The notes below the pieces were generated by a model. The model did no database searches and was not told the DNA's origin. It saw only the letters and a list, made by a program, of their open reading frames with translations. Below, piece after piece: positions 1 through 64,000 of a stretch of 64,000 bases of DNA (position 1 is the stretch's first letter; the number at the start of each line of letters is the position of its first letter). Source of the stretch: Sphaerolaimus hirsutus (Eukaryota > Nematoda > Chromadorea > Monhysterida > Sphaerolaimidae). The DNA lies in NCBI GenBank assembly GCA_964036195.1, contig OZ038451.1, positions 4,344,529 through 4,408,528 on the forward strand. Direction: 5' to 3'. Position numbers and translations under genes: made by a program.

Positions 1-91
1 TGGGGTTTATTATTTCCCCAGCCCATTTTGAGGGGGGGTTTATTCGAGGGGGGGTCAATTCAAGGGGGGGATAATTCGAGGTAATACGGTA
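1..91. mobile_element. TACCGTATT-type element, right part
   Basis: Runs of G separated by TTTATT, ATTCGAGG and similar words end at 85-91 in TACGGTA, the inverted terminus shared by many copies in this window. The left end lies outside the window. There is no coding potential. Confidence 0.7.
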
Positions 92-221
92 GACTAGTTT
101 GTGTAGTGATTTTACACATTGATATTTTACGTCCCTATTTTAACCTCTTTGGCGATTCTTATTATAGCATTTGGGTGCGTAATGGCCTATTCTTTACCAC
201 GATCCTTCACGAAAATTTATG

Positions 222-310
222 TCGAAATAATAAACCCCCTCGAAATACCCCTCTCATAATTTTCAGTCTGAAAAAATAAACCCCCTGGATTATTTCGGTG
301 AAATACGGTA
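222..310. mobile_element. TACCGTATT-type element, right part
   Basis: CCCCCTCGAAATACCCC words and an AAATACGGTA end mark a truncated copy. The left TACCGTATT end is missing. Apart from the small element at 510-689, I see no gene in the flanking sequence up to 1131. Confidence 0.6.
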
Positions 311-509
311 TATGTTTCATTTTACATTTGGCATCCAGTCTACCAATTTGGGTCTTTAATTAGCAGCAGCATTATTCTCAATGAGAAATTCGAATTTAAT
401 TTTCTGCGTAATATAATTTTCTGTGAATCACCCGGTATATAAATATGATTTCACATTTTCTCTTGCAACGCTCCATGCAACAGAGGCTGATGTAAACTGT
501 TTGATCTGG

Positions 510-689
510 GGCCAGTTCTGCAAAATGATAAGTGAATTGGCAAAGCGAAGTAACATAAAAAAAATAAAAAGTAATTTCTGTTCATTTTCGCCATTTCGCT
601 TGCCAATTCACTTGCCGTTTCACTTGGCCTTTGCGCTTTTACTTCGCCTTTGCCATTTCACTTCTCACTTCTCATTTTGCGGAACTGGC
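510..689. mobile_element. Small inverted-repeat element built on the word AAGTGAA
   Basis: The ends GCCAGTTCTGCAAAATG and CATTTTGCGGAACTGGC are inverted copies. The interior repeats AAGTGAATTGGCAAA-like words on one side and their complement (TTTGCCATTTCACTT) on the other, so the strand can fold on itself. No target duplication is obvious. Confidence 0.5.
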
Positions 690-1131
690 ACCTGCAGTCT
701 GCAATCGTATTAGGTAATTTATTTTTATCCCAATTTTTTTGTATTTTTGTTTTTCTGTTTGCAACACATTTTAATAAATTTTCCGCCCCTGCCCAATGCA
801 TTTTTCCACCAAATTCTCACATTGCATAAAAATCAGATCCAAGAATGCCTGTATGGCTCATAATGTATCCAGCGTTGATTGACACTTCCTGCTAATGTAA
901 ACATTCCATATTTTGAACTATTTATTTACCTACCTAGTTTGAAAAAGTAATGAATCGTGCAGTTATTAATTTCCGGCTGCATTTTCAGAGGCTCTTAAGC
1001 CGTATTCTTCCGTAATATTATAAGCCGTAAGCTTATTCTTGCGTACAGATTTACGGGTTTTCAGAATTTATAATCGGCCAACATAGTTTGGGGGTGTAAT
1101 ATTTGCGTCTCATACGCTGACCGGTCATTCA

Positions 1132-1924
1132 GTACCGACCAGAGTTGGAAAAACGTATTTACGTTTACCCGAAATACCCGGTTATTTGGGTATTTATACT
1201 TACGTTTACGTTTACGTTTTCATAAAATACCGTTACGTTTTGTTACGTTTTCCTGACCGAAATACCTGGGTACCAGAGAAAACGTAAAAAACGTTGTGAG
1301 AACTAAAAATTTTCAGCAAAATGCAAATTCCGCCATAAATTTCCGACAACTTAAAAATTTTGCGCGCCAGCGCACACTTTTCCTCCACAGAAGCCGTATT
1401 TTCAAAATAGGTATAGGTATTCAATATTCAAATTATACTATGGTTCGACCCCACCTCCAGTGCAGAGTATTATGTATTACTTCCCAAACTCGAATTGTGC
1501 CAAATGCGTTTAAAAAAAGTCAGCGGATGCTGTTATTTAGTGGCTTTTGTGGATTAAATTTGTGCTATTTGAAAATCAAATGTTGAAAGAACTCTGAATC
1601 GCCATAATATAATTTTTTGTGACATAACACTTGAGAAAGCGTTGACAGAACGAACAAATTGTTTGAAAAACTGGCGAAAAAATAGAAGGGCAGCTTCTAA
1701 AAACGGCGTCTCCATAATAGAATGCTGGTGGAAAATAGAAGGGTGCCCTTCTATTAGATGAAATACAGTAATAATTTTTTACGTTTACGTTTTATTTTAC
1801 GTTTTCCCAGGTATTTTAAAAATACCTTACGTTTTAGTATTAATACTTTCATTTTGGAAAAGGTATTTACGTTTACGTTTACGTTTTCCAAAAATACCAG
1901 TATTTGACCAACTCTGGTACCGAC
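1132..1924. mobile_element. CAGAGTTG element (ACGTTT word) with 8-bp target duplications
   Basis: The element proper is 1140-1916. It starts CAGAGTTGG, ends CCAACTCTG, and is flanked on both sides by GTACCGAC (1132-1139 and 1917-1924), a perfect 8-bp target duplication. Near each end the word TTTACG is iterated. The middle holds a fragment with AGAAGGGTGCCC and AGATGAAATACAGTA, resembling a degraded TACCGTATT-type copy. Length of duplication and termini fit hAT-like elements. No transposase is visible. A second copy lies at 49803-50577 and a dialect copy at 54004-54762. Confidence 0.85.
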
Positions 1925-1980
1925 TACCGAGTACAGTACATCCATTTCTGTAAATACAGTGTAAATTATTTAGCAGTGAT

Positions 1981-2165
1981 TAGTGATGTAAAAGCGCCAC
2001 GGCGCTGGCGCCTGGCGTTAACGCCAAAGCAAAAAGCGCCATGGCGCTTTTGGCGATTGGCGCTATCTTGCTGTGGCGCCATTGGCGCTTGGCGCTCTGC
2101 CCATGAAACACGCCATGGCGCTCTTGGCCCTTGGCGCCAAAGTTCTGGCGCTTTTTACATCACTA
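1981..2165. mobile_element. TAGTGATG element (GGCGCC word)
   Basis: It starts TAGTGATGTAAAAGCGCC and ends GGCGCTTTTTACATCACTA, an inverted repeat. The interior is a chain of GGCGCC, GCGCCATGGCGC and GGCGCTTTTGGCG words. Open frames across it are by-products of this stop-poor word. A degraded GCGCC-rich stretch continues to 2305. Confidence 0.8.
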
Positions 2166-2305
2166 GTATGATGCAAAAAGCGCCAACACCTTGCCGCCAA
2201 ACGCGAAGAGCGCCATGTCGTTTTTCAGGTTCGTCGAAACAGACGCCACTGGCGCCACGAAAATATGGCGTCAAGCGCCGACAAACGCCATGGCGCCTTC
2301 GAATC

Positions 2306-2793
2306 ACTGTACGTTAACGATGGCAAGAAAAGATTAGAAAATTCAAAAACGTTTTCGAATTTTCGAATTTTTGAGCACACTGAAAAAAATGCATAAAAAT
2401 CGATTTTTTTTCAAAAGATTTGAAAAGACTTTTCAAATTTTTTTTAGGTAATTCAAGGCATTGATATGTATTCTTCTTCGATAAGATAAGTTCAACGTTC
2501 TAAATCAATTGACAATTGATTTGCGGTGTGTCTGAGCTGTAATAAAGACATAAAACGTTGAGTTCCGAGTTCAATTAAGTTTTGAACAAAATTTTTTCAA
2601 AAAATTCGAAAACTATTTTAAAAAATTTGAAAACTACCCAAAAAAGTCGAAAACTACCAAAAGATTCGAAAAATTCCCAAAAAATTCGAAAATTCGAAAT
2701 TTGTTTTGGGGAAAACTTCGAAAAGTCATTTCAGAAAAAATACTTAAAAATTTAAATACTTTTTTCTGGAGGGTTTGCCATCGTTACTGTACG
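2306..2793. mobile_element. AACGATGGCAA element (AAAATTCGAAAA word) with 8-bp target duplications
   Basis: The element is 2314-2785, between TTAACGATGGCAA and TTTGCCATCGTT. ACTGTACG is repeated exactly at 2306-2313 and 2786-2793. The interior is built of TTCGAA with A or T runs. No coding sequence is visible. Confidence 0.75.
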
Positions 2794-2931
2794 TGCGCCG
2801 TTTCACCAAGGTCCAAGGCCGCCGATTATTTTTCATGTGCCTATACATATCAAATGTTTATCATAGCTATTCTGACTTTCATTTGCAGGTGATATAAAAC
2901 TAGGGTTAACCTAAAAAATATTTTATCAACT

Positions 2932-5900
2932 ATGCCGCATCGCCCATTCTACAGCTCGTTAACATTCGAATACGACAAAATCAGTGAAGATATTTTGGCG
3001 CCAATACGCCTGAAACTTTTTAATTGCCAGGATTTGGTAATTAATGCGAAACAAACTTCTATCCTTGATAGTTGTATCGGATTAATCGATTCGCTGACGA
3101 AAATCCTACACGTTGCGAGAAGGAAATCGATTTCCATTGCTTGCGGAGTGGAACCTCCCAGTGGCTTTTTTGACCATAAAATGGTGGGTTGAGTTAATTT
3201 TGCTGAGGTTCGATTATCAGATAATGATAATTGGAAAAAATACAACTGATTTTTGCATTTTCATTTATTTTCAACCGAAAATACCGACAAAAAATTTGCC
3301 GCAAAAATTTGTTTTTTACTTAAAGTGGAATAAAAATTCAAAAACTGCAAACAATTTCGAATGTTCGTTTGCTATAGTTAGGAGGAACAGAATGTGAAAG
3401 GCTATAAACTTTGCTTTCTGAAAACAGAAATGAAAATTTTAGGAAGGGAAGTTGACACCCTAGATTGACGATTTTCTTAAACAACTTCCCAAAAACACCA
3501 CAGGTATCTCAAGAATCTTTGGCACTGTTCCAAAATTGTACACACGAACTAGGTGAATTATATATCTGGATGCGGCAGCAAAATCAATACATGCTAATGT
3601 CACAAGTTGAGCTAATCGCGAATGCCGTGAAAGATGTGATGAACGCTGAGAAAAATGCACGGAAACGTTGCAATTCGGATGAAATTTTTGCCAGTGAAAA
3701 TGTCGGGAATGACGATCAGAATTTTGGATTCGGAGAACAGGTAAAGTCTTTTACTTGAGGAAATTCCAGCCTGGTGCCAATCCCAAACCCTGTAAAGTAA
3801 AGTGTCGTCCAAAGTGTCATTTGTCATGACAAATGTAATGTAAAGTGTCAATTGTCATGCAAAGTTCAGTAATAAAACCTTTTTGTTTTAATTGACATTT
3901 CACACTTTACAAAGTCTGGAGCAGGGTTGGCAAAATCTCTGAAAAGAATAAAAATAAAATAAAAATAAAATGGAAAATTTAAGAATAAAATAAAATAAAA
4001 AAAAATGGAAAATTTCAAAATAAAAATAAAAATTGTATAAAAATTCGAATTTTTGTGAAAATTTTGTAAAATTGTATAAAAATTCATATTTTTGTAAAAT
4101 TGTATAAAAATTCATATTTTTTTGTAAAATCTTTATCTTGTTGCTTGAGTTTCTACTTGTTTATTCGTGGGACTGGGGGAAGTCCCAAGCTTTGTAAAGT
4201 GTCAAATGTTATGTAAAATACCATTCAAAGTGTCAATTGTCATGGCAAATGACTAGTGAAGTGTCAATTGTCATGGCAAATATATAGATTAAAGTGTAAT
4301 GTATTGTATCCCACTTTTATGATTTGTATCCAAATCTTGTTTTGTATCCAAATCTTATGTTCTGTATCCAAATCTTACATTTTGTATCCAAATCTTGTCC
4401 TTGAATCCAAATCTTATGTGAACATGCGAAGACAAAACATAAGATTTGGATACAAAACATGAGTTTTGGATACAAAAACCTAACATTTGGGTATACAATT
4501 TACACTTTCCATGACATTTGACATGTCACTTGACATTTGACATGACACGTAACATTTGACATGACACTCGACATTTTGCATGACAATTGACACTACTTTA
4601 CATTTGTCATGACAATTGACACTTTGCATGAGATTTTACAAATGCACCCAACATAGTCCAGTAGTCCTTCTTCTAAAATTGCAAACCATTGTTATCAATA
4701 ATTGTAAGTTTACACTTGCAGCGAGCTAACAATACCTACTGCATGCAACTTTTGTAAAGTAATGGGAAAATTTGTCACAGGTTACTCATGTTTAGGTCTA
4801 ATGATAACATTTTTCTGGCCTTGCATGCATGATTCCGATTTTTTGTAAAATTTTTGTAAAATTAATGTAAAATTTTTGTAAAATGGTGTCATTTTATTTT
4901 ATTAACGACTTTTGGGAATAAAATAAAATAAAATAAAATGAAACAAGAATAAAATTAAAATAAAATACAATTTTTATACAATTTTTATACAATTTTACTA
5001 AAATGAATTTTTATAAAACCAACCCTGGTCTGGAGCTGCTCCCTCCCAGTCCCCTCCCCAGACCCTTTCAAATGTACCTAATTGTTAAGTGTTAAAAGTT
5101 ATGTAGTGTCCAGTTTTTTTAAAATGGATGTGACATATTGATGACGTTTTATATGATTCATTACACTTTGCAACCTTTATGTATAATAGATTGTTGCATG
5201 GCACTCTTTTCTTTGGTACCCGACACCATTTCTCGAACCCCCCACCCTGAGTCTTGGCACTTATCCAACTTTACATTCTATACTAATACAGGCTTTCAGC
5301 GTTGTCGATCAAGAGGCTGCAGACAATGCTCAATTCAATAATTTTTGGTCGCTGCCCAAAGCAATGGAAGTTGGACAGTTGGATGCCTGCCAGAATCAGT
5401 ATGACTGCCATTCTTCCACGAGTGTGTTTCATGAATCGTATTTTCCTGAAAGCAGTAATTATCCAGGTTATGCGTATTTTAAAACATATGTATTGATGTA
5501 TGTTTATATGTCCCAATTTATTGTATTTGGTCACGTTTATTACTGGTTTAGGTATGTAAAAGCGTATTGTGTACTATGAATGTCACGAAAATTTCTGATG
5601 AAATACGAACCCCCATCGAATAAGCCCCCTTTGAATTAACCCCCCTCAAATTTTGCTGACGAAAAAATTTACCGCCATGGGGTTAATTCAAGGTCATACG
5701 GTATCTCAGCTTCTCAACTGATGAATTGACTAACAAGTATTTTCATTTAGAAATTCTTTTGACACTTACAAATTTACCTGTGCTTTTAACTCACAAATTG
5801 TGTGCTTACCTACCACTTATTTTTGCCTTTTTGCCATTTGACCATGGATGGAATAAGCCCAGGCGCCACTCTCAGACCCTGTAAAAAGTCAAATGTCATG

Positions 5901-6774
5901 CATAGTGCCAAAAGTCATGTAAAATGTCATGAAAAAGTCAGACATCCAAGTAAAATAACAGAAAATATGAAATTGTACATAGTCTTTGAGTAGCCCCAAG
6001 ATTTACAAATACCGTATTTCCTCGAAATACCCCCCGGGGGTGATTGTTTCATAGTGGTCCCGAGAGGGGGGGGGGGAGGTTAACGAGGGGGGCTATTATT
6101 TCGCCAGAATTTTTTTTCAAATCCTAGTACAAAATCGTCGTTTGTGATGTACACTGGGGTAGAAAAATGCATCAATAACTGACATGTATAGAATTCTGTA
6201 GACTAATATTAGTACGTAGATGGTATAAACACTGTTCTAACGTGATTCCAACATTGTTTAACGTGTGTTCTGCACTACGCAGAACACAAACTGCAGTATT
6301 TGTCATGTACGTTCTCTTTACACCCAATCTGGGGGGGGTATTTCGAGGGGGGGGTGATTGTTTCATAGTGGTCTCAAGAGGGGGGCCAAACGAGGGGGGG
6401 TTAATTTCGAGGGGGGGTATTTCGAGGAAATACGGTACTTACAAGCCCCATCACACCTCATAGAAGGCTCCCCTCAAATCTCAGATTTCGATCAGCTTCC
6501 AGGAAATTCAAGGCCAAATCCAGACGATATAAATACAGAAAATCCAGACAGGTGCCCATATTGCAATTTCTTACCCCCTAGAGGAAAGTTAAATGCTGAA
6601 GACCATTTGAGAATGCTGTCACATATTCTAAAAGAACATTCTGAGGATTATTTGAGATCATTTTCATCGAGAGATGGGGCTGTTGGGAAAACTCAAAAAA
6701 ACGAGTTGACCAAACGTGATTTGAGATGGAGAATAAAACGTGATTTGAGACGGAAACTCACTAAGAAAAGTTAG
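2932..6774 (+). CDS. Unrecognised four-exon protein with C-terminal Cys2-His-type motif (324 aa)
   Basis: Exons are 2932-3183, 3504-3740, 5292-5466 and 6464-6774. Donors are GTGGGT, GTAAAG and GTTATG; acceptors are CACAG, TACAG and CATAG. The phases chain cleanly (0, 0, 1) to 324 codons plus a TAG stop. The first ATG (2932) lies 43 nt after a good acceptor (TTTGCAG, ending 2889), so a 5' untranslated exon probably starts there. The last exon encodes CPYC followed by two histidines in DHLRMLSHILKEH, a possible zinc site, and a basic Lys/Arg-rich tail. I do not recognise the family. Introns 2 and 3 are filled with transposons. A possible ATTAAA poly(A) signal lies near 6904. Confidence 0.6.
3914..5035. 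mobile_element. CAGGGTTGG element (AAAATAAAAT word) with 8-bp target duplications
   Basis: The element is 3922-5027, starting CAGGGTTGG and ending CCAACCCTG, with GTCTGGAG duplicated exactly at 3914-3921 and 5028-5035. The outer parts iterate AATAAAAT and TTTGTAAAATTGTATAAA-like words. It sits in the second intron of the 324-aa gene and carries another element near 4190-4640. Confidence 0.8.
4190..4640. mobile_element. Nested TGTAAAGTGTC element with ATCCAAATCTT core
   Basis: TGTAAAGTGTCAAATGTCAT words on the left and their complement on the right bracket a core in which GTATCCAAATCTT is repeated about seven times in both orientations (4316-4490). The same two-layer arrangement recurs at 11424-11835, so the two word sets travel together. 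A fragment without the core lies at about 5855-5960. Confidence 0.6.
5604..5703. mobile_element. TACCGTATT-type element, right part
   Basis: CCCCCATCGAATAAGCCCCC words and a final CATACGGTA show a truncated copy within the third intron of the 324-aa gene. Confidence 0.6.
6010..6437. mobile_element. Complete TACCGTATT element (CTCGAAATA word)
   Basis: It begins TACCGTATTTCCTCGAAATA and ends TATTTCGAGGAAATACGGTA, a perfect inverted repeat. The interior carries C or G runs between GAAATA and TATTTC words plus about 200 bp of ordinary sequence. The ends TA...TA are compatible with TA target-site insertion, but TA is also part of every terminus. It lies just before the last exon of the 324-aa gene. 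Confidence 0.85.
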
Positions 6775-7940
6775 TGTAACGTTGTAGCTGAATAATAATA
6801 TTCTGATATCGGTGGTTACTGCTGGTGCTATCACTGTTCAGTAGATGTTGACTCATCATTAATGAGTAAATACTTTTTTGGTTGTGTTTGTATGTTTGTA
6901 CTCAATTAAATGTGCTTTCACACGCAACTAGTTTTCTATTGAAATTGAAAATACATAAAACAGCTTTTATTTGAGCTTAATTTTGAGGTTGCATTTAGTT
7001 TGCATCCGATTGGATATTAATATGCGAACTCAAAATTCAACTTCAATACGTTCAAAGTTGGTATATGAGTATGCAATTTTGAGTTTACTGATGCTAGTAA
7101 ACCTGCGTTTGAAGCGAAATTGGTTCACATTGGTATTTCGGTGCTTTTCACTGGTGTAAACACATAACACATTTTGGCCAAAAACATCCAAGCAAAACAT
7201 TTTTGCCAAAAATGTCACGCTTTGGTCTGGTCAACTCGACATACAATATGTTTTTATATGTATGAATTTTACCAGGTTAATTTAGCCAAACATGCTTGTG
7301 CACATTTTTCATTCCCCCCCAGAAAATATTACATTCAAAAAAGTGTTAGGTATATTGTTAAATGGATTTATTAGAAAATATGTTGACGTAATGAAATATT
7401 TAATTAAACACAGAAGTAAAAAAATGGTAAATCACAATGGAATGGCTCATGTATACATAAAAATAGCCAAAGACTAGAAACAAACAAATGCAAACCTTGT
7501 GTATCTTGTAAAAAATGCATATTGAAAATTTATAAAGATCAGTTGACGTAGGTAATATCTTTCCCTTACAAATAGTAATGATTCAAGAGGGATTTATATT
7601 TTTTCATCACTTATTATTTATTCTTATGCAAAGCGAAATATTTTAAGAAAAACAACGACTGATTTAAGGCTTAGCATAGAAAAAAGCGGATGCACCATAG
7701 TCACAAACAGAATCATAAATATTGACCTTGTCGAGTGAAAAAAAACAAGTAAAATTTCTTTTCATGGGTAACTTTAAAAAATATAGATGGTTGCACTTTA
7801 AAGTTTACTTGTCAGTTGAAATAACACTAAATAGGTAACTTATTATTATCACTTTTAGCTTCACTTATCATGTGATCAGTTGTGTAGCAGGATATATACT
7901 AGACAGCAGCACAGCAGTGCTCTTGCTCAGTTTCAGAATG
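6775..7940. other. No gene recognised
   Basis: This is AT-rich sequence downstream of the 324-aa gene. Only short open frames occur and none resembles a known protein. A CCCCCCC tract lies near 7315 and no long inverted repeat is evident. Confidence 0.5.
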
Positions 7941-8041
7941 TACCGTATTTCCTCGAAATACTCCTTCTCGAAATACCCCCCCCCTCTCGAGACCACTATA
8001 AAACAATCACCCCCCGGGGGTTATTTCGAGGAAATACGGTA
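7941..8041. mobile_element. Short complete TACCGTATT element (101 bp)
   Basis: The inverted ends TACCGTATTTCCTCGAAATA and TATTTCGAGGAAATACGGTA enclose only a few CTCGAAATACCCCC words. It is the smallest intact copy seen and shows the minimal architecture of the family. Confidence 0.8.
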
Positions 8042-8388
8042 TTATGAAAAATATAAACTTGACTGTAAATATGCACATCATTACATTGCACTGAATGTAA
8101 CCATAATGTGATGAATAAAATCATCTGATGATTTCTGTGTGAAATTGCCCTGTTGGAAACTCCTATCGGCAAAATGTAAAGACATAAAAAATCTAAATAT
8201 TTTTATCTTACCTAAATATTGATACAATTGATGCTTTATTATTCCGACAATATGTGACAGATTCCAGTGCAAAGTGTGTACTCGATATCAATTATATCCT
8301 CATTTCACAATAACTCATTTAACAAAAAAAACACCTCAAACAAACACACAAAAAATAAAAAATAAAAAAAACTCATCACCAACAAATA

Positions 8389-9393
8389 TCACAGTTGCAC
8401 GGGCTGCGAAGATTCATCCGTATAATGTTCATCAATAGAATGGCTCACTTCGGCTACGAATGTGAGCGGGGCGGGCGTCGTTTGACATTTGGTGGCGTGT
8501 CCCTGACCCCCGCCCGACCCCTGGGGCTCCAGGGGGTTCTTGGCGTTTACTGGGGGGTTGGGGGGTCTTTTTGTGTGGAGTACCTAGTTAGATTGTGCTT
8601 ACATTGCTAGACTTTTTATACAAGAGTCGTGGTTGGCATGCAGCCAATGTAAGCCAGATAGCAAAAATTCTAGGATAAGTCCTTAGAAAATTGGGAAATG
8701 TCAGAAATTTGGGTAAAATTCATCATACTTTTTACTTAGGTATCATAATTCTTTTACTTAGGTGTAAAATTCATCATTCTTTTATGATTCGTTTATCGCA
8801 TGAGTTTTTTTCCTGCACATCACGGAGGACGGAGTTACTTTTCCCACGTAGTCAAGAAGACTTAGGGGGATTGTTCAAGGGGGATATTTTCGACGTTTCT
8901 GGGTAGCTGCGTGTAATAAGTATTTAAATATCGTGACTACCAATAATATGTGGTCCACTTTTATTTTGTCAGAAATGTATCGATTTTGTAACAGTTGAAA
9001 AACGATCACAGCGAAAATTGGGCGCGCTTTCACATGCTTTCACCAACATCACAAAATTCCAGGTGTAGTGCTTCCCGCACACTTCACGTAGCTTCACCGT
9101 GCGCTTTACGCGCTTCCAAAATTGTGAAGCCACTTCAAAACAATGACGCTTCCACAAGCTTCACTAACATTTGCGTGCTGCCGCCAGCGCCTTACTAAGA
9201 AGCGTGAAGTGTCTCCACTCAGATTTTCATGATGTGTGTGGAAGTGTCAGCGTGAAGACACTTCACGACGCTTCACGACGTTTCACACACCCATTTTTTT
9301 GCTGTGAATCACCCTCCGAAGCCAGCCACTCACCTGCATTGCTCGCGTCTCCATTCGCAATGATCGTATTTATTGTGCGCATCGGGTAGTTCT
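8389..9393 (-). CDS. Last two exons of an unrecognised minus-strand gene
   Basis: On the minus strand, exon 9334-9393 (acceptor TTTCAG, donor GTGAGT) joins in phase 1 to terminal exon 8389-8549 (acceptor CCCCCCAG), ending in TGA. The terminal exon is GC-rich against its surroundings and encodes a polar tail ending in SSQPVQL. The first exon contains an ATG (9380-9382) in frame and could be the start, but a good acceptor just before it suggests more exons upstream. I see none through the repeats at 9.5-10.5 kb. Function unknown. Confidence 0.4.
9010..9300. repeat. Element built on the word CTTCAC/GTGAAG
   Basis: CTTCAC and GCTTCAC words (left) and GTGAAG or CTTCACGACG words (right) are repeated more than a dozen times. 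The termini are not clear. It is the same word-iterating style as the bounded elements here. Confidence 0.5.
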
Positions 9394-9588
9394 CTGAAAT
9401 CGGCTAGAAATTTCAGTGGTCCAGATTTCGCGGATAAAAATACCTATTCACCTGATTACGGAGATTTTTAACACTAGCACATTTTTGGGTGGAGAAAACT
9501 TTATCGAAATTTTTATCAAAATTCAAAAAATGGTTCCAGATAGCAATGTAATGGTGTCATTCATGGCGCCATTTAACGATGTCACTGG

Positions 9589-9852
9589 TAGTGATGGAAA
9601 AGCGCCATGGCGTTAGCACCGAACCAAAAAGCGCCATGGAGCTTCTGGCGGTTGACGCCATTTTGCCCTGGCGCTATTGCCGGCTGCCGCTTGCGCTGTG
9701 GTTTGGAAAAGCGCCATGACGCTTTTGGCGCTTGGCGCCACAGTCATAGGGGATTTTGAGGGTAGCATTTTAGGGGGGGGGGTCGGCCCCCCTTAAAATG
9801 CTACCCTCAAAATCCCCTATGGCCACAGTCCTGGCGCTTTTTTCCATCACTA
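9589..9852. mobile_element. TAGTGATG element (GGCGCC word), interrupted by a palindrome
   Basis: TAGTGATGGAAAAGCGCC and GGCGCTTTTTTCCATCACTA are inverted ends around GGCGCC-type words. The 77-bp palindrome at 9745-9821 interrupts it. Confidence 0.75.
9737..9829. mobile_element. 77-bp palindromic insertion with 8-bp target duplications
   Basis: Positions 9745-9821 form an almost perfect hairpin with ends CATAGGGGATTTTGAG and CTCAAAATCCCCTATG and a G-run/C-run centre. GCCACAGT is repeated exactly on both sides (9737-9744 and 9822-9829). The host is a TAGTGATG element, so the order of insertion is clear. Confidence 0.75.
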
Positions 9853-9881
9853 GACTGGCGCCATTTGAGGTCGCTCGCACC

Positions 9882-10453
9882 GGGCCAGGCTCATTACGCA
9901 CAGAAACCCGTTACGCACACGCGCCCGTAACGCACAGAATCAAAACCTGCCACGCACAGACGCCCCTTACGCACACAACTGGGCCCTGTGCGTGGCGGGC
10001 TTCTGTGCGGTGGGTCCCCAGTCGGCCATCTGAGTTCAGGATTTTCATGTGTGTTGAAGTAGTTGACACCTGAAATTTCATCAACTGTTACAGCTGTTTT
10101 CTACATATTTTACATTCGCAATCGCGAATGTCAAATATGTAGAAAACACATGTAACGGTTAGCAAAATTTCGGGTGTCAACTACTGCTACATAGGGAATA
10201 GAATAGAAGAGAATGTGAAAAATCACACAAACTTTGTACGCACAGAAACTCGGTATGCACAGAAACTCGGTACGCACAGAAACTCGGCACGCACATGGCA
10301 TCAGCTATGTGCGGGCCGAGTTTCTGTGCGCAGCGAGTTAACTTCTGTGCGTAATGGGCTTCTGTGCGTGCCGAGTTTCTGTGCGCAGCGAGTTAACTTC
10401 TGTGCGTAACGGGCTTCTGTGCGTGCCGAGTTTCTGTGCGTACAGCTACAGGC
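9882..10453. mobile_element. Element built on the word CGCACAGAAACTCGG
   Basis: TACGCACAGAAACCCG words on the left and their complement (GTGCGTGCCGAGTTTCTG) on the right are repeated. TCGCTCGCACC occurs directly on both sides (9871-9881 and 10454-10464) and may be or include a target duplication. A hairpin element is nested near 10040-10195, with GTTGACACCTGAAATTT near its start and AAATTTCGGGTGTCAAC near its end. Confidence 0.55.
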
Positions 10454-10489
10454 TCGCTCGCACCATTTTCACCGCGTCCTTTTTCTGTG

Positions 10490-11420
10490 GCGTTCTTGGT
10501 GCTGGCGCCATTTTTTTAAAAGCGCCATGGCATAAATAACAATGGTGCCAAAAGCATTGACGCCATTGTGGCACAATTAGCGAGGCCAAGTATATACGTC
10601 GAATTGCAGGCACCCAGCAGTGCAGCACCCCATTTTGCAATGGCACCAAGGTACCATTCGCTTGGCGCCATTTTTTCTTTGACTCCTTTCCATCACAATT
10701 CAATCTCCAGAAATTCCGGATCCTGGTCCCAGTCACAGGTCCAATTTCCAATACAACCCGATCAAATTTCCAGAAAATTCAAAACTAGTCAATCCACAAT
10801 TTGAAGAAAAAAAGAGAAAAAAATTGTCAAACCGTGCGTCGGCGGCGACGATCGATAATTCTTGCGCGGCAGATTTGTGCTGCGCGTGGGACAAAGTTCC
10901 AGGCTCGCCGGTTCGGAAGTTTTCTTTTTGCGACGCGACAGCATGCCTGGCGGGTTGTTGAGTTGACAAAAAAGTGTGACAAAAATAAAAATTCACCGAA
11001 AATTAGTTTATGGAAGAGTGGCCTAATGTTGTTTGTTTGGAGAAAATGGTACGGAAAATCTTATTAGTGGTCGAATAAATATGAGAGAAATCTATGCATT
11101 GGTTGAATAGATTGCAAGATTGAAGTGAATATAAATATAATTCTTGTCAATTACAAGTTTACTTATCATCAGTTATCAATTTTTTTTTTATGTTGCGAAG
11201 CACTTTTTGTAGTCAGATGTAGCTACACATTTATAACACCTTCTAATTGAGCTACACGCATGCAATCAATTTCACAACTCATTTCACTATTAATTTTTAC
11301 AACTTGGCGCTTTGTATTTACATTCAAGGTGTTACAAAAGTATCGATAAAAGTGGTAGCACGTACTCTCATTAGTAACATGACGAAGTGTGAGTTTGTGA
11401 CCAACTGCCATATTAGGTTG
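10490..11420. other. No gene recognised; GCGCC-element relic at left
   Basis: Positions 10500-10670 carry degraded GGCGCCA words. A more GC-rich patch at about 10830-10960 has short open frames on both strands, but no splice-supported or recognisable protein. The rest is AT-rich. Confidence 0.4.
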
Positions 11421-11423
11421 AAT

Positions 11424-11835
11424 AACTCGCCTGGTGCCACTGCTAGACCCTGTAAACGACCCTGTAAAGTGTAAAAAACCCTGTAAAATGTCACGTATCA
11501 TGTAAAAGACCCTGTAAAATGTCAAATGTCATTTAAAATACCCTGTTAAGTGTCATGTGTATCCAAATCATGTTTATTCGTATCCAAATCTTATGTTTTT
11601 TTGTATCCAAATCTTATGTTTTTGTATCAAAACCTTATTTCAAGAAGTAAGATTTAGATAAAAAACAAGATTTGGATATGATAAAAAATATTTGGATACA
11701 TGTGACACTTTGCAGGGCTTTTTACATGACATTTGACACTTTACAGGGTTTTCACATGACATTTGACACTTAACAGGGTCTTTTACATGACACATGACAT
11801 TTTACAGGGTCTTTTACACTTTACAGGGTCTGGAA
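11424..11835. mobile_element. TGTAAAGTGTC element with ATCCAAATCTT core
   Basis: CCCTGTAAAGTGT and CCCTGTAAAATGTCA words on the left and ACACTTTACAGGGTC on the right enclose GTATCCAAATCTTATG repeats and their inverses. It shares both word sets with 4190-4640. Confidence 0.6.
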
Positions 11836-12003
11836 GTGCCCTCTGGAAAATTATTCTTTTGCCAGAATTTTTTTAGAGGTAACTATACGGTTATACAAGA
11901 GGGGGTTTATTCAAGGGGAAATTTTTATTGTCAGATGTTATTATGGATGCGGGAACTATTCAAGGGACGAATTACTCTATGGTTAAAAACATTCATTACA
12001 GCA

Positions 12004-12267
12004 TACCGTATTTCCTCGAAATACCCCCCGGGGGTTTATTTTTCCAGAGTGAGAATTTGGAGAGAAGAACGTGAAAAACGCAACAATAACCACCATTTAT
12101 AAGTTTTTACAGCCTTTTATAAGGATGTAGGTGGTTTAAACGATGTTCTAACGTAACACAGTAAGTGTTTGGAACGTCTGTTATGCATTTCCCAGACCAC
12201 AAATTCATAGTGCCCATTTTGAGGGGGGTATTTCGAGGGGGGGGGGGTATTTCGAGGAAATACGGTA
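12004..12267. mobile_element. Complete TACCGTATT element (CTCGAAATA word)
   Basis: Perfect inverted ends TACCGTATTTCCTCGAAATA and TATTTCGAGGAAATACGGTA flank G and C runs and an internal region that recurs inverted at 56877-57129. Confidence 0.8.
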
Positions 12268-12789
12268 TATACCTATCGCTCTGATGCTTTTTGATAATAA
12301 TAACACCAAGCACCAATAGTGCTTAACCAAAATAGGTGGTTAATTAGTGCTGAGTGCAGAAAGTGTATACCTATGTGCTTTTCGGTGCTTGTTGTGCACA
12401 ATTCTCAGGACAGTACACGTTAACTAAAAAGCTGAATACCTGCTGTCGCTGTCATACGTCGACCTAGAAAAATGTATTCAGTGCCAGGACTGTGCAATCG
12501 CTGTAGTATATTCTGATATCAAAAACTATAAAAACAAAAAAAAATACAGACAAAATACTTACTGTATATTTACAAATTTTTACAGAATATAAATACTTCT
12601 GTATATCGTAAAATAAGTTGTCAGCGGAGTTTTTCGCCGAACTTCTTGACTGGGGAGTTATTTTAGGGAAACAATCGTTTTTTTCTGCCAGAATTTTGAG
12701 TAAAATGTATGATCGATTTACTGCATAAACTCGACGGACATTATAGAAGTCAATGGTCTAAGGAATTTTCATACAACTGCGTATATTCG

Positions 12790-13032
12790 TAGTTGGCACA
12801 CGTCCAAGTTACTGTTTGCGAGAATGTTACCAAATATGAAAGATGCATGATTTCCGTCAGCGTCAACAAAAATGACTGCGGAATGCGATTCAGCGACCGC
12901 AATTGGTTGCTAATGGCAGCCCACACACGAGTTGACACTTGTGTTGACTTAATTGCATTCCGCGGTCATTATCGTTGACGCGAACGGAAATCATGCGTCT
13001 TTTACTTCGTTCATATAAAACGCAACAGTAAC
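12790..13032. mobile_element. Hairpin element in the block missing from copy B
   Basis: Inverted arms include CGTCCAAGTTACTGTTT and CAACAGTAACTTGGACG, ATTTCCGTCAGCGTC and GACGCGAACGGAAAT, and AATGACTGCGGAATGC and GCATTCCGCGGTCATT. The block is absent from the duplicated copy at 61459. Confidence 0.6.
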
Positions 13033-13450
13033 TTGGACGCAGCGGTAAGTTCATACGTATTTTTTTGAATGAATTTGTCGGGACTGCGACGGTAAGATCT
13101 TACCTAAGACCTAACAATCCGACGTTCTATAACGAGTTGTCTATCAAATTCACATCATTCTCGCATAAAAAGTCGGATTGAATTAAATGTATCATGAACC
13201 GAATGGAATTCGTCCATTCAAGTTCGAATTAAAAAACACACGTCATTGGTAACCAAGGGCCGAATCACTGATTCGTTTCATGTCCGCCGAGTTTTAGGTA
13301 AATGGGGTCAAATTTGTTTATGTATTGTTTTATTTATAAGTCAGAAGAATGCATAATTCAAGCAATGGAGTCAATGTTAAAATACCTTCACTTTGGACTT
13401 TGGTGTGGTACACACTGTTCGATTCATAGACCATAATTATAATTGGTAAA

Positions 13451-14020
13451 TACCGTATTTCTTATTATAGAATGGCCTACCTCCAATAGAAGGGCACCTC
13501 CAATAGAACAACAGGTAGATATTGGCGCTGCACACACTAGTTTACTAACAGAAGTAAACTCATTTTGGGTGCTCATGAATCAGCTTTGAATGCATTTGAG
13601 TTTACCAAAATGAGGTATCTGTAAACTACAGTTGACGAGGATCTAAAAACGTATTCTGGTAAACTCAAATACATTCAAAGCTGATTTATGGGCACCCAAA
13701 TTGAGTTTACTTCTGTTAGTAAACTAGTGTGTGCAGCCACATTTCGTTGGAAAAGTGCCAAAACACAAAAATATTACTGAATGGTGAGAACATCAAAGGT
13801 GTTCAAAACTATAATTGAGGAGTTGTTTTTTCATTTGACTTTGTTTGAATTGATGCTCAAATAGTAAATGTTGCTCATGTTTACAAAACTTTGATGTTCA
13901 AATAATTAATGAAAAAATAGAATGGCAGCCTCCAATAGAACGGCATCTCCATTAGAATGGCAGATAAAAAAGTTGCCAATAAAAATACAACAGCACTCTT
14001 CTATCAGAAGAAATACGGTC
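13451..14020. mobile_element. TACCGTATT element (TAATAGAACGGC word)
   Basis: It starts TACCGTATTTCTTATTATAG and ends AGAAGAAATACGG. Words such as CTCCAATAGAACGGCA are repeated near both ends. Its right terminus abuts the last GPCR exon. The 217-bp element at 13524-13740 is inserted inside. The counterpart in copy B is about 61602-61967. Confidence 0.7.
13521..13743. mobile_element. GGCGCTGCACAC element with empty site in copy B
   Basis: The element is 13524-13740, with inverted ends GGCGCTGCACACACTAG and CTAGTGTGTGCAGCC and internal GTTTAC words. ATT flanks it on both sides. Copy B has the uninterrupted sequence GTAGATATTACGTTGG at 61670-61685, which shows this is an insertion made after the duplication. 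A relative with the same ends lies at 48861-49081, also between ATT repeats. Confidence 0.8.
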
Positions 14021-17000
14021 ACCCAACCCCACCCCTCCATTTCCCCCCCCCCCCAAACTGACCCTTGCAGGGGGAGTTCTGGGAGTCGATGGACACTCGG
14101 ACGCAGCTCATGGAGTTGGCGGCCAGGGTGGCCCTGCTGCCACTGTTCTGGTTATGCTGCAGCATGCCCATGGCCCCCGCCAGGCTCGCAGACCTGGGGC
14201 AGGGGGGGGGATTTGTGGAGTGTATACCGTGTTTGGTTGAATTATTCCCCTGGGGAATTATTTTTTGAGATTTTCAGATTTCTATGGGGGGAACTACCGT
14301 ATTTCCACGCAATTTTCAGGGGTATTTCAAGGAAGTATGGTATTCAACAGGGTGAATTATTCAAGGGGAAGTATTATTTTGTTGAAATTTTGTTTTGACG
14401 TCCTATTCGTTGTTTCACCTTTTATTTGTCGATATTTTTAAAATGTCCTCAAAACACCCCCCCCCCCCTCCCCAACGCACCTAGCAGTGATATGGCCGCA
14501 ATGCATGGCGAGTCCCTGTTCCAAACAACTGCGTCTGGCCAGTAAAGCAGAATGGACAGCCAATGAACGACGATCTTCTGCCGTTCGCCAGCAGCACGGC
14601 AAAGCCTAAGAGTTTGGTGGGGGGGGGGGGGGGGGGGGGTCTTTTTCACAGTCAAAAGTGGGGGCGTGAAATGTGGTCAGAATCGTGAAGTGTCTTCACA
14701 CTAACACTTTCCTACTTAAAATGCGTCCCTTCCCACACACTAGTTGACGGCTGACGCAAGTCTGTCAGCTGTTCTGTGTCAGCTCAGATTTCAGTCTCAC
14801 TATCGCACGGCGATCTGCAAATGCACATGCGGCAACGTTGAAGATTGAATATTAACGGCAAGTGCATTTGTAGTATTTGATTGAATTACTAATCAAATAC
14901 TACACATTGGAAGGTCGCCCTGCGAAATCTTAGTTGACATAGACCAGTTGACAGCCAGTTGACACACGTCTGTCAACTGGTGTGTGAGCCATCAGGCGTC
15001 AATATCTCAAAATGTCACGCACCTGTCTGAGCGAAGGTGACGTAAACGCGTAAATCAGTGGGTTTATCGTGCAGGACACGTGCGACAGGCACACGGCGCC
15101 TGGCATCAACCAGCCGGGCATCATTGGCTATAAAGGGGTAGGGGGTAAAGATTGTTGGGGTTTTGTGTGGTTGGCAATGTGCCAAGTTTGAGTTGTGATT
15201 CTTTTTTAGTGTGATTGTTTTATCTGACATGCTATAGGAAGAAAAACTGTTAGACGTTGTGCATTATTCTTCTTACAAGTTTGTCAAATTGCCTGCATTA
15301 AGTAAAGGTCATTGTTTCAGTCTGCAAAGTCTTATTTTAACAAAAGAAAAAATTATGGAAGTTTTGCAGAGGCAGAATGTGAGAACTGCTACAATACAGA
15401 CCAATGCAATTGACCAAATGATAATTGCTGTTAATAAAATGACCATTAGTATGTGTGAAAGCGTAGAATACCGCAAAACTGAGCTGAAGGTTTGCCGGAC
15501 AATCCTGCTAGTTTCTCCCATCTATTGTTTATAGAGAGATAAGTGCCATAAAATCAGTTAGGTAAATGTCATTTGATCAAAACAAAGCATCTATTAGAAG
15601 GTTAGGTTTTAGGTGCATCTTTTTCAGACAACTTTTGTTTTTAAGCACTAAAAGCAACAAAACTCAAAGGTATCCCAAAAACCACGTGCCCAACAAACAA
15701 GGATAGGCTGATGGAAGTAAACCAGAGTATTTATTATGTACAATGGATACCAACATACACCGAATGCTAGTGCAGACAATGCCAATGACCGAATAATTCG
15801 CTTTTTCTGCCAATGTCGCCTGAGAAAAAGTTATTCTTTGTACATTATCATCAAAATAAAGATTTTCAGTTGGGCTATCGATGACTAGCATTCAAAACGG
15901 GGTGATTATCAGAAATATTTATCAGAAAAAATAATCTCAGAAGTCTCTGATCTCTCAAAAATCATCTCATAATTTCTCCCAAAAAATATAGTTGAATCAC
16001 CCTGAAAAATGCAGAAAAATATAAAAACATGCCTAAATGGAATTTTTTATAATTTCTTTTCATTTTTCTTTGGAAAACCTCATTGATGTCTTCATTGATG
16101 TCTCTTTGGAAAACCCTGGAGAAAATATAAATACATAAATAATCCTAACCTTGTCATTTCAATAATTGACAAACTCCTTTGCAATCGCCTGGACTCTGTC
16201 ACAAATTTCCGCAAAATACTGGTGTAACAAAAAACAATGACCACCGTGGGCGTGATAATTGTGCCGAGAAAAATTACATAGACGAGGTAACCAGTGCTTA
16301 CAACACCCAGGAATTCGCAGCGAGACCGACCAGCTGTGAATGTGAGAAATTGATTAAATTGAGATTTTTTGAATACTTTTGGAAATGAAACACTTTTCCA
16401 GAGCACGTATGCACACATGGCAATGAAACTATTTTTGGACCTGTGTAGTGATGTAAAAAACGCCAGGCCTTTAGTGCCAAGCGCCAATGGCGCCAGAGGA
16501 AAATGGCACCTCGCAAAAAAACCCACTCACGTTCAAATGCCGGCTTCTTATCACCAAAAGGGTCAAAAACTGGCGTAATGCCAATGCCAATTCCCAATAT
16601 CCAAGCTGCCACAATCAGCATCAGAGCCCTGGGTTGCCTTCTCTGGTGTTTTACCATTCCTGTTTTGCTGCAAGTGAGAAATCATTTTGAGTGTGAACTG
16701 AATTGAAACATGCTGGTCAACTCGAGTGACCTATCACGTTTTACTCAATGTGGGGCCAGCAAGTTATGGAACTTGGCAAAGTGCCATGAAAGACGTAGGT
16801 ATCTACTGTATTTGACTACAGAACAGCAGAAAATAACAACGCTGTACGAAAAAATCATTATTGATCATAATTTAAATAAATTTTGTTCAGACTTATTTTG
16901 AAAATTCAAATATTGTATTAATCAGATTTCATTTCTTCTGTAGTTGAGTATCTGCGTTTTTAATTACCACTGCAAAATGTATTTACAGTTCGCTTTTTTG

Positions 17001-18078
17001 TGCAATAAACAATAACATTTTTGAGAAAGATATGCTTCTCGGAGACAAGTAAATATCAGAAATCCCATCCTCCCAATTTAATAAAATATAAAACTGACAA
17101 GCAAATGCTGAGATATTTGTCCAAGGCTATCACCAATAGATGAAGTATACTCACTGTGCACAGACTGACAATGCTCACATGTATGATCACACACGTTTCA
17201 AAGTTCACTGGTAGAAACATTACTTCCTGTACAAAATGGTAAATTTGTCAGTGTGATCAAGTTTTTGTGTTATTTGGAGTACCTAGACAAAAAAAAACGG
17301 TTTTTCACGAAGTATCGTAGGATTCAGTAAATATAAAACTGATGCGAAGGTGAATTGTATAGAACGAGTGCAAAATTGCACTTGCCTCAGGCGGGAATCG
17401 AACCCACACCACTCGTATTGAACATGAGCGCCCTAACCGCTAGACTACAGTGGTGGCCGGGCTCTAGTAGTCACAATAAGGGACTGAATAATGCGACGGC
17501 CATGCCCCTAGCAGTATTTTCATCAGCACTGTAATTGACGGACAGAAGAAACAAGCTCATAAATCAGGTAGGGACGGCCACAGGTTTTTTTACTTTTTTT
17601 TTGAAAAACAACGTTTTTTCATAAAAATTATTTTGGCAGTAATTACCATGTATAAAGCTGTCCCATGGCTCCACATCCATTCTATGGCTATACATACATA
17701 GTTATATAACATTACAAAGTACTGCTATTTGTCTGATATAAATACTTGTAAAATATATGTTGACTTGACACATAACCATATATTTGAGAGGTTTTTAGTA
17801 AAACCTTGTTTTTAAATGGGGTGGTTCAAAACATTTTTTCCATCCCTACATAAACACCTTCAAACCAACATTCAACAAAATGACAGGGATAGCCAACAGG
17901 CCCACCAGAAAGTCGCACATTGCCAATGACGCAATGTATCCATTTGTTATTGTCCTTATAGTTGAATGCCTGCAATACGCCATGATCACGCATAGATTGG
18001 ATACAACAGCTGCGAAAGCCAAAAGAGTCTCCACGGAAAAGTAGAGAACTTGAAGCCCACTGGTGAATATGCTGTCAC
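14019..18078 (-). CDS. Adenosine-receptor-like class A GPCR, copy A (8 exons)
   Basis: Minus-strand exons: 17858-18078 (TM1-TM2), 17099-17226 (TM3), 16531-16667 (TM4), 16150-16333 (TM5), 15699-15819 (TM6), 15023-15127 (TM7), 14481-14605 and 14019-14193 (C-tail). All phases agree and give about 397 codons to a TGA. Landmarks are a Cys at the start of TM3, DKY in place of DRY, FGVCWYP in TM6 and NPLIY in TM7, followed by SPSLRQALPCC, a helix-8-like stretch with possible palmitoyl cysteines. CEF before TM5 and the TM6-TM7 sequence resemble adenosine receptors, but ligand is an inference. The start codon lies in an unseen exon upstream. The stop codon overlaps the edge of the element ending at 14020, so the last residues are uncertain. 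A TAGTGATG relic lies in the TM4-TM5 intron. Confidence 0.8.
14733..14990. mobile_element. CACACTAGTTGAC inverted-repeat element
   Basis: The ends CACACACTAGTTGACGGCTG and CAACTGGTGTGTG are imperfect inverted repeats, with GTTGACA and CTGTCAAC words inside. It lies in a GPCR intron and is present in both duplicated copies, so it predates the duplication. Confidence 0.6.
14865..14908. repeat. 36-bp palindrome inserted with 4-bp duplication
   Basis: Positions 14869-14904 have ends TGTAGTATTTGATT and AATCAAATACTACA around an 8-nt loop. CATT flanks it on both sides. Copy B reads straight through (AAGTGCATTGGAAGG), so this is a precise insertion. Confidence 0.7.
16444..16515. mobile_element. TAGTGATG relic in a GPCR intron
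   Basis: TAGTGATGTAAAAAACGCCAG at the left and short GGCGCCA words follow. The right end is lost near the TM4 exon donor at 16530. Confidence 0.5.
17384..17454 (-). tRNA. tRNA-like sequence, probable pseudogene, anticodon position TCA
   Basis: On the minus strand an A box (TAGTCTAGCGG) and B box (GGTTCGATTCC) are correctly spaced. A T stem GTGGG/CCCGC and an anticodon stem with one A-C mismatch can form. The seven-nucleotide loop GTTCAAT places TCA at the anticodon, which would read UGA. The acceptor strands (ACCACTG and CTGAGGC) pair badly, so a decayed copy or a SINE head is more likely than a working tRNA. It lies in the TM2-TM3 intron of GPCR copy A. Confidence 0.45.
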
Positions 18079-18123
18079 CTGAGTAAAAAGTTTGGTTCGC
18101 GTTAAATGGTTAAACTAGGTCAA

Positions 18124-18418
18124 TCTGTGTTTTGGGACAATTTTTGTTCTTTGAAAACCCCTTTTTACAGAAAGACCCCCAAAAGAATGCCAGAAAGTTA
18201 AAAATATTTGGAACCAACTATTTGGTGGACAATTGCACTCTGTGCTAGTAGCTCGAACATATGCCTGTGGCGGGGTGGCACCTGATAAGTTGGTACTAGC
18301 AGATGATGTTTGGCATGATGCCAATTGGGTCCTGCAGCAGATGGAGGGTCATGGATACATCATTTTGAACATTTAGTGATGACACGTGATTGTTTGACAA
18401 GTTGAAACCATTCAATAA
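18124..18418 (+). pseudogene. Unrecognised protein fragment with frameshift, followed by AATAAA
   Basis: Two plus-strand frames each look coding. One covers about 18124-18216 (including FFENPFLQKDPQK). The other runs from about 18210 to a TAG at 18374-18376 (including YACGGVAPDKLVLADDVWHD). They join only by a frameshift near 18215. A poly(A) signal AATAAA lies at about 18414. I do not recognise the protein. A terminal exon with an alternative frame is possible; TTTTTACAG before 18172 would serve as acceptor. Confidence 0.35.
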
Positions 18419-18889
18419 AAGCACAGCATTCAGCAACAAAAGGTCTCAAAAGTGCTGTCTTAGAAATCTGGTGCCTGTTACACTTCTAGGTTTAGCCAAG
18501 TGTTTTCTTTTGTCTAATGTTACTCAAGACCTTAGTTTGGCACCATTTTCTAATGCAAATACTCTTGCATTGAATTGCTTGTTGTTTTTTTTTGTTTGGC
18601 ATGAGGATATCAAATGTTGAATTGATGTGTTTTTTATCCACAATGAGCCCCCTCAATGATTGCCATTTCAGTTCAAATGAAAATGATTGACCTCACTGTG
18701 TTTTTAAACTCACCAGGTTTGGCTCATCTCATTTAATTCAATTTGATGCAGATAGTGTAGTGTTGTGGTGAATGTAAAATTGACACAAAAAGTGTGTTAT
18801 AGTATCACCTTTAATTGATGTCGATGAACATACTTTTTAGACTAGGTAGATAACAAGGAAGCTCATTAAAATAAATCAAATGATGTAAA
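18419..18889. other. No gene recognised
   Basis: AT-rich sequence with no long open frame, recognisable protein or repeat boundary. Confidence 0.4.
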
Positions 18890-19319
18890 TACCGTATTTC
18901 TTCTAATAGAACGGCATACCTCCAATAGAACGGCACCTCCAATAGAATGGCAGGTTTTGGAACATTTTTGCGCTCACAAAAACAATAGAACGGCAGCCTC
19001 CAATTGAACGGCACCTCCAATAGAACGGCATGTGGGAGTTACGTTGGGAGTGTTCCAAAACACATAAATGAATCAAAAATGGATGGTGAGAACATGCAAA
19101 GCATTCAAATAGGTGTTAAATCTCAAGTTGATGCTCTAATATTTAACTATTGCTCAAGCTTCATTAAAATAAGGCTATTTTAGAATGACAAATCTGTGTA
19201 AAAAATTGGTGAAAAAATAGAACGGCAGCCTCCATTAGAACTGCACCTCTAATAGAACGGCAGGTAAAAAAGTTGACGAAAAAATAGAACGGCGCTCTTC
19301 TATTAGAAGAAATACGGTA
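18890..19319. mobile_element. TACCGTATT element (TAATAGAACGGC word)
   Basis: It begins TACCGTATTTCTTCTAATAG and ends CTATTAGAAGAAATACGGTA. The word CTCCAATAGAACGGCA, equal to the inner part of the terminus, is repeated five or six times near each end. Confidence 0.8.
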
Positions 19320-19703
19320 CTCAGAGAAGGTGTCAGGAAAGTTGGGACTAGAAGTGGGTTGTGTTTTCTGCAAAAATTTACTAATTGTATAGTGGCATAT
19401 ACTAATTCTTTACATGTAGTTATATACTTATTAAATACTAATTGTATACAATTAGGTAGGTTTCTAGGTATATGATTGCATCCATACATGCTGTAAAATG
19501 TACCAGTCACCTGTATAACAACAGAACCAAATCATTTGAAACTTCAATTAACCATTAAAATGGTGTTGCACAAGCTCCTACAGTTAGCTACATATTTAGG
19601 TGGGGAATCTATCTTTTTTATATAAATGCACTCACTCTTATTATCAGTGTTGGCAAAGTCAGTTGATTTCAAAGATAGAATTGCATTTACTGTCGAAAAG
19701 TAA

Positions 19704-20067
19704 TACCATATATCCTCGAAATACCCCCCCCCCCGCCCCTGAATTAACCCCCACCTCGAAATACCCCCATCATGAATGATGTACATCATGTGTACAATGT
19801 ACATGATGTGTTTATTGGGATAAATACTCATCGCAGCTATACATAGATTAGTTTGTAAAGATATCTATGTTTGTATGTTCTAATACGTCCCGTTTGGTCA
19901 CGTTCATTCCCAGTATTGGGTATGTAAACGCCCATTCTTTACTACGATATCTACGAAACTTTCTGGCAAAATAACGACCCCCCTCGAATAAGCCCCCTCG
20001 AAATACCCTCTCAAAATTTACACTATGATAAATAAAACCCTTGGGGGTATTTCGAGGAAGTACGGTA
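19704..20067. mobile_element. TACCGTATT element (CTCGAAATA word), mutated left end
   Basis: The left end is TACCATATATCCTCGAAATA and the right end TATTTCGAGGAAGTACGGTA. Internal ATGATGTACATCATG words recur in other copies at 41.3, 42.4, 51.3 and 58.4 kb. Confidence 0.7.
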
Positions 20068-20341
20068 TATTTACTAGATTCGGTATTACATCAAACTGAT
20101 TTACTCAATTTTTTGGCACAATTAGAGGGGACCTCTTTTTGAGGGATTTACACAATTGTTTTCGCCACATTTTGCGAGCACTCAACCAACATCAAACAAT
20201 GTCTCAATTCATTTTCTCAAATTGTATTGTAACAACATGGTGACAACATGGTACCTCTACTGATGCATTCTGAAAAAAAGAAAAATTTCTGGGAAAATTG
20301 ACTTCCTGGTTATTCTTCCAAATCGACTGTGAAAGCTGACT

Positions 20342-23300
20342 GTGAAACTCTTGGTTCGTTTTTTGTGTATCGGCATATGCCTAACAGCCTTGCCGTTATA
20401 TCCACACAATGTGGATCTGGACCCAGTGCACAATAAGCACGTAAGCCTCGAAGATAACTTCTTGGCAAGGGTCCAAAAAAGTGGGGTAGCTAGCCGCATT
20501 AAGGCTACGCACCGGCCTAACAATAATTGGATACATCTGTACTGTACTGACAATGTTAGACAATATCTATATGTCAGCACAACAGTCGGTTGTGAGTACA
20601 ATAATCTCACACAAGCAACAATATGTGCTGGCATGTATGATTACAAAAGACAAAACTATACAATTATAAAACTTACAATAACAACATTGAACAATACATA
20701 CATAGAAGATGAATATGCGAAACGCAGTCGGGGGATTTTCCGGAAAAATACTGCCAAAGAACAAGTGTTTACATACGTTATTAATAAAAAAGAAAAATCG
20801 ATATTTTCGACGAGTCGCGTCGACGGGCACTGCGGCATCGGTGATCGACTAGAAATGGTGGGATATGGGACTATTTTAATAAAGTTTTATATTTGTATAT
20901 CAGGAAATATAACTTATGCTAATACGTATGGGTGTTCGAAGCATAACAACATCTATGTTGTTCTTAAAAGTGATGTGACCTGTCCTAATGCTACAAAAAC
21001 AAATATTCTTGTCTTAACCCGTAACATATATACTAATCAATCAAAAACTATACAGGAACGGGATGGGACACCGATATCAGCGGCGAGTCGCACACAAGCG
21101 CGCAAAGCCAAAGATGCGGCGTCTTTGAAATTAGTTGCCGGAAGTGCAAAACGGGATTCGCAAAAGGCTAAGAACCGAAAGGCGGGGACTTTGTCCGAAA
21201 GTGCGGTTGAAGGGGGCACATATTCTTTGGGTATGACTTTGGACCGCCAAAATTCTGAGCAGGGGGGAATTAGCAGATCTGGAACGTTGCCAAGTCAACT
21301 TTGTGGTAAGTGGGAATTAAATAGATGGTTCTTTGACGCACACAGCGATGAAACATATTGTACACACACAAAAGACATTCGTATATGGCATCTATTTGGG
21401 GGTATAATGGCACGTATAACATATACGTCTGGTATACATACGGTTAAAAACATTAAATATAGAATCCCTTTATTTGCAGACGCAAATCTTGCGACGGAAG
21501 AACCGGATGGCTGCGCTACCCCGACGCTGGCTTTAGTTAGCGATGTGCAAATTTCTGCGGGCGGTGTTACTGACAGCGTCGCCCAAACTTCGCCTGTGCC
21601 AAACCTTGGGGTCGGATTCGACCCAGAAGAAGTAATAGCAACGTACGCGAGCAGTGGCGTGGTCGAAATGGACAACGGTGTACAGATAAGTCCGGACACA
21701 ACCAACTGTCGTACCGTGAGGGACTTAGCGGACGACTTAAGTGAGTCGGGGGTATATTTCATTGAACATTTTATTGGATTCCGGACGATGCATACTACAT
21801 TAAGTGAATTAAGAAAAATCTGTTCTATCCCTATCTGTATGCAAAAGCACACTACGGATCAGAATGTCTCCCTATATACGGCAAAAATATTTATGATAAA
21901 TCTAAAACTATACAATTTTTTCCGGTTGTACGACATAAATTGGCTACGCGCCATATTTTTGCAAATGGACCATATATCTATTGAAAATAACATTAAAACG
22001 TATCTCTCCGTAGACGTGTTGAATGTCACGCCAATTCTGGACGTCGAAAGCGTCACGTGCATGGCGGGGGCTGGGAAACTCGTAGGAGACACCCACTTAC
22101 ACCCGTACGAATACGCCTTGGCTATGCAGCGCAAAATGGAGGAAAACCCCACGGAAACACCAAATGCCTCCGAAGTAGGGCAGCTCTGTGCGTTGGTAAA
22201 GTTGCTAGAAGAAAATCACCAGAAGACCTGCGAATTTATGAAACGGGTGGGTTTAAAAGAAATGCATAATTTATTCTTTAGGTTTGCATATAATATAAAA
22301 TGGGACTTGATTGTTATGTTATCAAATGTAAAACAAAATTTAACACAGTTGGAATTTCTTATATTGCCTGATAACTCTAGCATCTGGGCAAACGTTAATA
22401 ACTTAACAACTAATCATTATGATGCTAACTTTTTTTGTTATTTACCTCAGCTGGAAGTGGCCTACGCTCAGTCGTGCGGCCACCTTGACAAACGCATCGA
22501 CGAATTGATGCTGCAAATTTCACGGCTGGAGGTGGACAAAAGCGCTCTGGAAAAACGAGTGGACGGCACGATCAAGGTATTTGCGTTTGAGTGTGCTCGC
22601 TTACTTATATTACTAAAAACTCGTGAAAAGGAGAAAATGTTTAATATGGAAAATTGCACCTATTCTGAAACTTTTTGGGAATTACATTTTGGTGTCACAA
22701 TAATCAATGTATCGAATAACTTGTTTATACATTCAACAAGATTCTGTTTGCTACGTCTAACTTATACAAATATGTCAATCTTGCAGAATATGAGCGCGCA
22801 AGACTCGACGGTTGGCGATTGCAAGCGCCGTTTGCTGGCCTTGGAAATAAGCCAAAAAACTCCGACAGCTACCACGCCACCGGTTTTCGATCTGGCCAGC
22901 GACGAAACGCCTAAAGGACCAAGCTATAAGCGCCGCTTGACTGACAACATTCAGAACCAAGGAAAAGTTGCGAAAATGGCTGTGCAGCCTGGCCAGGTAA
23001 AGTTGGGTATGGGGATGTGCCCTAATTTTGGTTTGAGTCAACCTGTAGACACTGCATTGTCTGCTTTTGTTGGCGAAAATGTTTTTAATAGATTACCTGT
23101 ACATGGTTGGGATTGTTTCATAAGACAATGTGGAAATAGGGTGATCAACGATAATGACATTACGATTAGAATTAGAAACGAGTGTGATAACCATCATTAT
23201 GGTATATTCTTAGAAAAAAATAGTATGTTACACATATTGGGACATTTAACATCTCACAACGCATTTACTACATTTCAGTGCACTATCCCGCCAACACCTG

Positions 23301-26300
23301 CACCCGGTCAGATGGCGAACACAAAATCGGCGCCCCAGGACGACAGCGACATCGTGATATCGCTCACTGACCCGTCCGACCCGTTCGGCGGATATTTTGC
23401 CTGGCGCGTTAAACTGGACGGCATAAAGTTCGACTGCATTTTGACCGCTATGATTTATGTACGTTTCGATATGGACACTATTTCGATTTCACCGTTTAAA
23501 TATGAAAAGATTATCAAACTTTTCTGTAAATGTATGATACATTTTGAACATATGAGAACGTTGAATTTTCTACATTATCATACCAAAATAGATATTATCC
23601 AGTGGATATGGAGACTTGATATTAACATGCGAGACTACAAATTGAAACTGTATTATACCCTTACACTACCTCAGGCGGAGGCAAAATCGACCACGACGCA
23701 CACGTTGACAAGCATGGCCACGAACCTGCACCAACTCTATGCCAAGCTGGCGCGCGGCAAGGACTTTGACCCGGCCTTCCACGAGTTCCAACGTGGAGCG
23801 CGCCGTATTTGGGGCTTGGTCCGCAAACACGTCATGGACCACTCCTTGGACGTTGCCAACAGTTGGTTCAAATCAGACAGCGGGCGCGAAACGGAACCGT
23901 TTGGGTTGTACCCATCTTTGGAGGCCGCAAAGGAAACGGTTGCCTATGAAACGCTCAAGGCCATTATACAGAACGCCGTGGATTGCAACACTGCATTCCG
24001 GTGGGTGCCTACATCATACATCAATAAGATAGCTCATTTTTGGGTTTCAGAGAAAATTGTTATTAAAATAGTAAATATCAATAATTTTACACAAATACCT
24101 AACACCAAAAAGTTGAAATCACTGAAATTTTTGGTACAAAAGATGCAATATCGGATTGAAATAATAGCTTTATGTTACGCACACAGACAACTGTTGTGGT
24201 CCTCCGGGCAGAAAAAAGTTGACAGCGCATACGTGAAGACAAACCGACAAATTCGATGCGCTGGCGAAATCCCGGCTAGCGGTTGGCGCGGTGCGCTGAT
24301 GTGCGGCGCGAACAAAGGGCGCTATGAGGTAGTTAACTATATTTTTGATACTGTAGTAAGATATGGTCTTGAAATCAAAGAAAATCATTACTTTGAACAA
24401 AATCCCATTTTAACTAAAATGTTTGCGGTATATACAACAAAATGGTTGAACAATAGATTCCATTTATACGTAAGATACAAATGTCATATCAACTGCACCA
24501 AAATCTCTCCCTTACAGTGTGCGCTGCCGACCAAGGATGGGGCCTATTATATGGCCCCTTTTATGAACCTCTACGGGGAGGCATTAATGGAGGTTCGCGC
24601 CAAAATTTCAAAAGAAATGGCCTTTTCGCGTCGCGCTTCCAATGGCGAATTAGTGCCAATCGAAGATGGCGAAATGTTCCTCCAATACGACTCGGAGGGA
24701 CATTTCGATGGAATGGACAGGAAAAAGGTGTATGCGAAATTGCAAGAGAAGTTGCTGGCACCGGAATCCTATAAGGCAGAGGTATGGACTAGTTTCTACT
24801 TTTCCATTAAGAGAGCATCTCTAGACAACTGCCATTACTTCAATCTCAATATTATACTGGGCATACCGGAAATTTATTCTGTGTTAAAATGTAACTGGAA
24901 ATATTTGCCCGTAGCGTTTATGAGCAAATATACATTGTTGTCTAACGAGACTGCTAGCTATAATAAACGCAATACAATTGATAGGTTGCATACAAAAGTG
25001 AGAATAACTCATACATCATGTTCAAATTTTTTGTGGATGTCAATGAAATTGATGTCCAGTGACACACACACAATGTTTTCGCAGTTGTCTACAAATGCTC
25101 TCTCATATGTTAGTAAGATAAGGAAGCAATGCGCGTGTGAGATATACATAAGTGAATTTTTTATTGATCTAAATATACCTTCCGAGAAAAAATCTATGGA
25201 GTATTGGTATTTACCAATGTTGTCTAATGACGCACAAGATATAAATAAATTGGGTATAAGGAACATTAAGAATGTATTGTACAGGAATGGCTCCCGGACA
25301 TTATGCAATCTTACACTGTCTATTGATACTCCCTCGTATAGATATGTAGTAATTTACGGTACACTCAAATTATATTTTCCTCATACTGGAATTTCAATAA
25401 AATATACACTGGAGAAATTGTCTAGTGATACTCTTTCAATACCTATGTCTTATCTACAGGCGCGTCGCATTGCGGCGCTTCGCAACGGGTGGCAAAACAC
25501 CGAACAGCAACCGCCGGTCCAACAAGATACCCAAGTCACGCAGCCGAGCCAAAATGTGCAACGTGGCCGCGGTTATTCTGGATACAGGGGGCGCCAGCCG
25601 TACAACGCGCGTGGGCGCGCCAGGGGGCAATTTTTGGCTCAACGCGGGAGTTTCGCCGGTTTGTCCGCTTGGGTACAACTGTCTGTAAATATGCGCACGA
25701 AGTTGTACGGTTTAAATGCATTTTACATGTCAGAGAACTTTAATTACGACCGAATATTGGGACATAAAAATCATATTTGTAACAAAATAACTCTGTTACT
25801 TATTTTTTACTATAACTCGACAATCGCTACACAAAACATAGGCCGCGGCATCGGACCGAACATACAAGGCCCGCGCACGGCTTACGACCTGACGCAAGAC
25901 GTGCTACAATTCGAACCCGAGCCGCTAACCGAGGCCCGTATGGGAGTCGAGCTGGGACAGGCGTCGACTGGAGCTATTTCCCAAGGTAGCATTATAGATA
26001 ATATTTATATCGTCTTTCGGTGTAACAACTTGGTTAAATATAACTCTATTTGTGTTCTGTTAACAAACTCTCTCACTTCCACAGAAGATGGAATGTTCAT
26101 AACTGTTGACTTACAACACATGACAAATGCACAAAATTTACAAATACACATAAAGATTTACAAATGCACAAAATCGACATTGTCACTTATAGGAAGCTCG
26201 AGCAGCGCAGCGGCCAACGTGGGCGGCGTCAATGCGCAACAACTGTCGAATATCCTGGCGCAACAACAAACTCAACAACGCCAGCAGCTTGTGAATGAAG

Positions 26301-29300
26301 ACATCGTGTCCGACGACGACGACTTCGATAACATGCCAAGTGGGTATAAACTTTTACTTTTTGAGTTTGGACTGCGTCACGACTCAAATTTTGGAATGGG
26401 ATTACATGGGGGGAAAAAAAAATTACAAAGCATGTTTGTTATGACATTCAACATTCACATTGTCGCTCACATCTCACCACACTCTATGAAAAAGCGTATA
26501 CACTCAGATGCCGTTACGGCGACTATTGCGACGGCTGCACGCGCAGGAGACAACAGCTACAGTGGTGTTGCCCAGGTGAGCTGTATAAGCTGCTCGGGAA
26601 TAAACGCTAGGTGTATCCATAAAATAAGGTCCAAAATGGTGAAAAAACTCTTTTCTAAACAGGCTCGCACGCGTGACCGCGAGTTGTCAAGATCGATACA
26701 TTGTCGCCAGCTGCTATTATCCCACCTGGAAAAACAAAACGCCGCAAAATGTGCCAAGTCACTGGGAAATTTTTTGCAATCACACGCGTACTACCCGGAA
26801 GACACCATGATTAGGGATAAGGCGTTTGGTTCAAAATGTCATGCTGTCAACGGCATCGTGCGACTTCTCAATACGGGGATCGATATGGGCCCGCAATGTG
26901 GCTTTCGCCCCTCCGACCATACCCCTGCGACGAATCTGAAAATTGTGTTGCCCACCGAAACAATGTCCGACCCATATGCCTATTTTTACACTGTGCTAAT
27001 TATTGGTGATTCTACAAGCAGCTCGTTATACAACATGTTGTCTAGGGACTGTGCCAGTGCCCAAGTGCCCGTGACAGTACACGGCAGCAAGGGCCTGTTT
27101 TCTGGGCGCCGCATGAGCACTTTTTGCGCGGGTATTCACGATGTTAAATTCACCACTGTATATGACATGGTTATTTTACGCTCTGTTTTGAATGCGTGTG
27201 ATGCGGAATTATTTGATGCGTGCCTGTTTGATGCAAGGGGTGTGGATTTGTTTTTTCTGGATGGTGTAAAAAAAAATGTTGAATTTATTCAATGCAATAA
27301 ATCGCTAAAGCTGCAACCGTGTGGCAAATTTGCATTGTGTCTGGTAGGCCCTACTATGCCCACGTGTTTTTCGAATAATTGGTCGATCGCTAAAGTGCAA
27401 GAAACATATGCTTTTTTGTATACTCTCGAAAGTGCTCTCGTTCACTTAGCTGATTGTGACCTAGATAATGTGATCGTAATACGGGTGTTCGATTACTTGG
27501 AGAGAAATTTTGCGGCGATGGGATTTGATAGCAAATTTGATGCATTTCTGGCCCTGCTTACTAAGGATGGGTTGCACACGGCCGAAAATGGCAACCGCCT
27601 GTTGTGCTTCCTGATTAGAAAAGAGTTACTTTTAATGTCAGTTTTTGAGCATATTTGGAGTACACACCCACTATTTTGGCATAATTATAATATACGTAAA
27701 TGCCCAGGCGCGCGGAGGCGGAGCGCAAGGACGAAATGCAGGGGGCACAGGTCAAATGAGGGGCGGCCAATCGCCGCTGACAAGTCATTTTCAACGGCTG
27801 CGCAAATGAATAAATGTGTGTTTTATTGTAGGCACGTTGCCTTAGGGTGGGAAAATGATGACATTTTAGTGTTATTTTTTGGCACTTTATCAATTAATTT
27901 ACGTTGTATGCCCGTGTGTTACACTGTGCATTTCTCAAAATATAATACCTGGACAATCCCCAGATTTCATCACAACAGAACTCTTACAATGAATACAATG
28001 CTGTGCAACCACGGAAATACAGCGTATCAATTCTCAAATACAACTTCATGGCATTTGCTTTACTATCCTTCATACCTTGGCACACGGCCATACGTACGTT
28101 TTTCGTTTAAGTTTTTCGTTAATATTCGCTATCAAAAAAAATTCGATATCAATCATACATTCAATGCAATGGGATATCATACTTTCTGCAGGGGGAAATC
28201 TGTGATACGTGTTAAAAAATACCCACTCTTGAATTTTTTAAAAAAAAAACAAGTTGTAAACAAAACTTTTTTTAAAAAAACCTCTTTTTTGACACTCTGC
28301 AAGGGGGTGTCCATATCGAACATCTGTAACTGTCTAATCCGAAGAAAGATTGTGTTTTTTAAAAAAAATTCTGTTTTAAAAAAAATCGATTTTAAAAAAA
28401 GTTCTTTTTTGAAAAAAACTTTTTTTTTGGAAACTATGATATCCAGACCAAGCCTCTTTGAGTTTATAAAATTGCTCTTGTTCACTTCGTACACATGCAT
28501 AATCGATGAAGAATTGCATTACAGTTATTTTGGTACGATAATACGCGAACATTCCTCATGTAAATGTGATGGACATTTCTCAAGTAAATACTGCGTGTAT
28601 GAGTGTGCTAATATGTGCATTTTGTATAAGGAATACAGGACTTACATATGTTGTTTAGAGAGTACGAAGTGTCACACACACATAAATGATAAATCTCTAA
28701 AAAAATTGACTATACCCGATAACATCTCGGTTATCAGCAAGGTGACATTTTGTAAGTCTCGTGCATGCATCTCTAGAATTGCATATTGTTCCTATGCGCA
28801 AATATTGGTTCGATATTTTGTAACCGGCTACCTAGGCTCTTTAGGGGGTGGTCCAATATTAACGGACAACTTGTGTTGTATGCTTTTTAATGATTGGGCG
28901 GTGAAAAAATGCACGGGGGTGCAGATAATTTTGAATGGTACGGGTGTGCAGGTTACTCTGAGGCAGATTCGGAGTGAAAATATGTCGCGAGTTTTACACT
29001 TTTATCATTTTTTTGTTTGTTATATACTGAACGACAATAGCGATATATTGTCGTGGTTAAGTATCACCATGTCCTGGATAGACAAAATAGGACATTTTAT
29101 AATCATGATACAGCTACTGCGGAGAATGAATGGACAAAGAAAAAACCAGCTGGAAAACCAGAAAATGACAATATGGCTATTATCGTTCACATTCATGTTT
29201 ACAAAAATAAATTGTGCAACAGAATTTGAACACATCGTTGGAAATGATGAGTATCTATACTCTATACCCTTACTAATACTATACCAAAATGCTAGATACT

Positions 29301-32300
29301 TGAGGTGGAAAAAAACTGAATTACTGGCTACAATTCTAAATACCGGGTGTGACGTAATGTGTTTTGTGGAGACACACTTTAAATGCCTAACGGAAGCTAT
29401 CCACGTTCCTGGCTATATAGGGATACACAAATTCAAGACGGACACGCAAGCCGGTGGTATCTCGGTGTACATAAAGCGTTCTATAAAATTCACTAACATT
29501 GATTACGTTAATGATAACAACATCCTGGGCATCCTTATTCATACAATCAAAACCAAAATAAATATTACAACGTGCTATCTCATAAACAACTCTAAGGCAA
29601 AAAAATCCAAAAATGTGACAGAATTGAACGATAAAATTTTAGCTGAAATAGGCGCAAAAATGTCAAATTTGGATGAAAAAGGATACTGTTCCTTGATAGT
29701 GGGGGATTTTAATGGCCACATAGGCAATGATGAATTAGGGCTTATAGGTAATAATGAAATGGCGAATGAAAATGGCAAACTAATCAGAGATTGGCAGGCT
29801 AAATATGGTCCCTACCTACTAAATAGAGATTTTAATGAATTATGGACCTATGAAAGAAGCAATGCAAAATCAGCAATTGACCTATGCTTTACAAATAGAA
29901 AACTTCAAAACTTCTCAGGCTGGATAGACAGCACTGGTAAACTGTGCCCACTAACCTCAGACCACCATGCTATTTTTGTGAAAATCATTAACACTCCCAA
30001 ACTTCAAAAGAAAACAGAACATGCCAAAATAAAAAAACTAAATAAATCTGAACTTCTAACAATGAATCAGAAACTTAGTGGATTAGAACCTAAATCTTAT
30101 CATGAAATTCTTTCTACCATACATGAAACATGTAATGAAATTAATGATGAAAATCTGTATGTACAAGAGGGGAAAATGCAGAAGTGCCCAAAAGTAAAGG
30201 CTTCAATTATAAAATTACATAGAAATATTGCAAAAGTAAGAAGAAAAATACAAATAAATGGTAAAACTGAAATACTAAGAAAGGAACTTAGGCTATACCA
30301 ACACAAACTAAACAGGGAAAAAAAGGAACTGAATAGGAAACACAAGGACATAGAACTGGAAAAAATACATGATAATAAATCAAGGGAACTAAATACAGTA
30401 TACAAGCACATAAATAAAAACTGGCAGGGTACAAGGCAAGTCACAGAAATGACAGACAAAGACGGAAATATATTAGAAAACAATGAGAAAATGAATGCAG
30501 AAATGACCAGAGTCTGGGGGAACATTATGACTGCTAATCCTGGTTCACCAACCTATTATCCACCTGAATCTAAAACACTGCCTCAAGATGCTCAAGATGA
30601 GCTAATAGAAGATTTTACAATAGAAGAACTGAGCAAGGCTTTAAAACAGCTACAAAACAATAAATCCCCTGGGACAACAGGAATACACCACGAGACACTC
30701 AAAATGCTGCCACTAACCTTCCAAACGGCACTTCTAGACATGTACAATAAATGGTTAAATGGGGTTGATATTCCAATAGAAGCCAAAATTTGCAAAATGG
30801 TCCTACTACATAAAAAAGGGGACAAATCTAAAATGGACAATTACAGAACGCTGGGAATTTCATGCAACATAAAAAAGGTATACATGATAATGTTAAATAA
30901 TAGATTAATTAAGTTGGCAGAAGATGAAGACATCTTTACTGAGCTACAAGGAGGATTCCGCCCAAACAGACGTACCTGTGACAATGTGCTTGTTCTCAAC
31001 ACATGTTATAACTATGCAACAGCAAATGGGAACGACTTCTTTACCTGCTTTGTGGATGCTGTTAAAGCTTTTGATAGGGTGAACCGTGACAAATTATGGA
31101 AAAAACTTTTGGACATAGGCATACCGACTAAAATGGTGACAGCTATCTCACAAGCCTATACAAATATAAAAGTCAACATGACTTATGGGGATTACATGAG
31201 TGATGACCTGGGCTACCCCATAGGAGTAGCCCAGGGGTGTGCCCTAAGTCCAACTCTCTACGCACTGTACATGCATGACCTTGCCACTGAATTGATGTCT
31301 ACAGGACAAGGGGCTAAGCTAGGGAAGGGACAGCTGAAACTGCCAGCTCTATTTTTCGCTGATGACATTGTACTTATGGCAAACACAGCATCTGAACTTC
31401 AAGACTTGATGATAAGGTTCACCAATTGGTCTTGGAAGTGGAACATTACTATCAATCAAAATAAATCACACATACTCCGGTGGGGCAAGAAACAACTAGG
31501 AAGGTCCTGGCCACTTGGATATGACAAGAATAAGGAAATAGGGAAAATAGCTGAATGCAATGAAATAAAATATCTAGGAGTAACAATCTGTGATAATAAA
31601 GATCCCTTCAAAACACACATAAAAAATTGTGTTACCAAAATGCTAAAACATAGCTCACTAGCTATACTTTCGTCAAATAACACAACTAAACCAATGTTGT
31701 ATGCAAAAATGACTTATAAATCCTACATAGAACCAGCTAGTATGTATGGATTAGAAGTCACTGGGGCTGATAAAGATAACCTCAAAAAGATGGACAAGAT
31801 CTATATGCAGACCATGAAAAGAGCTGTCCACCTTCCTAACTCAACAAGCACTGCAAGCCTATTAATAGATCTTGGAGGAGAGCTACCATCAGACAAGTAC
31901 CACCAAATGACAATTACTTTTACAAATTATGTCAACAAGCTAGATGATAGCCGGCTAGTTAAAAGAGCGCTCTCAATAGATAGGTCATTATGTAGCAGTA
32001 CACGGCTTATGCACCACTCCACGATCAGTAATAGATACAAGCACTGTGTAGAAGAAATTAACATACCATTGATCCATGCTCCAATACTAACAAAAACTAA
32101 CATAAAATTGGCAACTAACCAAAATAGACAACAAATATCGGTTTTGAAGATGAAAACTCAAAATGTTGCAACAATTAGATCTGATATAGGCCAGCAGGCC
32201 CACCCACTTCACTTACATTATAACCAATTAACGTGGTTGGCTGCAAGGCACAACTCAATTAGACAATATGGTCGTAGAGGTAGGAAAATATGTACTTTAT

Positions 32301-32518
32301 GTAGTACAGACCACGTTAAAATTCCGTGCACAGTTAATCATCTGCTCTATCTATGTCCCGGCTTAGATTTCAAGCGTACTGAAATATCAAATAGAAAATG
32401 TGTATCCCAATGTAGCCAGCAAGGTGATTGGCTTATGTACAGAACATGTGCGCAGCATCGGAAAATGATCAACGACATGTTACAATATGGCATCAAGCAT
32501 TTTATGAACCTAGACTAA
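20342..32518 (+). CDS. Retroelement: one 12.2-kb stop-free frame running through exons and introns into an EN-RT
   Basis: No stop occurs in this frame from 20333 (after TGA at 20330-20332) to TAA at 32516-32518. The first codon of the open stretch is not ATG; the first in-frame ATG is 20633. GC-richer coding blocks alternate with AT-rich GT-AG introns: 20858-21055, 21306-21479, 21741-22013, 22247-22450, 22577-22786, 22997-23278, 23459-23674, 24001-24186, 24329-24517, 24782-25459, 25659-25841, 25986-26192, 26340-26507 and 26576-26662. All are multiples of three (3255 nt in total) and none has a stop in the exon frame, although other frames do. Downstream come a long open linker and an endonuclease-reverse transcriptase. 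It is probably one non-LTR element whose unspliced RNA must stay translatable. A host gene with a LINE fused at its end is the alternative. The donor choice for introns 11 and 13 was partly guided by frame. Confidence 0.75.
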   Translation: MKLLVRFLCIGICLTALPLYPHNVDLDPVHNKHVSLEDNFLARVQKSGVASRIKATHRPNNNWIHLYCTDNVRQYLYVSTTVGCEYNNLTQATICAGMYDYKRQNYTIIKLTITTLNNTYIEDEYAKRSRGIFRKNTAKEQVFTYVINKKEKSIFSTSRVDGHCGIGDRLEMVGYGTILIKFYICISGNITYANTYGCSKHNNIYVVLKSDVTCPNATKTNILVLTRNIYTNQSKTIQERDGTPISAASRTQARKAKDAASLKLVAGSAKRDSQKAKNRKAGTLSESAVEGGTYSLGMTLDRQNSEQGGISRSGTLPSQLCGKWELNRWFFDAHSDETYCTHTKDIRIWHLFGGIMARITYTSGIHTVKNIKYRIPLFADANLATEEPDGCATPTLALVSDVQISAGGVTDSVAQTSPVPNLGVGFDPEEVIATYASSGVVEMDNGVQISPDTTNCRTVRDLADDLSESGVYFIEHFIGFRTMHTTLSELRKICSIPICMQKHTTDQNVSLYTAKIFMINLKLYNFFRLYDINWLRAIFLQMDHISIENNIKTYLSVDVLNVTPILDVESVTCMAGAGKLVGDTHLHPYEYALAMQRKMEENPTETPNASEVGQLCALVKLLEENHQKTCEFMKRVGLKEMHNLFFRFAYNIKWDLIVMLSNVKQNLTQLEFLILPDNSSIWANVNNLTTNHYDANFFCYLPQLEVAYAQSCGHLDKRIDELMLQISRLEVDKSALEKRVDGTIKVFAFECARLLILLKTREKEKMFNMENCTYSETFWELHFGVTIINVSNNLFIHSTRFCLLRLTYTNMSILQNMSAQDSTVGDCKRRLLALEISQKTPTATTPPVFDLASDETPKGPSYKRRLTDNIQNQGKVAKMAVQPGQVKLGMGMCPNFGLSQPVDTALSAFVGENVFNRLPVHGWDCFIRQCGNRVINDNDITIRIRNECDNHHYGIFLEKNSMLHILGHLTSHNAFTTFQCTIPPTPAPGQMANTKSAPQDDSDIVISLTDPSDPFGGYFAWRVKLDGIKFDCILTAMIYVRFDMDTISISPFKYEKIIKLFCKCMIHFEHMRTLNFLHYHTKIDIIQWIWRLDINMRDYKLKLYYTLTLPQAEAKSTTTHTLTSMATNLHQLYAKLARGKDFDPAFHEFQRGARRIWGLVRKHVMDHSLDVANSWFKSDSGRETEPFGLYPSLEAAKETVAYETLKAIIQNAVDCNTAFRWVPTSYINKIAHFWVSEKIVIKIVNINNFTQIPNTKKLKSLKFLVQKMQYRIEIIALCYAHRQLLWSSGQKKVDSAYVKTNRQIRCAGEIPASGWRGALMCGANKGRYEVVNYIFDTVVRYGLEIKENHYFEQNPILTKMFAVYTTKWLNNRFHLYVRYKCHINCTKISPLQCALPTKDGAYYMAPFMNLYGEALMEVRAKISKEMAFSRRASNGELVPIEDGEMFLQYDSEGHFDGMDRKKVYAKLQEKLLAPESYKAEVWTSFYFSIKRASLDNCHYFNLNIILGIPEIYSVLKCNWKYLPVAFMSKYTLLSNETASYNKRNTIDRLHTKVRITHTSCSNFLWMSMKLMSSDTHTMFSQLSTNALSYVSKIRKQCACEIYISEFFIDLNIPSEKKSMEYWYLPMLSNDAQDINKLGIRNIKNVLYRNGSRTLCNLTLSIDTPSYRYVVIYGTLKLYFPHTGISIKYTLEKLSSDTLSIPMSYLQARRIAALRNGWQNTEQQPPVQQDTQVTQPSQNVQRGRGYSGYRGRQPYNARGRARGQFLAQRGSFAGLSAWVQLSVNMRTKLYGLNAFYMSENFNYDRILGHKNHICNKITLLLIFYYNSTIATQNIGRGIGPNIQGPRTAYDLTQDVLQFEPEPLTEARMGVELGQASTGAISQGSIIDNIYIVFRCNNLVKYNSICVLLTNSLTSTEDGMFITVDLQHMTNAQNLQIHIKIYKCTKSTLSLIGSSSSAAANVGGVNAQQLSNILAQQQTQQRQQLVNEDIVSDDDDFDNMPSGYKLLLFEFGLRHDSNFGMGLHGGKKKLQSMFVMTFNIHIVAHISPHSMKKRIHSDAVTATIATAARAGDNSYSGVAQVSCISCSGINARCIHKIRSKMVKKLFSKQARTRDRELSRSIHCRQLLLSHLEKQNAAKCAKSLGNFLQSHAYYPEDTMIRDKAFGSKCHAVNGIVRLLNTGIDMGPQCGFRPSDHTPATNLKIVLPTETMSDPYAYFYTVLIIGDSTSSSLYNMLSRDCASAQVPVTVHGSKGLFSGRRMSTFCAGIHDVKFTTVYDMVILRSVLNACDAELFDACLFDARGVDLFFLDGVKKNVEFIQCNKSLKLQPCGKFALCLVGPTMPTCFSNNWSIAKVQETYAFLYTLESALVHLADCDLDNVIVIRVFDYLERNFAAMGFDSKFDAFLALLTKDGLHTAENGNRLLCFLIRKELLLMSVFEHIWSTHPLFWHNYNIRKCPGARRRSARTKCRGHRSNEGRPIAADKSFSTAAQMNKCVFYCRHVALGWENDDILVLFFGTLSINLRCMPVCYTVHFSKYNTWTIPRFHHNRTLTMNTMLCNHGNTAYQFSNTTSWHLLYYPSYLGTRPYVRFSFKFFVNIRYQKKFDINHTFNAMGYHTFCRGKSVIRVKKYPLLNFLKKKQVVNKTFFKKTSFLTLCKGVSISNICNCLIRRKIVFFKKNSVLKKIDFKKSSFLKKTFFLETMISRPSLFEFIKLLLFTSYTCIIDEELHYSYFGTIIREHSSCKCDGHFSSKYCVYECANMCILYKEYRTYICCLESTKCHTHINDKSLKKLTIPDNISVISKVTFCKSRACISRIAYCSYAQILVRYFVTGYLGSLGGGPILTDNLCCMLFNDWAVKKCTGVQIILNGTGVQVTLRQIRSENMSRVLHFYHFFVCYILNDNSDILSWLSITMSWIDKIGHFIIMIQLLRRMNGQRKNQLENQKMTIWLLSFTFMFTKINCATEFEHIVGNDEYLYSIPLLILYQNARYLRWKKTELLATILNTGCDVMCFVETHFKCLTEAIHVPGYIGIHKFKTDTQAGGISVYIKRSIKFTNIDYVNDNNILGILIHTIKTKINITTCYLINNSKAKKSKNVTELNDKILAEIGAKMSNLDEKGYCSLIVGDFNGHIGNDELGLIGNNEMANENGKLIRDWQAKYGPYLLNRDFNELWTYERSNAKSAIDLCFTNRKLQNFSGWIDSTGKLCPLTSDHHAIFVKIINTPKLQKKTEHAKIKKLNKSELLTMNQKLSGLEPKSYHEILSTIHETCNEINDENLYVQEGKMQKCPKVKASIIKLHRNIAKVRRKIQINGKTEILRKELRLYQHKLNREKKELNRKHKDIELEKIHDNKSRELNTVYKHINKNWQGTRQVTEMTDKDGNILENNEKMNAEMTRVWGNIMTANPGSPTYYPPESKTLPQDAQDELIEDFTIEELSKALKQLQNNKSPGTTGIHHETLKMLPLTFQTALLDMYNKWLNGVDIPIEAKICKMVLLHKKGDKSKMDNYRTLGISCNIKKVYMIMLNNRLIKLAEDEDIFTELQGGFRPNRRTCDNVLVLNTCYNYATANGNDFFTCFVDAVKAFDRVNRDKLWKKLLDIGIPTKMVTAISQAYTNIKVNMTYGDYMSDDLGYPIGVAQGCALSPTLYALYMHDLATELMSTGQGAKLGKGQLKLPALFFADDIVLMANTASELQDLMIRFTNWSWKWNITINQNKSHILRWGKKQLGRSWPLGYDKNKEIGKIAECNEIKYLGVTICDNKDPFKTHIKNCVTKMLKHSSLAILSSNNTTKPMLYAKMTYKSYIEPASMYGLEVTGADKDNLKKMDKIYMQTMKRAVHLPNSTSTASLLIDLGGELPSDKYHQMTITFTNYVNKLDDSRLVKRALSIDRSLCSSTRLMHHSTISNRYKHCVEEINIPLIHAPILTKTNIKLATNQNRQQISVLKMKTQNVATIRSDIGQQAHPLHLHYNQLTWLAARHNSIRQYGRRGRKICTLCSTDHVKIPCTVNHLLYLCPGLDFKRTEISNRKCVSQCSQQGDWLMYRTCAQHRKMINDMLQYGIKHFMNLD
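20633..27809 (+). CDS. Spliced ORF1 of the retroelement (Gag-like, coiled coil, RG-rich, SGNH hydrolase)
   Basis: Removing the fourteen in-frame introns and a 67-nt intron at 27641-27707 gives one frame from ATG 20633 to TGA 27807-27809, about 1284 residues. The 5' end is uncertain: another intron near 20592-20708 is possible. In order it shows a basic region, a coiled-coil block (exon 22451-22576), a block with many aromatic residues (23675-24781), an RG-rich segment (GRGYSGYRGR, exon 25460-25658), a Gln-rich stretch with four Asp (26193-26339) and an SGNH-type hydrolase (26663 on). The last exon is again RG-rich (GGAQGRNAGG). RNA binding and particle formation are guesses from composition. 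Confidence 0.5.
26663..27640 (+). CDS. SGNH/GDSL-type hydrolase domain of ORF1
   Basis: This is the longest uninterrupted exon of ORF1. LIIGDSTSSSLY holds the block I GDS serine, and TKDGLHTAENGNRLL near the end has the block V Asp-x-x-His. Both are classical for SGNH esterases, and esterase-type ORF1 proteins are known in CR1-like LINEs. The domain is about 220 residues, roughly the usual size. Substrate is unknown. Confidence 0.65.
27810..29287 (+). other. Stop-free AT-rich linker between ORF1 and ORF2
   Basis: About 490 codons stay open in the ORF2 frame although composition is intron-like and the amino acids are rich in Ile, Cys, His, Lys and Phe. At 28217-28440 runs of T and A alternate and encode Lys/Phe-rich stretches. 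It resembles no protein. It may be a long retained intron or a read-through spacer. Candidate acceptors lie near 29222, before the endonuclease. Confidence 0.6.
29288..32518 (+). CDS. ORF2: APE-like endonuclease and non-LTR reverse transcriptase
   Basis: The endonuclease begins at NARYLRWKKTELLA, with FVETHF, IVGDFNGH and TSDHHAIF supplying the usual Asn, Glu, Asp/Asn and His residues. The reverse transcriptase shows FVDAVKAFDRV (motif A), GVAQGCALSP (motif B) and FADD at 31355-31366 (motif C, with Phe in place of the common Tyr). A C-terminal Cys-Cys-His-Cys knuckle (CTLC then NHLLYLC) follows. All catalytic residues appear present, so the copy may be young. The clade is Jockey/CR1-like in a broad sense. 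No separate start codon with an upstream stop exists, because the frame is continuous with ORF1. Confidence 0.9.
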   Translation, partial: NARYLRWKKTELLATILNTGCDVMCFVETHFKCLTEAIHVPGYIGIHKFKTDTQAGGISVYIKRSIKFTNIDYVNDNNILGILIHTIKTKINITTCYLINNSKAKKSKNVTELNDKILAEIGAKMSNLDEKGYCSLIVGDFNGHIGNDELGLIGNNEMANENGKLIRDWQAKYGPYLLNRDFNELWTYERSNAKSAIDLCFTNRKLQNFSGWIDSTGKLCPLTSDHHAIFVKIINTPKLQKKTEHAKIKKLNKSELLTMNQKLSGLEPKSYHEILSTIHETCNEINDENLYVQEGKMQKCPKVKASIIKLHRNIAKVRRKIQINGKTEILRKELRLYQHKLNREKKELNRKHKDIELEKIHDNKSRELNTVYKHINKNWQGTRQVTEMTDKDGNILENNEKMNAEMTRVWGNIMTANPGSPTYYPPESKTLPQDAQDELIEDFTIEELSKALKQLQNNKSPGTTGIHHETLKMLPLTFQTALLDMYNKWLNGVDIPIEAKICKMVLLHKKGDKSKMDNYRTLGISCNIKKVYMIMLNNRLIKLAEDEDIFTELQGGFRPNRRTCDNVLVLNTCYNYATANGNDFFTCFVDAVKAFDRVNRDKLWKKLLDIGIPTKMVTAISQAYTNIKVNMTYGDYMSDDLGYPIGVAQGCALSPTLYALYMHDLATELMSTGQGAKLGKGQLKLPALFFADDIVLMANTASELQDLMIRFTNWSWKWNITINQNKSHILRWGKKQLGRSWPLGYDKNKEIGKIAECNEIKYLGVTICDNKDPFKTHIKNCVTKMLKHSSLAILSSNNTTKPMLYAKMTYKSYIEPASMYGLEVTGADKDNLKKMDKIYMQTMKRAVHLPNSTSTASLLIDLGGELPSDKYHQMTITFTNYVNKLDDSRLVKRALSIDRSLCSSTRLMHHSTISNRYKHCVEEINIPLIHAPILTKTNIKLATNQNRQQISVLKMKTQNVATIRSDIGQQAHPLHLHYNQLTWLAARHNSIRQYGRRGRKICTLCSTDHVKIPCTVNHLLYLCPGLDFKRTEISNRKCVSQCSQQGDWLMYRTCAQHRKMINDMLQYGIKHFMNLD

Positions 32519-32687
32519 CTATAAAAATATGTATAAATTGCCAGCAACTCACACGCCCATCTGTTCTATAAGTGATGGTCAAAGGCCGGAAACCTTCCCG
32601 GCCACACACTTTTAGGAATGTGAGGGCCAAAAGTGATAGGATAAATGTCAACAAAAAGGGGAATTAAACCTGTGAATTGCTGGCTAC
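32519..32687. other. Probable 3' untranslated end of the retroelement
   Basis: Follows TAA of ORF2. It contains a hairpin AAGGCCGGAAACCTTCCCGGCC near 32580 and GAATTAAACC near 32662. There is no A tail or clear tandem repeat, so the exact 3' end is not fixed. Confidence 0.35.
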
Positions 32688-33038
32688 CTACTTACTAGTC
32701 AGAAAACTGATAGTTAGCGTAAAATCACCCAGCCCGCAGGTCAGTTCAGCGACTGCATATCGACTGATATGATGGTCAAACAGCGGTAGATACACGGTAG
32801 CTGCGGCCTGCGATACATTGCTGCCAACCACGTGGTCGATCTCCATGGGGACTGGCTGTAGATGACTCTGTATGAATGGCAGAGCACACAATGGTTAGAG
32901 GGGTATGGCAGGCTGCAACACTCTTCTTCCCATACCTGTGGCGTGCTGCCAATAATAGGCTGAATGGTTGGATGCTGAATAATATGTGCCGAAATATACA
33001 TCTCGGAAACATCGTTGGTTTTGTGCAACTGTAGCAAC
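32688..33038 (-). CDS. Two exons of an unrecognised minus-strand gene
   Basis: Exon 32936-33038 (acceptor TTACGCAG, donor GTATGG) joins in phase 0 to 32688-32867 (acceptor ATACAG). The second ends in TAG, or may instead use the donor GTAAGT that overlaps it. The reading is GC-richer than its surroundings and encodes PMEIDHVVGSNVSQAAATVY and similar non-repetitive sequence. The family is not recognised and upstream exons were not found. The retroelement ends very close downstream. Confidence 0.5.
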
Positions 33039-33097
33039 CTGCGTAAAAAGTCCCTACATAGCATTTTTGTAAATAGAACCTAACCACAACTTGTCTC

Positions 33098-33677
33098 TAG
33101 GGTGTCAAAAAATTTTTTTACGGAAAACGGAAACGGAAACGGAAAAAAAAAATTCAGCTGCCAGAAAACGGAATGGAAAACGGAAAAAATTGCACTTGGC
33201 AGAAAACGGAAACGGAAACGGAAAAAAATTTCAGCGGCCGGAAAACGGAAAAAAAGGCTGAAAAAACGGAACCGGAAAAATCAAATTTGCACAGAAATGG
33301 AAAAACTTGCTGAAATTTTGCCAGAAAATGGATAAAATTTGCTGAAATTTTGCTGGAAGAGGAAAAAAATTTGCAGTAATTTTGCTGGAAACATAAATTT
33401 TTTTACATCATTGACAATTTGCATGAATTTTTACCAGTTTGGCTGATCAGAAAACAGAAAGTTGAGCCAGAAAAAGGTAAAATGAGGCGGAAAAAATGGA
33501 AAATTGAGGCAGAAAACAGAAAAAAATGCGGAAAAACTGAAAATTTAGCCGGAAAATGGAAAATGAGCCAGAAAAACGGAAACGGAAAAAAAGTTGCCGG
33601 AAAACAGAACGGAAAACGGAAAAAATTGCCTGCGGATAACTGAAATGGAAAACAGAAAACGGAAATTTGACACCCTA
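33098..33677. mobile_element. TAGGGTGTC element (AAACGG word)
   Basis: Inverted ends TAGGGTGTCAAAAAATTT and AAATTTGACACCCTA enclose ACGGAAAACGGAAACGG words and GAAAAAATTTGC spacers. No perfect target duplication is seen. A relic of the right end (GACACCCTA) lies at 3455. Confidence 0.75.
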
Positions 33678-34671
33678 GTAACAACCAGGCGTAATAAATT
33701 TTTAGAAAATGACCACAAAGTTGAATATATATGTGGGTGGAACTGGATTTGTCGTGCTCAAAGCTCGCTGAAATCAGTTGAACAAATGCCTGGTGTTTGC
33801 ATACTAATATTTACAGTTGTGCAATTTACATTTGTGCATATTGATTTAGTTGACAAAAATGTTCAAATGATGTGTCATTCTGCACGTGCATAGTTATCAC
33901 TTATTGAGTAGAACTAGCACACGTAGATATACCAATAACGGTGAAAACTGTTGTTGATTTCTCACTAGGTACACAATTGAAAAAGATTATCATATCAAGG
34001 TGCTATAGCCATGTAAATAAAATAAACAATATACATTATGAAACTTCATGGCCATTTTATATTTCACCAGCAAACCAGCTAGTAAGATAGCTGCTAGAAC
34101 CATGATAATTGTCAACTAGAGCAAACTTTAGCAATGAACAGCTGTAAAACTAAATTATTTTCTTCAAAATTGGTTCAGGTAGGGATTCATTATTTTTGTT
34201 CTACTATTTACAACACTCACTCACTTTTCTATCGACTGTTGACAGATGTTTTTATATTATTTGAGATATTGAGCCTCACATTTACATTGCTTTTTATAAC
34301 AAATTCAGTGTGCTGTGACAATCATTTCCCAATCTCTGCCTTAAATTTATTCATTCCATTCCCAGTTATTGTATCAATTAAACAGGTATTCTTTGTAGCT
34401 AAACTGAAGGGCCTTGGTATTGGACATCACCTATATGTATCTACTACTTTGGCCTTTATAGTGACTTGCTCCAACTAAAACCCCACATAAATTTTTTCCC
34501 CATTTTGTAGCTAGATAAATTTGATGTAGTATTTACAGGGCCAGCAAAATTCACTGTAGTCAACAAATGCAACTTTAGCAATGTTTGTAAGGAATGACAA
34601 CGGTGCCAATTAGTGATGTAAAAAGCGCCAACACTTTAGCAGCACATGCAACACAGCCATATACCGTATTT
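33678..34671. other. No gene recognised
   Basis: AT-rich sequence with a TAGTGATG-type relic at about 34612-34645. An open stretch at 34134-34478 is hydrophobic but has no recognisable motif and is not annotated as a gene. Confidence 0.4.
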
Positions 34672-34984
34672 GCTTGAATAATTCCCCTGGGGAATTAATT
34701 TTTCATCAGAGTTTTTGCAGGCGGATCTATTTGAGGGGGAATTATTCAAGTGTGAATTACCATTTCGTCAAAATTGTCAAGCATGTTTCTATCAACTCAA
34801 TCTACAAAATATGTTTTATGAAAACAATCACATGCAATTTTTGTTCAAACAAGGGCATAACACATTGATTATACGTCTTAAGGGCGGAATTTTCTCCTCA
34901 CTCATCCTGCAGGGGGATTATTCAAGCGGGGGGGGATTTTTCAGGGGGGTTGTTCAAGGAGGAATTATTCAAGCAAATACGGTA
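34672..34984. mobile_element. TACCGTATT element (GAATAATTCCCC word)
   Basis: It begins TACCGTATTTGCTTGAATAA and ends TTATTCAAGCAAATACGGTA. Inside, GAATTATTCAAG and GGGGGATTATTCAAG repeat the word found just inside the terminus, instead of the CTCGAAATA word of other copies. Confidence 0.8.
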
Positions 34985-35329
34985 TCCCAATGCTTTTCCC
35001 ATCGCTACCCATTGGACTCGCAGTTGCGAAGTTGCAGAATCACAAGCAGGATTTAAGCAATTTGCATATTGTATTAATGATTACTCATCATGACCAATGT
35101 TGATCTAGAAATACTTGACTTTAAAAATATACACTATAGGTAGTTATTTAGGTAATTTGAAATAGGAGGACGATTTTTGTTTCCGCATGGTTAATTTTAT
35201 GCGAATTGAATTCATCGCGGCGAGGGGAAGCGATGACCGTGTTTGTGATAGGTATTTATTGATAGGTAAATACTAATTTACCATAGTTCTCCCAGAAAGA
35301 ATGGTGAAATGTACTTTTGTGAAATCTTT

Positions 35330-35945
35330 CATTCAACATTCACAGATTTGTCTTTGGATATATATGTATGTATTTGGGTAAAATATAAAAAAGTATGAAA
35401 ATTGGCGATTTTGAGCAAACATTTAGACAAAATCTCGGAAAAATCGCTCCAGGTAGCTACGTAGCTGGGCGATTGTGGGAGTGTTTTCTGGGGATCATAA
35501 TCATAGATAGATAGCTGTGCGGTTTCGTCGGGGGGGGGGGGGGTACACAACCAAGGTATAACTAAGGTATAACTTTTGGCTCTAAAAATCTGACGAAAAC
35601 AATATAAGGTATACCTTATATTAGAGGAAATACGGTATTAGTCTACAGGGGACTTTTTTAATAGCATAAAATGGCAAATAACACATGATCTAGTGATTTT
35701 GAAGGTTAAAATATTTAAAAAGTTATGAACATTAATGATTTTGAGTGAAAATTTGGGCAAAATTCCTCAAAAACACTAATTTTTACGTTTTCTGGGCGGA
35801 AAAGTATTTTACTCATGTTTACTTATAAGTAAGAGTAAAAAAATTACTTTACGTTTTCTGTACTCAGGGTGTGAGTAAAAAATAAATACTTTACGTTTAC
35901 GCATACTTCGAAAAACGTTCAGTACTTTTAACAACTCTGGTTTGA
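35330..35945. repeat. Word-iterating relics
   Basis: Positions 35380-35560 carry AGCGATTTT-type words like those at 47830-48060. Positions 35541-35639 end AGAGGAAATACGGTA with a GGTATACCTTATA word. Positions 35770-35945 end CAACTCTGG after ACGTTTAC words, a truncated CAGAGTTG element. No gene is seen between these. Confidence 0.5.
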
Positions 35946-36239
35946 TAAATAGCATTGCGCTCTTATTCACTGTTGGTTGGATGTTTGCGAAATTTACGAG
36001 AAAATAGCGTGCATCCCTCTAATAAGAGGTATTTACCCTCTATTTGTAGGTGCTGAAAAGTGACGAAATAAATTGCAGGTATAACTGTAATTGGAGCTAA
36101 TATGGTAAATATGCAGCGACGCGGAAGTAAATCCATTATAAATGTTTATCAACTCATTCGGAATGTTTGTACCTTTATAAAACTATCAATGTTGGTAGGT
36201 ACATGTTTACAACATCCGAAAATACAATAAAAACGACTA

Positions 36240-36420
36240 GTGATGTAAAAGCGCCATGGCGCTTTTGGCGCTTGGCGCCTGTTTCCTGTGGCGCCATTGG
36301 CGCTTGGCGCTGTGCTACGGAAAAGCGCCATGGCGCTTTTAACGCTTGGCGCTATGATGCCGTGGCGCCATTAGCGCTTGGCGCTAGCGTTTTAAAAAGC
36401 GCCAAAAAAGCGCCAAGCAG
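36240..36420. mobile_element. TAGTGATG element, GGCGCC word, right end lacking TACATCACTA
   Basis: It starts TAGTGATGTAAAAGCGCC and finishes AAAAAGCGCCAAAAAAGCGC. The copies at 54976-55110 and, inverted, 41862-42087 finish the same way, which suggests a distinct subfamily with unlike ends. Confidence 0.65.
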
Positions 36421-36591
36421 TTCAACAATTATTTCATTATTTTCTACAAAAAGAGCTTGTGTGTAAAATTTGAATAAGCAAAAGTGCTACTGGAAGTGTA
36501 TTCCAGGAAAAACAATCCCTCTTCTTGCTTATTTTGTCAAACATGTCAATGGAATTACAAGGATATTCAACATTTGCCCCATATAACGGCC

Positions 36592-36829
36592 CTCCACACA
36601 CTTGTTTTCAATGACACCCAATGGCAAATAGTTGCCAACCTACTTCAAAGCTTGCTGACGAGCCGACGAACAACGTTCATGCAAATAGTTGTATTATATG
36701 TGCAATGCACGGATGGATGTTATCAAGGATGTTTACAAGAATGGTTAGTGTTACTCATGAGCAAGCTTGGAATTGGGATAGGAACTATTGGTTTACATTG
36801 GGTGTCATTATCACCTGGTGTGTGTAGAG
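36592..36829. mobile_element. CACACACTTG inverted-repeat element
   Basis: Ends CCACACACTTG and CTGGTGTGTG, with ATGACACCCAATGG inside the left end and TTGGGTGTCATTAT inside the right. It shares AAAGCTTGCTGACGAGCC with the elements near 54810 and 41260. Confidence 0.55.
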
Positions 36830-37026
36830 CCAATCCGACTATAGACCTGTGTAGTACACACAGAAGATGAATGTATCCCACCAAATCGGAGGGGAGCGTC
36901 AGCACCAGCCAATGGAGGTCAGGCACACAAAAATGCGGACATAGACACGTTCAACTCAAATATACAATATCCAAAAATATGAACACTTTTTTTAGATGGT
37001 TTGCCAACATAGACCCAAACTCCAAA

Positions 37027-39616
37027 GTCCTAACTAAACACCTTCCCGGTCACGTCCGACACCCATTTTTTAATTTTACTTCTTTCATCCTATCCCCAGT
37101 TCTAGGGTGCCCCAGAGGCTGAAACTTGGGGAAGATATTGGCGCAACCCCCCTCTACCTCGCATGAAATGGGGGGGTCGCGGCGACTCCTCTCAGGGTGG
37201 GTCCCCGTAAGTGAAAATTTTTTTTTTGGCTTTTTTGTGTCCCACTTGTTTTTGTGATTTATGAGCTGTGGGAGCGGTATAAATCTAAAATTTTCGGGAT
37301 GTGTTACCAACACAACAATAAACTTCAATAATGTGAGATTAACATGAAAAATTTCTCAAAAATTTGCTTATTCTCAAAAAAAACCCACCACTCCCAAATA
37401 GATGGATGACTTTTGACCCCAAAAATTCACTTTTTAGAACTTTTTTATTAGACACTTGAAGAGATGGTCTACAATACTTTAAAGGGAAGGGTTTGATGTT
37501 TAATGTTATGTAAAGAACCATACCTCTAAAATGCCTGCATTGCAAAATTTACTTAGGGCAAATTTTGTGACATCATAATGACATCATTGCACGAACAAAA
37601 AGTTGCAAAATTTACACTTTGAAATTCCCCCCAAGTAAATTTTGCAATGTATGCATTTTAGAGGTATGGTTCTTTACATAACTAAACACCTTCCCGGACA
37701 AGTTCACCACCCATTTTTTTTTCACTTCGAATGCAATATCTCCGTCCATGGGGGTGTTATAAAGCTGTAACTTTGTATATATAAAGTTGTAAGACCCCTC
37801 TACTCCCCAACAATGGGGGAGGTGCGGCGACTCACTACAGGGTGGGTCGCCCTATATGCAACAATTTTTTTGGCGTTTTTGGTGTCCCAAACAAGTTCAC
37901 CACCCACTTGATTGGCTACACTACGAGAGCCATATCTCCAGCTGTGATGGCGGTATAAAGCTGAAATTTGGGGGATGTCTTGCCAACAACCCCCCTCAGA
38001 ATACACCAGTGGGGCGGCTGCCAACGACCCACTAAAGCATGGGTCACTGCATATAAAGTTGACCATTTTCTAAAAACAGCCCAAGTGTCCCAAAACAAGT
38101 TTATCACCCAGCTGCATTGAAAAAATGTTGCAACAACATACCTTATATAAAACTGAATCGGGTTGGAACACTATTTCAGCTAAAAATTTTTTTTTCAGTG
38201 GGGCACCCTCCCTGTCCCATAAACGGTAGAATGCAAATTTCACTTTAAACCATTTTTTTGTTTCACACTTACAAAGTTGGTTTACAAAGTTCACTAGAGA
38301 ATGGTCTAAGGTTCAAAGTTATGTAAACAACATAACCGCTAAAATAACTCCATAAGGAAATTTACTTGGGGTGAATTCTATGATGTCAAAATGATGTCAT
38401 TTCAGGAACAAAATTTGACACAATTTTCACTTTTTCATTCACCCCAAATAAATTTCCTTATGGAAGCATTTTAGACGTTATGTTGTTTACATAACTTTGA
38501 ACCTTAGACCCTCCTCTAGTGAACTTTGTAAACCAACTTTTTAAGTGTGATACAAAAAATTGGTTTAAAGTGAAATTTTCAGTCTGCTGTTTATGGGACA
38601 GGGTGGGTGCCCTACTGAAAAAAATTTTATGAGCAGAACTAGGGTTCAAATTTGATTCAATTTTATATCAGGTATGTTCTCACAACATTTTTTTTGTAAT
38701 GCAATTGGGTGGCGAACTTGTTTCTGACACTTGAGCTGTTCTTAAAAAAATTATCAGCTTTATATGCAGTGACCCATGCTTTAGTGGGTCGTCGGCAGCC
38801 GCCCCACTGGTGTATTGTGAGGGGGGTTGTTGGCAAGACATCCCCCAAATTTCAGCTTTCTACCGCCCTCACAGCTGGAGATATAGCCTTCAAAGTGTAG
38901 CTAATCAAGTGGGTGGTGAACTTGCTTGGGACACCAAAAACGCCACCAAAATTGTTGCATATAGGGCGACCCACTCTGTAGTGAGTCGCTGCACCTCTCC
39001 CCATTGTTGGGGAGTAAGGGGGTCTTACAACTTTATATATACAAAGTTTCAGCCTTATAACACCCCCATGGACGGAGATATTGCGTTCGAAGTGAAATAA
39101 AAAAATGGGTGGTGAACTTGTCCGGGAAGGTGTTTAGAAACATCAAACCCTTCCCTTTAATATATCATAAACCATCTCTTCAAGTGTCTAATAAAAATGT
39201 TCCAAAAAGTGAATTTTTTGTCATCCATCTATTGGGGAGTGGTGTTTTTTTTGGAGAATAAGCAAATTTTTGAGAAATTTTTCATGTTTATCTCACATGA
39301 TTGAATAGTGTATAGTAGGGGAGTGGTGTTGGTAACACATCCCCAAAATTTTAGATTTATACCGCTACCACAGCTCAGAAATCAGTGGGTGCCGGACCTG
39401 CTGTGGGACACCAACAAGCCAAAAAAAATTTTTGCACTTAGGGCGACCCACCCTGAGAGGGGTAGCCGCGACCCCCCAAATTCATGAGAAGTAGAGGGGG
39501 GGTTGCACCAATACCTCCCCCAAGTTTGAGCTTCTGGCGCGCCCTAGAACTGGAGATAGGGTGTCACAAGTACTATCAAAAATAGGGTGCCGGACGTGAC
39601 CGGGAAGGTGTTTATA
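37027..39616. mobile_element. 2.6-kb fold-back element
   Basis: The left arm starts ACTAAACACCTTCCCGG and the right arm ends CCGGGAAGGTGTTTA. The two arms, about 1.2 kb each, are diverged inverted copies meeting near 38390-38420. Each arm repeats a module of roughly 200-350 bp with CGGTATAAAGCTGAAA, CAACCCCCCTC and AGGGTGGGTC. A smaller hairpin at about 37515-37675 repeats the plan of the centre. There is no open frame of note. Confidence 0.8.
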
Positions 39617-39654
39617 AAACAATCCTGACACTATAACGAAAAAAAAAGACTTAT

Positions 39655-39837
39655 ATCCTGCGTAGTGATGGAAAAAGCGCCGGGACTTTGGCGCCAGGCG
39701 CCAAAAGCGCCATGGCGCATTTCTGAACACCACGAGCAAACTGGCGCCAAGCGCCAGAAGCGCCATGGCGCTTTTTGCTTTGGCGCTTGCGCCAGGCGCC
39801 AGCGCCACGGCGCTGCTTTTCCATCGCTAATCCTGCG
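39655..39837. mobile_element. TAGTGATG element (GGCGCC word) with 8-bp target duplications
   Basis: The element is 39663-39829, TAGTGATGGAAAAAGCGCC to GCTTTTCCATCGCTA. ATCCTGCG is repeated exactly at 39655-39662 and 39830-39837, which supports a hAT-like origin for this family. Confidence 0.85.
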
Positions 39838-39898
39838 TCTAAAATGACAAAAACAGCCCTGCATTAGCATGGCTGCGCTTTATGGGAAGCAAAATTTT

Positions 39899-40162
39899 TT
39901 TGGCGCTGGCGCTTGGCGCCAACATCCTCTGGCGCCATTGGCGCTTGGCGCCGTGGACTAGAAAAGCGCCATGGCGCTTTTGGCGCTATTTTGCTGTGGC
40001 GCCATTGGCGCTTGGCGCTAAGATCTAGAAAGCGCCATGGCGCTTTTGGCGATGGCGCCAAACGTCTGGCGCTTTTTACATCACTAAAAACGACATCAGA
40101 TTATTAGTGATGTTAAACGCCTTTTGCTTTGGCGCCTGTGCCATGGCATTTTTTACATCACT
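39899..40162. mobile_element. Two further TAGTGATG copies in tandem
   Basis: Positions 39899-40086 hold GGCGCC words and the right end TTTTTACATCACTA. Positions about 40106-40162 form a minimal copy (TAGTGATGTTAAACGCC to TTTTTTACATCACTA). CATCAGAT occurs on both sides of the small copy, three bases away on the left. Confidence 0.65.
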
Positions 40163-40374
40163 ACATCAGATCAACCCAGATTTGCAACTCATCGAATGAA
40201 TCGTTGTGATTATTGAAGCACAGAAAGCCGTCCAAGGTATATTTATATTCTACATATCACGCTAGCTGAAAATCACGATAATTGCGAGAAAATAGACTTA
40301 ATGAGCGTCGCACGTGCAAACTCAAATGAAATGCATAGGTAGCTAATTGGCCACGTCTTGAATTTGGACGCAAG
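40163..40374. other. No gene recognised
   Basis: Short AT-rich stretch between repeats without open frame or repeat structure. Confidence 0.4.
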
Positions 40375-40560
40375 TACCGTATTACCTCGAAATACCTCCA
40401 TGGGGGTTTATTATTTCGCCAGCAAAATTTGAGGGGGGTTAATTCCAGGGGGGGTTATTCGAGGTTTTTTATTATTATTTCGTCAGAAATTTTCGTAAGG
40501 ATCGTAGTAAGAAGTAAGCATTTGCGTACCCAAAACAGGTAATAAATGTGTCCAAACGGG
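40375..40560. mobile_element. TACCGTATT element, left part (ACCTCGAAATA word)
   Basis: TACCGTATTACCTCGAAATA followed by GGGGGTTTATTATTTCG words. The right terminus is missing, and the next element begins at once. Confidence 0.6.
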
Positions 40561-40561
40561 A

Positions 40562-40974
40562 TACCGTATATCCTTGAATAAGACCTCCCCCTTGAATAAT
40601 ACCCCCCCTTGAATAACACCCCCCTGTTGGCCAGGTGAGGAAAATATAACGCCCCCCCCTTGAATAACTCCCCCCTCTTGAATAAGTCCCCCCTCTGGGT
40701 AAAACGACAATGTGTATTTGAATGATTCAGATGCCGATGAACACGAATTTTAGGATGGATACGTTGTTTTTGTTCTTGTTGAACTGGTCATTTTCTGCAT
40801 AAGATGTGTTGACGGAATGCATACAAACAATGAATAAAGTGAAAGTTTTCCTGGAAGTTCTGAGGAAAAAATAACTCCCCCCCTTGAATAGTACCCCCCC
40901 TTGAATAACTCCCCCCTCCAAAACCTCTGACGAAATAATAACGCCCCTGGGGTCTTATTCAAGGATATACGGTA
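40562..40974. mobile_element. TACCGTATA element (CCTTGAATAA word)
   Basis: It starts TACCGTATATCCTTGAATAA and ends TTATTCAAGGATATACGGTA. CCCCCCTTGAATAA is repeated about seven times inside, again matching the terminus. Confidence 0.8.
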
Positions 40975-41071
40975 TATTTGGACATAAAAACGTAGATAGC
41001 TACACCAACTAGTCTATGTGAAGCTGCAATGCAATTTAGCAGTTACATACATCATGTACATTGCATACACG

Positions 41072-41190
41072 ACTCGTGATGAAAAAAGTGCCAGACTTTT
41101 GGCGCCAAGCGCAATATGCGCCATATCCAAGCGCCAACGGCGCCACAGCAAAATAGCGCCAAGCGTCAAAAGCGCCAGCGCCAAAAAATT
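41072..41190. mobile_element. TAGTGATG-type relic (GGCGCC word)
   Basis: GTGATGAAAAAAGTGCCAG start and GCGCCAAGCG words; the right end is degraded. Confidence 0.5.
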
Positions 41191-41303
41191 TAGCTGCATC
41201 AAGTGCAGAGATGCAAATGCAGTGCTATCTATTTGTTTGTCAACTGGTTCCCATCCCAATTCAAAGCTTGCTGACAAGTAACACTATCTAGTGCATACAC
41301 GTA

Positions 41304-41537
41304 TACCATATTTCCTCGTAAAACCCACCTTCAATTACCCCCCTTGAAATACACCCGGTCTGGAATAAGGTAGATCATGTATCCAATGAACATGATACAT
41401 TTTTTGGGTACAAAAACACTTTACTTTTCTTTAACCCTTCATAAAAATTCCCCCCGAATAAGCCCCCCTCGAAACTCCCCTCAAAATATACACCCTGAAA
41501 AAATAAACCCCCTGGGTGTATTTCGAGGAAATACTTC
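41304..41537. mobile_element. TACCGTATT element, degraded
   Basis: Left TACCATATTTCCTCGTAAAA and right GTATTTCGAGGAAATAC. An adjacent stretch (41580-41700) holds GAATTGGGATGAAAACC and CACTAGT-type words of the CACACTAGT family. Confidence 0.6.
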
Positions 41538-41861
41538 ATGCCGGTACTTCATACCACAGCAACAATACAACTTCATTTGCAATATAATGCAACACTATGC
41601 ATTTGAACGCTGTAAGTTGGCTCGTCATCAAGCCTTGAATTGGGATGAAAACCAGTTGACATAGAATGTCGTTGAAAACTAGTGCGTGTAGGCCCATTTT
41701 TTGGTAAAAGTTTTGCATATCCTTGCAATTGCATGGACATGGTTTACAAAATAAGCAAGTAGAGGGTTTGTCCTTCCTGTAACACACTTACAGTAACACA
41801 TTTACTTATGCAACTCATGCAGGCAAGGTCTTTTTACATAAGAAAAATGATTATTTTTTGT

Positions 41862-42210
41862 ACTACTTGGCGCTTTTTTGGCGCTTTATAAAACACTAGC
41901 GCCAAGCGCCAATGGCGCCACAACATCATAGCGCTAAGCGCCAAAAGCGCCATGGCGCTTTTCGGTAGTACAGCGCCAAGCGCCAATGGCGCCACAGCAA
42001 AAAGGCGCCAAGCGCCAAAAGCGCCATGGCGGTTTTAGCTTTGGCGCTAGCGCCAAGCGCCAGCGCCATGGCGCTTTTACATCACAATACATGACGTACA
42101 TCATTCCGAAGGGGGGGGGGGGGGGTATTTCGAGGGGGGTACGATTTCCCCAGCCCATTTTGAGGGAGGGGGGTTTAATTCGAGGGGTTATAATTCGATG
42201 TAATACGGGA
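41862..42210. mobile_element. Inverted TAGTGATG copy followed by a TACCGTATT right end
   Basis: Positions 41862-42087 run from GGCGCTTTTTTGGCGCTTTA to GGCGCTTTTACATCAC. Positions 42105-42210 hold G runs, ATTTCGAGG and a final TAATACGG. Confidence 0.6.
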
Positions 42211-43295
42211 GGTAAAGTCCGGATTGGGACTGCAAACTTTGACTGAAATTTGCCAAGTATCATCTGAAAAATACCGTATTTCCTCAAAATAGCCCCTCCT
42301 TGAATCAACCCCCCGCCTCCCCCCTTGAAATATGCCAGGTGTTTTCGAGCTGAGGAAAAAATTACCCCCCTCGAAATACCCGCGTCTTGAATGATTTACA
42401 TGATGTATTTATTAGGGTCAAATCTCATCGCAGCTATACATACAAACGTAGATAGCTATACAAACTACTCTATGTTCTGATAAGTCCCGTTTGGTGACGT
42501 TTATTACCAGTTTTGGGTATGTAAAAGCCCATTCTTTACTATGACATTTACGAAAATTTCTGGCGAAATAATAACCCCCCTCAAGTAAGCCCCCTCCTCG
42601 AACCCCCCCCCCCTCAAAATTTGTACTCTGAAAAAATAAACCCCCTGGGGTAGGGTGTCAAAAAATTTTTTTACGGAAAACGGAAAACGGAAAGGTAAAA
42701 AATTTTCACTTTACGGAAAACAGAAAACGGAAAGGTAAAAAAAAATTCTGCCGGAAAACGGAAAACGGAAAGGTAAAAAAATTTCACTCAGCGGAAAACG
42801 GAAAACGGAAAGGTAAAAAAAATTTATCAGCCGGAAAACGGAAAACAGAAAAATGAAATGCCGGAAAACGGAAAACGGAAAGCAACATTTTCACGGAATT
42901 GGAAAAAATGAAGTGAAATTTGCACGGAAATGGACAAATTTGCATGCAGGTTTGCCTGTTTGGCTTTGATTGTGGTAGCTGTAGATTCTGCAACTATGCC
43001 AATAACTTCACTTGTAGTTCAAGCTTCACTGAACCAACAAAAAATCATCAAAAGATAGCAAAAATACACTACGACAACAATAAAGTAGGAGTAGACGTGG
43101 GTCAACACGGGGGCCGACAACCCCAAGACACAGTTGGGAGAGCAAGTTTATTGCACAGTGCTGAACTGAACATGCATCACAAAAGGTAACAGGTGGTGTG
43201 CACTTGAAACATAACAATCGCGGGTGTGGTAATAACCCCATCTACACTACTACTCAACTCCTCGGGGGGTAACCAGATTATATGACCTCGGATAA

Positions 43296-43749
43296 TCATA
43301 AAAAGGTAAGAGATACAACAGAGTTTACAAGTTTCATGTATCTGAAGTTACAAAAACCAATTGAACAATGTTTGCATGGGAAAACAGAAAAGCGTATACA
43401 CAAAAGAGTTTCCTCAATCAAATGAACAAATTTCACATCTTGCATTGACAGCAGGTCTTTTATCCAACATCCATCAACTTGGACTTCTGCTGCACTTTCC
43501 TTGATGTGTTGCATGAGGGCTTGACCATTCAGCAACATCTGCAGAATCAGCAGTCTTCCCAAATCGATAGGCTGGTGGTCGTAACTTGATGTTGCAGGTT
43601 GACAAATCAGCCAAATCAGTTTGTGTGGTGATGTTGCGCAAACTGGCCAGGTAGTTGGGATTTCCAAGCAGAATCGAGCCATCAGCAGCAAACATCTTGA
43701 CTCCGAGTTTTCTGAGCATGTCTCTCTCTTCATGTCTTTGTGAGCACAT
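43296..43749 (-). pseudogene. Unrecognised coding fragment inside the TAGGGTGTC element
   Basis: Two minus-strand frames look coding in succession. One holds LGVKMFAADGSILLGNPNYL (about 43600-43749). The other holds QMLLNGQALMQHIKESAAEV and continues to about 43380. A one-base shift near 43590 separates them. It could be a degraded transposase or a captured host gene piece; I recognise neither. Sequence at 43030-43240 may belong to the same fragment. Confidence 0.4.
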
Positions 43750-44027
43750 TCGTGCAGATTTGGATACAGATAAAAATTATGAATGACACAAGAACCTGGT
43801 AGAAAAAAACACCATAGTGGAAAATCATAAATACAGATTGGAAAAATAATGGAAAAAAGCCAGAAAACTGAAAATTAAGCCAGAAAATGGAAAAATGGCC
43901 TGGAAAATGGAAACGGAAAGGTAAAAATTTTTCAGCCAGAAAACGGAAAAATGGGCCGGAAAAATGGAAACGGAAAGGTAACAAATTTTCAGCTGCCGGA
44001 AAATGGAAAACGGATAGGTAAAAGATT

Positions 44028-44438
44028 TACCATATTTCTCCGTTTATAACACCCGGGGGTTATACAAGATCGGAGCACTTTTCAGCGAACTTTCTTAAAA
44101 CTTGTATAACACCCGGGTGTTAGGTCAATGGGGTGCTATACATGGAATCAACATTGAATCAAACAAAACAGAAAAATCAGAGCATAAAAATTCCAGTGTT
44201 ATTTCATTTTCTAAATACAAACATCCCTACATATTTTTTTGTTCCCAGCGTGCAGCTAATTCAATGGAAAAAATGCGCGTGCGTGCCGGAATTACAATGA
44301 GTGGCGCCAGACACAGTATTCAAACCATTAAATTCGAGTCGTTTTTTGAAACCTAGCATAGCACCCCTGGGGTGCTATAAAACTATATAACACCCGGGTG
44401 TTATGCACGGGGGGTGCTATAAACGGAGAAATACGATA
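44028..44438. mobile_element. TACCATATT element (TTATAACACCC word), nested
   Basis: Starts TACCATATTTCTCCGTTTAT and ends ATAAACGGAGAAATACGATA. TATAACACCCGGG is repeated near both ends, a fourth word dialect with nearly the same outer terminus. Confidence 0.7.
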
Positions 44439-44605
44439 CAGGTGCCGGAAAACGGAAGAAAAAAAAGGTAAAAAAATTTCAGCTGCTGGAAAACGGAAAA
44501 CGGAAGGGTAAAAAATTTTCCTGCGGAAAGGCGGAAACGGAAAACGGAAACGGAAATTTGATACCCTACCCTGGGGGTATTTCGAGGAAATACGGTAAGC
44601 CATTG

Positions 44606-45122
44606 TTCTGGAGCGATTACAGCTCGGACGTAAAATTCCAGCATAAAATTCCATCGCAAAATTGATTACATGAAAGTGGATGATGATACGCACAGGTCTG
44701 CAATTTTTCATGGACAATATGTTTATCAATACCTTCATTGTGACCAAAGGGTCGTCGTCCACGGTCACTTCTATTTGATTCCACAAATTCAAAAATTTCG
44801 ATTTTACACTGCAATTTTACGCCAGTCGACGAATTATCAATTCTACGCTATGTCATTGCATGCAATCACCTGGCGTAGCTAATTTATCGACTGATTTTTC
44901 TTCAGCTGGCGTAAAATTGCAGTGTAAAATCGAAATTTTTGAATTTTCAGAATCAAATAGAAGTGACCGTGGACGATGACCATGGGTCACAATGAAGGTA
45001 TTGATAAACATATTGTCCATGAAAAATTGCAGACCTGAATCATCATCCACTTTCATGTTAATCAATTTTGCGATGGAATTTTACGCTGGAATTTTACGTC
45101 TGAGCTGTTATCGCAGCATTCT
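44606..45122. mobile_element. 0.5-kb fold-back element
   Basis: The left arm has CATGAAAGTGGATGATGAT, TTCATGGACAATATG and TTTACACTGCAATTTTACGCC. The right arm has their complements in reverse order, meeting near 44870. Arms are about 230 bp. No coding sequence. Confidence 0.75.
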
Positions 45123-47417
45123 GGAAACGTTCCTCACAGTATTCCAACGCGGACCGCATGCGCATGCTATGCATTTTTCCGAAGGAAACACTTAATCATG
45201 ACGTCATATTTATTAAAATGTGTTCCAAAGAAAAGTGTCCAAAAAAGAGAAAAAACGTTTCAAAAACAAAATGTCACTTGTACGCAAATTTTTGACTTTT
45301 AAATATTTTGCTTTTTTTTGTGAGAGTCTATGCATCAGTATCCTACTGGCGTGTTTTTGACTCGGCGCATGAGTAATTTTGGATGCATACTTTGCGGTCT
45401 AACGCGAGTATTTATACGCGTTTACCATGGTATCGGGACCATATGACGTAGCGTTAAGTTAATTTAATTTAAATAATGATAGAACGGATCAACGCATGAG
45501 CATTTTTAAAATTTTACTTAGAATTAGCGTTGAATCACATCACTTTGTTCTCGGATTACGGTAACATTCAGTGTAAACCGGTTCCGAGTAAATTCGAGTT
45601 TTTTTCTGGGTATTTTATAGAATCTGGGTATGAAATTGAGTAGAAATATTAGGAACAACCAAATACATTTTTTCGCAGCGTATACAGCAGAAAACTGTCA
45701 CCACAATTTGAGTGTGTGTGTACATGTGAAGACAGAAATACATGTGAAGATATGTAAAGAATGCAAGAATAGATTTATTTTTTGGTTTGCATCTCTTAAA
45801 TTTTCTGAAATACTCTGAAGCACACAGTATTCATGAAAAAGTATGCATAGAGATGGGTACTAGTACAATCAAAGTATTGTTCGCATGAATATTTACTCGG
45901 TACAAATTTTCAATAAATCTTGAATAAATAAATTTCAACTGGATATTTTTGATTTGATGGGGGTATGTTTGAAGGGAGAAGATGAATAGATGTTTTGAAA
46001 GTTTATTTGATCAAAACTATTAAAAATATAAAAATAATTGCAAAAAATACATACATAGAAATATGTAGACACCGAACAGAACAAAACGAAATATATATAA
46101 TACTAGGATACCTAAATTTTTGTAAATATTTATGTTCAAGCAGCATTTTTACAGTGTGTGACATTAGAGTCATTAAAAGCTAACACAAACACATGCAGAA
46201 AAAGTTGATGCAATCTGAGCTGATGCCTAATATAATGTAATGTTTCATACATCATCTAATGGTGTTATGTGCTGGGTACCACCAAAGGAAATTGGAACTT
46301 CCTGGGGGCATGAATGATTCAGTTGACTTTGTTTCACTTGATTAACATGCAGAATACTGATGTTTTCGAGTTAATGTTGGAGTTAATTTTGTGAATTATA
46401 TATTTTAGATAAAATACACATTTTACATTATTTATACATATATACACCTACCAATTTCAGAAATCTAGCAACAATATGCATGTTAAAGTGTAAATCAATG
46501 TAATTGTAATTCACAATTGTAAATAAATAAAATAGTAGTCATGATTTACTAAATGTTATCATTGCAGCATTGCACTTCATTTCCTGGATGCATTTCAATA
46601 TATGTTAAATTTATCTCAAAAACCTCCTGATGGAAATTCCGATAGTGGACAAGTAATTTATTAAAGTGGGAAATCGACTTGAGTAAGTACAAAAACACTT
46701 GTGAGAGATAAGCATTTTCATTCACATTAAATACATATCAATATTTACCTACATATTACCCTGTCTCTAAAAAGTTCACTTTTCATCTGTCTCTCCACTT
46801 ACCACTTACCAAATTTCTTGTCACTTGTCAACTTGCAAAGTCAACTCACACAGTTGAACAAAGTGCCGGTCAGCATAAAATTGATCTGCTAAATCCTCAT
46901 GTCCTAGTTGTAGATCCTTCAGTTAAGCTGCACTTAAAGGATGTTTTGAAAGTAATGCCCACTCTCCAATTTCTATTAACCTCCGATATTGAACTGAAAT
47001 AGACGAATGAAAAAGAGCAAAGTGTGCATGACTTCTGAGACAGACCAATCCATTACCAATCAGTTTACAGCCATTAGTCTGATTGGCGAGCTCATGATTT
47101 TTCGCTATTTAAAATAAAAGTTAATACTCCCTTTACTTCACAAAGGATTGATCCAACAGAAGCAGATCATAAATAGACTCAAAAAGAAAAGTAACTCAAA
47201 AAGATACCTAAGTGTTTCGCGCTGCACGTAAAAATGTACCATATTTACAAAAAAAAGTAAAACTTGACATGACCTGTTTGTTGTTGTTTGATGACCGCAC
47301 ACTTCACTGTGAGGTTACCATATCCAGTCCGAATAGAGAACCATTTTTACAAATTTGTCACCATATTATATTGCTTACCCAATTAGTGATAGGTGAATTT
47401 TGTGTGCAATCTATGGT
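45123..47417. other. No gene recognised
   Basis: AT-rich, low-complexity sequence with only short open frames and no recognisable exon or element boundary. Confidence 0.45.
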
Positions 47418-48413
47418 ATACCGTATTTCCTCGAAATACCCCCATTTTTTCAGAGTGAGATTTTTGAGGGGGGTTAAACGAGGGGGTATTTCGAGGGGAG
47501 GGGGGTTTATTACTTCGCCAGAAATTTTTTGTTCCAAGAAATTCCAGTACTAAATTGTTTTCTGTAACGTACACAGACAGGCGTCGAAAAATGCAACAAA
47601 AACCGCCATGAATAAGACTCTATAGACTTATATATGTACGTAGATGGTATAAACCCTGTTCTAACACAACACAGCAGGGGTTTAGTAGGGGAGGTTGGGG
47701 GGGGGGGGGTTACCCCCCCCCCCCTCCCCCACAAATCCGCCATCTATTCCCGGAGGCCCGCTCTGCTATCTATCTGTTCCGGAGGCAAAAATTTTGGCTA
47801 CTATCCCCTAACCCCCCCCCCCCCCAAATAGTCCAGCTATCTATGTATCTGGAGCGATTTTTGAAGATTTTCGACCAATTTTCGCTCAAAATCGCTAATT
47901 TTCATACTTTTTAAAAAGTTTTTCACCTCCAAAATCGCTAGTTCTGTTCATTATCGCCTATTTTGGCTATTTATGTGCTTATATATTTACTTTTTTTCAG
48001 CCATTTGTACATACTTTTAGCGATTTTTCCCCCTTTTCTTCCTTCTATACCTCGGAAAACCCTATATATTGAACCCCCGCGAACCTCCCCCCCAAACCCC
48101 CTCCCCAGCCCCCCCAACCCCCTCCCGGAAAATTTTTCAGCTATCTATCCCTCTGGAGGAGCGATTTACTATCTATATGAACCCCCGCGGGGGTCTAAAT
48201 CTACAAAACCCCTGCAATGCAACACTGTCATTGTTTTTAATGTGTGTTCTATTTATGTTTCCCGGATCAGAAGCCGTAGTTTTTGTCGTTTACGTTCTCT
48301 GTACACTATATTGGGGGGGGGGGTATTTGGGGGGGTATTTCGAGGGGGGGTGTTTATAAATTCATAGTGTCTATTTTGAGGGGGGTAGGGTATTTCGAGG
48401 GGGTATACGGTAT
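47418..48413. mobile_element. Cluster of TACCGTATT parts and AGCGATTTT-word relic
   Basis: 47418-47530 is a left part (TACCGTATTTCCTCGAAATA). 47690-48060 has long G/C tracts and CTATCTAT with AGCGATTTT words. 48300-48413 is a right part ending TATACGGTA. Between them is sequence shared with internal parts of other copies. Confidence 0.55.
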
Positions 48414-48483
48414 AGAGGGGGTATAGGAAATGCGGTAACTTCATTCATTGGAAAATGGTAACACTCTCGGCGAAGGGTTATCG

Positions 48484-48695
48484 TAGTGATGTTAAAGGCA
48501 CCGGGAAAAATGGCACCGCACCGCACCGGCACCTTTGCCAACGCATGAAAAGGGCACCTGGCACCCTGGGGCACCAGCCAGAAAATGGCACCGCACCGCA
48601 CCGGCACCGGTGCCATTCGGAAAAAATGGCACCGGACCCGAAGGGCACCGGCGGGTTGCCGGTGCTAGCACCGAAAGGCACCGCACCGGGCTGGA
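48484..48695. mobile_element. TAGTGATG element with GGCACC word
   Basis: It starts TAGTGATGTTAAAGGCACCG, the terminus of the GGCGCC family, but the interior repeats CCGCACCGGCACC and AAAATGGCACCG. The right end is truncated. Confidence 0.7.
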
Positions 48696-48857
48696 ATTTC
48701 CGAAGTAAATATCGGGCAGTTTCTCAGTGGAGACACCTACGGAAGTGCATATTTCCATGAATTTTCCACCGATTTTGAATGATCAGAATGATGTGACGAT
48801 CACTTTTATGAAGCAATTACAGTGATTACAAATGAAAGATAAAATATTTAATACACT

Positions 48858-49084
48858 ATTGCCGCTGCACACACTAGTTTACTAACGGAAAAGTAAGAAT
48901 TTGGTAAACTCATTTTTTAGCTTCTGCGCGCATCTGAGTTTACCGGAACGGGTTATTTTTAATCTCCGTCAACTGTAGTTGACGAACAGCTCATTTCGGT
49001 AAACTCAGATGCGCTCAGAAGCTGAAAAATGAGTTTACCAAATTCCTAGTTTACCGTTAGTAAACTAGTGTGTGCAGCGCCATT
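48858..49084. mobile_element. GGCGCTGCACAC element between ATT repeats
   Basis: The element is 48861-49081, GCCGCTGCACACACTAG to CTAGTGTGTGCAGCGCC, flanked by ATT on both sides. TTTACCAAAT and TCTGAGTTTACC words replace those of the 13524-13740 copy. Confidence 0.7.
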
Positions 49085-49387
49085 GTCTACTGATCGGAGT
49101 CGTTGCTGTACAGAGAACGGAACTATCTCTGTCATAAACTGACAACAAATTTTGAACAAAAAAGTAAAACAAATATAAAATATAAATGATTTAAAATTCA
49201 CCAAAATTTTATATTCGCTCATCAGATCACGTATCTGGTTTAATGGATCTCACAGTAGTTATATTTATTTGATGGGATGTTCACAAAATAAGCCAAAAAA
49301 CGGTTGGGTAAATATATCGCTGTTTTTTTGAAATTTGAATAAGCACATATTCTCTATGGACAAAATTGCACAGCACATGAAGCCTTC

Positions 49388-49614
49388 GCCGGTGCCTTTC
49401 CCGGTGCCTTTTACTTTGGCCCTGGTGCTAGCACCTTTGGCACCGGTAAAAAAATGGCACCGCACCGCACCGGCACCGGTGCTATTCTGAAAAAATGGCA
49501 CCGGCACCGGCAGGGCACCCCTGAAGATTGCAATGGCACCGCACCAGCACCGGTGCGGGTGCCCTTCGGTGCCCAGCACCGGGGCACCGGTGCCCCGGTG
49601 CCTTTACATCACTA
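49388..49614. mobile_element. TAGTGATG element with GGTGCC word, inverted
   Basis: GGTGCCTTTCCCGGTGCC on the left and GGTGCCTTTACATCACTA on the right. It is the second copy of the GGCACC dialect. Confidence 0.7.
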
Positions 49615-49794
49615 GTTATCAGTTTATTTTTAATTTGAATTCAGGGGAAGTATGAGAGATCATTTTATTGATATTAATCTGCACATGCAAGTTGTCACAG
49701 TTTATCAACATTCTAAATATTGACTTAAATACAATCGCTGGATGGTTGCTCCAGTAACAATTAGCATGTTAAAATGCACATTTATAAAAACAAT

Positions 49795-50585
49795 GTACTG
49801 ACCAGAGTTGGTCAAATACTGGTATTTTTGGAAAACGTAAACGTAAACGTAAATACCTTTTCCAAAATGAAAGTATAAATACTAAAACGTAAGGTATTTT
49901 TAAAATACAGGGAAAACGTATAATAAAACGTAAACGTATAAATTATTACCATATTTCATCTAATAGAAGGGTGCCCTTCCATTTTACACCAACTTTCTAT
50001 TATGGAGACACCGTCTGTTGGAAGCTGCCCTTTTTTTCGCCAGTTTTTCAGTCAATTTTTCACGTTCTGTCAACGTTTTCCCAAGTGTTATGCCACAAAC
50101 AGTTGATATTATAACGATTCATAGAGTTTTTTCAACATTTGATCTTAAAATAGTACAAAATCAATCAACGAAGCCACGAAATAACAGCGCCCGCTGACTT
50201 TTTTATAAAGCATTTGGCACAATTCTAATTTGGGAAGTAATACACAATACTCTGCACTGCAGGTGCGGTCGAACTATAGAATAATTTGTATATTGAATAT
50301 ACCTACCTATTTTGAAAATACGGCTTCTGTGGAGAAAAAGTGCGCGCTTGCGCTCAAAATTTTTCAAGTTGTTAAAAATTTATGGTGGAAGTTGCATTTT
50401 GCTGAAACTTTTTTGATCTCCCAACGTTTTTTACGTTTTCTCTGGTACCCGGGTATTTCGGCCAGGAAAACGTAACAAAACGTAACGGTATTTTATGAAA
50501 ACGTGAACGTGAACTTAAGTATAAATACAAAATAACCGGGTATTTCCGGTAAACGTAAATACTTTTTTGCAACTCTGGTACTGAC
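49795..50585. mobile_element. CAGAGTTG element (ACGTTT word), inverted copy with 8-bp target duplications
   Basis: The element is 49803-50577, CAGAGTTGG to GCAACTCTG. GTACTGAC is exact at 49795-49802 and 50578-50585. It is colinear with 1140-1916 in opposite orientation, including the AGAAGGGTGCCC inner fragment. Confidence 0.85.
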
Positions 50586-51164
50586 ACTACGTGAACGCAT
50601 TGTACGAGTTATTGAAAACATCGAGAACGAATGAAAAAAAATGTTCTTCTTTTTTTAAAGAAATATTTTCAACTCCATCGAAAACAAGGTAAAGTGCAAT
50701 CAACGTCTTCACGGGATCAATCTGATCATAAACTCAAAAAATAAAAAAATACAGAAAATTTTGAATTTATGAATAACTTCCATCTACTGATTCGGTTACT
50801 GAAAATTAATTTTATGGGCTCAGCTGTGTTGCGAACGGAACTAGGTAGTTTTTTTCCACAAATAAATTGTTTTTGTCATCAAATTTATATTTTTACAAAA
50901 GCAGTTATCATAAACCAGCCAAACGCCCGTAAATGAATGGCATAGAGATGCTGAAAAATGCTCTCATTCCATTCACTCCAATTTTCAATTTGATATTTTT
51001 ATGTATGTAACAGTATCAGTTTTCGATTTGATTTAAAAAGCTCAATATTCGATATTTCAATGTTGATATTCTGAAACGCAATTTTCTATATTCAATATCA
51101 AAGATGGTCGATACTCAACAATTAAAATCTATTTATAAATATATAGTCTGAACACTAACAAAAT
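50586..51164. other. No gene recognised
   Basis: AT-rich sequence without coding or repeat signals I can define. Confidence 0.4.
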
Positions 51165-52037
51165 ACCGTATTTCCTCGATTTACCCCCTCCCTTGATGTA
51201 ATCCCCCCTCGAAATACCCCCAGGTGTTTTTGGGCTGGGAAAAAAATAAACCCCCCCTCGAAATACCCCCGTCTGGAATTATGTTCATGATGTATGCAGT
51301 GTACATTATGTATATATTGGTCGCAGTCTGCATCGCAGCTACAAATGTACTACCGTATTGGCTTGTTTTGAACCCCGGGCACTGTATTTTTTCACAACGT
51401 CCTTACAGTGGCACTCAATTCAAGCATGGCACTCAATTAGAGCATGGTACTGTATACTTTCGTAAGACAATTCACATCCATTATAGATATCGATATACAT
51501 ATTTTGGTACATATATCGATTCCAACTGCGCAATTATGATGTAGATGCAACAGCTGCGGCAATAAGATACAAGAACTATTAGACATATTGAACAACAGAC
51601 GCGACAGAACAGAAGCCACTCGCATGCAGTAACAATTTTAAACATGTTGCGTTTCCCACATCATGTTTGCTTCTATTACTTAGGTGGGGGGGGGCACTCA
51701 AATCAAGCATGGTACTGTATTGTTTCATAACGTGGTTACCCTGGCACTGTATTCGAGCATGGCACTCAATTCAAGCATGGCACTCAAAACAAGCCAATAC
51801 GGTAGTTTGTGTAGCGATAGACGTTGATATGTCCCAATATACCCTACTTGGACACGTTGATTACCTGTTTTGTGTGCATAAAAGCGTACTCTTTACTATG
51901 AATTTCGTGAAAATTTCTGACGTAAAAATACCCCCCCTCGAATAAGCCCCCCCCCCCCTCGAAATACCCCCCCCCCCCCTCAAAATGTTCACTCTGAAAA
52001 AATAAACCCCCTGGGGGTATTTCGAGGAAATACGGTA
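51165..52037. mobile_element. TACCGTATT element (CTCGAAATA) carrying a TACCGTATTGG element (GGCACTCAATT word)
   Basis: The outer parts are TACCGTATTTCCTCGATTTA at 51165 and TATTTCGAGGAAATACGGTA ending 52037. The inner element, 51351-51804, starts TACCGTATTGGCTTGTTTTG and ends CAAAACAAGCCAATACGGTA. Its word is GGCACTCAATTCAAGCATGG, repeated at both ends. Confidence 0.75.
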
Positions 52038-52177
52038 GGTAATCACATTTCGCCAATTTTTTACATCTGATACAACTCACACACACTATAAACACAAAGC
52101 ACGGAAAAAAATCCATGCATTTTTTAATAAAAATGACACCCAAAAACAAGCAAATATCAAAATAAAAAAGCGTGAAA

Positions 52178-55100
52178 TCACCAGACCCTGCATGGATTCA
52201 CTGCGCGCATTGGCTTAGACGCCTGGCAGTTATAAGCTTGAGCGAATGGTTCAAAATTCCTCAGAGCTCCCACTACTCTGACTGCATTTGGCGCATGAGC
52301 ATTGTGCATGAGAACCTGTGATTTTTGCTTGGTTGAATGGCTGAGAAATTGGATTTTGGAGTGAGAAATGTAAACTTCTCCGTGGCAAAGTGCCAATAGA
52401 CTTATTTTGCAGTTAAAAAGTTATATTTTAATACTGTATTCACTTGAATAATTCCCATGGGGAATAATTTTAACCACAGACTTTTTTGAGTGGCGAAGTA
52501 TTCAAGGAGGATTTTTTTTTTCTCACTCTTGTTATTACCGTATTACCTCGAAATACCCCCAGGGGGTTTATTATTTCGCCAGCAAAATTTGAGGGGGGAT
52601 AATTCGAGGGGGGGGTTTATTCGAGGGGGGTCTATTATTTCGCCAGAAATTTTCAGAAATTGCGCATACTCAGACGTAGAAAAATCAAGCAATTACATAG
52701 ATGTATATGTGTTTTTAGGCATATATTACTGTATATACCTACACATAAACCCTTCCCTAACATCACTCAATCATCAGTTTGAACGTGTGTTCTGACTTGT
52801 ACAAATCACAAACTGCGGTATTTGTCATGTACGTTCACGATACACTCAATTTTAGGGAGGGTATTTCGAGGGGGGGGGTTTATTATTTCCTCAGCCGAAA
52901 TTTAGGGGGGTATTTCGAGGGGGGGGGGGGGTTAATTCAAGGGGGGGGGATAATTCGAGGTAATACGGTATTCAAATATTCAAGCGCAATTATTCGTTGG
53001 GAAATTATTCAAGCGGGTGAATTACTCGAGTAAATACGGTAGGTATGTGGTATACACGTTACTCTGTAACAATCTTATGCACTTGAATAAAATAATCTAC
53101 CAAGTATATTGATACTGCGGTGACTTATAGAACTGTGTGCACATGCAGTGTCAACATTGACAGCATGCGAACATTACTAAGGCATTCAGCTATCATAAGC
53201 CTTGTCACATAAGGTAATAACGGAAAAATCGTAGTTTCAAAAACGTTTAATTCTGTCAGTGCGGTGGACTTTTCATAATTTTTAAGAGTTACATGCATTC
53301 ATGAACATTGCCACGCAGAATGAGAGCAGATGCACAGCATACCCACACAACATAAAAAATATAAATCATTTCTCAATTATAATGCAACCATTTTTATTGT
53401 GGCATCAAATGGCCTCATTACCTTCACTCAAGCTGATTTTACCTGTTTTCTTATTTCTGGTTGCATGGATGTGCCACACCAAACATTAGCATAACCCAAG
53501 AAAAACACTTGTTCATTTGTCCACTGTTCCAGTCCGTGCAATGTTGATTTTGCATTTAATCCATGATTTTTGCTGTTTTTCACTGAAAGCTTTAGTGCAT
53601 TATAGGCACCCTTGAGACCTGCAGTAAAAATTTCTATTAATTAAGTTTCAGATTGGAGATTTGGAACTTCAGAGTTTGCAGATTTTTATGAGCAATTACT
53701 CAGATGTGATAGACAAAAAATCTCACAAAGTACTGGCCAAATATAACAAAATTTAAATTAAAAGCACAAAACAACCAGCTAAATCAGCTAAATTCTCTCC
53801 ATATGTCTTTGATCCATTCACACAAACACCTATGTCATCATAGCAAAATTGATTGAATTCAGACACCAAACATCTGGTCATTTGATCAAATCCTCTTAAT
53901 GATAGATGGTCAACCCACAGACCGAATTCACCCTGTATTGAAATAACATAAGATTAAACAAAGTTTTTAGTAAACTTGATCAAGGTAATGGGCCCATACA
54001 CACCAGAGTTGCGAAAGTGTATTTACACTTACCTGAAATACCCGGGTAAATGGGTATTTATATTTACACTTACACTTACACTTTTATAAAATACCCATAC
54101 ACTTTTTTTACACTTTCCTGGGAAAAATACCCGGGTACAGAAAGTGTATTTTTTTATTTCAGATGGCCCTGTTTTATGCTTTTGAGAAAGCATAAAATAG
54201 GGTCATGTACAAAAAATGCATTGAATGTAGAAAATATGGCAGATGTACAAACTAGCCTTTGATCTACAACCTTTGATCAGTACTCATGGTATTCTACAGT
54301 TTCATCATACTTTTGTAAAAAGGTCAAGATCAATGGAAATTCACCAGCTGGACACAAAGTCAACTTTTGCATTGACATTTGCTGCATGTCCATTCTTGCA
54401 TTTAAACAGTATGTATTGCATTGCTTAATCAGTAAAATATCTACACTGAAAAAGTGCCACTATTGGGGAACTTCATACCACTACAATATTTGTTGCAGTC
54501 TGAAATGTTTCATAAGAGGCTGTAAAATGTGAAATAATGCATGAAAATGATAAATAAATTGATCTAAAGCTGAGAACAGCGGTGTTTTGTAATGCTCAAC
54601 AGTGAGAGCTCTTTCTAAATTTTTTTTACACTTACACTTTTTTACACTTTCCTAGGTATTTTTAAAATACCTTACACTTTTGGTATCCATACTCTAAATT
54701 TGGAAAGTGTATTTACACTTACACTTACACTTTCCAAAAATACCGGTATTTTAACAACTCTGATACACACTAGTTGAAATCGACACCTAATGTCAACTGG
54801 TTCCGATCCCAATTGAAAGCTTGCTGACGAGCCAATGAACGACGTTCAAATGCAAGCTTGGAATTAGGAACGGAACCAGCTGACATTTGGTGTCGATGTC
54901 AACTAGTGTGCGTGGGGCCATTGCGGAACAATGCTTGGGAAAAAACTGTCAGATAACGCGAGCGCCGAGCTTGAGTAGTGATGTAAAAGCGCCATTGCGC
55001 TGGCGCCAGAGTAAAAAGCGCCATGGCGCTTTTGGCGCTTGGCGCTATAATGCTGTGGCGCCATTGGCGCTTGGCGCTAGCCATTTTAAAAGCGCCAAAA

Positions 55101-58100
55101 AAGCGCCACACAGTCAATGTAATGCCTTCAATAGATCCATCAAAAATGCGAATAACACTGTCAATTTACCATAACTTTACAATAAATTTACATCCATTTT
55201 ATCCCTCAATATCAAAAAAGTTACTAAATCGATATTTTTCTATCAAGTTTTTGTAAATTTGAAAAAAATTGAATATTTTTCTTGAAATGCATGTAAAACT
55301 TGAAATGCATGCATAAAGACTTTTCAAAGCTTCAATCTCCCATATTTTACTCTTCATAGCGGAAAAACTAAAATGTAGAAATGTATGTGTGTGTGTGTGT
55401 ATGGAAACAGTGACTGGGGCCGGAAAGCAAAGAAATTGTATTCAAAATTGACCAAAAAATTGCGGTATATGGTTTTAGATCGCAACCCCACCATAAATAG
55501 AGAAATAGCGGTTATTCCAACATTTTTTTAATGTACGGTGCTCTAATTCAGATGGGCAATGGTGAATTTCCATACAGTGTGCATCCGGTATATTTAACGT
55601 TTCAGGCACATCTACGAATTGAATAGGCAAAATGTGTTGGCGCTGGCGCTTTTGGCGCTTGGCGCTAAAGTCGTGTGGCGCCATTGGCGCCTGGCGCTGT
55701 ACATGGAAAAGCGCCATGGCGCTTTTGGCGTTGGCGCCAAAGTTCTGGCGCTTTTTACATCACTAAGCATGAGCAACCCATCCCTAATGTCACATGTAAA
55801 TACAATATGGTATTGAAATTTGCACTAGAAAACTGGAAAATGGGTAAATTTCACTTTGTAAATTAGAATGAATAAAATTAACTGTGAGAAATAGATTGAA
55901 TCCAATTAAAATGAACAGTAACTTCTAACAGATCCAATATTTTAAAGCATAAAAGAATTGACTGCAACAAAATTTCAACAACCTTTGGTCCAAAATGGAT
56001 CCCTTCCTCATCAAATGCATGCATGACTTCATGGCCAATAATTGATCCCAGGATTCCATAGAATACACTTGGAGGGTAGTCTGTTCTGACAAGAGAACCC
56101 TGGCAGTATGTGGGAATGTTATAAATTGATAAGGAATTCTACCATGCTGGGAATGTATTGTAAATGGAGTTTTGCAGAAAATAAACAGTTTGGGTAGTGG
56201 CTACTCAGCTCATTTTTCAGTGATGTAACAGTGACCATTTAATTTTGCTAGACAAGCATCTAGAATTCATTTCAGAATGCACAAATCTGTGTAAGTATAA
56301 TACAAGTAAATTGCATATTACTGGAAAATACGCAGTCAATTTCAGTAGGTTTTGGGCATGACACCAAAACATGATGTAAACTCGATACCACACACTTTTT
56401 GGATCTACCAAATTTTTAAATTACTTAGACTATTCTGTAATCTACAACACTATTCCATAACAACAACAAAAATAACCTTGCCAACCCCCCAAAACCACAC
56501 CTTCAACAGCCCAGCTGGCAGAACCAGTGTATTCCTTTCAGGACTGTACCATGCATTCACTGTGGCTGGGGAAAACCCAAAGTAGTCCTTTCTGTCTGAA
56601 GGCTTCAGTAGTCTGTACGCAGCCTCCCAGCCGTGCCAGGATGTTAGGGTGTTGTAGGTGGTGAATAGTCCTGCCCCTTTTGCTGGAGAGATTGGGGGAG
56701 GGGGTTGGGGGGTTGTCAAGTTGATTTTTGGATGGATTCTGGTATTTGGGTTTTGTATTTTTTACATGATTTACAGAGAATGTCATTTAAAATATTTTGA
56801 CTAACTAGGTAAGTCACATAACAAGATATGCTTCTCTCCTACTGAATTCTTCTACCTATTTTAGCTTGTACTTGTATACCGTATTTCCTCGAAATCCCCC
56901 CCCTTGAAATACCCCCCTCAAAATGGGCACTATGTATTTGTGGTCTGGGAAATGCATAACAGACATTCAAAACACTTACTGTGTTACGTTAGAACATTGT
57001 TTAAACCATCTACATCCTTATATAAGGCTGTAAAAACTTATAAATGGTGGTTATTGTTGCATTTTTCACGTTTTTCTCGCTCTCTGAAAAAATAAACCCC
57101 CCCGGGGAGTAAACCGAGGAAATACGGTATATAAAAAAAACAAATGTTTTAATTCAGTCTACAAAAGTTACCTATAAAGCTACAGCTATGTTTTACCCTA
57201 CAAATTGTAAATCAGTGTGTCTGTAAGAATTTCCACAACAAAGCTAACACCTCACACCATTTCATCAACTTACCAACACTAAGGTTCTTATAAAACCCAT
57301 CCAATTTTCCATCATCCAAAACCCAGTCAGGATATGCCACCTTGACATTCAGGGCACTTAATTTGTGCATTGCTCTTTCTCTAGTGATCAAATCCATCCA
57401 AGGAGTTGACATCAACATTTCAGAGAGTGCAGTTTCCATGTCACTCAGTGGACTGGTTAAGTTCGGTTTGGTATCATTGAACCAGCTGAAAATTGATTAC
57501 AAATTTTGGACATGTCATGTAAATTTGAAGAAATTCTAAAAAATAGCACTTTAAAAAGTGACCTGTCAATGTATAGCCTGCCAGTAGGGAAGGGTAAGTA
57601 TTTGGAGACCAGTTCCAGGCATTGCACACTGTGCGCCGGCGCAGCCCAGCGGAGGTCCAATGTCTCTCTGAAAGTAAATATTTTTGATTTTAAAACAAAC
57701 TAGAGTGATGGGCATGGCGATATAATTTTGAACAAGTTAGAAATCTATAAATACGTATGTTTACACTTTTTATTTCATTGGACATAAATATTCCATTTGT
57801 TTCATGCTTGATATTATTCATTCCAACCTTTGGAGAGAAATTAAACCAGGCAAACAGTATATTTTAAATTTTCCATAAATCCAACTTTCCATAGGCACTA
57901 TTGTTAGTGCACGCTGCACTTTACTGAACTTATCCAACCTGATAAATTATCAACAAAAAGTATCCAAATTATTTAAATTGCAAAATGTTTCACCCACTCT
58001 AATTCGGAGTGCAGTAATCTGTATTCCGCACTCAGCACCCATAGGCGAGAGTATATTAACCTCCAGAAAATGTAGTTGTACACAGTTTTTGGATTAGTTT

Positions 58101-60637
58101 GCATCAAGAGACCATTTAATGCCTTCAAGAAATCTGGTTCCATCACGATCACCTTTGTGTACATGAAAATGCCTCTGAAAAGATGCAATTTTGTAAGATA
58201 TTCAGATACCGTATTACCTCGAAATACCCCCATGGGGGTTTATTATTTCGCCAGCAAAATTTGAGAGGGGTTAATTCGAGGGGGGGGGGGTTTATTTCGT
58301 AAGGATCGTAGTTAAATGTAGGCATTTGCGTACCCAAAACAGGTAATAAATGTGTTCAAACAGGGTATATTTGGACATAAAAACGTAGATAGCTACACAC
58401 ACACTAGTCCACGTGTAGCTGCAATGCAAATTAGCAGTAATATACATCATGTACATTGTATAGATGACGTATTTTTTAGGTACATGACGTACACCATTCC
58501 GAAGGGGGTGTATTTCGAGGGGGGGGGTATTATTTCCCCAGCCCATTTTGAGGGGGGGTTAATTCGAGAAGGGATTATTCGAGTTAATACGGTAAAAAAA
58601 GCCTTGATCTGAATAGATTTTTTACCTGTAAACATCTTCGGGCATCATGTACATGAAATAATTATCCCAATTAATTTCTGGAAAATGTTCTTTCAATTCG
58701 AAAATGTTGTATGCTCTGTAATCAAGTGAAAACTGATTGTGGGGAACAATGATCGATGCCAGCTTTGTCTCAAATTTTACGATATCCTGAAACAGAAAAA
58801 TGAGTGATGGAATATAATACCTAATATAAATACATGGAAAAATCATAGTCAATTTTGTTACGATGAGGGTGGGGACTGGGAGTAGTGTGTCAAAAAAATT
58901 TTTTATTGAAATGTAAGTGGAAATTGAAAATACACTACACTTGTCAGGAAATGGAAATGGAAACACTATCGTAAAAAATTTGCTGGAAATGGAAAAAATA
59001 GCAGAAATTTTTCCAGAAATGAAAAAATTGCAAAAAAATTGCTTGAAACAGAATTTTTTAAAAAATAAGTGGAAAATTTTTGTATCATTGTGAGAGGGGG
59101 AGATTGAGGGGGGTAACACAAATAACTAAAATCAATTCTAGTTTACCTGAACTTCCACTTTAGCAGTTTTCGGCAATTCAATATTGGCATCTCTTGCCAG
59201 GATTTTCGCTGCTGACATAATGGTGTTTGTATATTTTACCAGTGCTATTTTAGACTTGTTGCCCAGCTGGAAAAAGTGATTTTAGCCGTGTACTCAGATT
59301 GAATATGTCAGATTTAAATAATTGTAAAGTGTGCGGTTGTAAAATGGCTGTATGGATGTATGGATGTATGTTAACTGATAAACTTTTCACAACACAATTT
59401 TTTTCCACTTGTGTGTCTACTTAAGTCTTAAATTTGAATTTGAACGGATGGATTTTATTCATTCGGCTATTTAATGAGAGCAAACTGTGTATTTTGTCAA
59501 CTATGTAAACTGGATTTTTGGCTCAGTGTCAACATGCCATGGTATGTTTGAAGTGGCGGGCATAGGAGACGTAAGCATTTCATTGTACTGTTCCATTACA
59601 TAGAATTGTACAGTGAAATATCCATCGATTTCAAAACAAAAAAAGAAAATCTCTTTCAAACCTACATAAACTTCCTTATCCTCCAAAGCCAGAGTGGCTT
59701 CATCCAAAAACAATCTGCATTCAGTGACATTTTTCCAATCCACACTAATCACAGGCGTCAAAATCGTTGGCACATTGAAAACACCCGACAAGAGGCCAGC
59801 CAAGCCGGAAATGGACAAGGGCATCGAGTAGGGGTCCCAGTCTTGCTGCAAATGTCAATTGTGCGGGCGTTATGGGTATGTAGTGATGGAATGGCGCCAT
59901 GGCGCTGGCGCCATTTGGCATTAAGGCGGTTGGCGCCATTTTGAAGATTGATCAAAAACGATGACAACATTTCGGGGTTATTGACGCCACCGATGGTCCC
60001 TTGTTTCTGGTGAGCAAATCAATGTAGAGCCAGAAAAGACCTCGATTACCGTATTTCTTCTAATAGAAAGCGCCGTTCTATTTTTTACCTCAACTTTTTT
60101 ACCTGCCATACGATTGGAGGTGCCGTCCTATAGTGGCTGCCGTTCTATTGTTTTCGTGGCTGCTAAAAAGTCCCAAAACCAGCTGTTCTATTGCAGGTGC
60201 CGTTCTATTAGAACAAATACGGTATACTCGGCGGACAGCAAGATAAATGAACATTTTCGCACACTTGTATCTTACGCGCCAACGAGATACTTATGCACAC
60301 ACTTTCACAAAAAAAGAAGCATGCCATGCGCAGAGTATAAAAAGAGTGTAAGTTCTTCAGGCAAATGAAAGTAACCAAAGTCTATGACCCACCTCAAATA
60401 AAGGCCACTGTCCCAGAAATGGGTTATTCTCCATCAAATACAACAACGGATTAAGCTGTCCTGGATTTATTTGTGGTACAATAGTAACACAATTTTCAAA
60501 CACCGTGTGAAGCTTTTTAACAGCCTCTGGCATTGTGCCAAGTAGCGATGGGTTTTTATCCAGATCTCTGATGGATGCCAACAATTTGTTGGACAATTCA
60601 TGTTGTTGTTCAGCTAAAGCGTCATAGTAGTAATGGC
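52178..60637 (-). CDS. Neprilysin-like M13 zinc metallopeptidase, 12 exons, N-terminus missing
   Basis: Minus-strand exons: 60393-60637, 59666-59845, 59147-59266, 58626-58786, 57998-58174, 57563-57667, 57274-57485, 56501-56682, 55983-56099, 53776-53932, 53443-53618 and 52178-52315. All have GT-AG borders, and the lengths chain to 655 codons plus TGA. The zinc site HEVMH is in exon 9 (IIGHEVMHAFDEEG), the third ligand in GENLAD of exon 10, the substrate-binding stretch is VNAWY in exon 8, and the protein ends in CRVW as M13 enzymes do. It would be a type II membrane ectopeptidase cleaving small peptides. The cytoplasmic tail, membrane anchor and first ectodomain exons should lie beyond 60637, where the gap begins. 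Introns hold many transposons. A possible ATTAAA signal lies near 52121. Confidence 0.9.
52432..53041. mobile_element. GAATAATTCCC-word element carrying a CTCGAAATA-word element
   Basis: The outer copy starts TACTGTATTCACTTGAATAA and ends GAGTAAATACGGTA. The inner copy, 52536-52970, starts TACCGTATTACCTCGAAATA and ends AATTCGAGGTAATACGGTA. Two dialects of one superfamily are nested inside the last intron of the M13 gene. Confidence 0.75.
53991..54921. mobile_element. CACACTAGTTGA element carrying a CAGAGTTG element
   Basis: Outer ends are GGGCCCATACACAC, continued at 54763 as ATACACACTAGTTGAAATCG, and TCAACTAGTGTGCGTGGGGCC at the right. The inner element splits it at ATACACAC. Both lie in the intron between M13 exons 9 and 10. 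Confidence 0.7.
53996..54770. mobile_element. CAGAGTTG element (ACACTT word) with 8-bp target duplications
   Basis: The element is 54004-54762, CAGAGTTGCGAAAGTG to ACAACTCTG. ATACACAC is exact on both sides (53996-54003 and 54763-54770). Layout matches the ACGTTT copies, but TTTACACTTACACTT stands wherever they have TTTACG words. Confidence 0.85.
54976..55110. mobile_element. TAGTGATG element, GGCGCC word, unlike right end
   Basis: Starts TAGTGATGTAAAAGCGCC and ends AAAAGCGCCAAAAAAGCGCC, like 36240-36420. It is intronic to the M13 gene. Confidence 0.65.
55636..55765. mobile_element. TAGTGATG element, right part (GGCGCC word)
   Basis: GGCGCTGGCGC start without terminus, and right end GGCGCTTTTTACATCACTA. 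It is intronic to the M13 gene. Confidence 0.65.
56877..57129. mobile_element. TACCGTATT element in an M13 intron
   Basis: TACCGTATTTCCTCGAAAT to CCGAGGAAATACGGTA. The inner part is the inverted counterpart of 12004-12267. Confidence 0.75.
58207..58594. mobile_element. TACCGTATT element (ACCTCGAAATA word) in an M13 intron
   Basis: TACCGTATTACCTCGAAATA to ATTCGAGTTAATACGGTA with GGGGG and TTATTATTTCG words. Confidence 0.75.
58870..59095. repeat. Degraded TAGGGTGTC-type relic
   Basis: TAGTGTGTCAAAAAAATTTTT followed by GGAAATGGAAATGG words; no right end. It is intronic to the M13 gene. Confidence 0.4.
59881..60224. mobile_element. TAGTGATG fragment and a TAATAGAA-word TACCGTATT element
   Basis: 59881-59942 is TAGTGATGGAATGGCGCCA with GGCGCC words. 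60047-60224 starts TACCGTATTTCTTCTAATAG and ends TATTAGAACAAATACGGTA with GGTGCCGTTCTAT words. Both lie between M13 exons 1 and 2 as numbered here. Confidence 0.7.
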
Positions 60638-60692
60638 CTGGAATTTGTGATTGATTTTATTAGATTTTTTTCATTTTTAGATAAAATATTAA

Positions 60693-60836
60693 TACCGTAT
60701 TTCCTCGAAATACCCCCCCCCCCTCGAAATACCCCCCCCCCCAAATTGAGTGTAAAGGGAACGTACATGACAATAACTGTAGTTTGTGTTCTGTGTACTG
60801 CAGAACACACGTTAAAACAATGTCGGTGTAACGTTA
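60693..60836. mobile_element. TACCGTATT element running into the gap
   Basis: Starts TACCGTATTTCCTCGAAATA. The inner part matches 6240-6330 inverted. The right end would lie inside the gap. Confidence 0.65.
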
Positions 60837-61036
60837 NNNNNNNNNNNNNNNNNNNNNNNNNNNNNNNNNNNNNNNNNNNNNNNNNNNNNNNNNNNNNNNN
60901 NNNNNNNNNNNNNNNNNNNNNNNNNNNNNNNNNNNNNNNNNNNNNNNNNNNNNNNNNNNNNNNNNNNNNNNNNNNNNNNNNNNNNNNNNNNNNNNNNNNN
61001 NNNNNNNNNNNNNNNNNNNNNNNNNNNNNNNNNNNN
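60837..61036. other. Assembly gap (200 N)
   Basis: Exactly 200 unresolved bases separate the M13 gene from the second GPCR segment. The round length suggests a scaffolding placeholder, so the true distance and adjacency are unknown. Confidence 0.95.
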
Positions 61037-61601
61037 AGTGCTTAACCAAAATAGGTGGTTAATTAGTGCTGATGCTGAGTGCAGAAAGTGCATACCTATG
61101 TGCTTTTCGGTGCTTGTTGTGCACAATTCTCAGGACAGTACACGTTAACTAAAAAGCTGAATACCTGCTGTCGCTGTCATACGTCGACCTAGAAAAATTT
61201 ATTCAGTGCCAGGACAGTGGAATCGCTGTAGAATATTCTGATATCAAAAACTATAAAAACAAAAAAAAACACAGACAAACTCCAGTTACCTACTTACTGT
61301 TAAATTTACAATTTTTAACAGTGTAGAAATACTTATGTATATCCTAAAATAAGTTGTCAGGGGCGTTTTTCGCCAGACCTCTTGACTGGGGAGTTATTTG
61401 AGGGGAGCAGTCGTTTTTTCTGCTAGAATTTTGAGTAAAACTATGATCGATTTACTGCATATGTAAATGGGGTCAAATTTGTTTAATGTATTTAAGTCAG
61501 AATGCATAATTCATGCGATGGAGTCAATGCGAATACCTTCACTTTGGACTTTGGTGTGGTACAAACTGTTCGATGCAACGACCATAATTATAATGAGTAA
61601 A

Positions 61602-61967
61602 TACCGTATTTCTTATAATAGAATGGCCTACCTCGCTCGAGTAGAACGGCACCTCCAATAGAACGACAGGTAGATATTACGTTGGAAGGGTGCCAAAACA
61701 CAAAAAGATTACTGGATGGTGAGAACATCAAAGGTGTTCAAAACTATAATTGAGGAGTTGTTTTCTCATTTGACTTTGTTTGAATTGATGCTCAGATAGT
61801 AAAATGTTGCTCATGTTTAAACAAAAATTTGATGTTCAAATAATTGGTGAAAAAATAGAATGGCAGCCTCCAACAGAACGGCATCTCCATCTCAAGTAGA
61901 ACAGCAGGTAAAAAAGCTGCCAATAAAAATACAACAGCGCTCTTCTATTAGAATAAATACGTTAACC
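61602..61967. mobile_element. TACCGTATT element (TAATAGAACGGC word), copy B
   Basis: TACCGTATTTCTTATAATAG to TATTAGAATAAATACG. It is the counterpart of 13451-14020, without the 217-bp inner insertion. Confidence 0.65.
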
Positions 61968-64000
61968 CAACTCCACCCCTCCATTTACCCCCCTCCCCCC
62001 CCCCCCCCACTGACCCTTGCAGGGGGAGTTCTGCGAGTCGATGGACACTCGGACGCAGCTCATGGAGTTGGCGGCCAGGGTGGCCCTGCTGCCGCTGTTC
62101 TGGTTATGCTGCAGCATGCCCATGGCCCCCGCCAGGCTCGCAGACCTGGGGCAGGTGGGGGGGGGGGTTTGTGGGATGGGCTTACCATAGTTGCTCAAAT
62201 TATTCTCCTGGGGCATTTTTTGAGATTTTGAGATTTCTTTGGGGGGAGAACTACCGTATTTCCACGAAATACCCACTCGTTTAACCTCCCCCTCCAAATT
62301 TGCACTCTGAAACGATCACCCCCGGGGGTATTTCAAGAAAGTACGGTATTCAAGGGGTCGGAATAAGTTCCAACGCACAACAAAGTTGTGTCGCGCAAAA
62401 ACTGCGCGACACAATTTTGTTGTGCATTGGAAATTCCCGTGAGCCGTATTCAAGTGGAGGAATTATTCGAGGGGAATTATTATTTTGTTGAAATTTCGTT
62501 TTGACGTTTTGTTTGTTGTTATCAATTGTCCAAAAAACACCCCCCCCCCAACCCACCTAGCAGTGATATGGCCGCAATGCATGGCGAGTCCCTGTTCCAA
62601 ACAACTGCGTCTGGCCAGTAAAGCAGAATGGACAGCCAATGAGCGACGATCTTCTGCCGTTCGCCAGCAGCACGGCAAAGCCTAAGAGTTTGGTGGGGGG
62701 AGGTCTTTTTCACAGTAAAAAGTTGGGGCGTGAAATGTGGTCAGAATCGTGAAGTGTCTTCACGCTAACACTTTCCTACTTAAAATGCGTCCAACACACT
62801 AGTTGACGGCTGACGCAAGTCTGTCAACTGTTCTGTGTCAGCTCAGATTTCAGTCTCACTATCGCACAGCGATCTCCAAATGCACATGCGGCAACGTTGA
62901 AAATTGAATATTAACGGCAAGTGCATTGGAAGGTCGCCCTGCGAAATCTTAGCCGGTATCTTAGTTGACATAGACCAGTTGACAGCCAGTTGACACACGT
63001 CTGTCAACTGGTGTGTGAGCCATCAGGCGTCAATATCTCAAAATGTTACGCACCTGTCTGAGCGAAGGTGACGTGAACGCGTAAATCAGTGGATTTATGG
63101 TGCAGGACACGTGCGACAGGCACACGGCGCCCGGCATCAACCAGCCGGGCATCATTGGCTATAAAGGGGTACGGGGTAGAGATTGTTGGGGTTTTGTGTG
63201 GTTGGCAATGTGCCAAGTTTGAGTTGTGATTTTTTAGTGTGATTGTTTTAAATGACATTATATAGAAAGTAAAGTTGGGTTTTATAGAAGTGGATGTGAT
63301 AAATATTACACAGGGTTTAAAATGCCTGTAGAAAGTAGCGTTGATTGATTGTAGGAGTATTGCAGATGGAAATATGAACACACAGAGGTAAAGTTTTATG
63401 TGCATCTTTTTCAGACAACTTTTTATCAAAAAGCACTAAAACAACAAAACTCAAAGAAATCCCAAATCTGTGAGCCCAACAAACAAGGATAGGCTGATGG
63501 AAGTAAACCAGGGTATTTATAATGTACAATGGATACCAACATACACCGAATGCTAGTGCAGACAATGCCAATGAGCGTATAATGCGCTTTTTCTGCCAAT
63601 GTCGCCTGAGAAAAAAATGATTCTGTAAATTGGGTTATCATGACTAGCATTCAAAACCGAATTATCATAAAAATTTATTAAGTTTAATTATAAATCTCAG
63701 AAGATTTCTCAAAAATAAAATATTAATCATAATACTAAATAAAAAATGTTAAATCACCGTGAAAAATACAGAAAAATATAAATACGTATGAATGCGATTT
63801 TTTTCCATAATTTTTCAATTATGTCTCTTCGAAAAACCTGGAGAAAATATAAGTAAAAAAGTAACCCGACCTAGTCATCTCAATAATTGACAAACTCCTT
63901 TGCAAACGCCTGGACTCTGTCACAAATTTCCGCAAAATACTGGTGTAACAAAAAACAATGACCACTGTGGGCGTGATAATTGTGCCGAGAAAAATTACAT
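61962..64000 (-). CDS. Adenosine-receptor-like class A GPCR, copy B (partial)
   Basis: Minus-strand exons: 63871 to the window end (TM5, partial), 63485-63605 (TM6), 63054-63158 (TM7), 62557-62681 and 61962-62145 (C-tail). Borders and phases equal those of copy A. FGVCWYP and NPLIY are retained. I count 16 base differences from copy A in the shared exons, leaving out the G-rich end of the last exon; all are synonymous, so both copies look functional. The last exon ends in TAA at the edge of the adjoining element, and its last residues differ from copy A. Confidence 0.8.
62254..62347. mobile_element. Short TACCGTATT element inside the GPCR intron
   Basis: TACCGTATTTCCACGAAATA to TATTTCAAGAAAGTACGGTA. 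A shorter version stands at 14294-14342 in copy A. Confidence 0.6.
62368..62432. repeat. 65-bp palindrome unique to copy B
   Basis: Arms TTCCAACGCACAACAAAG and TTTTGTTGTGCATTGGAA, with GTGTCGCGCA and TGCGCGACAC inside and a 5-nt loop. Absent from copy A at about 14343. Confidence 0.6.

Follow-up and report, generated by a model that had tools for sequence, protein, structure and literature searches.

The window analysed here, a 64,000-nt stretch of the genome of the nematode Sphaerolaimus hirsutus, holds a member of a large LINE-type retrotransposon family with introns in the ORF1 part. The copy contains a single open frame of 4061 codons (20333..32518, + strand), which is the frame of the unspliced RNA and the only stop-to-stop frame of at least 250 codons in the 64 kb. 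Within these limits, frame 0 has one stop (the terminal one), as against 282 and 318 stops in the +1 and +2 frames, respectively. The initial annotation, made from the sequence alone, had described a frame of 4058 codons across at least 14 introns; our analysis bears this out, with 14 GT-AG introns in a frame of 4061 codons. The main parts of the element are as follows.

20271..33096, + strand: LINE-type element, delimited by the start of similarity, a 5' block alignment and an inserted repeat
20333..32518, + strand: giant open frame of 4061 codons, the frame of the unspliced RNA
20333..20857, + strand: 5' open stretch, based on stop counts and a 4-copy alignment
27810..29251, + strand: linker, without stops and without protein-like composition

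The 5' end of the element (~20271-20294) was placed where homology with three other copies (L023, L024 and L026) begins. Its 3' part is cut by a repeat inserted at 33097, and the giant frame ends ~0.6 kb 5' of this repeat. The 5' open stretch has no in-frame stops where 10.4 were expected, and 27637-29251 taken as a whole has none where 31.2 were expected. A search of Rfam with 19500-33700 gave no match at E up to 1.

Judged from its recognisable domains, the element is of LINE type, with a LINE-type reverse transcriptase (RT) and an APE-type endonuclease N-terminal to it.

26663..27640, + strand: exon 14, probable SGNH/GDSL hydrolase domain of ORF1 (motifs, structure model)
29312..29965, + strand: endonuclease/exonuclease/phosphatase (APE-type) domain (Pfam, just under curated cut-offs)
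30812..31588, + strand: reverse transcriptase domain RVT_1 (Pfam)

Specifically, the Pfam scan of the element gave RVT_1 at E 2e-30 and, N-terminal to it, Exo_endo_phos_2 (5e-6) and Exo_endo_phos (3e-5), each just under its curated cut-off; the same scan gave no GIY-YIG endonuclease. The RT was nearest to R2 and LINE-1 ORF2p among solved structures, and 34 relatives that were 20-29% identical were found in the protein database. RT scans of one collection of viral contigs and one of genome contigs yielded no relatives. With regard to ORF1, neither the giant ORF1 part (1401 scored candidates) nor the spliced ORF1 (7997 scored candidates) had a relative in the protein database at E 0.001.

The GDS and DGxH motifs of exon 14 were invariant in 18 aligned copies. 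The best of five structure models of this exon reached a pLDDT of 80.5 (the remaining four, 53.7-72.5), and its top match in the PDB was a putative hydrolase (E 1.8e-4, TM 0.38/0.56), followed at E >1e-3 by acetyl esterases and GDSL hydrolases with two designed scaffolds between them. A sequence profile of exon 14 found nothing convincing in the PDB. Motifs and model together indicate that ORF1 probably carries an SGNH/GDSL hydrolase (esterase) domain. Esterase domains are carried by ORF1 proteins of the CR1/L2 type. The endonuclease-RT part of the element shows no introns, and ORF1 is interrupted by at least 13 at fixed places.

The introns within the giant frame of the window copy are listed below. 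Introns 1-13 are based on splice borders in the window and on homologous introns in other copies.

20858..21055, + strand: intron, 198 nt, phase 0 (least certain; read in the window copy only)
21306..21479, + strand: intron 1, 174 nt, phase 1
21741..22013, + strand: intron 2, 273 nt, phase 1
22247..22450, + strand: intron 3, 204 nt, phase 0
22577..22786, + strand: intron 4, 210 nt, phase 0
22997..23278, + strand: intron 5, 282 nt, phase 0
23459..23674, + strand: intron 6, 216 nt, phase 0
24001..24186, + strand: intron 7, 186 nt, phase 2 (donor GTGGGT; GTRAGT there would be an in-frame stop)
24329..24517, + strand: intron 8, 189 nt, phase 0
24782..25459, + strand: intron 9, 678 nt, phase 0
25659..25841, + strand: intron 10, 183 nt, phase 1
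25986..26192, + strand: intron 11, 207 nt, phase 1
26340..26507, + strand: intron 12, 168 nt, phase 1
26576..26662, + strand: intron 13, 87 nt, phase 0

Each of these 14 GT-AG introns is a multiple of three, and together they amount to 3255 nt or 1085 codons, which is identical to the figure in the initial annotation. They contain no in-frame stop where 75.0 were expected (Markov-1), as against 82 and 102 stops in the other two frames; the earlier estimate of ~75 stops by chance, with stops present in the other frames, was thus confirmed. The GC content was 0.27-0.38 in the introns and 0.45-0.63 in the exons from 21056 on. In a genome-wide DNA search, intron 9 of the window matched only itself.

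We also segmented the element blind to the reading frame, using splice signals and composition, with 60 composition rotations and the reverse strand as controls. Multiples of three made up 11 of 13 introns in this segmentation, compared with 322 of 732 under rotated composition and 4 of 13 on the reverse strand; on a longer stretch the result was 12 of 15. The segmentation score (377.8) exceeded that of the rotations (257.3 +- 22.6; maximum 296.5, n=60), but the reverse strand reached 303.4, and less weight can therefore be placed on the score by itself than on the multiple-of-three count. Two further genes served as controls. In a host gene adjoining another copy of the element, 2 of 6 exon-exon intervals were multiples of three and the three frames held 17, 21 and 16 stops; of the two introns in the element's antisense gene in copy L032, the 64-nt one has 3 in-frame stops and the 67-nt one has none.

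Other copies were sought in the host genome (348 Mb, 762 contigs). Frames of at least 3000 codons contained 15 of the 42 scored RT matches (window included; 1339 first-look candidates), and for the other 14 of these, one of which has a TGA within its match, RT identity to the window was 52-54%. With exon 14 as the query, 34 of 123 scored matches lay in frames of this length, at identities down to 27-32%. Among the 150 RT-family matches scored in the genome (of 3823 candidates), most were in shorter frames and some were not. We compared the window with 20 other copies, each taken with 10 kb upstream of the RT; 12 of them were selected because of their long frames, a feature that L021 and L022 have too, and L023-L028 were taken for RT similarity. 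The exons of the window were recognised in order in the other copies, with identical ends where the match was full, and lay in the RT frame in long-frame copies and in more than one frame in frameshifted copies. Short, variable exons (1, 4, 5, 10-13) mostly went unrecognised in distant copies. At the DNA level, the similarity between the window and its nearest relatives resides mainly in the exons and, beyond them, in the 5' block, the short introns adjoining exon 14 and the end of the linker.

A total of 122 introns (57 to 1599 nt) lie between adjacent recognised exons in the 21 copies, and 120 of them keep the frame. Their exon frame holds 9 stops, compared with 843 and 883 in the other two frames and 692.5 expected. 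L023 accounts for six of the nine in its intron 8 and L026 for two in its intron 9, each of these introns being frameshifted; the last is in intron 12 of L023, with no frameshift to explain it. As a check on ascertainment, the six copies L023-L028 were considered by themselves: 44 of 47 introns were open, with 9, 336 and 349 stops in the exon frame and the other two. Homologous introns were unrelated in sequence except in the pair L023/L026, in intron 13, which is short, and in some pieces of up to 60 nt. The claim in the initial annotation that in-frame stops have been removed from the introns therefore stands when other copies are checked. Openness by chance was considered as well, and is ruled out by the stop counts in the window (0 vs 75.0) and in the 21 copies (9 vs 843/883).

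Splice dinucleotides were found at the base predicted from the window phase in most of the 122 introns (GT in 109, AG in 118). The donors have G at +5 in 87/109 and T at +6 in 91/109, and the acceptors have C at -3 in 109/118. The splice sites themselves avoid in-frame stops, namely GTRA in phase 2 and TAG in phase 0. GTRA-type donors were found in 0/19 phase-2 introns (all of which are intron 7) vs 41/90 in the other phases (24/60 in phase 0, 17/30 in phase 1; Fisher p 5e-5). The phase-0 acceptors were all CAG (63/63), and TAG accordingly made up 0/63 there vs 9/55 in phases 1 (28 CAG, 8 TAG) and 2 (18 CAG, 1 TAG) (Fisher p 7e-4); because copies share ancestry, both p values, which are from pooled introns, are too small.

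To evaluate selection on the introns, codon changes were tallied between L023 and L026, a pair that was not picked for openness, with each copy as the reference and with out-of-frame intron tails removed. The two copies diverge by 3.1% in exons and 8.4% in introns; their introns differ by gaps of 3, 9 and 6 nt and by two frameshifts (2 and 1 nt), and exon 14 has one frameshift of 1 nt. Exons had 88 synonymous, 22 nonsynonymous and 0 stop changes (omega 0.09). For introns read in frame, the corresponding counts were 69/182/1 with L026 as the reference (omega 0.88; 11.4 stops expected) and 65/186/0 with L023 as the reference and its own stop codon skipped (omega 0.94). Read in the other two frames, the same introns gave between 12 and 17 stops (expected, 11.2 to 12.2). 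The amino-acid sequence of the introns is thus near-neutral, and what is conserved is the absence of stops and the frame. A composition test, which is a weak one, gave a chi-square (19 df) of 38.1 for the real RT vs 18.7 for the introns; since the real RT scores only 38.1, the intron peptides may be under slight constraint.

A frame that is open throughout could also be read as that of one giant protein, in which the AT-rich stretches are translated spacers or inserted peptides and not introns. However, protein-coding inserts are ruled out by the splice dinucleotides (together with G at +5 and C at -3 in the proportions given above), by the unrelated sequences of homologous stretches and by an omega of ~0.9 with no sequence conservation. 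In addition, exon 15, described below, is conserved in the frame that splicing gives, and we attach practically no weight to the giant-protein reading.

The last intron behaves differently from the others.

27641..27707, + strand: last intron, 67 nt (71 nt with donor 27637), not a multiple of three
27708..27809, + strand: exon 15, with two reading frames (spliced: ORF1 C-terminus and stop; unspliced: open towards the RT)

This intron is an exception to the multiple-of-three rule that is absent from the account in the initial annotation. We compared it in 18 copies, leaving out L024, L026 and L028, in which exon 14 is broken or partly matched. As its acceptor we used the site preceding the conserved exon; in 17/18 copies this was the first candidate, and in L018 the second. 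The length is not a multiple of three in 18/18 copies (52 to 76 nt when measured from the exon-compatible donor), and from the donor AT|GTNNGT, 4 nt upstream, it is always 2 modulo 3. In the spliced frame from the donor that fits the protein, exon 15 stops after 26-35 codons, and the ORF1 C-terminus reads [PT][LI][TS]xHFxR in 16/18 copies, with one change each in L015 and L016. The unspliced frame through exon 15 is open over 80 codons in 17/18 copies (L027 is frameshifted), and in those 17 copies the first stop upstream of the RT is farther off than exon 15. When the window and three near copies are compared in pairs, their differences in exon 15 number 42, 29 and 82 at the first, second and third codon positions of the spliced frame. 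ATGTNN|GT, the donor in keeping with the protein frame, is weak; the better-looking donor 4 nt upstream leads to another frame, also with an early stop. A spliced tail in the frame of that donor (AT|GTNNGT) was considered and dropped, as it is the tail in the other frame that is conserved.

Because the last intron alone is not a multiple of three, spliced RNA would end at the ORF1 stop. From the frame of this intron in 18 copies it follows that splicing would give ORF1 with a stop and without the RT, and that the unspliced frame reaches the RT. This bears on the possibility that unspliced genomic RNA is open only to escape nonsense-mediated decay, with the product being irrelevant. The giant frame does end ~0.6 kb before the inserted repeat, so that a stop in an early intron would leave kilobases of 3' UTR, and host introns of other species are described in excerpts of two studies as being under the opposite constraint, favouring decay on retention (PMC2911113, PMC4484396). 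Nevertheless, the last intron splits ORF1 from the RT by frame in 18/18 copies, and the open frame is therefore also the in-frame route from ORF1 to the RT, which makes evasion of surveillance by itself an improbable explanation.

At the 5' end, a TGA common to four copies is followed by the open frame, and the first in-frame ATG comes at codon 100, 102, 184 and 102, respectively; L026 has a stop at codon 132. No conserved in-frame ATG was found at the 5' end across the four copies, and a non-AUG start of the giant frame is possible, with the CTG at 20336 as a candidate.

Mobility with introns is suggested by copies C2 and C3, on different contigs and with 4407-codon frames, which differ by 19 substitutions and 0 gaps in 5000 bp that include introns. 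One copy of the pair, when translated, has 0 stops in 5 kb (106 and 111 in the other frames). None of the 62 matches to the C2/C3 stretch was a third one spanning the introns. The pair may instead be the product of a segmental duplication. L026 has nothing in common with L023 in the 328 bp that precede its element on the 5' side. Terminal repeats were sought in four copies by comparing 700 bp upstream with 2.5 kb downstream. L013 and L017 had nothing beyond 12-bp matches; a direct repeat of 269 bp (99.6% identical) flanks L023, and its 5' copy lies outside the stretch common with L026; and L009 has a 41-bp direct and an 87-bp inverted match between its flanks. The 3' end of the element in the window also carries a gene on the opposite strand.

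32691..32864, - strand: antisense gene, exon c
32963..33046, - strand: antisense gene, exon b

An antisense gene in this position might suggest mobility in the form of DNA or by way of antisense RNA, in which case introns would be retained at no cost and their openness would serve ORF1 isoforms. For Penelope elements that retain introns, antisense templates have been put forward, according to parts of one report (PMC3846280). However, the element has its own APE-type endonuclease and RT, and mobility of this kind gives no account of the absence of stops in nearly neutral sequence; we consider it very unlikely.

The initial annotation had proposed that unspliced genomic RNA is translated, or has to escape decay, and that selection removes its stops. 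Our results support this reading, and we infer the translation step. Introns that are stop-free but otherwise unconserved suggest that unspliced RNA is read into protein, with splicing choosing the product. It is quite probable, in our view, that spliced RNA yields ORF1 and that translation of unspliced genomic RNA, introns included, yields an RT acting in cis. If splicing takes place at the predicted sites, the spliced RNA would be read as ORF1 and end in the exon behind the last intron. The unspliced RNA, after export and with translation from its 5' end, would be read without a break across every intron, would cross the last one in a different frame and would so reach the RT. ORF1 would be supplied in trans from spliced RNA, and the RT would act in cis on unspliced RNA, the only sense RNA able to pass the introns to a new copy. 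Cis preference is a known feature of LINEs. A stop in an intron would cut the RT off from its own template RNA, and selection would therefore act against stops and frame changes and against little else. As the RT is intron-free and lies behind everything, introns 1-13 would be kept open because ribosomes on their way to the RT cross them, or because surveillance acts.

A related possibility is tolerance of noise in splicing: if splicing of the many introns is leaky, RT might be made from any partly spliced RNA in which the last intron is still present, stops and frame changes would be removed since each intron is retained at times, and the translated form would not have to be fully unspliced. 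Leaky splicing of this kind would account for the lack of stops as well as for the lengths in multiples of three, and the phase-2 donors, which are off consensus, fit it as well. On the other hand, at most 1 of ~11 expected stop changes was seen, and such a deficit needs heavy and even retention of every intron; moreover, the inheritance of introns requires a fully unspliced template anyway. Tolerance of splicing noise appears to be an unlikely explanation. For the LINE-type clade as such, we think it reasonably likely that the last intron is a frame switch, that the other introns are translated spacers selected for stop absence and frame, and that the RT comes from unspliced RNA only.

This design can be set beside several known systems. 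LINEs with an ORF1 esterase and an ORF2 APE-RT resemble the present element in the probable SGNH/GDSL hydrolase of ORF1 and in the order of endonuclease and RT, but here ORF1 has at least 13 conserved spliceosomal introns, the frame is continuous and splicing would switch between ORF1 and RT. Searches of open-licence full-text papers in PMC turned up no LINE of this design. The Ty1/Copia element EVD of Arabidopsis is described, in excerpts of a study, as making a short spliced GAG RNA, from which comes the structural protein with an end of its own, and an unspliced GAG-POL RNA, from which comes its fusion with polymerase (PMC8892269). Its likeness to our element is one of frame logic (18/18 copies), and the RNA forms are, in our case, predicted from sequence. 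EVD is an LTR element for which those excerpts describe one intron, whereas the element studied here is LINE-type with at least 14 introns, in which sequence can vary almost freely as long as stops are absent and the frame is kept.

Exitrons are similar in being spliceable, stop-free stretches enriched in multiples of three. They are coding sequence, in which synonymous changes are preferred and GC is above that of introns, as stated in part of one source (PMC4484396), whereas the introns of the element are AT-rich and have an omega of 0.88-0.94 vs 0.09 in exons. Intron-bearing Penelope-like elements are likewise retroelements whose mechanism lets introns stay; the portions of the report consulted (PMC3846280) contain no stop-free intron rule for them. 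Their endonuclease is of the GIY-YIG type and that of the window element of the APE type. Ordinary eukaryotic introns are alike in their GT-AG borders, pyrimidine-rich 3' end and AT-richness. In other species, however, stop-less introns of 3n length are counterselected (Jaillon et al., as stated in an excerpt of PMC2911113), and such introns are the rule in this element.

The family thus provides a natural case, across more than 100 introns, of purifying selection directed almost solely against nonsense in nearly neutral, apparently spliced-out sequence. If the proposed mechanism is true, translation of fully unspliced RNA would be a necessary step in the life cycle of a retroelement, and this would explain how a LINE-type element keeps introns that splicing should strip in each round. 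It would also mean that a LINE-type element controls structural protein vs polymerase in the manner of LTR elements, and would offer a system in which nuclear export, cis preference and the surveillance of intron retention can be studied. Within one transcript, splicing would separate the messenger (ORF1) from the genome (RT and template).

At the start of the last intron of the element, the conserved ATGTNNGT (window 27635-27643) is found at the same place in 17 copies and consists of two overlapping donors, 4 nt apart. Judged from sequence, use of one or the other would give two different predicted ORF1 ends. Around the start of the giant frame, a block at window 20300-20660 is conserved between four copies, with an invariant stretch on both sides of a TGA; comparison of these four copies showed no conserved ATG within the block. 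It may represent a promoter or a non-AUG start.

The 3' end of the element carries a spliced antisense gene (window 32691-33046, minus strand; 281-885, minus strand, in locus L032), the introns of which do not obey the multiple-of-three rule. This gene is kept in copies L002/L032 and L005, and only part of it is conserved in the window. By eye, an exon behind copy L017 (L031 346-595, minus strand) is possibly related to it. The 3' part of the element is interrupted by a tandem-repeat-rich insertion (window 33097-33678) with inverted ends CTAGGGTGTCAAA / TTTGACACCCTAG, and similar sequence recurs at window 42651-44568. The window also holds:

17383-17454, minus strand: tRNA-SeC (ARAGORN call)

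Copy L023 is flanked by a 269-bp direct repeat (99.6% identical; L023 about 1053-1321 and L032 about 1291-1559). The 5' member of this repeat is not part of the sequence that L023 has in common with L026, which points to either terminal repeats that the two elements do not share or a target-site duplication of unusual length. L023 and L026 are 94% alike in the ORF1 part, the likeness stopping about 390 nt upstream of the RT, and their RTs are 85% (L023) and 76% (L026) identical to that of the window. Their sequences suggest that both are perhaps mosaics.

Elsewhere in the host genome, open frames of 4837 codons contain two matches to the RT family that are of a shorter type and score the same (C3:21887261 and C16:23421047); they may belong to a further family of giant-frame retroelements.
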